Source: a virus. Taken from it: a stretch of 36,283 nt of DNA. The notes under the pieces are model-generated. The model searched no databases. It was not told the origin of the DNA and saw only the letters and a program-made list of their open reading frames with translations. This document shows, in pieces, positions 1 to 36,283 of this stretch. The stretch lies in the IMG/VR virus record IMGVR_UViG_3300028416_000442, positions 1 to 36,283 of that record, one strand, 5' to 3'. A program made the translations under genes and the position numbers. The stretch's first letter is position 1, and every line of letters begins with the position of its first letter.

Positions 1-1
1 T

Positions 2-38
2 AGTTTCCTTTTATAGTAGCATCCTTAATAAGGAAACT
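2..38. repeat. Inverted repeat near window edge
   Basis: AGTTTCCTT at 2-10 is repeated in inverted orientation as AAGGAAACT at 30-38, giving a perfect 9-bp stem around a 19-nt loop. The loop contains a smaller palindrome, CCTTAATAAGG (23-33), which shares bases with the outer arm. No T-run follows on the minus strand, so it is not an ordinary terminator. It lies in the leader of a minus-strand gene beyond the window and could be an RNA structure or operator. Confidence 0.4.
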
Positions 39-44
39 TACATG

Positions 45-52
45 TATTTATG
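45..52 (-). promoter_or_regulatory. Candidate T4-type late promoter (CATAAATA)
   Basis: On the minus strand the gap below the first gene reads CATAAATA, close to the T4 late promoter consensus TATAAATA. The same octamer occurs at 35931-35938 and GATAAATA at 2616-2623, both also in gaps between genes. It would serve a gene left of position 1. Such AT-rich words also arise by chance in this sequence, so this is tentative. Confidence 0.35.
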
Positions 53-68
53 TTTATAATAGTACCTT

Positions 69-96
69 AAAAACGTTAGTTAAATGCTACGTTTTT
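69..96 (-). terminator. Possible weak terminator at end of methyltransferase gene
   Basis: AAAAACGT (69-76) and ACGTTTTT (89-96) can form an 8-bp stem around a 12-nt loop; on the minus strand the hairpin ends in a T-run. It overlaps the stop codon of the methyltransferase gene (76-78). The stem is AT-rich with a long loop, so termination would be weak. Confidence 0.3.
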
Positions 97-825
97 AGTC
101 AACTCGGCATAATGTCTGTTGCCGTTTTCAGTATCTAATGCATCTTCTGGGTGATCCCAGCTTAACTCTTCAACTGTGAGTTTGAGTTTTTCTGCAATAT
201 CTTTAATGTATTCCTCTGACCATTCAAAAAAATCAATCCATTGTGCATGTTCGTTAACGTGTGTAATACCTGGATTAGCTCTTAAGAATATTTTACCTCC
301 TGGCTTAACTATACTCGCTGCCATTGCCATTTGAGCTTCTATAGTTGCTTTATCGCCAAAGTTTATACTACCTAGTATTAGTAATACATCCCATTCTGCA
401 TCGGGACGTTCTTTTGCAAACTGTTGTATGCCTATTTTAAAATCTGCATTACTGTTAAATGGATCTATTCCAGTTACTCTAGCACCAAGATGTTGTTTCC
501 AGTTATTATCTCCGCATCCCACATCTAATATTTTAAGTGGCACATCGGGACTTAAATCTTGTAAAGCATTAATTTTATCTAATAGTTTTTGACCTGTTTT
601 GCGTGTATCAAATTTAAGATGTTGTTTCCAGTCTGCCTTTGCTTCTTCTGATTCATCTGTATTTCCGAAGTAACGAGCTAATAATGTCTCGTCCATCCAA
701 AACTGTAACCTTAAAAAACTATTAAATAATTCCGGGTAATCATCTTTTAGTTCTGCGAGATTAACATTATAACGCATTTGTATAAAGTTTGCTAAGTCTC
801 CGGTTATCTTTTTATTTACTTTCAT
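76..825 (-). CDS. Class I SAM-dependent methyltransferase
   Basis: This 249-aa protein has a Rossmann methyltransferase core. Motif I is ILDVGCGD (about residues 99-106), followed by an acidic residue ending the second strand in VTGIDPF (D121) and a post-motif segment KPGGKIFLRANPG typical of SAM-dependent enzymes. The roughly 90 residues before motif I are not recognised. The ATG at 825 overlaps the thyX stop codon as TAATG, so translation is coupled to thyX. The substrate cannot be read from the sequence; a small molecule, a glycan or a protein are all possible. It is one of two methyltransferases in a window that also encodes SAM synthetase. Confidence 0.85.
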   Translation of the reverse strand: MKVNKKITGDLANFIQMRYNVNLAELKDDYPELFNSFLRLQFWMDETLLARYFGNTDESEEAKADWKQHLKFDTRKTGQKLLDKINALQDLSPDVPLKILDVGCGDNNWKQHLGARVTGIDPFNSNADFKIGIQQFAKERPDAEWDVLLILGSINFGDKATIEAQMAMAASIVKPGGKIFLRANPGITHVNEHAQWIDFFEWSEEYIKDIAEKLKLTVEELSWDHPEDALDTENGNRHYAELTKNVAFN

Positions 826-1478
826 TACAACTCCTTTGCTAATGGAAATATTTCTGCAATAACTTTAGCACAAGCATGAGCAATTTCCATGTGTTCTTTT
901 TGTGTACCATTAGCACCACGTAATTCAATGTAATGTACCCAACTACGAATTGTACCATTCATATACAATCGTGTTTTAGTACAACCTTCTGGTAATACTA
1001 CACGAGCTTGTTCCTTGGCAATGCCATTATCAATAGCCCAATTGTATGCCTTTTCGGCTTGCATAATAACTTTTAGTTGTTCTTCTTCCCAACGTTCCAT
1101 TAAATACGGATCTTCAGTATCAACACTATTCTGTCTGTTCTTTGTGTCTTGTAAACGACATTCACGTGTTACAAATTGTTCGCCCATTTCTTCTGGGTTA
1201 GCATAACGCTGGCTAAATTCTTGGAACGCAAAACTTCTATGTCTTACAATTTGATGTGCAATGTCACGTGTTGTTTCAATCTCTAAACATGCACTAACCA
1301 TTTCAAGTGGCGACCAATGCTGGTGTTTGATGAGATACTTAATTAGTTTCTCACTTGTTTCTTTATTGATTTGATTGTTTGGATTGCTTACTTTTGCACA
1401 AAAGGCAATCAGTTCTTGTAGATTATCTAGTCCTGTGTCAACAGGCGCTGTACTGTGTGATATTAGTTTCACTTGCAT
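825..1478 (-). CDS. thyX: Flavin-dependent thymidylate synthase ThyX
   Basis: ThyX makes dTMP from dUMP using FAD, NADPH and methylenetetrahydrofolate. The family signature RHR-x7-S is exact here: R79-H80-R81 with S89, in the segment RHRSFAFQEFSQRY. The 217-aa length fits the family, and the C-terminal region has the expected conserved Arg and Asn residues around TRLYMNGTIRSWVHY. An AGAGGAAAC ribosome-binding site lies about 7-10 nt before the ATG. With thymidine kinase elsewhere in the window, it gives the phage both de novo and salvage supply of thymidylate. Very common in marine T4-like phages. Confidence 0.96.
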   Translation of the reverse strand: MQVKLISHSTAPVDTGLDNLQELIAFCAKVSNPNNQINKETSEKLIKYLIKHQHWSPLEMVSACLEIETTRDIAHQIVRHRSFAFQEFSQRYANPEEMGEQFVTRECRLQDTKNRQNSVDTEDPYLMERWEEEQLKVIMQAEKAYNWAIDNGIAKEQARVVLPEGCTKTRLYMNGTIRSWVHYIELRGANGTQKEHMEIAHACAKVIAEIFPLAKEL

Positions 1479-1512
1479 TCTATAGTTTCCTCTTTTTATA
1501 GTTTATATATGT

Positions 1513-1815
1513 TTAATGTGAATTAAACTTTTTCAGTAATGGTGATAAGTCAACAGTAGGTGCTTGTACTTTAGATTTTTTATTGCTTTTATTTTTTCTA
1601 ATATCAACAATAAATGCTCCAGTGTTTCTTCCACGTCTTGCTGTCTTGCAGTATTGATTGGCATATACCCAACCTAGTATTTCTTCTGACATTTTTCCAT
1701 GTCCAGTAATAACCATTGTGCTTTTAATGTTATCAAAGTAACATTCTGCTATGTGCTTGGTAAACTCTTTCCAAGCATCATGCACGGTGTATCCGTGTAA
1801 ATCTATTTCATTCAT
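1513..1815 (-). CDS. Smr-domain protein
   Basis: This 100-aa protein is essentially one Smr domain, the domain found at the C-terminus of MutS2 and in small stand-alone nucleases. It begins with the IDLHGYTVHDA motif (LDxHG type), continues to VITGHGKM (the TGxG loop), and then a G-rich segment ARRGRNTGAFIVDI that matches the final beta strand region. Smr domains cut or bind branched DNA or RNA; in bacteria some cleave mRNA on stalled ribosomes. Its start overlaps the previous gene's stop by 4 nt (ATGA). A phage role in DNA processing or in turnover of host mRNA is inference. Confidence 0.8.
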   Translation of the reverse strand: MNEIDLHGYTVHDAWKEFTKHIAECYFDNIKSTMVITGHGKMSEEILGWVYANQYCKTARRGRNTGAFIVDIRKNKSNKKSKVQAPTVDLSPLLKKFNSH

Positions 1816-2021
1816 AATTTCATTACAAACTCTCTACCTAGCATATTGCCTACGTAAATGTTTGCTCTGTGGTGTTTAAAATATAACGGCATTCCTTGTA
1901 AGTCTGTTCTTATTATACCGTTATGCTGAGATATATAGTTTACCTCAACGTCTTGTTCGTTGTCTGTACAATGAACCATTATAGTTTCAGGTACTTCAAC
2001 TTTCTTTTCTTTATTTGCCAT
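1812..2021 (-). CDS. Small protein of unknown function
   Basis: A 69-aa protein that I do not recognise. It has a charged N-terminus (MANKEKKVEVPE) followed by short alternating hydrophobic segments that look like a small beta-rich fold. It starts inside the last codons of the upstream gene (11-nt overlap) and its stop overlaps the Smr gene start as ATGA, so it sits firmly inside a coupled operon. No signal peptide, membrane segment or metal motif is visible. Confidence 0.6.
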   Translation of the reverse strand: MANKEKKVEVPETIMVHCTDNEQDVEVNYISQHNGIIRTDLQGMPLYFKHHRANIYVGNMLGREFVMKL

Positions 2022-2331
2022 CTAGCCATCCTTGTGCGCCTGCGAGCTTTGTTAAAAATGCATCCTTTTCTGTAAACAAAACTATAACGCTCTTGTCTAC
2101 ATAATATGGATACCTCATCTTTCTTAAAAGATTAATAAGATTCTTACCACTCAACTTTGGTGAGTCGAATTCGTATGAATCAAACTGTTTACTTAAAAGA
2201 TTCTTACCATACTTTGTTAATCTTAATGTATGTGTGTTTTTAAACACTTCTTTTACCTTCAGGTAATCACGTTCCATTAAACTAATTAATTTAGTTTGAA
2301 TCTTTTGTATCTCTTGTGATTGGTTCACCAT
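2011..2331 (-). CDS. Protein of unknown function
   Basis: A protein of up to 106 aa, basic, with a mixed alpha/beta pattern (for example HTLRLTKYGKNLLSKQF and DKSVIVLFTEKDAFLTKLAG). Not recognised. The first ATG (2331) lies 41 nt inside the upstream gene and has no clear ribosome-binding site. A second ATG at 2277 (MERDYLKVKE) would remove the overlap and give 88 aa, but also lacks a good site, so the start is undecided. The gene is in the same leftward operon as the Smr protein and ThyX. Confidence 0.55.
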   Translation of the reverse strand: MVNQSQEIQKIQTKLISLMERDYLKVKEVFKNTHTLRLTKYGKNLLSKQFDSYEFDSPKLSGKNLINLLRKMRYPYYVDKSVIVLFTEKDAFLTKLAGAQGWLDGK

Positions 2332-2593
2332 CTGTTAATTTCACTACACTAAATAAATCAGTATTAAACTTCTTATTAAGCCTATCTGCTAAATTAAATG
2401 CATGCCCGCTGTTTGAGAAACTTACCTTTTTATACTTAGGACCTGGATAGTTTACTAACGTATTCAATGTTCTTAGGTTAATTGGTTTTCTTTCGTAATA
2501 CACTGCGTATATTGCCTCTGCTTTTAGTATCTGTTCACTATTATAACTTTTGTCCACTTGGTCAAGTATAATCGTTGGTTTTGGTCTTGCCAT
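2291..2593 (-). CDS. Protein of unknown function, first gene after a gap
   Basis: A 100-aa basic protein that I do not recognise; it contains a Pro-rich start (MARPKPTIILD) and a central segment YNSEQILKAEAIYAVYYE likely to be helical. The ATG is preceded by a good ribosome-binding site (CAGGAGAAAC) and by a GATAAATA late-promoter-like word about 23-30 nt upstream, which suggests it heads a late transcript running through the Smr, thyX and methyltransferase genes. Its 3' end overlaps the next gene's longest reading frame. Confidence 0.6.
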   Translation of the reverse strand: MARPKPTIILDQVDKSYNSEQILKAEAIYAVYYERKPINLRTLNTLVNYPGPKYKKVSFSNSGHAFNLADRLNKKFNTDLFSVVKLTDGEPITRDTKDSN

Positions 2594-2615
2594 TAATTGT
2601 TTCTCCTGTTACATG

Positions 2616-2623
2616 TATTTATC
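2616..2623 (-). promoter_or_regulatory. Candidate late promoter (GATAAATA)
   Basis: In the 52-nt gap between two genes the minus strand reads GATAAATACATGTAACAGG. The 14-nt core ATAAATACATGTAA is identical to the one near position 40-51 of the window. The position just ahead of a strong ribosome-binding site and ATG is right for a T4-type late promoter. Confidence 0.45.
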
Positions 2624-2645
2624 TAAAATCGAATAAACACATCAG

Positions 2646-3560
2646 TTAATGGCTAATTTTCATAATTTCTTCTACTCTTTCCCAAGTCTTATTATACCAA
2701 TATATATGTCCTGCATCATTAAGATGACCGCATTTACATTTTAGTTCTGGACCAATTTCAAAATCATCTACTATGTTAATAAAGTAGTCAAATAAGTCTG
2801 AATTATTCTCAAGTAATTTTTTACAAATTTTAATATCATTTTCCATACCTAACATTAACTGCCATGCAAAACTTATATTGTGTGCCTTAACAATATTTTT
2901 AATAGAATCGATTAACGTTAATTGTTCAACAAACTGGTATGGTGTATTACTTACGTATGTATGGCTATCTCTGAATGCACTTAACAATTTATCATTTTTT
3001 ACAAATTGTCTTTTATCATTAGCATCTATAAATGATTCTTGGTGTAAGTGAGTATCCCATGATACTTGTTGTGTCCATGAAGCATCTACTTTATCTGATC
3101 CACTATAACCCCTTCTTGCACCATACCCACACAGTATTCCTCTGTTTTTGTTGTCGTGATTTAAAATCCAGTCTTGCCTAGTTTTTTCCGGTGCGTTTAC
3201 ATAAAACTTATCATGCAATACATTTATTGGAACTCTATATGTATTGTCTATTAGTCTAGGTTCCAATATAAACAATTTACAATTCTCATTTAAAAATCCA
3301 TGATAGGCAAGCTCGTTGGTTGCATTCAACATATCAATATTTCTAGAACCAGAAAGTCCAATATTAACTATTTTTAATTGTAATTTTTCTGCAAGAGCCA
3401 TGTATGCTGTTTTATGTACAACTTCAGGTCCATGTTCTTTTCCACTTGAGTTATATGATTCTAGTTCTAAATATACACCAGAGCCTTCACAGTCGCCATT
3501 TGTATGACTTGTTCCTAATACAATCATATAAGGTTCAGATGGTGGAGTTAGTACTTCCAT
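2646..3560 (-). CDS. SGNH/GDSL-like hydrolase family protein
   Basis: This 304-aa protein has the block layout of SGNH hydrolases: GTSHTNGD near residue 16 (block I, with the candidate nucleophile Ser in the G-x-S position), NIGLSGSRNID (block II, Gly then Asn region), and near the C-terminus CGHLNDAGHIYW, which gives the D-x-x-H pair of block V. SGNH enzymes remove acyl or acetyl groups from glycans and lipids. A C-K-C-G-H cluster just before block V is unusual and might bind a metal. The ATG overlaps nothing upstream but its own 5' end joins the following secreted-protein gene by TAATG. A second SGNH-like gene lies at 31367-32062. Activity is inferred from motif order only. Confidence 0.6.
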   Translation of the reverse strand: MEVLTPPSEPYMIVLGTSHTNGDCEGSGVYLELESYNSSGKEHGPEVVHKTAYMALAEKLQLKIVNIGLSGSRNIDMLNATNELAYHGFLNENCKLFILEPRLIDNTYRVPINVLHDKFYVNAPEKTRQDWILNHDNKNRGILCGYGARRGYSGSDKVDASWTQQVSWDTHLHQESFIDANDKRQFVKNDKLLSAFRDSHTYVSNTPYQFVEQLTLIDSIKNIVKAHNISFAWQLMLGMENDIKICKKLLENNSDLFDYFINIVDDFEIGPELKCKCGHLNDAGHIYWYNKTWERVEEIMKISH

Positions 3561-3949
3561 TAATTTTGATCTTCTACTAAATCTAAACGTTCACCACCTG
3601 CTAATACACATGCTATATTTAGGTCTGACTTAATAAGCAATACAGTATATTCTAGTGTTGTTTCATTTCTAGTAATAACAATTCCATCAAATGGATCAGA
3701 TGGTATATACTCTGGTCTTTTAATACCAGTTGCATACATAGTTTGTCCTGATGTTTCTAATATTTGTCGTACTAATCCTTGTGCATTACATGTTATTTGT
3801 CTATTAAGTGTTCTCCAAGGTGTCGCTATTGGTGGTGGTGCCTGCTGAATTTCTGGAGCAGGTTCTATTGGCATAATTGGATTTACTTCCTGTGCCGTAG
3901 CCGATGTTGATAGGAACAGTAATGCTCCTAGTGTATATAATAGTTTCAT
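3560..3949 (-). CDS. Small secreted or periplasmic protein, unknown function
   Basis: Starting at the ATG at 3949 the protein is 129 aa and opens with a textbook signal peptide: MKLLYTLGALLFLSTSATAQ, cleaved probably after ATA or TAQ. The mature part begins with a Pro-rich linker (EVNPIMPIEPAPEIQQAPPP) and then a compact domain with two Cys residues that could form a disulphide. A longer in-frame version beginning with GTG at 3988 is less likely, because the ATG has a strong site (GAGGAAAG) and overlaps the previous gene's stop by ATGA. It probably acts in the periplasm or host envelope during infection; no family was recognised. Confidence 0.75.
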   Translation of the reverse strand: MKLLYTLGALLFLSTSATAQEVNPIMPIEPAPEIQQAPPPIATPWRTLNRQITCNAQGLVRQILETSGQTMYATGIKRPEYIPSDPFDGIVITRNETTLEYTVLLIKSDLNIACVLAGGERLDLVEDQN

Positions 3950-4392
3950 TCTTTCCTCGCTTTCTTTAAATTTAGGTTCATATCCCACTCAGTGAAGTAT
4001 GGTCCTCTTGTTTCGTATTTTTCTACAGTTTCTAGTTTGGGACAGAACGCATGTTGCCAGCCCATTCCTTCGTATTTTAAAATATAATAACCTGCTACGA
4101 ACGTAGTCTTGCCTTTTTCTGCTTTTTTAAACAGTGGCTTTGTATCGTGTTCAACAGGGTACAAAATACTTGTGTTCGTTGGTAACCCTTTGTACACTTG
4201 CATTGTACCACTAACCACCGTTGTATTAACGGATTTGAAGCTCTCAAGACTATCTAGTAGTTCTTTTGTGTTATTGTTTTGATCAAAGAACTCATAACCA
4301 CCATCTACCTTACGTAGTGTGCCTATCTTGCCGTACTGTCCTTCAACAATCCAGTACTTATCTTTGATTATTTCTTTGATCTTTTGTGTCAT
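3946..4392 (-). CDS. Protein of unknown function
   Basis: A 148-aa soluble protein that I do not recognise. The sequence alternates short beta-like strands (YWIVEGQYGKIGTLRKV, GYEFFDQ, TTVVSGTMQVYKGLP) and ends with an aromatic-rich segment and a basic tail (NLKKARKE). Both ends overlap neighbours by ATGA, so it is translated with the DUF2693-CDGSH gene upstream and the secreted protein downstream. No signal peptide or membrane segment. Confidence 0.65.
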   Translation of the reverse strand: MTQKIKEIIKDKYWIVEGQYGKIGTLRKVDGGYEFFDQNNNTKELLDSLESFKSVNTTVVSGTMQVYKGLPTNTSILYPVEHDTKPLFKKAEKGKTTFVAGYYILKYEGMGWQHAFCPKLETVEKYETRGPYFTEWDMNLNLKKARKE

Positions 4393-4715
4393 AGAGATTT
4401 ATGTGTGCCATCGCAAGTAGGATAACTTTCACTCTTTCCACACCAACACGCACTTCCTAGTCGTTTAACTTCAGTGATATTTGCCATGCGGAAACTTCTA
4501 AATCCTTTAGCATTTGTATCCCAAACACTCATAACTTCTTCGTTAATCTTACGAATCTTTTCTTGTGTCATTGGATCTTTTTTAGTTGCTGGTGGAAGAT
4601 GTGATACATTTAATGTACATGTCATAACACGTTTATCACCGCTAATTTTATTAAAGGTTACTTCCATAATACTTGTTCTAAGTTGACCTTCTAGTTTTTC
4701 TCTTTCAATAATCAT
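4389..4715 (-). CDS. DUF2693-like domain fused to a CDGSH iron-sulfur motif
   Basis: This 108-aa protein has two parts. Residues about 15-80 resemble the DUF2693 family of phage proteins, with the pattern KRVMTCTLNVSHLPPA followed by VWDTNAKGFRSFRMANI. Residues 90-105 form an exact CDGSH-type motif: C90-x-C92, S95, P99, C101-D-G-T-H105, the three Cys and one His that hold a 2Fe-2S cluster. CDGSH domains usually sit alone or in pairs in redox or iron-handling proteins. Here the cluster site is appended to a DUF2693-like domain thought to have a small beta-barrel fold. The role is unknown; redox sensing or protein binding are possibilities. Neighbours are coupled on both sides by ATGA. Confidence 0.7.
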   Translation of the reverse strand: MIIEREKLEGQLRTSIMEVTFNKISGDKRVMTCTLNVSHLPPATKKDPMTQEKIRKINEEVMSVWDTNAKGFRSFRMANITEVKRLGSACWCGKSESYPTCDGTHKSL

Positions 4716-4840
4716 TTTATTGTCCTGTTAACTTCCCATTCATCAAGATACATAATTGTGTATCCACCTATATGTCCTGCAACAATACCTAGCCCTAACG
4801 CAACTGCCATACAACCAAAAAATTGCAGTGTGTGTTTCAT
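4712..4840 (-). CDS. 42-aa single-span membrane microprotein
   Basis: A short gene filling what would otherwise be a 124-nt gap. It starts with ATG at 4840, sharing one base with the stop codon of the upstream gene (TAATG), and ends with TGA overlapping the next ATG as ATGA. The 42-aa product begins MKHTLQFFGC and has a hydrophobic, Gly-rich stretch (MAVALGLGIVAGHIGGYTI) that would cross the membrane once, followed by an acidic tail. Precise coupling at both ends is strong evidence that it is translated. Function unknown; small phage membrane proteins often affect lysis timing or superinfection. Confidence 0.7.
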   Translation of the reverse strand: MKHTLQFFGCMAVALGLGIVAGHIGGYTIMYLDEWEVNRTIK

Positions 4841-5043
4841 TATTGTAACGTTGGTTGTTCTAGTGCTTGAACTGAATCTCTGCTATTAAGAACATGTTCT
4901 GTCAATGCAGTAAACTCTTCCGGTGACAACATTGTTTTATAAATTACAAGTGCCTGTGCCATCATTACTCCTGCCGCTGTTAGAGGTTCGTGTTGTTGAG
5001 AGAATTTTTCAAATTCCCTATACGTTTCTTCTAAATCATCCAT
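4840..5043 (-). CDS. Small helical protein of unknown function
   Basis: A 67-aa acidic protein predicted to be mostly helical (MDDLEETYREFEKFSQQ, then AAGVMMAQALVIYKTML). Not recognised. It starts 8 nt inside the upstream gene and its stop overlaps the membrane microprotein start (TAATG). No metal motif or signal peptide. Confidence 0.6.
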   Translation of the reverse strand: MDDLEETYREFEKFSQQHEPLTAAGVMMAQALVIYKTMLSPEEFTALTEHVLNSRDSVQALEQPTLQ

Positions 5044-5200
5044 TTAATGACTCCTTATATAATTTTCTTAGCAACCAACGATGTTTAGTAAGATAATATT
5101 GTGCATCATATTCCACTGATCCACCTGTCCATCTTAAAATTTCATCTTTGTGTTGAAACCATTTTTCATTACAAAATAACCTAAATGCACTTTCTTTCAT
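5036..5200 (-). CDS. Small protein of unknown function
   Basis: A 54-aa basic protein (begins MKESAFRLFCNEKWF) that I do not recognise. I chose the ATG at 5200 because it overlaps the stop codon of the HAD gene as ATGA and has an AAAGGAT ribosome-binding site; the frame could extend to a TTG at 5248 but would then overlap the HAD gene by 50 nt. Aromatic and basic residues are frequent. Confidence 0.6.
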   Translation of the reverse strand: MKESAFRLFCNEKWFQHKDEILRWTGGSVEYDAQYYLTKHRWLLRKLYKESLNG

Positions 5201-5931
5201 TGTATATCCTTTAATATATCCCAAGTATGTTTCCAGTCTTTGACCCAAATGGATCCGTCATTTTCATTTCCTCTGCTTGCAATAGTTTTAGCAAGTGGTT
5301 CATCGTTTCCGCCCGGTTGCATCATGTCACCAAAGAAAAATACATTATAGTCATCAAAGTCATCTATAACTTGACCTTTGTCTCGACCTTCTTGTATAAT
5401 ATCTAATCCTGTTTCACCTGCTACTTGAGCCCTGACACCTTTGTGTCCGTATCTGCTATTAAATAATTCTGCAATAAACTTACGCTCTTTATGTTCTGTA
5501 TCGTATGCTACATATTCTGCTCGTTGCTCTGTTGTAGCACCTCTGCCTACTACACTAAAGTTAACTAGTCCTGGTCTATCATCTAAGTGTGCTCCTGTTC
5601 TAGTAAGAAACTTAGAACGAAATAGTTCACTTGATAAAAAGTCACGCTCTTCGTTTCCTAGTGTCCAATTATTACGCTCTACTTCTAATCCATTTTCCCA
5701 TATACTATTGCCACTGCACTGATATGAACGCATAACATTATGCATAATTTCTTCGCCTAGTTGTTCTAGTGTTTTAGAGTAGTCACTTCCTGTTACAATA
5801 CAGACATTATGATTGGCTATAAAATTTAGGAAAAACTCTTTGAAATCAGGATCTATTAATGACCTACTGTTAGTAAGGGTACCGTCTACATCAAATAAAT
5901 AAGCATCATTACGCATTAGAATAGCTCGCAT
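5197..5931 (-). CDS. HAD phosphatase, eukaryotic-type phosphomannomutase-like
   Basis: This 244-aa protein is a HAD-superfamily enzyme. Motif I is YLFDVDGTLT with the nucleophile Asp14 and the second Asp16; motif II is CIVTGSD; the last motif is FFGDMMQPGGND. That last segment and the FSVVGRGA...R...YVAYD region match the layout of the eukaryotic-type phosphomannomutases (PMM1/PMM2), which convert mannose-6-phosphate to mannose-1-phosphate, better than ordinary Cof-type phosphatases. A mannose-1-phosphate role would suit the glycan genes in the window, but simple phosphatase activity is also possible. The start may be ATG at 5931 or at 5916 (MRNDAYLFDVDG); the shorter start reduces the overlap with the nuclease gene from 23 to 8 nt. 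Confidence 0.75.
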   Translation of the reverse strand: MRAILMRNDAYLFDVDGTLTNSRSLIDPDFKEFFLNFIANHNVCIVTGSDYSKTLEQLGEEIMHNVMRSYQCSGNSIWENGLEVERNNWTLGNEERDFLSSELFRSKFLTRTGAHLDDRPGLVNFSVVGRGATTEQRAEYVAYDTEHKERKFIAELFNSRYGHKGVRAQVAGETGLDIIQEGRDKGQVIDDFDDYNVFFFGDMMQPGGNDEPLAKTIASRGNENDGSIWVKDWKHTWDILKDIQ

Positions 5932-6898
5932 TCAAGTACATAGAATGATCTGTTGCCCTGTCTGCCAAACGTTGCATATCCCATTGTCCACATAGTTTCA
6001 TAAAGTGTATGCCTACTTGTGACTTCTGTTCCTTTTGCACTTGTTGTACAATAACCTCATCTAGCTTTGCTTTAATATGATCGGGTTGTTGTGTAAGATC
6101 AATGATGTGTTTGTTGCGTTCGTAATCTTCTAATACTCTATGTTCTTCATTGTTATGATCAACCCAACGTTGTAGCATAAAGTTATTCCAATTGTAGCCT
6201 TTAGTTTCTTTGTCAGCATATGCTTCCAACATACCTACTTTGTTCTTAGTGCCTTTCTTACGAGCACCTGGACATGCACTAAACACATTATCACTAGTGT
6301 CGCCTCGTATACACTTCTCAAACAACAACCACTGTGGGTCACCTAACTCTTTAGGTGCTTTAGTTTTCTTGTCCATAACAACTTTGCCTTTGTCATCAAA
6401 GATGCCTTCGACTGTAATAAGTTGCCCTGTAATACCATTGTACTGTTGTACATTAGGAGCAAGCAACTGATAAAAGTCACTGTCACTACTTACAATACAA
6501 TGTTTGTCTGTGGGGTGATTCTGTATCCAACGAGCAATAAAGTCATCTGCTTCACACTCTCCATGTTGTAATACTGTTACATTAGTACGCTTTTCAAAGA
6601 ATGTTTTAAGTCCATCAAATGCATCCCAAAATGCACGATCTTCTTCTTGCTCTGCTTCTGTTAGTGCTGCACGAGCTACTTTACGATTGTTCTTGTAAGG
6701 CTCATATGCATCTTTACGCCAGCTACGCCCTTCTAAGCATAGTACAACATGTGTACCTTTTTGCTCACGAAACACTTTGTTAATACTATTAAACATGATA
6801 TGATAACTCATGCCAATCTTTGTGTTCATGTCACCACGCACCACATGTCTAGCACGAAAGAACATATTCGCTGCATCTACTAAAATATAACTCATCAT
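5909..6898 (-). CDS. rnh: T4 RNase H-type 5'-3' nuclease (FEN family)
   Basis: This protein matches the T4 RNase H/flap endonuclease family, which removes RNA primers from lagging-strand fragments. Visible acidic motifs are YILVDAANMFFRAR near the N-terminus, GECEADDFIARW, SSDSDFYQLL, and a later GDTSDNV that is the helix-hairpin-helix Asp pair. I set the start at the ATG at 6898 (MMSYILVDAAN, 329 aa): it has an AGGATC site 4-8 nt upstream, while the longer GTG start at 6934 would lie inside the promoter spacer. The gene has its own near-perfect sigma-70-type promoter and heads the operon that continues with the HAD gene. It would act at the phage fork together with the sliding clamp. Confidence 0.85.
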   Translation of the reverse strand: MMSYILVDAANMFFRARHVVRGDMNTKIGMSYHIMFNSINKVFREQKGTHVVLCLEGRSWRKDAYEPYKNNRKVARAALTEAEQEEDRAFWDAFDGLKTFFEKRTNVTVLQHGECEADDFIARWIQNHPTDKHCIVSSDSDFYQLLAPNVQQYNGITGQLITVEGIFDDKGKVVMDKKTKAPKELGDPQWLLFEKCIRGDTSDNVFSACPGARKKGTKNKVGMLEAYADKETKGYNWNNFMLQRWVDHNNEEHRVLEDYERNKHIIDLTQQPDHIKAKLDEVIVQQVQKEQKSQVGIHFMKLCGQWDMQRLADRATDHSMYLNASYSNA

Positions 6899-6924
6899 AA
6901 AGATCCTGTAATTATTAAGTTTAT

Positions 6925-6953
6925 ATTGTAACACACCACATGTGGAATGTCAA
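6925..6953 (-). promoter_or_regulatory. Sigma-70-type promoter with palindromic spacer
   Basis: Minus strand: TTGACA (6948-6953), a 17-bp spacer, then TACAAT (6925-6930), 27 nt before the RNase H start. The spacer holds the perfect 10-bp palindrome CCACATGTGG (6936-6945), centred between the two hexamers, a good place for a repressor site. The -35 hexamer abuts the stop codon of the preceding gene. Confidence 0.75.
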
Positions 6954-7238
6954 CTACGATTCGTCTTCTGCAATATTTCTACAAAGTCCTGTAAACCATG
7001 CATCAACTACTTCATTATCATCAGCGCCACTATAACCAGCTTCTTGTAATTGCTGAACAAAAATGTTATTCCATTCCAATTCAAAGTAACCATCACCTGG
7101 CTTGTCTTTGTCAAACTTAACATCTAACACTTTGACATATGCTTCGCCACGTGCAGTTGCTTTGTCTTTCTCAGCTATAGTTTCTTTTTTATTACTGGAA
7201 ACGCCTAATACATTTTTTATTTTGTTTAACATATTCAT
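6954..7238 (-). CDS. Protein of unknown function downstream of metK
   Basis: A 94-aa acidic protein starting MNMLNKIKNVLGV, then a Lys/Glu-rich linker and a domain rich in aromatic residues (GYFELEWNNIFVQQL). I do not recognise it. It starts directly after the metK stop with no spacer, and a promoter-like sequence inside the end of metK (7311-7339) could also express it alone. Its stop codon abuts the RNase H promoter. Confidence 0.6.
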   Translation of the reverse strand: MNMLNKIKNVLGVSSNKKETIAEKDKATARGEAYVKVLDVKFDKDKPGDGYFELEWNNIFVQQLQEAGYSGADDNEVVDAWFTGLCRNIAEDES

Positions 7239-8333
7239 TTACCATCCTATTTTTTCCCACGGTACATCTTTGTCGCCAAAGTGTCCGTAAATACAATTTT
7301 CACTATACTTATTATACTTGAATAATCCAAATCTGTCAATGATTCCCTTAGGAGTTAAATCAATGTTTTCTTCAATATACTTTTGAATACTTCTATTGTG
7401 TCCATTTGAATCTATGTAGATACTTGTGGGTTCTTTAACGCCAATAGCATAACTAAGTTGAATACTACACCAATCAGCCATGTTATCTGCTACAACATTC
7501 TTTGCTAACCATCGTGCCATATAAGCTGCTGAACGATCTACTTTGGTAGGATCCTTGCCACTAAATGCGCCGCCACCATGGGGAGCAAAACCACCATAAG
7601 TATCAACAATAATCTTTCGGCCTGTGAGACCTGTGTCTCCATCGGGTCCACCAATAACAAAATTACCAGTAGGATTAATATGCCATACAGTTTCTTTATC
7701 AATTAAATCTCCTAATACTTCTTCTGCAGCCTCTTTTATAGGTGCCTTAATGCTATGTTGAAATCCTTGTTTGTGTTGATGTGATACAACAATTTGATCA
7801 ATACGTGTTGGCTTTCCACCTTCGTACTGAACACTTACTTGCGACTTAGCATCTGGTAGTAGAAATTCGTATCCACTTTCTCTTGCTTTGTCTAAAGACT
7901 TTAAAATTTCATGCGAGTAATGAATTGGTGCTGGTAGCATTGCATCATTATCATCACATGCATATCCAAACATGATGCCCTGGTCACCTGCGCCAAAATC
8001 ATCTGTTCCTAAACCAATATCACCTGATTGCGAATGAATCTCGTTATAGATGTTTAACTTATCCCAATGGAATCCATCCTGTTCGTATCCAATTTCTTTA
8101 ACTTTGTCACGAACGATTTGTTTTACCTCGTCCTTGCTTACATTAAAGTTCTTTACCTCACCCGCTAACGTTACATGGTTAGTGGTTACAAGTGTTTCAA
8201 CAGCTACACGAGTTGTTTCGTCGCCGTTTTTTAATCCTGCATCAACTAGTGCATCACTAATTTGATCTGACACCTTATCTGGGTGTCCTTTACTTACACT
8301 TTCGCTTGTAAAAATATAATTGCCTTGCTTCAT
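7239..8333 (-). CDS. metK: S-adenosylmethionine synthetase MetK
   Basis: MetK makes SAM from methionine and ATP. The 364-aa sequence carries the family signatures: FTSESVSKGHPDKVSDQISD (residues 8-27, ATP and metal binding), GAGDQGIMFGYA (114-125) and GGGAFSGKDPTKVDRS (253-268, phosphate loop). It is slightly shorter than the bacterial enzyme of about 384 aa but looks complete. It lies right after queE in the same direction (46-nt gap, AGGAT site). A phage SAM synthetase is uncommon; it fits a genome that also encodes QueE, four other radical-SAM enzymes and methyltransferases, all SAM consumers. The supply role is inference. In some phages SAM genes instead counter host restriction or methylation. 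Confidence 0.96.
   Translation of the reverse strand: MKQGNYIFTSESVSKGHPDKVSDQISDALVDAGLKNGDETTRVAVETLVTTNHVTLAGEVKNFNVSKDEVKQIVRDKVKEIGYEQDGFHWDKLNIYNEIHSQSGDIGLGTDDFGAGDQGIMFGYACDDNDAMLPAPIHYSHEILKSLDKARESGYEFLLPDAKSQVSVQYEGGKPTRIDQIVVSHQHKQGFQHSIKAPIKEAAEEVLGDLIDKETVWHINPTGNFVIGGPDGDTGLTGRKIIVDTYGGFAPHGGGAFSGKDPTKVDRSAAYMARWLAKNVVADNMADWCSIQLSYAIGVKEPTSIYIDSNGHNRSIQKYIEENIDLTPKGIIDRFGLFKYNKYSENCIYGHFGDKDVPWEKIGW
7311..7339 (-). promoter_or_regulatory. Sigma-70-type promoter inside the 3' end of metK
   Basis: TTGACA (7334-7339), 17 bp, TATAAT (7311-7316) on the minus strand, both hexamers exact. It lies within metK coding sequence and 73 nt before the start of the 94-aa gene. The codons there (IDRFGLFKYN) are ordinary, so chance is possible, but the same exact spacing recurs at nine other sites. 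Confidence 0.55.
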
Positions 8334-8379
8334 AATTTTTTAGTATCCTGCTTTTCTTATACGATCTTCTAGACCGCTT

Positions 8380-9279
8380 TTAGGTTCCCCATGCGTTTCC
8401 GAATAGGCTAATGTGGAGTCTTGGGGTGAATCTCCAACCCTTTTCCATACAGATGTTCGCAACTTCTTGAACATTAAGATTATACTCTTCTGACCTACCA
8501 CCCAACGGCATAAGGTACACAGGACAATCCAACCCTGCTTTACGATATTCATCAACAGCTCTACCAGCCTCGTCAATATCAGTCCTGTCAGCAACAACAA
8601 ATTTAAGATAGATATCGCTGTCATCCACAAGACTGTAACAATAAGCAACATCAGGCTTAATAGCATCGTCCCAAGATTCTCCACTAACGGAGAGCTTAGG
8701 CGAACAACTCCATGTGACTTTAATTCTGTCATTGCTGTGGAGATAGTCGAATAGCTCGTCGTGTAAATGTTGTGTAGTGTTTGTTTCAAATGTAACATTT
8801 TTTAAATCCCTCATGCGTGGATGTTCAAATAATTCTACATAAAGTCGTTGCCACGCTAACAACGGCTCACCACCAGTTAGGATAAGATGAATATCTTGTC
8901 CGTTATCGCAAGTCCACTTGCCCTCTGGTGTTAGACTTAATAAGTGTTCTACTACTTCTTCGATAGTTCTTTGCTTATTAAATTCTTTAAACTCGGGATA
9001 GATACTTGCATAAGTATCACACCCTGTATGTATAATTGGTAAGTCTGTAAATTCTTTAGTAGATTCGTGTACACCCGTATTGATTAAGTCCAATACTTCG
9101 TCATTATATCTATTACCTGCTTGGTGTTTTTCTGCTCTACTAGGTTCGCTTCTATCAAGTCCAAAGTTCATACAACGAAAGTTACAACCAAATGTACGAA
9201 GGAATACACTAGGTACTCCTACAAACTTTCCTTCACCCTGAACAGAATAGAATGCTTCACTGTATCTAAGTTTATCCAT
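8380..9279 (-). CDS. queE: 7-carboxy-7-deazaguanine synthase QueE (variant cluster motif)
   Basis: QueE is the radical-SAM enzyme that turns 6-carboxytetrahydropterin into 7-carboxy-7-deazaguanine. The N-terminus FYSVQGEGKFVGVPSVFLRT is typical of QueE, and so are the SAM-binding LTGGEPLL (134-141) and the C-terminal PRLHISLFGNAWGT. The iron-sulfur motif is odd: C32-x3-C36 is present, but the next residues are MNFG instead of x-x-C. The likely third Cys is C87 in TGCDTYASIY, a segment resembling what normally follows the third Cys, so about 48 residues seem to be inserted inside the cluster loop. Length (299 aa) is longer than the usual 210-250, consistent with an insertion. It follows queD with no gap and precedes metK. 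Confidence 0.88.
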   Translation of the reverse strand: MDKLRYSEAFYSVQGEGKFVGVPSVFLRTFGCNFRCMNFGLDRSEPSRAEKHQAGNRYNDEVLDLINTGVHESTKEFTDLPIIHTGCDTYASIYPEFKEFNKQRTIEEVVEHLLSLTPEGKWTCDNGQDIHLILTGGEPLLAWQRLYVELFEHPRMRDLKNVTFETNTTQHLHDELFDYLHSNDRIKVTWSCSPKLSVSGESWDDAIKPDVAYCYSLVDDSDIYLKFVVADRTDIDEAGRAVDEYRKAGLDCPVYLMPLGGRSEEYNLNVQEVANICMEKGWRFTPRLHISLFGNAWGT

Positions 9280-9729
9280 TTACGCCTCGTAGATTGCTGA
9301 ATTGGCGCCATGCTCTGCCACTTCAGTTTTAACACAATAACAACGATTATCTGTTGCTTCACGTATAAGTTTGTCTGCAAAGTTAAATGCGTGTTCGGCA
9401 AATTTCTCTGCACCAACTCCGTCCATTACAACAATCTCTGCTAGATCGAGTTCTTGCAATTCCATAAACTTATCTAAGTGTGGATCGTTTTTATCAATTG
9501 CTGTTTTGTGATCAAAGTTATCTTCTAACCATTTCTTCAAAGGCTTTAGGCCACCAAAGTCAACTGCCCAATTCCTTCGATCAAGCTCGTCGCATCCAAA
9601 TGTAAATGTAAATGCTAAACTATATCCGTGTAGCAAATGACAATGCGAGTGATCTGCATTTGGTTGACGGAACACTGCACTAAGTCCAATGTTGTGTCCG
9701 TAATGTTTTGTACTATAATATTTTCCCAT
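9280..9729 (-). CDS. queD: 6-carboxytetrahydropterin synthase QueD
   Basis: QueD makes 6-carboxytetrahydropterin from dihydroneopterin triphosphate, the product of FolE. The 149-aa sequence shows the catalytic Cys30 in HCHLLHGYS, the DFGGLK motif (57-62), the catalytic Asp-His pair in NFDHKT (73-74) and the C-terminal Glu139 in VAEHGANSAIY. Two of the three usual zinc His ligands differ: the first His position is Phe20 (LSAVFRQ) and the second His of HGH is Tyr36; H27 or H29 might substitute. This looks like a distinct QueD subtype rather than a decayed gene, since the rest is intact. An AGGAG site precedes the ATG, and a TTTAAATA late-like word lies 32 nt upstream. Confidence 0.88.
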   Translation of the reverse strand: MGKYYSTKHYGHNIGLSAVFRQPNADHSHCHLLHGYSLAFTFTFGCDELDRRNWAVDFGGLKPLKKWLEDNFDHKTAIDKNDPHLDKFMELQELDLAEIVVMDGVGAEKFAEHAFNFADKLIREATDNRCYCVKTEVAEHGANSAIYEA

Positions 9730-9798
9730 TATATTTCTCCTATAAGTTATAACGGCGGAGTATTTAAAGAGGGTCGACGCTGAAGTCCTCTGGTTTGA
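9730..9798 (-). promoter_or_regulatory. Leader of queD: late-promoter-like word and short hairpin
   Basis: This 69-nt gap holds, in transcription order, a possible 5-bp hairpin (AGAGG...CCTCT, around 9769-9792) containing the palindrome GTCGAC, the word TTTAAATA (9761-9768) similar to a T4 late promoter, and an AGGAG ribosome-binding site. No TTGACA/TATAAT pair is present. Whether it is a promoter or only a leader is uncertain. Confidence 0.3.
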
Positions 9799-10308
9799 TT
9801 ATTTGTTTTCTGCAACGAATCTAACATCATACAAGTTGTTGTTAGCATCTGTTACTCTAACAATACTGTATTGATAGACTGATTTGTTCTCAGTTACGAA
9901 AGTAGGATTGTCTTCACATACTGTTGTTCTTTTATATCCAACAATAGTTTTAGTTCCACTTTTCTTATTGGCAAAGTCTGCTCCTAGTATTGCACCTAAT
10001 ATAGTTGCGGCATCTTTACCCTTGCCACCACCTACTTGGTTACCTAGTATACCACCAATGATTGCACCACCAAGTACTTCACCTGTTTGTGCTTTACCGG
10101 TGTTACTGTAAATAGGTACATCTACTTCACTGCATGTCCTATTAGCAACTCTATTCTTTGTTTGTACTGTAGTATAATAATGTGTTACAAATCCTTCAAC
10201 TACTTCTCGTTCTTTTATTTTTGTACCAGATGCACCAGTAATTACTTCAGCACTAGCACTTGTTGTAAATAAAAACATACCCAGTATTAACGTTAACATG
10301 TATTTCAT
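9799..10308 (-). CDS. Secreted glycine-zipper protein (17-kDa surface antigen-like)
   Basis: This 169-aa protein begins with a signal peptide (MKYMLTLILGMFLFTTSASA). A central segment, about residues 77-114, is a Gly-zipper 2TM-type element: GEVLGGAIIGGILGNQVGGG and then TILGAILGADFAN. This arrangement is known from bacterial outer-membrane proteins of the Rickettsia 17-kDa antigen/YcfJ kind. There is no lipobox Cys, so it would be periplasmic or inserted by the zipper itself. Two Cys residues could form a disulphide. The ATG has an excellent AAGGAG site embedded in the last codons of the upstream gene, and a promoter lies 54 nt ahead. It may alter the host envelope or block superinfection; that is inference. 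Confidence 0.75.
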   Translation of the reverse strand: MKYMLTLILGMFLFTTSASAEVITGASGTKIKEREVVEGFVTHYYTTVQTKNRVANRTCSEVDVPIYSNTGKAQTGEVLGGAIIGGILGNQVGGGKGKDAATILGAILGADFANKKSGTKTIVGYKRTTVCEDNPTFVTENKSVYQYSIVRVTDANNNLYDVRFVAENK

Positions 10309-10309
10309 A

Positions 10310-11077
10310 TTATTCTCCTTTAGTATTATTAAGTTTATTATTTGTTTCTTTAACTGTGTTAAGTATACTATGGTTTATGACTTTTGTCAAGGCTTTTACG
10401 TCTTTTGGGAAACAAGCACCACTATATCCTAGTGTTCCTTGGTTATTTGGTGCTTTCATCATATCTGGACCAATGCGCCTGAAATTACCTAAGACACTAG
10501 TTATAGTATCATAGTCAATATCCTCTGGTAATATAGTTTTTAGTTCATGGAAGAAAGCCACTTTAGTAGCCAGCCACGAATTGTGTACATATTTGATCAT
10601 ACTGGCTTCTTCTAATGTAGTGTATGATACTGATAATTCGTGTCCAAATGCTTCGCTAAACAACTCATACCACCATTCAGCATCTGCTTTGTTGTTAGCA
10701 TGATGTCCAAATATCCAATGTTCTTGATTGTCAAAATCTTCTTGTGCAGTTGCTTCTCGTAGAAACTCTGGATTGTATACTACATTAGATTCGTAATCAC
10801 GTAAACAATCAAATGTTACACTGCTTTTAATAAGTATCTTTGTTCTATAATCTGTTAGTTCTAATACATCTGACACTATACTATCGTCACACATTCCGTC
10901 TGCATTGCTAGGAGTAGGAACACATATAATAATTCCATCTGCGTCTAGTACTGCTTGTTGTGGGTCTTGTGTTGGGTGTAGTAACGGGTCTACTCTTATT
11001 ACTGTAAACCCAGTTTTTTCTAAAAAGTTTGCTACGGTTCCACCTACAAAACCGCAACCAAATATTGCTATCTTCAT
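10310..11077 (-). CDS. Short nucleotide-sugar dehydrogenase (UDP-glucose/GDP-mannose type)
   Basis: This 255-aa protein matches the first two domains of UDP-glucose 6-dehydrogenase: a Rossmann NAD-binding motif GCGFVG (7-12), the ICVPTP segment, VVYNPEFLREATA, and the active-site motif GYSGACFPKD with the catalytic Cys222. The C-terminal UDP-sugar-binding domain of the 400-450-aa enzymes is missing: the chain stops about 33 residues after the Cys. The reading frame is intact, so this is a short form rather than a broken gene. It could oxidise a nucleotide sugar to a uronic acid, possibly together with GalE. It ends a long operon begun at the thymidine kinase. Confidence 0.85.
   Translation of the reverse strand: MKIAIFGCGFVGGTVANFLEKTGFTVIRVDPLLHPTQDPQQAVLDADGIIICVPTPSNADGMCDDSIVSDVLELTDYRTKILIKSSVTFDCLRDYESNVVYNPEFLREATAQEDFDNQEHWIFGHHANNKADAEWWYELFSEAFGHELSVSYTTLEEASMIKYVHNSWLATKVAFFHELKTILPEDIDYDTITSVLGNFRRIGPDMMKAPNNQGTLGYSGACFPKDVKALTKVINHSILNTVKETNNKLNNTKGE
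10362..10390 (-). promoter_or_regulatory. Sigma-70-type promoter for the secreted glycine-zipper gene
   Basis: TTGACA (10385-10390), 17 bp, TATACT (10362-10367) on the minus strand, inside the 3' end of the dehydrogenase gene and 54 nt before the start of the secreted protein gene. Exact -35, near-consensus -10. Confidence 0.65.
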
Positions 11078-11089
11078 TTATTATTCCTA

Positions 11090-11458
11090 TTAATCTTTTT
11101 TACCAAATGATCCAGGTAAGTTGTTTACTTTACCAAAGTCTGAATACTTTTGTACCATGTTAGTACTTTCCCATGACTTACTTCCACATTCTTTATAACA
11201 TGTAGCCGGAGAAGCATTTGGTTTATCAAAACTATCTATAAGTTTTAACCAAGTACCACTTTTCATTACTTCTTCTTTTGTATGTTTAGTTAAATCTAAA
11301 TCATTGGCTACATCAAGGTTATTTTCTTCGCCCCATTTAACAAACAAATTCCATTCATGATATGGATTAAGAAAGCAACATGGTTTTAATCTTTTATCTG
11401 CAGATAAAAACATTGCCAATCCATATAATATACAGCGTGGACTAACTGTTTGTGTCAT
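11090..11458 (-). CDS. Stand-alone SPASM-like domain, partner of radical-SAM gene 11455-12162
   Basis: This 122-aa protein looks like only the C-terminal auxiliary-cluster domain of a radical-SAM/SPASM enzyme: C9 in SPRCILYG, PCCFLNPYHEW about 18 residues later, and a C-terminal ATCYKECG pair. The same Cys spacing is found fused to the radical-SAM domain at 32067-33161. The ATG at 11458 overlaps the upstream radical-SAM stop as ATGA and has its own strong ribosome-binding site (GGGAGGG, 9 nt upstream), so it appears to be translated as a separate subunit in coupled fashion rather than split by a sequencing error. It likely supplies the auxiliary iron-sulfur sites or substrate binding for its partner. 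Confidence 0.7.
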   Translation of the reverse strand: MTQTVSPRCILYGLAMFLSADKRLKPCCFLNPYHEWNLFVKWGEENNLDVANDLDLTKHTKEEVMKSGTWLKLIDSFDKPNASPATCYKECGSKSWESTNMVQKYSDFGKVNNLPGSFGKKD

Positions 11459-12162
11459 GTTGGTTGTCCCTCCCAATGATACCAATCTGCACCTTTACCA
11501 TTCCAATCGTATATGTGGTTATTATCTACTTTATAAGATGCTATATCTCTTTCACTTTTTACAGGATGGAATTCAAATCCATAACTATGTGCTAATTGTT
11601 CTGCTTCTTGTATTTGATGTTGGTTATATGGAAAAACTAAGTATTTCCAAATAATTCTAGGTTTATTTGGATATGGTTTGCCTGGTTCGTGTTCCCATTC
11701 TCGGCTGTTTAACATCTCGGCTAACGATTTCATTCCTAACATAATACTATCCCACTTTGAATTTATTCTGTATAAATGGTTTGTATCTTCCAACCCATCT
11801 ACACTAAATTCCCACGTCTGAGCTCTAGACCAATTTGTTGTTCTTACTAATTTGTCCCACCATGCTTTTGTTTTAAAAGATCCATTTGTATGCACTAATG
11901 TTTCTATTTGTTTTTCAGATGCATGATTGTAAATTTTTATAAAGTCTGGGTGATACAGTGGATCACCATAACAACCTACAAACATTAACTTTTTTCCAGT
12001 CTTTTCTGCTTCTTGGTTTATTAAATCAATAACAAGGTCAGTGTCTATATGTCCTACATCCCATTCTTTCTTTGATACTTTTGGATCATTTCGTGGACAA
12101 GCAGGACATCCCAAAGTGCATTTAGTTGTTAATTCTATTTCTATATGTTGTGTTTCAAGCAT
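11455..12162 (-). CDS. Radical-SAM protein lacking its SPASM domain (1)
   Basis: A 235-aa radical-SAM core. The cluster motif is C15-TLG-C19-PA-C22 (CxxxCxxC), followed by VGCYGDPLYHPDF in the position of the usual GGEP motif and DGLEDTNHLYR, shared with the two related enzymes at 12685-13284 and 32067-33161. The chain stops at the point where the fused relative runs on into its SPASM domain; here that domain is the next gene (11090-11458). Such enzymes often modify peptides or sugars by radical chemistry. The substrate is unknown; the neighbouring small proteins and the sugar dehydrogenase are possible links. Confidence 0.82.
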   Translation of the reverse strand: MLETQHIEIELTTKCTLGCPACPRNDPKVSKKEWDVGHIDTDLVIDLINQEAEKTGKKLMFVGCYGDPLYHPDFIKIYNHASEKQIETLVHTNGSFKTKAWWDKLVRTTNWSRAQTWEFSVDGLEDTNHLYRINSKWDSIMLGMKSLAEMLNSREWEHEPGKPYPNKPRIIWKYLVFPYNQHQIQEAEQLAHSYGFEFHPVKSERDIASYKVDNNHIYDWNGKGADWYHWEGQPT

Positions 12163-12421
12163 TTGTATTATTTATGCGTTTCATATATACTTCTTCAAAC
12201 CCATCTACCCATTCATCAAGTGGTGCACCGTCGCAACCTGCTCTCCATATACGCTTAAAATAATGTTCCTTTGATTCTGTTATTGTGTTATCGTTTGTAT
12301 CTAAATGTCCTTTAACCATATAAAAGTACATACATGCTTCGTAAAATTCTTGCTCACGAACTTCTCGTGTGCGTCTAAGCATAAAATCATAGTACCTTTC
12401 TTGTGGCTTATGTGTCATCAT
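12155..12421 (-). CDS. Small protein between two radical-SAM pairs
   Basis: An 88-aa protein from the ATG at 12421 (MMTHKPQERYYDFML), or 87 aa from the next ATG. It is rich in charged and aromatic residues (RREVREQEFYEACMYFYMV) with two Cys. Not recognised. It overlaps the SPASM gene upstream by 14 nt and the next radical-SAM gene by 8 nt. Its place between two split radical-SAM/SPASM pairs makes it a candidate substrate or accessory protein, with no direct evidence. A longer frame reaching 12523 would lie entirely within the SPASM gene and is unlikely. Confidence 0.6.
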   Translation of the reverse strand: MMTHKPQERYYDFMLRRTREVREQEFYEACMYFYMVKGHLDTNDNTITESKEHYFKRIWRAGCDGAPLDEWVDGFEEVYMKRINNTNA

Positions 12422-12701
12422 CAACAACCATTTTTTGTGTAGCATTAAACAATGATGTATCGTTTGGAGAAGAACACATTCTTTTACATACGTCCATTGG
12501 TTGTTGTTGCATTTTGTTTGCAAATTCCAACACTGTTTTTTCTTTTATTGTTTTTATTGGTGTCATATCCATATTCCAGTTTGGGTCGATATCAAACGTT
12601 TCCCAGCACATTTGTTCTGGCATCCAACAACAAGGTCTTAGTGTACCAAATGGGGTTACAAATAATGTATCTCCGTATTTACATTTAGGAGTTATATCCA
12701 A
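12408..12701 (-). CDS. Stand-alone SPASM-like domain with TTG start
   Basis: A 97-aa Cys-rich protein: C7 in TPKCKYGD, then LRPCCWMPEQMCW and VCKRMC near the end, the same order as the SPASM domain of the fused enzyme at 32067-33161 (VKCKVAG, MPCCWTAGRMY, CAQKCG). The start is TTG at 12701, preceded by AAGGAG at an ideal 7-nt distance; no ATG is available before the first Cys. It overlaps the radical-SAM gene upstream by 17 nt in another frame. It would form a two-subunit radical-SAM/SPASM enzyme with that gene's product. Confidence 0.7.
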   Translation of the reverse strand: MDITPKCKYGDTLFVTPFGTLRPCCWMPEQMCWETFDIDPNWNMDMTPIKTIKEKTVLEFANKMQQQPMDVCKRMCSSPNDTSLFNATQKMVVDDDT

Positions 12702-13284
12702 ATTGGTACTCCTTTAGTGTTGGTCTTAATGGATCATTTGGTCCATCAAATCTACTACTTATTCTTAATGCAAATGTAATGTTATATTCTTTTGCTAATT
12801 GTTTTGCTTCTTGAATTTGGTGTTCGTTAAAACTAAAAGGTATCCACTGCCATACAACATTTTTACCCATACTTGCACCCAACTTCATAGCATCAAATAC
12901 ATTATGCCAATCTGTGCCTACTCTGTATTTATGTGCAGTATCTTCTAATCCATCTAATCCAAAATATATTTTACCTTTTGTGTAACTATTATAAAACGAT
13001 TCCCACCATTTTAAATTCTTTCCTACACCTGCGGTTGACATATAAAAATCACAACCTTGTTCTGCACCAAACTTTACAAACTTATCTAATTTTTTATGAA
13101 ATATAGGATCGCCTAAGTTACCACAGAAGTTTAATGTTTTAGGTTTTAATACTGTTACAAGTTCTTCAAAATGTTCTGTACTCATGTCGCTTATTTTATA
13201 TCCACTAGTGTATGTTCGTGGGCATTTTGGACATTGTAACAAACATCTTCTGGTTATTTCTAAATGTAATTCTTTAATTGACAT
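12685..13284 (-). CDS. Radical-SAM protein lacking its SPASM domain (2)
   Basis: A 199-aa radical-SAM core with C14-LLQ-C18-PK-C21, then NFCGNLGDPIFHKKL at the GGEP position and DGLEDTAHKYR. It is clearly related to the fused enzyme at 32067-33161 (CGNLGDPI, DGLEETNHLYR) and to the core at 11455-12162. It ends before any auxiliary-cluster domain, which is supplied by the overlapping downstream gene. The two split pairs in tandem suggest duplication. Substrate unknown; the family shape is that of peptide- or sugar-modifying enzymes. Confidence 0.82.
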   Translation of the reverse strand: MSIKELHLEITRRCLLQCPKCPRTYTSGYKISDMSTEHFEELVTVLKPKTLNFCGNLGDPIFHKKLDKFVKFGAEQGCDFYMSTAGVGKNLKWWESFYNSYTKGKIYFGLDGLEDTAHKYRVGTDWHNVFDAMKLGASMGKNVVWQWIPFSFNEHQIQEAKQLAKEYNITFALRISSRFDGPNDPLRPTLKEYQFGYNS

Positions 13285-13513
13285 CTACATCTTCTGCAGG
13301 TACTGTCCAGTACTTGTATACAAACTTATCGCCAAGTTTGTCAATTTCTTTTTGTGGATATCCTTCTTTGACTAACCACTTCATTAAATCAAATTCTTTT
13401 TGTACTCCGTAGTCCCATTTACTACCGTAGTATATTGTACCCTTAATTGGTACTGCTTTAGGGAAACCGTACTTGTTTCCGTTTGGTGGATCAACTATCA
13501 GTCTTCTCTTCAT
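13274..13513 (-). CDS. Small protein upstream of the split radical-SAM pair
   Basis: A 79-aa protein (begins MKRRLIVDPPNGNKYGFPKA) with many Tyr, Trp, Lys and Gly residues and an acidic C-terminus. Not recognised. It overlaps the AbrB-like gene upstream by 23 nt and the radical-SAM gene downstream by 11 nt. Because it directly precedes a radical-SAM/SPASM pair it is worth considering as a peptide substrate, but no leader-core pattern is visible. Confidence 0.6.
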   Translation of the reverse strand: MKRRLIVDPPNGNKYGFPKAVPIKGTIYYGSKWDYGVQKEFDLMKWLVKEGYPQKEIDKLGDKFVYKYWTVPAEDVDVN

Positions 13514-13694
13514 CGTTGTTTTCCTTTTTTGTTAACTGCCAAGCTCCATGATCTAGTTCTTCCCAAATCAGTGTGTCGCCTATATCCCAACCAACTTGGT
13601 CAAGTGCATCCTGTGGAAACTCTATAAACAATTCTTTTGTTTTACCATTTTCTTGTACTTCTATAATCCATTGACTATTTGTTACTTTTTTCAT
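13491..13694 (-). CDS. AbrB/MazE-like small protein
   Basis: A 67-aa protein whose middle resembles the swapped-hairpin AbrB fold: FIEFPQDALDQVGWDIGDTL followed by a second strand and LTKK. The pattern of Pro, then L-x2-hG-x2-hGD, is typical of AbrB/SpoVT and MazE antitoxin DNA-binding domains. No toxin gene is next to it. It may be a transcriptional regulator or a structural mimic. The start overlaps the stop of the upstream gene by ATGA. Confidence 0.55.
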   Translation of the reverse strand: MKKVTNSQWIIEVQENGKTKELFIEFPQDALDQVGWDIGDTLIWEELDHGAWQLTKKENNDEEKTDS

Positions 13695-13969
13695 TTAAAT
13701 GTTTCACTTTTAATTGGCATCCATTCTGTATTGTATTCGGATGCGATTTCGTTTCTTGCATTGCTGGCTGCAATAGCCTTTGCTTGTAGTTTTTTAGCTT
13801 GATCTTCTTGCCTAGGGCGTTCTAGTTTATTAATAAGTCCTAGTACTGTGTTTGCAAACTCTTTGCGACCTTCAAATATATCTTCTGTTCCATCTGTTAA
13901 ACCAGTTACTTTATCATCAAGTTCTTCTTGGCAAACTTGTCTTAAAATGTCTATTGTATGATCTGTCAT
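13691..13969 (-). CDS. Helical protein of unknown function
   Basis: A 92-aa, mostly helical protein. The middle is rich in Lys, Gln and Ala (DQAKKLQAKAIAASNARNEI) and may form a short coiled coil. Not recognised. It lies 14 nt after the membrane zinc-ribbon gene and overlaps the AbrB-like gene by 4 nt. Confidence 0.6.
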   Translation of the reverse strand: MTDHTIDILRQVCQEELDDKVTGLTDGTEDIFEGRKEFANTVLGLINKLERPRQEDQAKKLQAKAIAASNARNEIASEYNTEWMPIKSETFK

Positions 13970-13983
13970 TACTTATTCTCCAT

Positions 13984-14205
13984 TTATTCTGTTGGTTGAA
14001 TTTCACCACAATGTTTACATTTGATTGCTTCTATATGTATTTCTTCTATACAAGCCTGACATACCTTTTTTGGATAGTCTTTTTCTGTTGCCCACATATA
14101 AAGCATCCAAGGCAGGATTACTAAAGTTAAGCCAGTAAAGCCAAAGAGTGTGAATACAATAATAAGGAATAGTATTGTTAACAATGTGCCAACCCATACA
14201 TTCAT
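13984..14205 (-). CDS. Membrane protein with C-terminal zinc ribbon
   Basis: From the ATG at 14205 this is a 73-aa protein with a long hydrophobic stretch (TLLTILFLIIVFTLFGFTGL and on), enough for a helical hairpin or two spans, then a cytosolic tail with C-x2-C...C-x2-C (VCQAC, KCKHC) that should bind one zinc. The ATG shares a base with the thymidine kinase stop (TAATG) and has a GGGAGAG site, so I prefer it to longer starts. The function is unknown; membrane anchoring of a small zinc module is unusual for a phage. Confidence 0.65.
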   Translation of the reverse strand: MNVWVGTLLTILFLIIVFTLFGFTGLTLVILPWMLYMWATEKDYPKKVCQACIEEIHIEAIKCKHCGEIQPTE

Positions 14206-14780
14206 TACTTGCTCTCCCAATGTTCCGAGCAACGAGGCTCGTATGATTCTGCACCACCAACCTTTACTCTATCCGAATGTTGTGTTGCTCTAAGTCTTTG
14301 TGTTTTACCTGCATCCATTCCACATATTGTACAGAATGCTTTAATCTTAACTACTTCGTCTGCTAGTGCTAAACATCTTGATGTAGTTTCAAACGGTACT
14401 CCTCTACTGTCTTGATCTAAACCTGCTACCACAAAGTTTACACCATTGCGTAATCCTTCTTCAACAAACCACATAGTTTCATTCATATCAAAAAACTGTA
14501 TCTCGTCAATGAATACTGTATGGAAGTTGTATGATTTTATTGTGTAGTTGTCTTTGACTAGTTCTAAGTCAATTACTGCAACGGCAGAATGTTTAAGTTG
14601 GTTATGTGTTATAATATGATTTGCATCATATCTATCATCAATAACTGGCTTTAGTACCAAACACTTGTGTCCACCGTGTTCAATAAAGAGCAGTCGTTTA
14701 AGTAACTCACTGCTCTTACCAGCAAACATGGGGCCTGCGATGACCTCAAGTTTGCCTCGTTTCGTTTTGTATGTTTGCAT
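14205..14780 (-). CDS. tk: Thymidine kinase, type II
   Basis: Phosphorylates thymidine to dTMP with ATP. Walker A is GPMFAGKSSELL (16-27), the Mg-binding DEIQFFD segment follows, and a zinc lobe is marked by CTICGMDAGKTQR and the C-terminal GGAESYEPRCSEH, where the last pair is C-x2-H rather than the C-x2-C/H variants more often seen. At 191 aa it is full length for the bacterial/phage type. It starts at the stop of the autotransporter gene (TAATG) and is followed by the membrane zinc-ribbon gene with the same overlap. Together with ThyX it supports dTMP supply. Confidence 0.95.
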   Translation of the reverse strand: MQTYKTKRGKLEVIAGPMFAGKSSELLKRLLFIEHGGHKCLVLKPVIDDRYDANHIITHNQLKHSAVAVIDLELVKDNYTIKSYNFHTVFIDEIQFFDMNETMWFVEEGLRNGVNFVVAGLDQDSRGVPFETTSRCLALADEVVKIKAFCTICGMDAGKTQRLRATQHSDRVKVGGAESYEPRCSEHWESK

Positions 14781-17473
14781 TAAAATGCTACCTTGTAAGT
14801 TAATCCTGCTGTCACTTGATTTTCATCAGTGCCTGCGTAGTTATTACGCAATTCAATATTAGCAGTAAGTGAAGTTGTCTCTGTTAATGTATTTATATAA
14901 AACAGTCCCAAGTCTAACTCTCGCTTGTTTGCTTTCATTGAACTACTGATATCTAAGTTATCAATATCTCCATTAGCACTAACACTATTAGGAATACTAA
15001 AATGTGCATCTCCGCTTGTAATACTAACTGGTAAACTTGCTACAAATCCAAATGTAGTTTTGTCTACAGTTTGTTTAATACCTAGCGTAGCACTGTTAGA
15101 CATCATAGTGTCTGCACCTTTAAGCATCGAGTTAGTGTCAACATTAAGCCTTGTTGCACCCAATGTTGCATTACCCCACACATTAATACCATTGTCAAAG
15201 TCAATACTATCAGTATAACCAAAGTATGCAGTTTCAGAACTGTTAACTGACATTAGCTCACTGTTTGCAAAGTTGCCTAAGAAACTATCTGCTTCATTTA
15301 CAAGACCTACACTAAACTTGTTCCACTGTTGTACAATACTGGCATTACCATTTGTATCATTCAATGCAATATGTGTACCTGAGTTTGTTACAGGAATGAT
15401 TGTGCCTCCATTATATCCAATATAATAGTCTGGAGCAAATCCATATTGACCTGATAGTGTAGCACTTGCAGTACGAGTATCAATTGTTTGTACCATACTG
15501 TTAGCATCAAAGTAAAAGTCTCTGTCGTATTCATCAACTACCATCATTTGACTTAGTGCTGATATGCTAGTGTTTCCACTCATTGCAATTGTACCACTGT
15601 TATTAACATCAACTGTAGCACCATCAATTCTACCTGTAGTTGCTAACCCAATAGCACCCTGTGGTGTTGTTGCTTCGTCTAAGTCTAACATACCTTGTCC
15701 ATGTATATTCTCATCATACTTGGCAAAGTCTTTGTCTGCTGTATTCAACAACAATTTAGACAAGTTAGCGCCTGTCATGTGTGGCCACATTTGATGTACA
15801 ATTGCTACTGCTCCACTAACTACAGGAGCTGCCATTGATGTTCCACTGTTAGTTACATACTCACCATCTTTGTTAGGTGCCGCAATGTAACGACCTGGAG
15901 CCATAATATACCTGTCACTAATCTTTCTACCATTGTTACTAATGCATGTTCCGTCAGCGTCTTGTTCAAAACAAATGGTTCCTGCTTTATTACTGCTTCT
16001 ATGCAAGTCACCTTTACGCTCGTCCCAATTACCTACAATTAGTACACGATCACCTACTTCATCATCTAATGCAATAAAGCCAGGTTGTCCTGCAACATCC
16101 ATACCCTGATTACCTGCAGCTAATACTAGTACTGCTTCATGGCCTTTCATTGCGTTGACTATATTTTTGTAGTGTACTTCTGAAAGACTAAGGTTAGCAA
16201 ATCCATACTTGTCGTATGTCTCGCCATTACGCCCTCTAGTATCAGTTGACTTAAATATACCATCTTCGATTTCAACTAGACTGTTTTTGTATGTAAGGTC
16301 TGCATTATAGTTAGCACTTATATTAATTACATCAGCACCATTGTTAACTGCCCAAGCAATAGCCTCGTCGGCTACTGTAAAGTCAAACATACCAAAGTCC
16401 CATGCTGTCTTGGCAATCAATAAATCGGCATCTGGTGCAACACCCGTAGTACCTACACCATCTAAGTTTGCTGCCGCAATACCTGCCACGTGTGTTCCGT
16501 GTGAGAATCTATTCTTGTCATCTATTGTTTCAGTTCCATTTTTACATAAACCTGTGAAACATTCTGCACCCTTGATACTGCCTTCAAACTCTGAATGATC
16601 CATATCAATACCAGTATCAAGTATAGCAATTGTACTACCTTCACCTGTGTATCCTCGACTCCAGGCAACTGGTGCTCCTACACGTTCTAAATGATTACCG
16701 TAATTTGCAGACAACACATTATTAATGTAATTTTCATTAATATTAGAGTTTACATTCCACACTGCTTGTTTGTATGTTTCTGTATTTTCTAGTGTAACAT
16801 CTGTTCTTGCTAGATATTCTGCTTCAGTTAATACTTTAATAGGTTCTTTTTCATCAGGAATAATAACTGCATATTCTCTGATTAATTCACGTTCTACTTT
16901 AGTATCTGTTTCAACTGTGTTTGTAACATTTGTTGCTTTAGAATCATTAGTAACACCTTTAGTACCATCACTGTATGTTTTAATGGTTTGTACATTTTCC
17001 CAATGGATCTTTTTAATTGGCGTACTAAACACCTTAGTAACAACTGCATACTCTTTGATAGTAGTACCGTTATTTTCTTCTACAACTGAATTAGTCTCAC
17101 TGGTTACAGTAGTTGTACCTCGTTGTACTACTACGCCATTAGTGTTTTTATATTCTGTGCTGACTAGGGTTACTTTTTGATTGTTAGTATCAAGTAATGC
17201 TTGGAACTTTGTAAGCTCGTTTACTTGGAACGCATAGCGTTCTTTCATATTTTGGAACCAACCATAGTGTCCAAACATATGTCCAAATCGATCAATAAGA
17301 GATTTGTATGTTTTATTACTACGCTCGTAATTTGCTATCATTTGCGTAGAAAAACTGATTTGCAAGCCTGTGTTTAGGCCTGTTGCATAATCGTAATAAC
17401 TTTTAAAATTACCTGCATATGCACTTGTAGATACTACCAATGCTAATACAACTGATGCGAATAACTTCTTCAT
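14780..17473 (-). CDS. Subtilisin-type (S8) autotransporter serine protease
   Basis: This 897-aa protein looks like a complete secreted autotransporter. Residues 1-20 are a signal peptide (ending STSAYA). Residues about 21-240 are an unrecognised N-terminal region rich in Thr, Val and Asn. The subtilase domain carries the whole catalytic set: Asp286 in AILDTGIDMDH, His325 in SHGTHVAG, the oxyanion Asn455 in LAAGNQG and Ser546 in NSGTSMAAP. After about residue 600 the sequence changes to a beta-rich passenger and then a C-terminal barrel-like region of about 250 aa with alternating hydrophobic residues, ending in KVAF with the terminal Phe typical of outer-membrane barrels. It has its own strong promoter 30 nt upstream. 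A phage gene for a surface or released protease is unusual; it might process host or virion surface proteins. Confidence 0.88.
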   Translation of the reverse strand: MKKLFASVVLALVVSTSAYAGNFKSYYDYATGLNTGLQISFSTQMIANYERSNKTYKSLIDRFGHMFGHYGWFQNMKERYAFQVNELTKFQALLDTNNQKVTLVSTEYKNTNGVVVQRGTTTVTSETNSVVEENNGTTIKEYAVVTKVFSTPIKKIHWENVQTIKTYSDGTKGVTNDSKATNVTNTVETDTKVERELIREYAVIIPDEKEPIKVLTEAEYLARTDVTLENTETYKQAVWNVNSNINENYINNVLSANYGNHLERVGAPVAWSRGYTGEGSTIAILDTGIDMDHSEFEGSIKGAECFTGLCKNGTETIDDKNRFSHGTHVAGIAAANLDGVGTTGVAPDADLLIAKTAWDFGMFDFTVADEAIAWAVNNGADVINISANYNADLTYKNSLVEIEDGIFKSTDTRGRNGETYDKYGFANLSLSEVHYKNIVNAMKGHEAVLVLAAGNQGMDVAGQPGFIALDDEVGDRVLIVGNWDERKGDLHRSSNKAGTICFEQDADGTCISNNGRKISDRYIMAPGRYIAAPNKDGEYVTNSGTSMAAPVVSGAVAIVHQMWPHMTGANLSKLLLNTADKDFAKYDENIHGQGMLDLDEATTPQGAIGLATTGRIDGATVDVNNSGTIAMSGNTSISALSQMMVVDEYDRDFYFDANSMVQTIDTRTASATLSGQYGFAPDYYIGYNGGTIIPVTNSGTHIALNDTNGNASIVQQWNKFSVGLVNEADSFLGNFANSELMSVNSSETAYFGYTDSIDFDNGINVWGNATLGATRLNVDTNSMLKGADTMMSNSATLGIKQTVDKTTFGFVASLPVSITSGDAHFSIPNSVSANGDIDNLDISSSMKANKRELDLGLFYINTLTETTSLTANIELRNNYAGTDENQVTAGLTYKVAF

Positions 17474-17502
17474 TATAGTCTCCTGACTGTTAATATAACT
17501 AT

Positions 17503-17531
17503 ATTATATGATATAATACGTCAGATGTCAA
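17503..17531 (-). promoter_or_regulatory. Sigma-70-type promoter of the autotransporter gene
   Basis: TTGACA (17526-17531), 17 bp, TATAAT (17503-17508), both exact consensus on the minus strand, 30 nt before the ATG and followed by a CAGGAG ribosome-binding site. It stands in the only clear gap for several kilobases (17474-17549), so the protease has a dedicated strong promoter. Confidence 0.85.
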
Positions 17532-17549
17532 CCGAAATGTCTTGGTTTT

Positions 17550-18119
17550 TTATAGATTTTCGTAAAATTCCCAACCAACGCTCTTGCTGTTAGTATCACC
17601 ACCGATGTTATCTAAGTCTTCTCCATCGTATGTAACGCTATCAATAACCACATCACAATCAATGTTAGTAGCACCAAATTTTAGTTTTTTGGGATCAAAC
17701 TCATCTAAATCAATATCACAACAGAAGAAGTTTCCTTTTTCTGTACTCCATCCTTTAAAATAGTATCCAGCTGGTTGATCATCTGGGTCTGAAATATGTG
17801 TTGATTCTACTTCTGGATCATCGTTTTGATAAACAGTCTCGCCATCTTCGCCTGTTACTACAACCCAACATTGGTCATAAAATGCTCCATGTGAATGGTC
17901 AATGTCATCAATCTCATGCCAGCTTCCAAGAAAACGTGGATCTTCATGATCGGTAATATCGTTACCATCTACTTCTTCGTATGGATCCCAAAATAAGTGA
18001 CTATTAATTCCCTCGTCGTCTTCGTCTTTTACACTCCAATGTTCAAATGCTTCCTTAGTTACAGAACCGAGAACCATCTCGCCTCCGTATCCATTTATTT
18101 CAATTGTAAATGTTTTCAT
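17550..18119 (-). CDS. Acidic protein of unknown function
   Basis: A 189-aa, strongly acidic protein with many Asp and Glu residues (for example DEDDEGINSHLFWDPYEEVD), a beta-like start (MKTFTIEINGYGGEMVLG), and several Trp and Gly positions. Not recognised. The acidity could mean DNA mimicry or calcium binding, but no EF-hand loop is clear. It overlaps the upstream 83-aa gene by ATGA and ends just before the protease promoter. Confidence 0.6.
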   Translation of the reverse strand: MKTFTIEINGYGGEMVLGSVTKEAFEHWSVKDEDDEGINSHLFWDPYEEVDGNDITDHEDPRFLGSWHEIDDIDHSHGAFYDQCWVVVTGEDGETVYQNDDPEVESTHISDPDDQPAGYYFKGWSTEKGNFFCCDIDLDEFDPKKLKFGATNIDCDVVIDSVTYDGEDLDNIGGDTNSKSVGWEFYENL

Positions 18120-18367
18120 TTATCTTCTCCCGAAAGTTTGTTTAGAAATAGTTTTTCTTCTATTCGTTTGCTAACATCTACTCCCATCTCTTCGAGTAGC
18201 TCTGTTAACACTTCAATTTTAAACTGTGCTTCTTTTATTTTATCCTCATATGGATCAATTATAGGCATAGGCTCTGATAGAGTTATATTGGCGCCGGCTA
18301 CTGTATAACTATTATCATTGTATGATTGCTTTACGCTAAAAGTTCCACCTGTTTTATACTTGGCCAT
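18116..18367 (-). CDS. Small protein with C-terminal coiled coil
   Basis: An 83-aa protein: a polar, possibly beta N-terminal half (YKTGGTFSVKQSYNDNSYTV) and a helical C-terminal half (KIKEAQFKIEVLTELLEEMG) likely to form a coiled coil. Not recognised. Starts 14 nt inside the phosphoribosyltransferase gene and ends with an ATGA overlap. Confidence 0.6.
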   Translation of the reverse strand: MAKYKTGGTFSVKQSYNDNSYTVAGANITLSEPMPIIDPYEDKIKEAQFKIEVLTELLEEMGVDVSKRIEEKLFLNKLSGEDK

Positions 18368-18872
18368 AATCCCGTTCGCCTTCCCATGGAAACACTACCC
18401 ATACATCTTCTTCCATCTTATTAATTTCCAATGCAGTATAGTCCATACCATCAAAGCCACTTGCTTGATTGTCTATTAAACAGGCAGTACGAACAGTATC
18501 GCCCCATGCACTAGCATCATATGAAGCACCGCCCATACTTGCTACCCAGTCTTCCCTAATCCAACTAAGTGTCTTGCCAGTGTCGTTAATATCATCAATG
18601 ATTAAAATCTTTTTACCTTCGGCTAATGCATCTTCGGCCATCCACATATTTGATTCTGGTCCATCATAATTAGGATCTGTGTCTCTGAATCTTACATCTA
18701 GTGCATGCATCATAATGCCTGTTTTGTTTGACATCATTACTGCTGGCACAAGGCCACCACGTGTCATGCCTACGATATAATCTGGGCGCCAATTGTCTGC
18801 AAACATAAGATTGTTAATAGTGTCAATCATATGTTCGATATCTTTCCATGTGTAGTGTACCTTGTTTACCAT
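18354..18872 (-). CDS. Phosphoribosyltransferase (purine type)
   Basis: A 172-aa type I phosphoribosyltransferase. The PRPP-binding motif is ILIIDDINDTGKTL (89-102), with an upstream DYIVGMTRGGLVPAV segment (31-45) that is the usual first loop of xanthine-guanine/hypoxanthine enzymes. These salvage purine bases with PRPP to give GMP, XMP or IMP. In this window, guanine salvage could feed FolE with GTP or deal with free guanine released by base exchange at DNA; both ideas are inference. It follows folE by 12 nt in one operon. Confidence 0.85.
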   Translation of the reverse strand: MVNKVHYTWKDIEHMIDTINNLMFADNWRPDYIVGMTRGGLVPAVMMSNKTGIMMHALDVRFRDTDPNYDGPESNMWMAEDALAEGKKILIIDDINDTGKTLSWIREDWVASMGGASYDASAWGDTVRTACLIDNQASGFDGMDYTALEINKMEEDVWVVFPWEGERDYGQV

Positions 18873-18884
18873 TTTAGTTTCCTA

Positions 18885-19583
18885 TTATCTTGGAGCAAAT
18901 TCTTGCTGTAATTTAATGTTATTCATGAACTCTTCTTTAGTAGCAGGGTCCGTTGCAAATGCACCTTTAAGTACTGTAGTCTGTGTTAAACTACTGTGTG
19001 CCATAATGCCTCTGTTCTCACAACATCCGTGTGTTGCTTGAATGTAAACGCCTACATCTTTAGAACCTGTTACTTCACGAATCTCTCTGTTAATATCCAT
19101 TGCAAGTTCTTCTTGTAGAGTTCCACGCCTTGCACACCATTGTGCAATACGAGTATACTTTGATAGTCCAATAAGTTTATCTGCTGCAATTAATCCAATG
19201 TATGCAACACCTGTTACTGGCTGGTGGTGATGTGAACAAACACTTTTAAGTTCACTTCGCACTACTAACATACCATCATACTTTTCATTTGTAATGTTAT
19301 CTGGTTCGTTAGGAAATGCTGTTGCAGGTGGAGCCGTTTCGTATCTCCCTGCCATTAATTCATTGTAATACATTTTTGCTAAACGCTTTGCAGTATCCAT
19401 ACTGTTAGGATCTGTTTTTCTATCAATAACTAATGTATCTAATACTGTTTCAAAGGCAAGTGCTGCCTCATCGATTAGTTCTTCTTTATCGCCATTTTGT
19501 AATACTGCACTAATATTATCACCTGCCCAATATCTAATGCCTTCTTGTTCTAATTTGTTTCTAATTTGTTTCGACTTGCTCAT
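18885..19583 (-). CDS. folE: GTP cyclohydrolase I FolE
   Basis: FolE converts GTP to dihydroneopterin triphosphate, the first step to both folates and 7-deazaguanines. The zinc ligands are visible: C116 and H119 in SVCSHHHQP, and C187 in THGCCENRG. The KLIGLSKYTRIAQWCARR segment that forms the substrate pocket is intact. Length 232 aa fits the bacterial enzyme. It overlaps galE by 23 nt and has its own promoter inside galE, 53 nt upstream. The presence of QueD, QueE and DpdA in the same window argues that it feeds DNA base modification. Confidence 0.94.
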   Translation of the reverse strand: MSKSKQIRNKLEQEGIRYWAGDNISAVLQNGDKEELIDEAALAFETVLDTLVIDRKTDPNSMDTAKRLAKMYYNELMAGRYETAPPATAFPNEPDNITNEKYDGMLVVRSELKSVCSHHHQPVTGVAYIGLIAADKLIGLSKYTRIAQWCARRGTLQEELAMDINREIREVTGSKDVGVYIQATHGCCENRGIMAHSSLTQTTVLKGAFATDPATKEEFMNNIKLQQEFAPR

Positions 19584-20559
19584 TTTTCTTCTCCGAGTTT
19601 ATGACGTGGATGTCATTTTGTTTTTTCCTATACCAATTATATGCGGTCTTAACAATAGTGTCAAGATCATATTTTGGTGTCCAATTTAGTTCTACGTTTG
19701 CTAACTTAGTATTCGCCACTAGTGTAGCAGGATCGCCATTCCTTGCTGGTCCAATTGTAACATTAGGCTCTAATGGAGTGTTACGCTTTACTGCTTCTAC
19801 TATTTGTAGATTACTGTAACCTTCTTTGTTGCCTAAGTTAAAACGATATGCACCTTCATTTGCTTTTGTATATTCAATTGCCTTGTGTATTCCACTAGCA
19901 ACATCTTCTACATGAACATAATCACGCACACATGTTCCGTCTGGTGTATCAAAGTCTCCACCGTTTAGTGTAAAGTCTTTGCCTTCCATAGTCATTTCTA
20001 TAAGTTTAGCAATGATATGTGTAGCGTCTTTTTCTTGTCCCATTTCCATTAATGTATCTGCACCAGCAACATTAAAGAAACGCAAACTAACGCTATTCAT
20101 TCCGTATGCAGTAGCGTAATCACTTAACATGATCTCTGTCATACGCTTACTCCAACCATATGGATTCATAGGAGTGTGTTGTTCTGTTTCTAAACACACA
20201 CCGCCTTCTGGTTCTCCATAAGTTGCAGCACTACTGGCAAACACAAAACTCTTTACGCCTTGATTCTTGCATTTGTCTAGTAATGATAATGTTCCTACGA
20301 CATTATTGTTGTAGTATTTGCTAGGGTTTACAACACTAGGTCCTACTAAACTTGTTGCTCCAATATGAACTACGCTATCAACGTCTAATAGTAACCCTTG
20401 CACTTCAAAGTCTGCATAGTTTCCTACGTGAGTTTCAATGCAATACTTATGTTTAATAGTATTTCTATCTACTCCAACAACTTTATGTCCACTGTCGCTT
20501 AAAAACTTACAGGTTTGTGAGCCTATATACCCACCTGCTCCTGTTACTAGTATCTTCAT
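19561..20559 (-). CDS. galE: UDP-glucose 4-epimerase GalE-type SDR
   Basis: An extended short-chain dehydrogenase: GAGGYIG (7-13) binds NAD, followed by FASSAATYGEP with the active-site Ser/Thr and the Y134-x3-K138 pair in NPYGWSKRM. Later segments NVAGAD, RDYVHVEDV and YNWYRKK fit GalE. It would interconvert UDP-glucose and UDP-galactose or their N-acetyl forms. It lies directly after a GT-B glycosyltransferase with 1 nt between them, so the pair probably modifies a glycan or even the phage DNA or virion. The C-terminal 25 residues are polar and unusual, extending past the normal end. Confidence 0.92.
   Translation of the reverse strand: MKILVTGAGGYIGSQTCKFLSDSGHKVVGVDRNTIKHKYCIETHVGNYADFEVQGLLLDVDSVVHIGATSLVGPSVVNPSKYYNNNVVGTLSLLDKCKNQGVKSFVFASSAATYGEPEGGVCLETEQHTPMNPYGWSKRMTEIMLSDYATAYGMNSVSLRFFNVAGADTLMEMGQEKDATHIIAKLIEMTMEGKDFTLNGGDFDTPDGTCVRDYVHVEDVASGIHKAIEYTKANEGAYRFNLGNKEGYSNLQIVEAVKRNTPLEPNVTIGPARNGDPATLVANTKLANVELNWTPKYDLDTIVKTAYNWYRKKQNDIHVINSEKKNEQVETN
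19636..19664 (-). promoter_or_regulatory. Sigma-70-type promoter upstream of folE
   Basis: TTGACA (19659-19664), 17 bp, TATAAT (19636-19641), both exact, on the minus strand inside the last codons of galE and 53 nt ahead of folE. It would let folE and the genes after it be expressed without the glycan genes. Confidence 0.7.
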
Positions 20560-20560
20560 A

Positions 20561-21742
20561 TTAGTATTTCTCCTCTGCTACATGGTCACGATATCTGTTA
20601 CCACTGCGTAACCAGGTGTTGTGTTTATAACTGCCTTCCATAATATCAATCATACGATCAATAGTACCATTAGTCCAATCACTAATCTTACCCATCTTAT
20701 CACTAGGTGCTTCAATGCCTGCTAGGATTTTACTTACTGCATCTTCCTTGCTCCAAGGCATATAAAGTCTAGTATGATCGTTTGCAAAAGTTTCTGGAAA
20801 ACTTCTATATGCAGGATAAACAACATTACAACCCAATGCATCTGCTTCACTAACTGTATTAGATACCCAGTCTTGCAATGCACAATTAAACATTACTTTA
20901 GAATCATTAACTACATTATAGTAATCATTCTTTTGTAAGTCTTTTAGGATTGTAAGTTTGCCATCCGCTTCCATTTGTAAAGCTCTAGTCAAATACTTTT
21001 CATTGTTACTACGCAACGGTCCGCCACTTAGTACTGCAAATTCAATATTAGGATTAATAGCTTTCACCATCTCAATAACATCCATAAAGAAGTCTGGTTG
21101 CTTCTCTTGATCAAAACGTGCGGCAAATACCACTCTGTCACTGCGTTCTGTCCATGGCTTAACTTGGTTGTTAATTCTGGAGAGCACTTCACTCTTGCCA
21201 AAACTTAAACCTGAAATATTATAGATAGGTGCATTCCAATTAGCAATACGCATATGTGCAACCATTTCTTCGTTGGTTGCAAGAATATGTACATTAGGAA
21301 TCTCATTACACATTTGTTCGTATAACGACATCCATTTGCTCATACCCCATACATGAACAAAGTCATCTGGGTCTACTGCTTGTGCTAAACAACGTAAATA
21401 AATCTGTGGTCGTTGTTCTTCTGGAATTTGACACATAATATATGGAAGACTTTCAATACCTGGCTGAAACATATCTTCAAAAAATACTACATCTTCTCCT
21501 CCGCACTCTCCGTTACGCATCATTTGTACCAGGTTCATGAGCTGGCTCATACCAAAGTACGAACGCCCATGTGCGTCTAACACTTGTCCAACTGAAATTG
21601 ATTTAGTATTGTCAATAGTCTCGCCTGGTACGATTACATAATCTATACCACGCTCTTTAAAAGCCGCTTCACTCCAATCTTGCAACTGTAATGTATAACG
21701 GCCTTCGTAGGGTTCCAACCCCATGTAAAATAGCTTACGCAT
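20561..21742 (-). CDS. GT-B fold glycosyltransferase
   Basis: From the ATG at 21742 this is a 393-aa protein. The C-terminal half has the GT4-like donor domain: VVFAARFDQEKQPDFFMD, then VLSGGPLRS, LKDLQKNDYYNVVNDSKVMF and finally EADALGCNVVYPAYRSFPE, the region that normally holds the E-x7-E donor-sugar motif. The N-terminal half starts MRKLFYMGLEPYEGRYTLQL. Acceptor unknown: host surface glycan, virion protein or modified DNA base are all conceivable. GalE follows immediately. An earlier GTG at 21748 is possible. Confidence 0.8.
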   Translation of the reverse strand: MRKLFYMGLEPYEGRYTLQLQDWSEAAFKERGIDYVIVPGETIDNTKSISVGQVLDAHGRSYFGMSQLMNLVQMMRNGECGGEDVVFFEDMFQPGIESLPYIMCQIPEEQRPQIYLRCLAQAVDPDDFVHVWGMSKWMSLYEQMCNEIPNVHILATNEEMVAHMRIANWNAPIYNISGLSFGKSEVLSRINNQVKPWTERSDRVVFAARFDQEKQPDFFMDVIEMVKAINPNIEFAVLSGGPLRSNNEKYLTRALQMEADGKLTILKDLQKNDYYNVVNDSKVMFNCALQDWVSNTVSEADALGCNVVYPAYRSFPETFANDHTRLYMPWSKEDAVSKILAGIEAPSDKMGKISDWTNGTIDRMIDIMEGSYKHNTWLRSGNRYRDHVAEEKY

Positions 21743-22097
21743 TTTCACCTTCTTCTTTGGCCTTGTTTACTTCGTACCAAAGTTTACCTACGTGGATTTT
21801 CAGCTTCTTAGGGCTTCTATCCTTTTGCATTTTGATTTGGATATCAAAAGTGATTGCATTTTCTTTTTCAGTATCTGCAATCTCGTAACTAAAAATCTTG
21901 TAGCTTCTTTTTAAGTCGCCCAAGTATGAATTAAAAACACTAATAAGTTTATTAGTTTCTACTTCATTGTACATATAGCCATCATATGGAGCAATAATTT
22001 TAAGTAAATCATACTTAACATCATTGATGTTATAATAGCCCATCAGTCTAAAGTATTGTGTACTTGCTGATGTTGTTTCTTTTTTATTATCTGACAT
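21735..22097 (-). CDS. Protein of unknown function
   Basis: A 120-aa protein with charged, mixed alpha/beta character (YNINDVKYDLLKIIAPYDGY, then ITFDIQIKMQKDRSPKKLKI). Not recognised. It lies between the pterin-synthase-like gene and the glycosyltransferase, overlapping the latter by 8 nt. Confidence 0.6.
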   Translation of the reverse strand: MSDNKKETTSASTQYFRLMGYYNINDVKYDLLKIIAPYDGYMYNEVETNKLISVFNSYLGDLKRSYKIFSYEIADTEKENAITFDIQIKMQKDRSPKKLKIHVGKLWYEVNKAKEEGENA

Positions 22098-22103
22098 GAT
22101 ATG

Positions 22104-22496
22104 TCATCCTTGTTTAGGGTTAAAAGTCATTGTTGCGCCGTTCTCATTATCCTCCGCAACACTAATTGTTATTGAACGTCCAGGATATTTGTTGTGAATT
22201 TCCTGTGCTAATTCCTCTGCAATCATCTCACAACTACGATGATTAAGTTCTAGAATATCTGAAGCATATAACGATTCCAACCAGCGTTTGAATTGAATAA
22301 ATTCAATATCTCTGTCGTCGTGGAATACATCAATTGCTACACGGAAGTGAAAAATATGTCTGTGTGCTACACCAAGGAATGAAACATCGTCCCACCCACC
22401 TGTTGCAAGTGCTGGATCATCTTTCGCTGCAGGGTACAAATGTACACCTTCTTTTTGAAATGTTACCCAGATTTGCCTTTGTGTTACATCTAACAT
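22104..22496 (-). CDS. Pterin-synthase (PTPS/QueD-fold)-like protein
   Basis: About 130 aa from the ATG at 22496 (MLDVTQRQIW). The middle reads FLGVAHRHIFHFRVAIDVFH, with a histidine cluster followed by a beta strand, then DIEFIQFKRWLESLY, a segment SCEMIAEELAQEI and a final strand ISVAEDNENGA. This order (His cluster, D/E-hF-x2-hK, then a C- or T-A-E helix, then E near the end) is that of 6-pyruvoyltetrahydropterin synthases and QueD, but catalytic residues are not clearly conserved. It sits downstream of dpdA and upstream of folE, so a role in 7-deazaguanine chemistry is reasonable but unproven. Confidence 0.5.
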   Translation of the reverse strand: MLDVTQRQIWVTFQKEGVHLYPAAKDDPALATGGWDDVSFLGVAHRHIFHFRVAIDVFHDDRDIEFIQFKRWLESLYASDILELNHRSCEMIAEELAQEIHNKYPGRSITISVAEDNENGATMTFNPKQG

Positions 22497-22497
22497 A

Positions 22498-22701
22498 TTA
22501 TTTGTCTTCTTCGCCAGCATCTTTTTTCATAAGTTTAAGCATTTCCCATAGTTTCCAGTCAATTGCTTCTAAATATTTCATAAGTTGCTTAATGGTTAAA
22601 TCAGTTGCAGGATTAACTGATACACTACTTACATCTGATGGTGCTGCAGTTGGTGCCTGTGTTTCCTGTTCTTCATCAATTAAACGAATCTTTTTAGTCA
22701 T
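22498..22701 (-). CDS. Small protein of unknown function
   Basis: A 67-aa protein with a disordered, Thr/Ala/Ser-rich first half (EEQETQAPTAAPSDVSSVSV) and a helical second half (IKQLMKYLEAIDWKLWEMLK). Not recognised; possibly a peptide that binds another phage protein through its helix. It is 9 nt after the 177-aa gene. Confidence 0.55.
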   Translation of the reverse strand: MTKKIRLIDEEQETQAPTAAPSDVSSVSVNPATDLTIKQLMKYLEAIDWKLWEMLKLMKKDAGEEDK

Positions 22702-22710
22702 AGTATTCTC

Positions 22711-23244
22711 CTATTCGATTATTTCGTCTTGTTTATATTGGTTCCAGTTTGTGAACTTCTTAGGGTCCATTAATGAATGTACAGAGTGTGTCCATACACC
22801 TTTGTTTGTAGCATTAAAATCAACATCGTCAATCTTAATGTTAGCATTATACCCCAACTGTTCAATGTAAGGAACCTTAACACTGATCATTGGAATAAAA
22901 TTATTGTTTTCTGAGTAACCACTTTCTTGTACCCATTCTAAATCTTCAAGATCAAAGTCAAGTGTGACTAAGTAGCCTGCGCCAATACACAAGTTAACCA
23001 TTAGGTCCCAACCTGCTTGTTCGGCATCAGTACCATGTTCACCAGTAATCTCAAAACTTTGATTAGCACCTAAGTATATGTGTTCAACATTGTTCTTAAC
23101 TGCCATTTCAATTATTTCATCTGCATCTTGTATGCCCACTACGAATAGTGTTTTCTTTCCAAATGCAAGTGTGTGTTCAATTTCATTACCTATAAAATAA
23201 GTAACACCTGTAACATCACTGCTTGAACTGTAATCTCTTTCCAT
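22711..23244 (-). CDS. Protein of unknown function near dpdA
   Basis: A 177-aa protein with a Rossmann-like rhythm: TYFIGNEIEHTLAFGKKTLF, then VVGIQDADEIIEMAVKNNVE and HIYLGANQSFEIT. The alternation of strands and helices suggests a three-layer fold, but no nucleotide-binding loop is evident. Not recognised. It is placed between DpdA and the pterin-synthase-like gene and could take part in the same modification pathway. A promoter-like sequence lies 113 nt upstream. Confidence 0.6.
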   Translation of the reverse strand: MERDYSSSSDVTGVTYFIGNEIEHTLAFGKKTLFVVGIQDADEIIEMAVKNNVEHIYLGANQSFEITGEHGTDAEQAGWDLMVNLCIGAGYLVTLDFDLEDLEWVQESGYSENNNFIPMISVKVPYIEQLGYNANIKIDDVDFNATNKGVWTHSVHSLMDPKKFTNWNQYKQDEIIE

Positions 23245-23245
23245 T

Positions 23246-23452
23246 TTATTTTCCAGCTTCTAAATTATGTATTGTTTCTTCTAAGGACGCTATTTCTTGC
23301 TTTAAATGTAGTTTGTCCAATTTAAGTGGCTTAACAACATCATCGCTCATATGCTTATTGTATAACATAGTTACTTCTTTGTCAAGTTCTCTATGCTTCT
23401 CAACTAGATGTGCTAGATGTCTTTTTTTACTATTAATTGTTCCTGTTCCCAT
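23246..23452 (-). CDS. Small DUF465/YdcH-like coiled-coil protein
   Basis: A 68-aa protein that is nearly all helix: HLAHLVEKHRELDKEVTML, then LKLDKLHLKQEIASLEETI. The layout, a first helix with H-x2-LD-x-E and a second with LK-x-LK-x2-I, matches the small YdcH-type (DUF465) coiled-coil family, whose function is not established. It sits 14 nt after dpdA and 1 nt before the 177-aa gene. Confidence 0.6.
   Translation of the reverse strand: MGTGTINSKKRHLAHLVEKHRELDKEVTMLYNKHMSDDVVKPLKLDKLHLKQEIASLEETIHNLEAGK
23357..23385 (-). promoter_or_regulatory. Possible internal sigma-70-type promoter
   Basis: TTGACA (23380-23385), 17 bp, TACAAT (23357-23362) on the minus strand, inside the DUF465-like gene and 113 nt before the 177-aa gene. 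Same geometry as the clear promoters but within coding sequence and with a long leader, so less certain. Confidence 0.4.
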
Positions 23453-23466
23453 TTCACTCTCCTTGT

Positions 23467-24960
23467 TTATAATGTTTCTAAGAAGTCCTCTGCTGCTTCG
23501 GCCTGTTCTGATGTAAACTCGCCATCTGACTCTTCTTGAACTGAGTCTCCCGAATCAAATAAACTATCAAATGCACCTTGTGTTGTTTTAATAGTTTTCA
23601 TACCGCTGAAGTGTGTAAGCATTCTTTCACCTTCGTCTAGTAGTTGCATTGGAGTTTCGCTTTTAAATAACTTATTGATAAACTCTGTAACATAAATTAC
23701 ATCACGTGGTACCCATAAGTCAAATTCACTTTGCCCAGGCTTAACCTTATTCCATTCTAAGTGACTAGGCTGATATTTTGTTGTAGCAATGTCGGCTAGT
23801 GTGTTAGCTCGTTGACATGCTTCAATGTGTTGATAAACATTGTGTGCCATTAACAAGAAGTATGAGAAACTATCCCAACTTGTTTTACCTTCTTTGCCTA
23901 ACTTGTTTAACATGCCTGGACCCATATAACATAAGTCACCCATGTTCATACGCTCTCCGATAGGACTGTTAAACGGAAAAGGTATTTCACTGTGCTGAAA
24001 ACGTTTATCGTCTACTGCTTGTTCCATAACATAACTAAACTTACTATTCCTGTGTACATGCTGTGTATACGCTTGACCTTTAGCAGTAGTAATAAAAGGA
24101 CTTGCCGCATCATATGTTACCATCATGTTAGGGTTAATAGTTTCTCTGATGTTACGCTGAATTGCTGTAAAGATACAAGACCAATTCAGTTTACTTGTAC
24201 CCAAGTAGTGAATTAAATCTCTACCTGGATCAAGCATCTTCTCATCACGCATAACAATAAGTCTGCGTAGTGCAAGATGTAATTGCTTCATGTTGTAACC
24301 AGCCATAGCCCAACCTTCAAAAGGATAATGCTTAACTGCACCGTACCAATCATCTGCTTGTTGCTCGTTGTTGCCTTGTAATACATTTAAGAACTTAGTT
24401 TTGCCTTGTCTGTTACGAACAAAGTAATCGTTATTAAACATTGTGTATTCTAAACAATCAACCCAATTAGTTAATCCTGTTTTAGCATTAAGCGGTGGTG
24501 CCGCTGCTAATGTAGGAATATCAAGTACCATACTATAATCTGCTGTGTGTTCCAACCAGTTTAGGATTGTACTACGCAAGTCATCATCTGTTTTAAAGTT
24601 AGGCCAATCACATTTGATTACACCTGTAGCAATTTGGAACCCACCACTGTCGCCAAGGATAAAACTATTCTCCCTGTCACGCTTTTGGATCATTGGTTCC
24701 TGTACATCACTCTTTGCAGTATCTCGAGTAGCATGTCCGGCAGAGTAAAGACCCCACTTGTAATTGTAATAATTGTCTTTGGGCTTTAAAAAGTCAAAGC
24801 CATCTATTCCATATTCAAAGCCTTTAGGCATACGTTCAGGCTTAACAAAGTCTGGACGCAATTGTGCTTGTGCTATGAACTTAGAATAGAAACTACTGAT
24901 ACTCGGTAAGAATACACTGTAGTCTTTATTACTAGTTGTTAGATCTTTTCTGTCTGCCAT
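23467..24960 (-). CDS. dpdA: DNA 7-deazaguanine transglycosylase DpdA
   Basis: This 497-aa protein is a TGT-superfamily enzyme of the DpdA type, which exchanges guanine in DNA for a 7-deazaguanine. Motifs: ILGDSGGFQIATG (101-113, with Asp104 in the position of the TGT general acid/base), VLDIP (Asp147), LNVLQGNNEQQ (191-201), WAMAGYNMKQ (217-226) and VTYDAASPF (Asp284 as likely nucleophile). The CxCx2C zinc site of bacterial tRNA TGT is absent, as expected for a DNA-acting family. The last 70 residues are acidic and probably flexible. It follows the sliding clamp by 11 nt, which links it to replication. With FolE, QueD and QueE in the window, modification of phage DNA against host nucleases is the likely role. 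Confidence 0.88.
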   Translation of the reverse strand: MADRKDLTTSNKDYSVFLPSISSFYSKFIAQAQLRPDFVKPERMPKGFEYGIDGFDFLKPKDNYYNYKWGLYSAGHATRDTAKSDVQEPMIQKRDRENSFILGDSGGFQIATGVIKCDWPNFKTDDDLRSTILNWLEHTADYSMVLDIPTLAAAPPLNAKTGLTNWVDCLEYTMFNNDYFVRNRQGKTKFLNVLQGNNEQQADDWYGAVKHYPFEGWAMAGYNMKQLHLALRRLIVMRDEKMLDPGRDLIHYLGTSKLNWSCIFTAIQRNIRETINPNMMVTYDAASPFITTAKGQAYTQHVHRNSKFSYVMEQAVDDKRFQHSEIPFPFNSPIGERMNMGDLCYMGPGMLNKLGKEGKTSWDSFSYFLLMAHNVYQHIEACQRANTLADIATTKYQPSHLEWNKVKPGQSEFDLWVPRDVIYVTEFINKLFKSETPMQLLDEGERMLTHFSGMKTIKTTQGAFDSLFDSGDSVQEESDGEFTSEQAEAAEDFLETL

Positions 24961-24971
24961 AATGTATTCTC

Positions 24972-25721
24972 TTATACTGTTAGTGCTGGAAGGATATAAT
25001 CGTACTTGCCAATTCCAGAATCAACTGAAATCATTAATGCACCTTTTTTACTAATTTGCATTACACATGTACCTGACATTCCTAGTTTTAGGATTGCTAA
25101 TACTTGTGCTAGTGGCCATGCATAACCTTCTGTAATCTCACCATTTACATTTTGTGCGAATGTACGCTTACCTGTAAATGATCCATCAGCTGCACCTACA
25201 GTAACAATTAAGTCTGTACCTTCTGTCTTAACAGTAAAGTTAGGTTCAATGCCTCCGTAAATGCCTGCTACTTGTTGTAGTTCATTTACTTTTGCTTTAG
25301 TAGGTTCTAGTGTAACATCCCACTCTACACCTTTAAACTTTACAGTTTGTAGTGTTTGTTCAATAATCTCTTTACTCATAAAGCGATACTGATCTGTGTT
25401 ACCATCTGCATCTTTAAACATCAAATGATCTGGACTTGAAACTCCATTACGATCTCGTGCTACAACTTCTACTGTTGCATCATCTGTTTGATAATTACCC
25501 AATCCAGTAACACCTGCTAGAAAACCTAAGTTGCCTAGTCCAAACTCACCATTGAATTCTTCAACTGTGTTATGTAATTTTGCTTGTAGAATAACTGTAC
25601 GATCTGCATCCATGGCATCAAGTGTAGTTGATTCATCTGTTCCTGTGACTTTTACTGATGTAATAAAGCCTAGTCCGGCTGTGTGCTTAACAATGTCTTG
25701 CACTATATCTCTGGTACTCAT
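24972..25721 (-). CDS. 45: Sliding clamp (gp45-like)
   Basis: A 249-aa protein with the size and pattern of T4 gp45, the trimeric DNA clamp that tethers the polymerase and, in T4, activates late transcription. Matching segments include NGEFGLGNLGFLAGVTGL (like the gp45 DLNGFLGIL region), KVNELQQVAGIYGGIEPNFT in the second domain and GKYDYILPAL at the end. There are no catalytic motifs; the call rests on fold pattern and context, since it starts an operon with its own strong promoter and precedes dpdA. It also bears on the late-promoter-like sites noted elsewhere, because T4 late transcription needs the clamp. Confidence 0.75.
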   Translation of the reverse strand: MSTRDIVQDIVKHTAGLGFITSVKVTGTDESTTLDAMDADRTVILQAKLHNTVEEFNGEFGLGNLGFLAGVTGLGNYQTDDATVEVVARDRNGVSSPDHLMFKDADGNTDQYRFMSKEIIEQTLQTVKFKGVEWDVTLEPTKAKVNELQQVAGIYGGIEPNFTVKTEGTDLIVTVGAADGSFTGKRTFAQNVNGEITEGYAWPLAQVLAILKLGMSGTCVMQISKKGALMISVDSGIGKYDYILPALTV

Positions 25722-25750
25722 ATCATATTTCTCCTAATTGATTAACTTTT

Positions 25751-25779
25751 ATTATATAATAGTATTTAGAAAATGTCAA
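25751..25779 (-). promoter_or_regulatory. Sigma-70-type promoter of the clamp operon
   Basis: TTGACA (25774-25779), 17 bp, TATAAT (25751-25756), both exact on the minus strand, 30 nt before the clamp start. It stands right after a terminator-like hairpin, so the clamp-dpdA operon starts fresh here. Confidence 0.85.
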
Positions 25780-25781
25780 GT

Positions 25782-25803
25782 AAAAAGGCCATTTATGGCT
25801 TTA
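25782..25803 (-). terminator. Terminator after the Ala/Gly-rich gene
   Basis: Minus strand: AAAGCCATAAATGGCCTTTTT. GCCA and TGGC pair around a 4-nt loop, the stem continues through an A-C mismatch into A-T pairs, and the T-run follows. It lies between the stop of the repeat protein gene (25832) and the clamp promoter. The rest of the 110-nt gap shows nothing else. Confidence 0.45.
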
Positions 25804-25831
25804 AAATTGATGTTTTCATACAACTGCACTA

Positions 25832-26665
25832 TTATCTCATCCACTTTGGCTTTTTAATTTTCTTAAAAGGCTTTGTTATTGTGTCTACGGCTTTACTACC
25901 TGTATCTACTACAGTGTCTGCGGCCTTAGTTGTTTCTTTTGCTACAGTATTTGCAGCTTTAGTTGTTTCTTTTGCTACAGTGTTTGCATCATTTGTTACA
26001 GTATTTGCAACTGAATTTGCTGAATCTTCTACAAACTCTTGTGCTGGCTTAGTATCAACTGATACACTTGCATCAACATCAACACCTGCCAATAGTGCTA
26101 CTTTGCCATCTACACCAACTGTTGCTACGCCGTCATCCATAGTTGCACCACCACTAACATTGGCACCTACTTGGGCACCTACGCTAACACCTGCTCCTAC
26201 TTCAGCACCATTGCCACTATCGTCGTATACTCCTGTGCTTGCACCTGCTCCTACACTTGCACCAGCAATTGCACCAGCATGACCTTCGGCACCATCTTTG
26301 CCTACTGATCCACCAACACCTGCTTTTGCATATGTTTCTGCACCTGCGTTTGCTTCTGTTGTACTTGTAACTCCGCCACCTAAATCTGATTCAGATGATG
26401 CGTTTACACCTGCACTTGCACCAACTTCAACGCCTGCTTCTGCACTTGCATTTCCGCCAGATACACCTGCACTTGCGCCTGCATTTGCGTGTACTTCTGC
26501 TTCTGCTCCGCCACTTACTGTAGTGTTACCTGTTGTAACTGATCCGCCCGCAACTGCACTTGCGTTAGCTTCAGCTTGGGCACTTGCACTTGTATCTGTT
26601 ACTTCTGTTCCTGCATCAGCTTTTGCTTTTGCATTTAGAATTTCTTGCTCTGTCATTTCTGCCAT
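25832..26665 (-). CDS. Low-complexity Ala/Gly/Ser/Val repeat protein with LEA-like 11-mers
   Basis: From the ATG at 26665 (site AAGGAAACG) this is 277 aa. Residues about 30-215 are a run of short degenerate units such as GASAGVSGGNASAEAGVEVG, poor in aromatic residues, likely beta-roll, coil or disordered. The C-terminal part is an amphipathic 11-residue repeat, KAANTVAKETT, KAADTVVDTGS, KAVDTITKPFK, which resembles the 11-mers of late-embryogenesis-abundant proteins. The last residues are basic (KKIKKPKWMR), suggesting binding to nucleic acid or membrane. Function unknown: a fibre, a capsid filler, a desiccation-type protectant or an ice/surface-binding protein are possible. The composition differs sharply from its neighbours. 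Confidence 0.7.
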   Translation of the reverse strand: MAEMTEQEILNAKAKADAGTEVTDTSASAQAEANASAVAGGSVTTGNTTVSGGAEAEVHANAGASAGVSGGNASAEAGVEVGASAGVNASSESDLGGGVTSTTEANAGAETYAKAGVGGSVGKDGAEGHAGAIAGASVGAGASTGVYDDSGNGAEVGAGVSVGAQVGANVSGGATMDDGVATVGVDGKVALLAGVDVDASVSVDTKPAQEFVEDSANSVANTVTNDANTVAKETTKAANTVAKETTKAADTVVDTGSKAVDTITKPFKKIKKPKWMR

Positions 26666-26676
26666 ACTCGTTTCCT

Positions 26677-27216
26677 TTATTTTAATGTTAAACCCAATTG
26701 TTGGATTGTTTGTTGTACACATAATGCTTGGACCTTACAGTCTTCTAATGCATTATGGGCTGCAAAGTCAATTGATTTGCGTGGGTCTACTGGCATAATG
26801 CCAAATAGTGTTCTGCTATCTCGTATCTTCCAAAACGGCCAAGGTATGTGATGATTGTATTGTTTAAGCAAGTTTTCTAATATACATATATCAAATGCAG
26901 GACCTTGACACCAAATAGTATTTGCACTGACACACCATTTGTTTAATGCTTGTAATACTTCTAATACTTGTGTACGATTTCCATCACCCAATGCTTCTTC
27001 ACGCACACTTGCTTCTTGCTTGCCCCACCATTCAAGTGTACTTTCTTGCGTAGTTCTACCTTTTTCTAATTGCTCGTCTACATCAAATCTGTAGTAGAAT
27101 TCTTCCCAAGGTTCGCTAAGTGCATTTGGATTAAACTTAACACCGCCAATAGTTAATACTACACAGTCAGGACCAGTACCTAGTGTTTCTAAGTCAATCA
27201 TTGCGTGTGTTGTCAC
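26677..27216 (-). CDS. DEDDh 3'-5' exonuclease (RNase T/DnaQ superfamily)
   Basis: A 179-aa exonuclease with all the DEDDh motifs: MIDLETLGTG (first Asp and Glu), WCQGPAFDICILENLL (second Asp) and AHNALEDCKVQA (His and last Asp). It resembles the small phage and mycobacterial 3'-5' exoribonuclease group more than polymerase proofreading subunits. I set the start at GTG 27216: it overlaps the upstream stop as GTGA and has GGGAG 8 nt upstream; the in-frame ATG at 27201 has no site. A longer frame to 27300 would run over the SWIM gene. Likely role in RNA or DNA turnover. Confidence 0.85.
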   Translation of the reverse strand: MTTHAMIDLETLGTGPDCVVLTIGGVKFNPNALSEPWEEFYYRFDVDEQLEKGRTTQESTLEWWGKQEASVREEALGDGNRTQVLEVLQALNKWCVSANTIWCQGPAFDICILENLLKQYNHHIPWPFWKIRDSRTLFGIMPVDPRKSIDFAAHNALEDCKVQALCVQQTIQQLGLTLK

Positions 27217-27473
27217 TGTGCAAACTCCCATCTGTATTGTGGGTGCTTGTCGTCTAGTGCTACTTCTACTCGTGTTAGCACTTCTAAACTGTGCTTGCAC
27301 TTGCCACGGAATGTAAAGCCTGGACAGTCACAAGTAAAGCCTTTGTCTGTACAAGTAACATCATATGTGTCTGTGCCTTTTGAGTTAGGTTGTTTCCATA
27401 TCAAGCCTTCAAACACAGAACCCTTAGGTTTAAATAATGTAGGTTTAAGATATCGTTGTGTAAATTTAGGCAC
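27213..27473 (-). CDS. Small SWIM zinc-finger protein
   Basis: An 86-aa protein from a GTG at 27473 (GGAG 10 nt upstream). It contains a SWIM-type finger: TCDCPGFTFRGKCKHSLEV, that is C-x-C-x8-C-x-H, preceded by beta strands DTYDVTCTDKGF. SWIM domains bind DNA or proteins and occur in recombination-linked proteins. No ATG exists in the suitable range, and a longer reading to 27578 would lie inside the neighbouring gene. It overlaps the 58-aa gene upstream by 8 nt and the exonuclease by 4 nt. Confidence 0.7.
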   Translation of the reverse strand: MPKFTQRYLKPTLFKPKGSVFEGLIWKQPNSKGTDTYDVTCTDKGFTCDCPGFTFRGKCKHSLEVLTRVEVALDDKHPQYRWEFAQ

Positions 27474-27642
27474 CGTCGTCCATCTCCAAGTATTCGTATT
27501 CGTGTTGATCCATGTCACGTTGAAACTGATCAAAATAAGCAGCGGCATAAATTCCATGCTTTCGAATAAACACTGCACGACTCATCCATTCAGCATCTTC
27601 TTGTATTCCAATATGCCAGTTAGTAATCTTATCTTTAGCCAT
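27466..27642 (-). CDS. Small protein of unknown function
   Basis: A 58-aa protein (begins MAKDKITNWHIGIQEDAEW), acidic at the end. Not recognised. The ATG at 27642 shares a base with the upstream stop (TAATG) and has GAGGAG about 9 nt upstream; a TTG two codons earlier would be too close to that site. The aromatic residues and the pattern AVFIRKHGIYAAAYFDQF suggest a compact alpha/beta unit. Confidence 0.6.
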   Translation of the reverse strand: MAKDKITNWHIGIQEDAEWMSRAVFIRKHGIYAAAYFDQFQRDMDQHEYEYLEMDDGA

Positions 27643-28097
27643 TACCAATTCTCCTCAGTCCATTTAATATTATTAATATGTTGCATACAGTTCTTAATTT
27701 CTTCTTCAGTTGTGGCTTCAATTGCTCCAACTATCCATTGCATTGCAAATGGTTTACTTTTACTTCTGCCATTATCAATTAAATACTGTATCATCTCGTC
27801 ATCGTTAATATCATTGTTGTAAATATACCTAGAAATCTGATAATAAGTATCTTCTACCCAATGTGTATCTTTAATGTTTCTAGTTATTGTAGCACGATTT
27901 GAGCTATTTGTCAATACAAACTTGTCAGTATATAATGAATTAAAATTTATATTACGTGGAAAGTTTATATTAAAACGATAACATTGTTGCGATAGCTTTC
28001 TTACATAAAAACACTGAAGCTCGTAATTATAAAACATATTCCATGCATGATAATCATCTGCAAGTTGTTGTTCTTCTAGTTTAAGATCTTGTATCAT
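27642..28097 (-). CDS. Protein of unknown function
   Basis: A 151-aa protein rich in Tyr, Asn and Ile (for example YNYELQCFYVRKLSQQCYRF). Not recognised. The composition is soluble and mixed. It overlaps the EH-motif gene by ATGA and the next gene by TAATG. A promoter-like sequence inside it (27886-27914) may start a shorter transcript. Confidence 0.55.
   Translation of the reverse strand: MIQDLKLEEQQLADDYHAWNMFYNYELQCFYVRKLSQQCYRFNINFPRNINFNSLYTDKFVLTNSSNRATITRNIKDTHWVEDTYYQISRYIYNNDINDDEMIQYLIDNGRSKSKPFAMQWIVGAIEATTEEEIKNCMQHINNIKWTEENW
27886..27914 (-). promoter_or_regulatory. Possible internal sigma-70-type promoter
   Basis: TTGACA (27909-27914), 17 bp, TACAAT (27886-27891) on the minus strand, within the 151-aa gene. 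The nearest downstream start is 244 nt away, so it is the weakest of the ten such sites by position, despite a good sequence. Confidence 0.35.
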
Positions 28098-28645
28098 CTA
28101 GTTCCCCATAAGTTAAAATGTTGATCTAAAGTCATACTAGTATCTACGGGCATACCTTCGTGTGTTTCAAATGCATTCTCTATATTCTGCAAACTATATT
28201 CATATCGTTTCCAAAAATTATACACATCTGGAGTCTTACTGTTCCATCCTGCATCTTTTAATGCTTGGTCACTTAGGTTACTTAATCTACAAGTAGGCAT
28301 ATTACATGCTTGATGTGTTGTTATCTTGTTCTTAATGAGCAAGTCAATTATAGTAGCAACCGGAATCATATGTTCAAATATTCCATTGCCTTCTAGTCCT
28401 ACTTCATAATAGTGAGCGCCTATGTTTTCTTTAATGCAATACTGATGATACCTACGCAATAGTTTATCTACGTCATCTCGTATTAGTCTTTGTGTCTGTT
28501 CATCGTTAGTAGTATTACTATACTCATCAACAAGACGTGTAAGATTTTTAATAACATATTTAGACGTAGCATTATAAGTCTGTGTGCTACGTTTAGTTCT
28601 AACGTAAACTGACTGTGTATAATCTTGCAATGCTTCTTTTAACAT
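28094..28645 (-). CDS. Protein with an EH-motif possibly of HNH type
   Basis: A 183-aa basic protein. About residues 86-120 read EGNGIFEHMIPVATIIDLLI and then THQACNMPTCR: the E91-H92-x2-P pattern followed by His and Cys residues resembles the start of an HNH-like or DUF1524-type nuclease (IEHIxP). The rest is helical and not recognised. It is translationally coupled (TAATG) to the ParB-like DGQQR gene upstream. A nuclease role is a weak inference; a structural protein with a chance motif is the main alternative. Confidence 0.5.
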   Translation of the reverse strand: MLKEALQDYTQSVYVRTKRSTQTYNATSKYVIKNLTRLVDEYSNTTNDEQTQRLIRDDVDKLLRRYHQYCIKENIGAHYYEVGLEGNGIFEHMIPVATIIDLLIKNKITTHQACNMPTCRLSNLSDQALKDAGWNSKTPDVYNFWKRYEYSLQNIENAFETHEGMPVDTSMTLDQHFNLWGTR

Positions 28646-29682
28646 TACGCCATCTCCATTGGAAACAAGCCTGGTGCAGGGTTATTGGTTACATGCATGG
28701 TTGCGCCTTCTCCGTGATATGGCAAGTTAATTGTTCCACCATTAATAATATATACTTCACGCATAAAGTTTGACATCATACTTGGAGCACTCCAACTAGC
28801 ACCCGGCAACGCATGACCTTGTTGCATACGTGATTTACTGTGTACCAATGAAGAACTTTTAAATGTACCTTTAACTGTTTTTAGTACATCAATCATCCAG
28901 TTGTCTGGTAGCTCGTTATGGTTTTGATCCAAACGTGCAATCTCATATAATCCAATATACACACCTTGATCAATTTCTTCTTGCATTGGAAATACTGTTG
29001 TTATTGCGTTTAGAATGTTGTTTAGTGTCTTACCACTGTTATCAATATCAATGCCTTTGTAAGCATATTTGAAATGACTAAAGAAATAATCATTTGATCC
29101 ACGGCGTGTACTATTACGAGTATTTTTATCTTCCAGGTCAATTCCATTGTTATCAAACTGGTTTTGCATTGTACGAGCTCGCACATTACGTTCTTCTCGT
29201 GAACCTAAACGATAACGTGTTAGTGCATTTCGATGCATGTCTCCTGGTGTTAGTTTAACAATACCTTTTTCGTTTAGCATCTCAAATGCATAACTAGGAA
29301 ATGCAGGGTCTGTTGTTTCAACTGTAGTTCCTGGTACTTCTGTATATCCTAACAAAGCCATTGCTACACTACGTTGCTGTCCGTCATATAATGTTGTATG
29401 TTCTTCGCCTTTTACTTTACATGCAGAAGCTGGTCCACATAAACGTGGATCAAAGTTCTTAATTATGTTTAAAATATGTTTGGCTATTGCAGCACGTTGT
29501 ACTTCATAATCTAAATACAATGTGTCTAATGCTATAAAGTGTGTTCCTATTGGGAATTTGAATCCGTTGCCATCTACACGCTGGCGGTATGATGTGAGGT
29601 GTTCTTGTGTAACACCCATTGTTTCTAGTTCGATGCGAACTTCTTCTACTACTTCTGAGAATTTACGTGTTAAACGTGTCAT
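28645..29682 (-). CDS. ParB-like DGQQR-motif protein
   Basis: A 345-aa protein. The N-terminal part fits a ParB/sulfiredoxin-like domain: LDTLYLDYEVQRAAIAKHI (52-70), NFDPRLCGP (77-84) and TLYDGQQRSVAMALLG (97-112), where DGQQR/DGQHR is the signature of ParB-type and DUF262 domains. The C-terminal 200 residues are not recognised and contain a Gly/Met-rich region. Such domains are NTPases or nucleases and occur in type IV restriction proteins of the GmrSD family, where a DUF262 domain is joined to an HNH domain. It has its own promoter and AAGGAAC site. Confidence 0.65.
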   Translation of the reverse strand: MTRLTRKFSEVVEEVRIELETMGVTQEHLTSYRQRVDGNGFKFPIGTHFIALDTLYLDYEVQRAAIAKHILNIIKNFDPRLCGPASACKVKGEEHTTLYDGQQRSVAMALLGYTEVPGTTVETTDPAFPSYAFEMLNEKGIVKLTPGDMHRNALTRYRLGSREERNVRARTMQNQFDNNGIDLEDKNTRNSTRRGSNDYFFSHFKYAYKGIDIDNSGKTLNNILNAITTVFPMQEEIDQGVYIGLYEIARLDQNHNELPDNWMIDVLKTVKGTFKSSSLVHSKSRMQQGHALPGASWSAPSMMSNFMREVYIINGGTINLPYHGEGATMHVTNNPAPGLFPMEMA

Positions 29683-29745
29683 TTGTTGTTCCTTGTACTA
29701 TACAATCACGCCGAGCACAATGCTCATTGTTTCAACTGTACATAC

Positions 29746-29774
29746 ATAATAACAAAGTTTTACCTATTTGTCAA
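29746..29774 (-). promoter_or_regulatory. Sigma-70-type promoter of the ParB-like operon
   Basis: TTGACA (29769-29774), 17 bp, TATTAT (29746-29751) on the minus strand, 64 nt before the ATG. The -35 lies in the last codons of the radical-SAM gene upstream. The leader (29683-29745) contains two small overlapping inverted repeats, ACAATG/CATTGT and GAGCA/TGCTC, around 29713-29730, that could be an operator or RNA hairpin. Confidence 0.75.
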
Positions 29775-31019
29775 CCCCTTTATCGACATAAATTTAGATA
29801 TTTCATTATAATATTCTTCCCACTCTGGAAATACATCACTTAAAGTTGTGTTGTTAATTTTATCATATCTGTCCTGAATATGTCTAGCACTGGCTATATC
29901 ATCAAATGCTTTTGGTGAAGATTTTGGAACAACACTTTTAAATACAGACTGTACTTGTGGATAGTCTTTCCAATGTATAATTAGTTTATCTAAATGTTCT
30001 TGTCTAATACAATTTAAGTTAAATCCCATATCATGTATCTGATTAAATTTAACTTGGGTTACAACACCATCATATCGATCGAATACATCTCTTGCTGCAA
30101 ATGAATTTTGCCAGCCAATTGCTACTCTGAGATCAATGTGTCTTTGGCCCAATCTTTTTTTATCTCTCCATTCTAGTAATCTATCTATATTTTTCTCAAC
30201 TTGATGCCATGTGTTGTTGTGCCTCCAGTAGTTATGCTGAGGTCCTATACAATCTACACTTATTGAAAAGTTAACATTAGTAAAATCTTCAAGTAATGTT
30301 AATAAGTCATCTTCGTGTCTATGTAACAAACTACCATTGGTTACTATACCTATACAAGTATCAAACATCTTACGCTTACGTAATTCCTTGATAATAATAA
30401 ACATAGAATCTGTAAGAGTTGGTTCGCCACCTAAGAATTGAACTATTCTTGCGTCATCTATACAATCTAAGTATTCCTGCACGTCATGGATATTTTTTAC
30501 TATACCCTTCTTATTTGCTTTCTCTCCAAATTCACCTAATCCCTTAGAACCAAATATTGGTTTTTGCAATTGAAGATGTGTACTACTTAATGAAGGTCCA
30601 CACATTCTGCAACTGAAATTACATACATTACTTTCTCTGTAATCCATGTAGATCATTTTAAATTCATCTACATTAAACACATACGGATTATTCTTATCGT
30701 TGGTAAATTTTTCAATATGTTCGTCAAACTCAGTACTTAATGATCTTACATTAGTATCGTTATTATGGGAACAATTTATACATTCGGGAACTTGATTAAG
30801 ATTGTCTTTTGTCATTAATCTGTGTTTAAATTCTTCCATTGTTGGATGATTAAATCTTTCTTCCATTGACATACTTTTAGATGGTCGTATAAATCCATTT
30901 GAACGATCACTGATTGCATTGGTTTTAAATTCACAACAAGGAGCAATATCACCATTCGATATATCGTATGTTGTTATCCATGGAGCATAGCATAATGGTT
31001 TTTTATTTGTATCGCTCAT
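29760..31019 (-). CDS. Radical-SAM protein with N-terminal Cys-rich (twitch/SPASM-like) domain
   Basis: A 419-aa enzyme with reversed domain order. Residues 1-90 carry LCYAPWITTYDISNGDIAPC and later ECINC, i.e. C10, C28, C29, C80 and C83, the layout of a SPASM/twitch auxiliary-cluster domain. The radical-SAM core follows: SNVCNFSCRMCGP (C133-x3-C137-x2-C140) and FLGGEPTLT, the GGEP SAM-binding motif, then IVTNGSLL and ISVDCIG. It belongs to a different subfamily from the three GDP-type radical-SAM proteins in the window. Substrate unknown; it follows the SGNH and 116-aa genes in one operon. Confidence 0.85.
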   Translation of the reverse strand: MSDTNKKPLCYAPWITTYDISNGDIAPCCEFKTNAISDRSNGFIRPSKSMSMEERFNHPTMEEFKHRLMTKDNLNQVPECINCSHNNDTNVRSLSTEFDEHIEKFTNDKNNPYVFNVDEFKMIYMDYRESNVCNFSCRMCGPSLSSTHLQLQKPIFGSKGLGEFGEKANKKGIVKNIHDVQEYLDCIDDARIVQFLGGEPTLTDSMFIIIKELRKRKMFDTCIGIVTNGSLLHRHEDDLLTLLEDFTNVNFSISVDCIGPQHNYWRHNNTWHQVEKNIDRLLEWRDKKRLGQRHIDLRVAIGWQNSFAARDVFDRYDGVVTQVKFNQIHDMGFNLNCIRQEHLDKLIIHWKDYPQVQSVFKSVVPKSSPKAFDDIASARHIQDRYDKINNTTLSDVFPEWEEYYNEISKFMSIKGLTNR

Positions 31020-31370
31020 CTAATGGTGTCGCTGATCTATTATTTTTTGTAATTTAGTACTGTCTGTATTACGAGCATCTTTAAGTATTTCTTCTACTTC
31101 TGATTTAGAACTACCTAGTGCAACTAAGGCTTCTTCACATGGTAGTGTTATATCTTTTTCTTTAGCGTATGCATTATCATATGATGCCCAAAAGGCATTT
31201 TGTATATCTTCGCTTACTTCTCTTTCAATCATTACTTCACTTAGTCTTGATTTAAGTCTTGTTAGTTTGGGAATATCTTCTTCACATGCTTGTACTAAGC
31301 CGCCGGCAGTAGTTCCTACAATCATTGCTGCAAGTACGTTTGGAATAGCATTTAGGAAAAGTTCTATCAT
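31020..31370 (-). CDS. Small protein with N-terminal membrane segment
   Basis: A 116-aa protein. The first 25 residues (MIELFLNAIPNVLAAMIVGT and on) are hydrophobic and could anchor it in the membrane; the remainder is charged and helical with a Cys-containing segment. Not recognised. It starts with an ATGA overlap to the SGNH gene and ends directly before the radical-SAM gene. Confidence 0.6.
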   Translation of the reverse strand: MIELFLNAIPNVLAAMIVGTTAGGLVQACEEDIPKLTRLKSRLSEVMIEREVSEDIQNAFWASYDNAYAKEKDITLPCEEALVALGSSKSEVEEILKDARNTDSTKLQKIIDQRHH

Positions 31371-32062
31371 GTGTTTGTATTTATTGTTTTTATTAATGGA
31401 ATAATAAATTCATCTGCGTAATCTCGAGAACCACTTGATCTTGGATGCCAGTCGTCTTCGAAGAATTTTTTGTCATTTTTTACACACCAGTCAACATATG
31501 GTTCATCTATGCAGTTTACATTATTTTGATTAAGAATGTTTTTTATTTGTTCCCATTTATAATCTGATTTATTTGTAGAATAGGTCTCATTTTCTAATAT
31601 ACCCGACCAGCCTCTGAATGTGTATACCTGTATGCCTGCTCTTGCTAATAAACATAACTTGCTCACTACTCTGGTTATCATTGTTGTAGGATTTCTTATT
31701 TCATTTTTAACAACATGATGTCTGTCAGTCCATATTATATGTTGTTTTCCAAATACACCATTCCAATCGTCCCAACTACCTTCTGGTTCATGTATCCCTT
31801 TTACGTGTTGTGTTAAGTCTTGCGGATATTCTTTTAAATTATAAAGTCCACCTGCTCTAGTCATTCCGGTCATTTGATATAATATCGTTAAGTTATCTGC
31901 TGAATGTGTGAGAAGATATTCATCTATACAATCTAATAACATTTGATTGCCGCCACCGCCAAAGTCATAGTAGTCGTGTTTATCAAAAAGTTTTCCTACA
32001 TGCGATGGCCAATAATTATCTGGTGGTGCTAAACTACATCCCAATGTTAATAATGTTTTCAT
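31367..32062 (-). CDS. SGNH-like hydrolase family protein (2)
   Basis: About 231 aa from the ATG at 32062. The N-terminus KTLLTLGCSLAPPDNYWPSH gives the G-x-S block with Ser9, FGGGGNQML supplies the Gly and Asn blocks, and the C-terminal EDDWHPRSSG supplies the D-x-x-H pair. The same block order as at 2646-3560, though overall similarity looks low. It might remove acyl or sulphate-like groups from glycans. No ribosome-binding site is visible before the ATG, so translation may depend on coupling with the radical-SAM gene that ends 5 nt upstream. Confidence 0.6.
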   Translation of the reverse strand: MKTLLTLGCSLAPPDNYWPSHVGKLFDKHDYYDFGGGGNQMLLDCIDEYLLTHSADNLTILYQMTGMTRAGGLYNLKEYPQDLTQHVKGIHEPEGSWDDWNGVFGKQHIIWTDRHHVVKNEIRNPTTMITRVVSKLCLLARAGIQVYTFRGWSGILENETYSTNKSDYKWEQIKNILNQNNVNCIDEPYVDWCVKNDKKFFEDDWHPRSSGSRDYADEFIIPLIKTINTNT

Positions 32063-32066
32063 ATAC

Positions 32067-33161
32067 TTATTTGAACTGTTCTGCATAAGGATCGAACTCT
32101 GTCCCACACTTCTGAGCACATACACCTAGCTTGCCTTCTTTAATACTGTTGAATGCCCAACTACGTTGTATGTCTTTCATAATGCCACTAGCAAACACAC
32201 CTTCAATGCCATTTACTTTAGCACTAATTCCATCCTTGCCACCGGCTGCATCTATGAAGTCCCATATTTGTTCTACCTTAGGATCACTGTGCCACCATTT
32301 GTACATACGACCAGCAGTCCAACAACAAGGCATAACTAATCCTTCTGCGGTAATAAAAATACTCTTAGTATCTTTACCTGCTACTTTGCATTTTACTGTA
32401 GCTTGATTGTAATAGTCCATCATACTGCCATATGTTTTTGTAATTTCTTCTTGTTTTAATAATGCTAGGTTTTGGTGCTCTGCTTTTTTAGGTTTAGCAA
32501 GTTGTTGCATGTCGGCACCTTTGCGATTCTTTGCTTGGTGTGTTTCTTTTTTGTCACTGTTTGCATTAATGAAGCGACCTGTTTTCTTTTTCATAAAACG
32601 TTCAACACCCCATTCTTTGGCTAGTTGTTCTGCACGTTCTACATCACACTCACTATGTTCAAAGATTAAGTAGTCCCATCTAGCTCTACCACCTGCGGCA
32701 ATAAATGCTTTCATGTTACGCTCTACTTTATCCCATTGCACGCCTTGTCTGTATAAGTGATTAGTTTCTTCTAGTCCGTCTACACTAAAGATAACACAAC
32801 CATTGCGGCCAATTACTTTAGCAACTTCGGCCCACCATTGTGGATCTCTTGCACCTGCGTTAGTGTTCATGCTTAACCACATATCTGGATTACAGTCACG
32901 GAACCATTGGAATATTTCTAATGTATCTCTAGCACTAATTGGATCACCTAAGTTACCACACATGTACATTGTTTTTAGTTGTGTTATAAAATCTGCAGGA
33001 AACATATCAATGCAATCATCGAGTGTTAATTCCTGTAGATTATTTTTAATGTGCTGATTAACTGCTCCGCCATTTTCATTACGGTCGCACATAGGACAAC
33101 TTGCATTACAACGTTGTGTAACTTCCAAGTGAACTTCGTTAATCTGTTTATATTCGTACAT
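32067..33161 (-). CDS. Fused radical-SAM/SPASM enzyme
   Basis: A 364-aa enzyme with both parts. Radical-SAM core: C18-NAS-C22-PM-C25, MCGNLGDPIS at the GGEP position and DGLEETNHLYR. SPASM-like end: VKCKVAGKDTKSIFITAEGL, MPCCWTAGRMY and the final CAQKCG. Between them lies a Lys/Gln-rich linker of about 60 residues. It is the fused counterpart of the two split pairs at 11090-12162 and 12408-13284, with which it shares the CGNLGDP and DGLE-x-T-x-H motifs. It is coupled to the cupin gene upstream (TAATG). Substrate not visible. Confidence 0.88.
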   Translation of the reverse strand: MYEYKQINEVHLEVTQRCNASCPMCDRNENGGAVNQHIKNNLQELTLDDCIDMFPADFITQLKTMYMCGNLGDPISARDTLEIFQWFRDCNPDMWLSMNTNAGARDPQWWAEVAKVIGRNGCVIFSVDGLEETNHLYRQGVQWDKVERNMKAFIAAGGRARWDYLIFEHSECDVERAEQLAKEWGVERFMKKKTGRFINANSDKKETHQAKNRKGADMQQLAKPKKAEHQNLALLKQEEITKTYGSMMDYYNQATVKCKVAGKDTKSIFITAEGLVMPCCWTAGRMYKWWHSDPKVEQIWDFIDAAGGKDGISAKVNGIEGVFASGIMKDIQRSWAFNSIKEGKLGVCAQKCGTEFDPYAEQFK

Positions 33162-33487
33162 TAATGTGATCGCTTTCCATCAAATACACATACAAAGTAT
33201 AGTCCTTCTGGACCGCAACTAACTCTGTGGTGTACTCCATCTTCTACTAGTACTACATCGCCTTCTTCGACAAATTTAGGAACATCATCAAGGAACATAG
33301 TTCCAGCGCCTTTTACAAAATAGTATACTTCTTCCTGTCCAGGATGTGTATGACCATTTGTGCTTTGATAAGGTTTTAAATTTGTCGAGCTAACAACTAA
33401 ATTATTTAGTAGTGTATTGTCTTTTAGTGTATAAGTGTCGTTATCTTTAATAAGTTCTCCACCTATATCATTTATCTTTACTAACAT
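33161..33487 (-). CDS. Cupin-domain protein
   Basis: A 108-aa single cupin. Motif 1 is GHTHPGQEEVYYFVKGAGTM, with the metal-binding H-x-H-x4-E; motif 2 is VEEGDVVLVEDGVHHRV with the last His. Such small cupins bind a metal and act as isomerases, epimerases or dioxygenases, often on sugars. Placed immediately before the fused radical-SAM/SPASM gene, it could act on the same substrate. Starts and stops are coupled by TAATG on both sides. Confidence 0.8.
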   Translation of the reverse strand: MLVKINDIGGELIKDNDTYTLKDNTLLNNLVVSSTNLKPYQSTNGHTHPGQEEVYYFVKGAGTMFLDDVPKFVEEGDVVLVEDGVHHRVSCGPEGLYFVCVFDGKRSH

Positions 33488-33732
33488 TACTCCTCCATTA
33501 TTAATTTTATATCTACTCCAGGTCCTATCTCACTAGGAAATCCACCGTGTTCTTCACAGTAGTAAATAATAACTGCTCTGTACCATTGCTGACTATTATG
33601 ATGTGCTTCCTTGTTAAATTTGTATATGCTATTATTATCAGCTGGCATTGTGCTTATAGCTCGTGCAGCTTCTTTTTGTAATTCTCTTAATGTGAGCCCA
33701 TCAAGTATTGCATCCCATAATTCTTTATCCAT
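33487..33732 (-). CDS. Small helical protein of unknown function
   Basis: An 81-aa protein with a helical first half (LWDAILDGLTLRELQKEAAR) and a Tyr/Trp/His-rich second half. Not recognised. It overlaps the second tandem paralogue upstream by 8 nt and the cupin gene by TAATG. Confidence 0.55.
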   Translation of the reverse strand: MDKELWDAILDGLTLRELQKEAARAISTMPADNNSIYKFNKEAHHNSQQWYRAVIIYYCEEHGGFPSEIGPGVDIKLIMEE

Positions 33733-33964
33733 TATCTATTCCTCTTAACTTTAATAGCATCGCTCTACGTTCATCTTTAAATTCAAATGCTAGTACCTGT
33801 CTACCATCATTGTTATAGCTCGATGATATTATCCAGTAATCTGTTCTGTAAGTAAAGCCTTCTTCTGTCAATGCTGAGGCAAGATTTGCAATAGCATCAT
33901 ATGTAGCAAACTGATCTGTGTGTTCACTGTATTCATCTGTGTAAAACTTTATTACTGCTGGCAT
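33725..33964 (-). CDS. Tandem paralogue B, unknown function
   Basis: A 79-aa protein closely patterned on the preceding gene: DEYSEHTDQFATYDAIANLA and later LAFEFKDERRAMLLKLRG match DDFTEHSEIDACCKISAELG and LKFGFMDKHEAMLVKLAG. The fold looks like strand-helix-strand-strand-helix. Not recognised. The gene is 5 nt after its paralogue. Confidence 0.6.
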   Translation of the reverse strand: MPAVIKFYTDEYSEHTDQFATYDAIANLASALTEEGFTYRTDYWIISSSYNNDGRQVLAFEFKDERRAMLLKLRGIDNG

Positions 33965-33969
33965 GATAT

Positions 33970-34218
33970 TTAATGCAATGTGTTTGTTTGTAATGGTGTT
34001 ACACCTGCTAATTTAACTAACATAGCTTCATGCTTGTCCATAAATCCAAACTTGAGAATCATTATCTCATCTTCTTCATATGATTCGTGAAACCAAAAGT
34101 CTGGTCCGTATATTAATCCCTTTGATCCTAGCTCTGCTGATATTTTACAACATGCATCTATCTCAGAGTGCTCAGTAAAATCATCCATAACAAACTCTAT
34201 GTAAACAACATCTTTCAT
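33970..34218 (-). CDS. Tandem paralogue A, unknown function
   Basis: An 82-aa protein, similar throughout to the next gene (see paralogue B): same length, same aromatic pair near the middle (PDFWF / TDYWI) and the same final motif (EAMLVKLAG / RAMLLKLRG). It differs in having two adjacent Cys residues. This is a local duplication. Starts 1 nt after the methyltransferase gene ends. Confidence 0.6.
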   Translation of the reverse strand: MKDVVYIEFVMDDFTEHSEIDACCKISAELGSKGLIYGPDFWFHESYEEDEIMILKFGFMDKHEAMLVKLAGVTPLQTNTLH

Positions 34219-34219
34219 A

Positions 34220-35140
34220 TTACTTAATGCCGATCAGCATAAATCTGTTATACAGTTGAGTGTCAAGTTCGCCTTGGTACATAACACTTTGCATAGGATA
34301 CTTTGTCATTGCATCATTTAAATCTTTGCAACAATTACTGTGTTGTACATTTTCAAAATAATCATTTGTTTGTAGTACTACAAATGTTCCAATTGGTAAA
34401 TTTTCAAACCAAGTATTATCCATGTGTTCGCAACTTGTATTTACAACCATATTAACTTTTTCTTCAGTTTCAACATTACGGTGTTTATAAACCATACTGT
34501 TTTCATTCCATTTAATTTTGTTAACATCATATGTAATAGGAATGAACCTTCCTTCTTGACATTCTTTTTGATAAAGAGCTTCGCTAGGAAGAACTACATT
34601 TCTATCTAAGTCCATACTATAAATCTTTTTAATATCAAATTGATCATAAAGCATGTGAGCAATAAAGTTATACCAGCCTCCGTAGAATACTATGTTTCCT
34701 AAACTTCCTTCAACACACTTTGCAAGTTCTGATACTAACCATAACTTTGATTTAACTTGCCCTCTACTTAAAAAGTCATTCATATCAGGCATTTCTGCCT
34801 TTTCTCCATCACTGCTAAAGTGCTGTACAAATTTACAGATATTTACTAGGAATGGTTCTTCTAGCATATATTTTCTAAATAAAGTTGCAATTAGTTGTGG
34901 CTTTAGTTCTACACCATCTAGGTGATCGTGTAACAATACGTTCATCCATGCCTTGACATGTACTGGATTACTATTAGGCATACTACATAAGTCTATCATA
35001 ACATCACGTTTACGATACCAGTTATCGTGATAAAGTGCTTTATGTATATGTTCCCAGCGTTCTTCTTGTCCATTAAACTTAAAGTATTCGCTTAGTCCAT
35101 TCATCCAATGGTATTCGTTTTGAAATTCAGAGAGCTTCAT
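34220..35140 (-). CDS. Class I methyltransferase-like protein
   Basis: A 306-aa protein. The C-terminal half has a Rossmann pattern: NIVFYGGWYNFIAHMLYDQF (149-168, motif I region), KIYSMDLDRNVV (172-183) and VNMVVNTSCEHMDNTWF followed by VVLQTNDYF, which is the order seen in some SAM-dependent methyltransferases. The glycine loop is GGWYN rather than GxGxG. The N-terminal 130 residues are helical and unrecognised. It follows a DxD glycosyltransferase with a 14-nt overlap, suggesting a shared sugar-modification role. Confidence 0.65.
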   Translation of the reverse strand: MKLSEFQNEYHWMNGLSEYFKFNGQEERWEHIHKALYHDNWYRKRDVMIDLCSMPNSNPVHVKAWMNVLLHDHLDGVELKPQLIATLFRKYMLEEPFLVNICKFVQHFSSDGEKAEMPDMNDFLSRGQVKSKLWLVSELAKCVEGSLGNIVFYGGWYNFIAHMLYDQFDIKKIYSMDLDRNVVLPSEALYQKECQEGRFIPITYDVNKIKWNENSMVYKHRNVETEEKVNMVVNTSCEHMDNTWFENLPIGTFVVLQTNDYFENVQHSNCCKDLNDAMTKYPMQSVMYQGELDTQLYNRFMLIGIK

Positions 35141-35831
35141 TAAATGTTTCCTTTAACCATTTCCAGTCATTAATTCTACGCAATGCTTCTGTGTTACCTC
35201 GGTAGTGTGTTCCAAAGTCTCGCCCTTGTTGAGCTCCTAGTATTGCATAGTCACCATAGCGTCTGTTTTCGCCACGTGTACACCATACTTCTAATCTGTA
35301 TGCATCATCAACTTGTTTGTTGTGATCAATAATATTACTTGCTAACTTAGTACATTCTCTAAATCCACTACGCCACGAGTTAAATGGATCTGTATTAAAT
35401 GCAGTAGTATTTGCAATCTCAAACTTAGGCACAAACTTTGCACCAATGCTTGTAGTCATGTCTACTTTAAATTCTGTTACTGCTAGTAAATTCTTTTTAG
35501 GAAATAGTTTAAGTCCACCATAACCATATATTAAGTCATTAATAGGATTATGACTACGATAAGTAAACACACATTCTGTTTCCTTTACACCCGGATAGGT
35601 TTCTCGCCTATCACTTGGCTCAAACTTAAATGCAAAGTTCTCTTGTATTACTGCATCAGCGTCACAGACATAAAAATAACCTGTACGTGATTCTTCCGCA
35701 GCGGCTTGATGAGCTTGCAGCAATCCTTGTACATTATCAATACGTTTGGCGTGTGGTGCTTTTTGTTTTAGTATTTCAAAGTTATGTTCTGCTTCGGGTT
35801 CACCAAAGGTCAGCATAAAAACATCTAACAT
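35127..35831 (-). CDS. GT-A type glycosyltransferase-like protein
   Basis: A 234-aa protein. The segment GYFYVCDADAVIQENF contains the D-x-D motif that binds the metal and nucleotide sugar in GT-A transferases; it is preceded by KAPHAKRIDNVQGLLQAHQA. Later, KLFPKKNLLAVTEF and the DPFNSWRSGF region look like acceptor-binding parts. Acceptor unknown. It heads an operon under both a sigma-70-type promoter and a late-like word. The family may instead be nucleotide-sugar-binding only. Confidence 0.65.
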   Translation of the reverse strand: MLDVFMLTFGEPEAEHNFEILKQKAPHAKRIDNVQGLLQAHQAAAEESRTGYFYVCDADAVIQENFAFKFEPSDRRETYPGVKETECVFTYRSHNPINDLIYGYGGLKLFPKKNLLAVTEFKVDMTTSIGAKFVPKFEIANTTAFNTDPFNSWRSGFRECTKLASNIIDHNKQVDDAYRLEVWCTRGENRRYGDYAILGAQQGRDFGTHYRGNTEALRRINDWKWLKETFNEAL

Positions 35832-35870
35832 ATAATTGTCTCTTTAAATAATCTTGTCATTGTATACGCT

Positions 35871-35899
35871 ATAATACATTATATAGGTGCAAATGTCAA
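35871..35899 (-). promoter_or_regulatory. Sigma-70-type promoter of the glycosyltransferase operon
   Basis: TTGACA (35894-35899), 17 bp, TATTAT (35871-35876) on the minus strand, 40 nt before the ATG at 35831, downstream of a clear terminator. Together with the CATAAATA word 32 nt further up it may give early and late expression. Confidence 0.8.
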
Positions 35900-35930
35900 G
35901 TGCTTGTTGGGTTTTCTTTAAGTATAGTTA

Positions 35931-35938
35931 TATTTATG
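35931..35938 (-). promoter_or_regulatory. Candidate late promoter (CATAAATA)
   Basis: CATAAATA on the minus strand, the same octamer as at 45-52, placed between the terminator (35944-35971) and the sigma-70-type promoter in the 152-nt gap. Position suits a T4-type late promoter for the glycosyltransferase operon. Confidence 0.4.
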
Positions 35939-35943
35939 ATGAT

Positions 35944-35971
35944 ACAAAACACTCCCTATTAGGGAGTGTTG
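35944..35971 (-). terminator. Rho-independent terminator
   Basis: AACACTCCC (35948-35956) and GGGAGTGTT (35962-35970) form a perfect 9-bp stem with a 5-nt loop; on the minus strand it runs into TTTTGT. It lies 13 nt after the stop of the coiled-coil gene and is the clearest terminator in the window. Confidence 0.85.
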
Positions 35972-35983
35972 TATTTAAATATA

Positions 35984-36283
35984 TTATTGTGCTAATGGAT
36001 TGTCCAATGCTCTTTGTAGTCTTTTGTTAAGTCTTTGTTCTAGTTCTTTAAGTTTTATATCAGTACTAGTGCGTAAACTATCAGCTTTCTGTTCGTAATC
36101 TGTTAACAACTGATCACGTTTGTTTTCAAAACGCTGGTCAGCTAATGTTATTAGTTCACGTGTTTTATCTTCTGTTTTGTTTACATCATCTTCAACTGCA
36201 TCAACAATACGCTCTAGTCTAACAATATCATCACGTAATCCGTTTTTAATATCTTTAGAATATTCTAGTGCTTCATCTAGCTT
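35984..36283 (-). CDS. C-terminal part of a coiled-coil protein (5' end beyond window)
   Basis: An open frame that enters from the right edge and ends with TAA at 35984-35986, giving 99 residues with no internal Met. It is strongly charged and heptad-patterned (LEYSKDIKNGLRDDIVRLER, then EDKTRELITLADQRFENKRD), so a long coiled coil is likely. The end reads RLQRALDNPLAQ. It may be a structural or scaffolding protein, but nothing specific is recognised. A strong terminator follows, so the gene ends its operon. Confidence 0.75.
   Translation of the reverse strand, partial: KLDEALEYSKDIKNGLRDDIVRLERIVDAVEDDVNKTEDKTRELITLADQRFENKRDQLLTDYEQKADSLRTSTDIKLKELEQRLNKRLQRALDNPLAQ

Follow-up and report, generated by a model that had tools for sequence, protein, structure and literature searches.

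In radical-SAM enzymes, SPASM and twitch domains have been described as C-terminal extensions, present in about 165,000 radical-SAM genes according to a 2021 review, and direct evidence for a catalytic role of their clusters has long been elusive (PMC9012708). An auxiliary cluster has been proposed as the electron acceptor in BtrN and seen in that role in SuiB, and substrate holding has been described in MoaA (PMC9012708). The order of elements in a twitch domain, namely a cysteine, a hairpin, a second cysteine, two helices and a cysteine pair, was given in the SkfB paper (PMC6231123). Here, we analyzed the 36,283-base virus record IMGVR_UViG_3300028416_000442 (hereafter the window), in which a radical-SAM core and its putative twitch domain are encoded by two separate genes, and this arrangement occurs twice. 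The twitch enzymes BtrN, MoaA and SkfB resemble these pairs in the barrel fold, in the single set of auxiliary-cluster cysteines and in the order of the elements, whereas in those enzymes the twitch extends the core chain at its C-terminus (PMC9012708) and here a separate gene, located before or after that of the core, encodes it. The SPASM enzymes anSME, PqqE and SuiB have in common with the small domain its CX9-15GX4C-like first half and are among the Foldseek matches of the core, but the pairs described here have no Aux II cysteines and consist of separate chains. The GeoRSP SPASM protein (TIGR04304), which we take from its name to be a SPASM-domain protein working with a radical-SAM partner, is represented by a 293-position model that has no match in the window. 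Similarly, N_Twi_rSAM proteins (NF033640) carry a twitch outside the C-terminal position, but in a single chain instead of two. In LipS1/LipS2 lipoyl synthase, two proteins perform the job of one radical-SAM enzyme; this is not a split between core and auxiliary domain, however, and we rejected it as a precedent because each LipS protein carries its own two [4Fe-4S] clusters (PMC9585515). Moreover, both LipS proteins are radical-SAM proteins, whereas the twitch proteins have no radical-SAM match in Pfam or NCBIfam. No description of a free-standing twitch or SPASM subunit was found in searches of open-licence full texts; the kind of enzyme is already known, and the separate twitch subunit appears to be new.

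Both split pairs lie on the minus strand, and the coordinates given for them by an earlier sequence-only reading of this DNA were all correct. Core 1 (12685-13284, 199 aa) consists of the radical-SAM barrel only, with CX3CX2C at C14, C18 and C21. It overlaps by 17 nt with the gene for twitch subunit 1 (12408-12701, 97 aa), which starts at a TTG located 6-7 nt downstream of the Shine-Dalgarno sequence AAGGAG, both elements (12695-12713) being embedded in the end of core 1. Core 2 (11455-12162, 235 aa), again limited to the barrel, is followed by twitch subunit 2 (11090-11458, 122 aa), which begins at the ATG of an overlapping ATGA and is preceded by GGAGG at a distance of 10 nt; each small gene thus has a ribosome-binding site of its own, as that reading had proposed. 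The small frames are open over 97 and 122 codons, which none of 5000 base shuffles matched, and the frame offset at the junction differs within the window, being +1 in pair 1 and +2 in pair 2. Two paralogues on the same strand bring the architectures in the window to three. The gene 32067-33161 joins core and twitch in one chain as a C-terminal fusion, as had been noticed before, and 29760-31019 has an N-terminal twitch followed by the core. The latter scores 180.7 bits against NF033640 and passes the single-chain cut-off of 170, which the split pairs fail.

By their motif and their predicted partial (beta/alpha)6 barrel, the cores are members of the radical-SAM superfamily, and they are predicted to cleave SAM. 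Core 2 matches Pfam Radical_SAM above the cut-off (3e-10, 41 bits) and the NCBIfam model TIGR04317 at 5.8e-16; core 1 matches the former at 1.2e-5 (26 bits, below the cut-off of 29.5) and the latter at 2.7e-11. C14, C18 and C21 of the CX3CX2C motif are invariant across 61 core sequences. An AlphaFold2 model of core 1 (pLDDT 94.5, pTM 0.90) contains all six barrel strands; the core ends at the domain border, as the sequence-only reading had noted. Foldseek matched this model to BlsE, MoaA, SuiB, PqqE, anSME and BtrN in the PDB, at values down to 7.9e-10 and over about 150-230 alignment columns of chains of 245-500 residues, with BlsE as the best structural match.

The small domain had initially been taken for a SPASM domain in a separate, coupled gene. 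That it is a separate gene for an auxiliary-cluster domain was borne out, but the SPASM label was dropped in favor of twitch, because the cysteines for one cluster are conserved and the second set is absent. Across 56 free-standing sequences, PxC-X16-PCC...C-X3-C is kept and otherwise nothing is conserved; in the same alignment the seven-cysteine SPASM motif for two clusters is absent, the cysteines of the second cluster being missing, and the match to Pfam SPASM reaches 14.5 bits, below the cut-off of 21.5. The elements predicted in twitch 1, namely Cys7, two strands, Cys24, a short helix, a long helix and Cys72/Cys76 (alignment numbering), run in the published twitch order (PMC6231123). The two twitch genes of the window are only about 20% alike; twitch 2 was recovered (E 1.2e-9) by a profile from which its own sequence had been left out, and a profile of free-standing domains (A2) matches the C-terminal domain of fused radical-SAM proteins (E about 1e-10), so the separate protein and the fused domain are homologous. 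The model of the small twitch, of middling quality (pLDDT 74), gave no match in the PDB by Foldseek and VIA, and in a PDB profile search the matches to YydG and BtrN were not significant. The assignment of the fold therefore rests on sequence and predicted topology, by which the small domain should be a twitch, predicted to bind one auxiliary iron-sulfur cluster.

The separate genes are conserved: the split is kept in all close relatives (58-94% identity). L001, the closest relative (94% identity for core 1), has the gene order of core 1, twitch 1, small gene, core 2, twitch 2 and dehydrogenase unchanged, and its core 2 ortholog is 52-55% identical. L002-L004 (58-62%) are also split, the twitch is adjacent to the core in L001-L004, and the TTG with AAGGAG or AAGGA is retained in the window and in these four relatives, while the core stop in L002-L004 comes 18 nt later with respect to this TTG. 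In addition, the cultured Pelagibacter phage Mosig EXVC030M encodes a core (Mosig_00084) that overlaps by 8 nt with a 112-aa gene (Mosig_00085) annotated as "hypothetical protein". Comparison between the window and L001 gave dN/dS values of 0.061 and 0.099 for core 1 and twitch 1, and of 0.40 and 0.36 for core 2 and twitch 2, which shows purifying selection on both small genes. Errors of sequencing or assembly, or gene decay, might have been suspected because the reading frame changes at the domain border, which is the pattern expected from an indel error. However, the recurrence of the same split across independent metagenomes and in the cultured phage, the occurrence of the reversed gene order, and dN/dS of 0.06-0.4 on both parts rule out error and pseudogene, and we give this explanation practically no weight. 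The argument of the sequence-only reading against sequencing error has accordingly been strengthened; that reading had named fusion in all close relatives as one observation that would speak against it, and comparison of homologues found the close relatives all split. The search for split pairs in other phages that it proposed was also productive.

A core-profile scan of viral contigs yielded 300 relatives, the best 80 of which, along with a few from other searches, provided a set of 75 non-redundant cores. In 47 of these 75 cores the domain is encoded in its own neighboring gene, about 38 downstream and 9 upstream of the core (the automatic count was 37 and 10, but the "upstream" row at L042 3914 is actually followed by its own twitch gene). 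A C-terminal fusion was found in 26, six of them assigned by reading the C-terminal sequence and not by the twitch profile; in one the twitch lies 1.6 kb from the core (L012/L013), and one, L036, is a fusion in reverse order, in which a single reading frame (2578-3615) encodes first the twitch and then the radical-SAM core. The L036 fusion shares its contig with a split pair that has the twitch gene upstream (L014). L049 is without an obvious start, and at L046:3570-3860 a gap of about 290 nt takes the place of the usual overlap between core and twitch. A scan of genome contigs returned only three contigs, from metagenome-assembled genomes, two of which carry split pairs, and this does not establish a cellular origin. 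In a quick tree, a single clade was rejected both for all fused rows (AU p 2e-6) and for all upstream rows (AU p 0.004); thus, the arrangement has changed more than once.

These data also bear on programmed ribosomal frameshifting, which would join core and twitch into one protein, wholly or in part. In its favor, the +1 offset of pair 1 recurs in many downstream pairs, and TCC-TAA-A at the stop in the window has a Shine-Dalgarno-like AAGGAG just upstream; the spacing of this AAGGAG, however, suits initiation at the TTG. All three offsets (0, +1 and +2) are represented among the homologues, with many ATGA-type overlaps in both gene orders; pair 2 is +2 in the window but +1 in L001, the position of the core stop shifts in L002 and L003, and the gene order is reversed in L005 and L024-L033. 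With offsets so varied and gene order flipped, there is no constant direction or site among the homologues, and a fixed programmed frameshift is therefore excluded as a general explanation; frameshifting of any extent appears highly improbable.

A search seeded with the twitch itself, for which the mixed alignment A2 was too diverse and the narrower A7 and A8 worked, recovered 55 non-redundant copies. Of these, 36 immediately follow a core, 12 immediately precede one, 5 are fused to it and 2 are far from it. None of the 55 was an orphan lacking a core, and all 48 neighboring free-standing copies lie beside a core. In addition, core and twitch are co-inherited, their distances being correlated (rho 0.77, 0 of 2000 permutations), to which the shared ancestry of linked genes also contributes. 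It could be argued that the twitch is a separate partner, an electron carrier or substrate handler that forms no stable subunit, and that the core is able to work by itself: intermolecular electron exchange through auxiliary clusters can take place, as in PapB (PMC10470005), and one core/twitch pair is 1.6 kb apart. The homology of the free-standing twitch to the fused domain, the tight adjacency with overlaps in most pairs and the lack of orphans argue against this, and we consider it rather unlikely. Twitch subunits that are interchangeable and shared between cores, the other possibility raised at first reading, would accord with several nearest-neighbor disagreements between the core and twitch trees and with a single lineage, L111/L112, in which one core is followed by two different twitch genes. 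Elsewhere the data are mostly unfavorable, since cognate pairs are co-inherited overall, most contigs with two pairs have one twitch per core, and the two twitches of the window are about 20% alike; sharing between cores is thus very doubtful. In L111/L112 the core (1391-2140) is followed by overlapping twitch genes at 2130-2438 and 2420-2752, and this is the best candidate for swappable or paired twitches.

We propose that each pair is a translationally coupled, two-polypeptide radical-SAM-twitch enzyme, a reading from sequence to which we assign a probability of about 0.8, with binding between the subunits as a prediction. The core gene would supply a complete partial (beta/alpha)6 barrel binding the SAM-cleaving [4Fe-4S] cluster, and the overlapping small gene a free-standing twitch domain expected to carry a single auxiliary iron-sulfur cluster. 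Given the overlap and the start sites, translation is expected to be coupled, so that both chains would be made together; the twitch would then dock on the barrel, and the assembly would be the same enzyme as the single chain of the fused relatives. If it behaves as in BtrN, SuiB and MoaA, the cluster of the twitch may take up an electron from the substrate radical or serve to hold the substrate. The two-subunit enzymes suggested at first reading are thus strongly supported by genomic evidence, including the reversible gene order along with conserved splits, fusions in both orders, the lack of orphans and selection, while the physical association is a prediction from genomics. It is also conceivable, although doubtful, that in marine phages the auxiliary-cluster domain is a mobile, separately expressed and dissociable subunit, swapped in multi-twitch lineages and thereby retuning the redox properties or the substrate of the core. 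An auxiliary domain on its own polypeptide would allow add-back, swapping and separate redox measurement without mutating the core. Furthermore, the twitch partner is a gene family to be added to phage annotation, as the small proteins match no family above the curated thresholds of Pfam, NCBIfam and PHROGs.

As for the substrate, pair 2 is adjoined by a UDP-glucose/GDP-mannose dehydrogenase-like gene (10310-11077, minus strand; PF03721 8.9e-17, PF00984 9.1e-15), which holds the same place in L001 (5134-5916). The encoded protein is short (255 aa), with matches to the N-terminal and central domains, and its C-terminal domain seems to be missing, also in L001. Because of this conserved sugar-nucleotide dehydrogenase neighbor, the tailoring-type neighbors in Mosig (aminotransferase, carbamoyltransferase and methyltransferase) and the BlsE match, a sugar or nucleotide-sugar might be guessed as the substrate, albeit weakly. 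A tally of neighbors was dominated by T4-type structural and DNA genes, together with further radical-SAM genes, and therefore does not fix the substrate. The small gene between the pairs (12155-12415, minus strand, 86 aa) is 94% identical in L001, and its dN/dS of 0.075 points to purifying selection; it has no Pfam family above the cut-off and no cultured-phage match, and its product could be a substrate or accessory protein.

Several other genes in the window are of note. Judged by eye, the 897-aa product of 14780-17473 resembles a secreted protease of the subtilisin type whose C-terminal barrel is autotransporter-like, a protein type unusual in phage, and it has a homologue in L001 (2-2239). 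Again by eye, genes within 8380-9729, 18885-19583 and 23467-24960 resemble QueE, QueD, FolE and a tRNA-guanine transglycosylase/DpdA-like enzyme, which suggests 7-deazaguanine DNA modification, and 7239-8333 is MetK-like. In addition, an RNase H/flap-nuclease-like gene (5909-6934) is closest (55%) to those of Pseudomonas jumbo phages of about 288 kb, and the window may therefore be a fragment of a jumbo phage.
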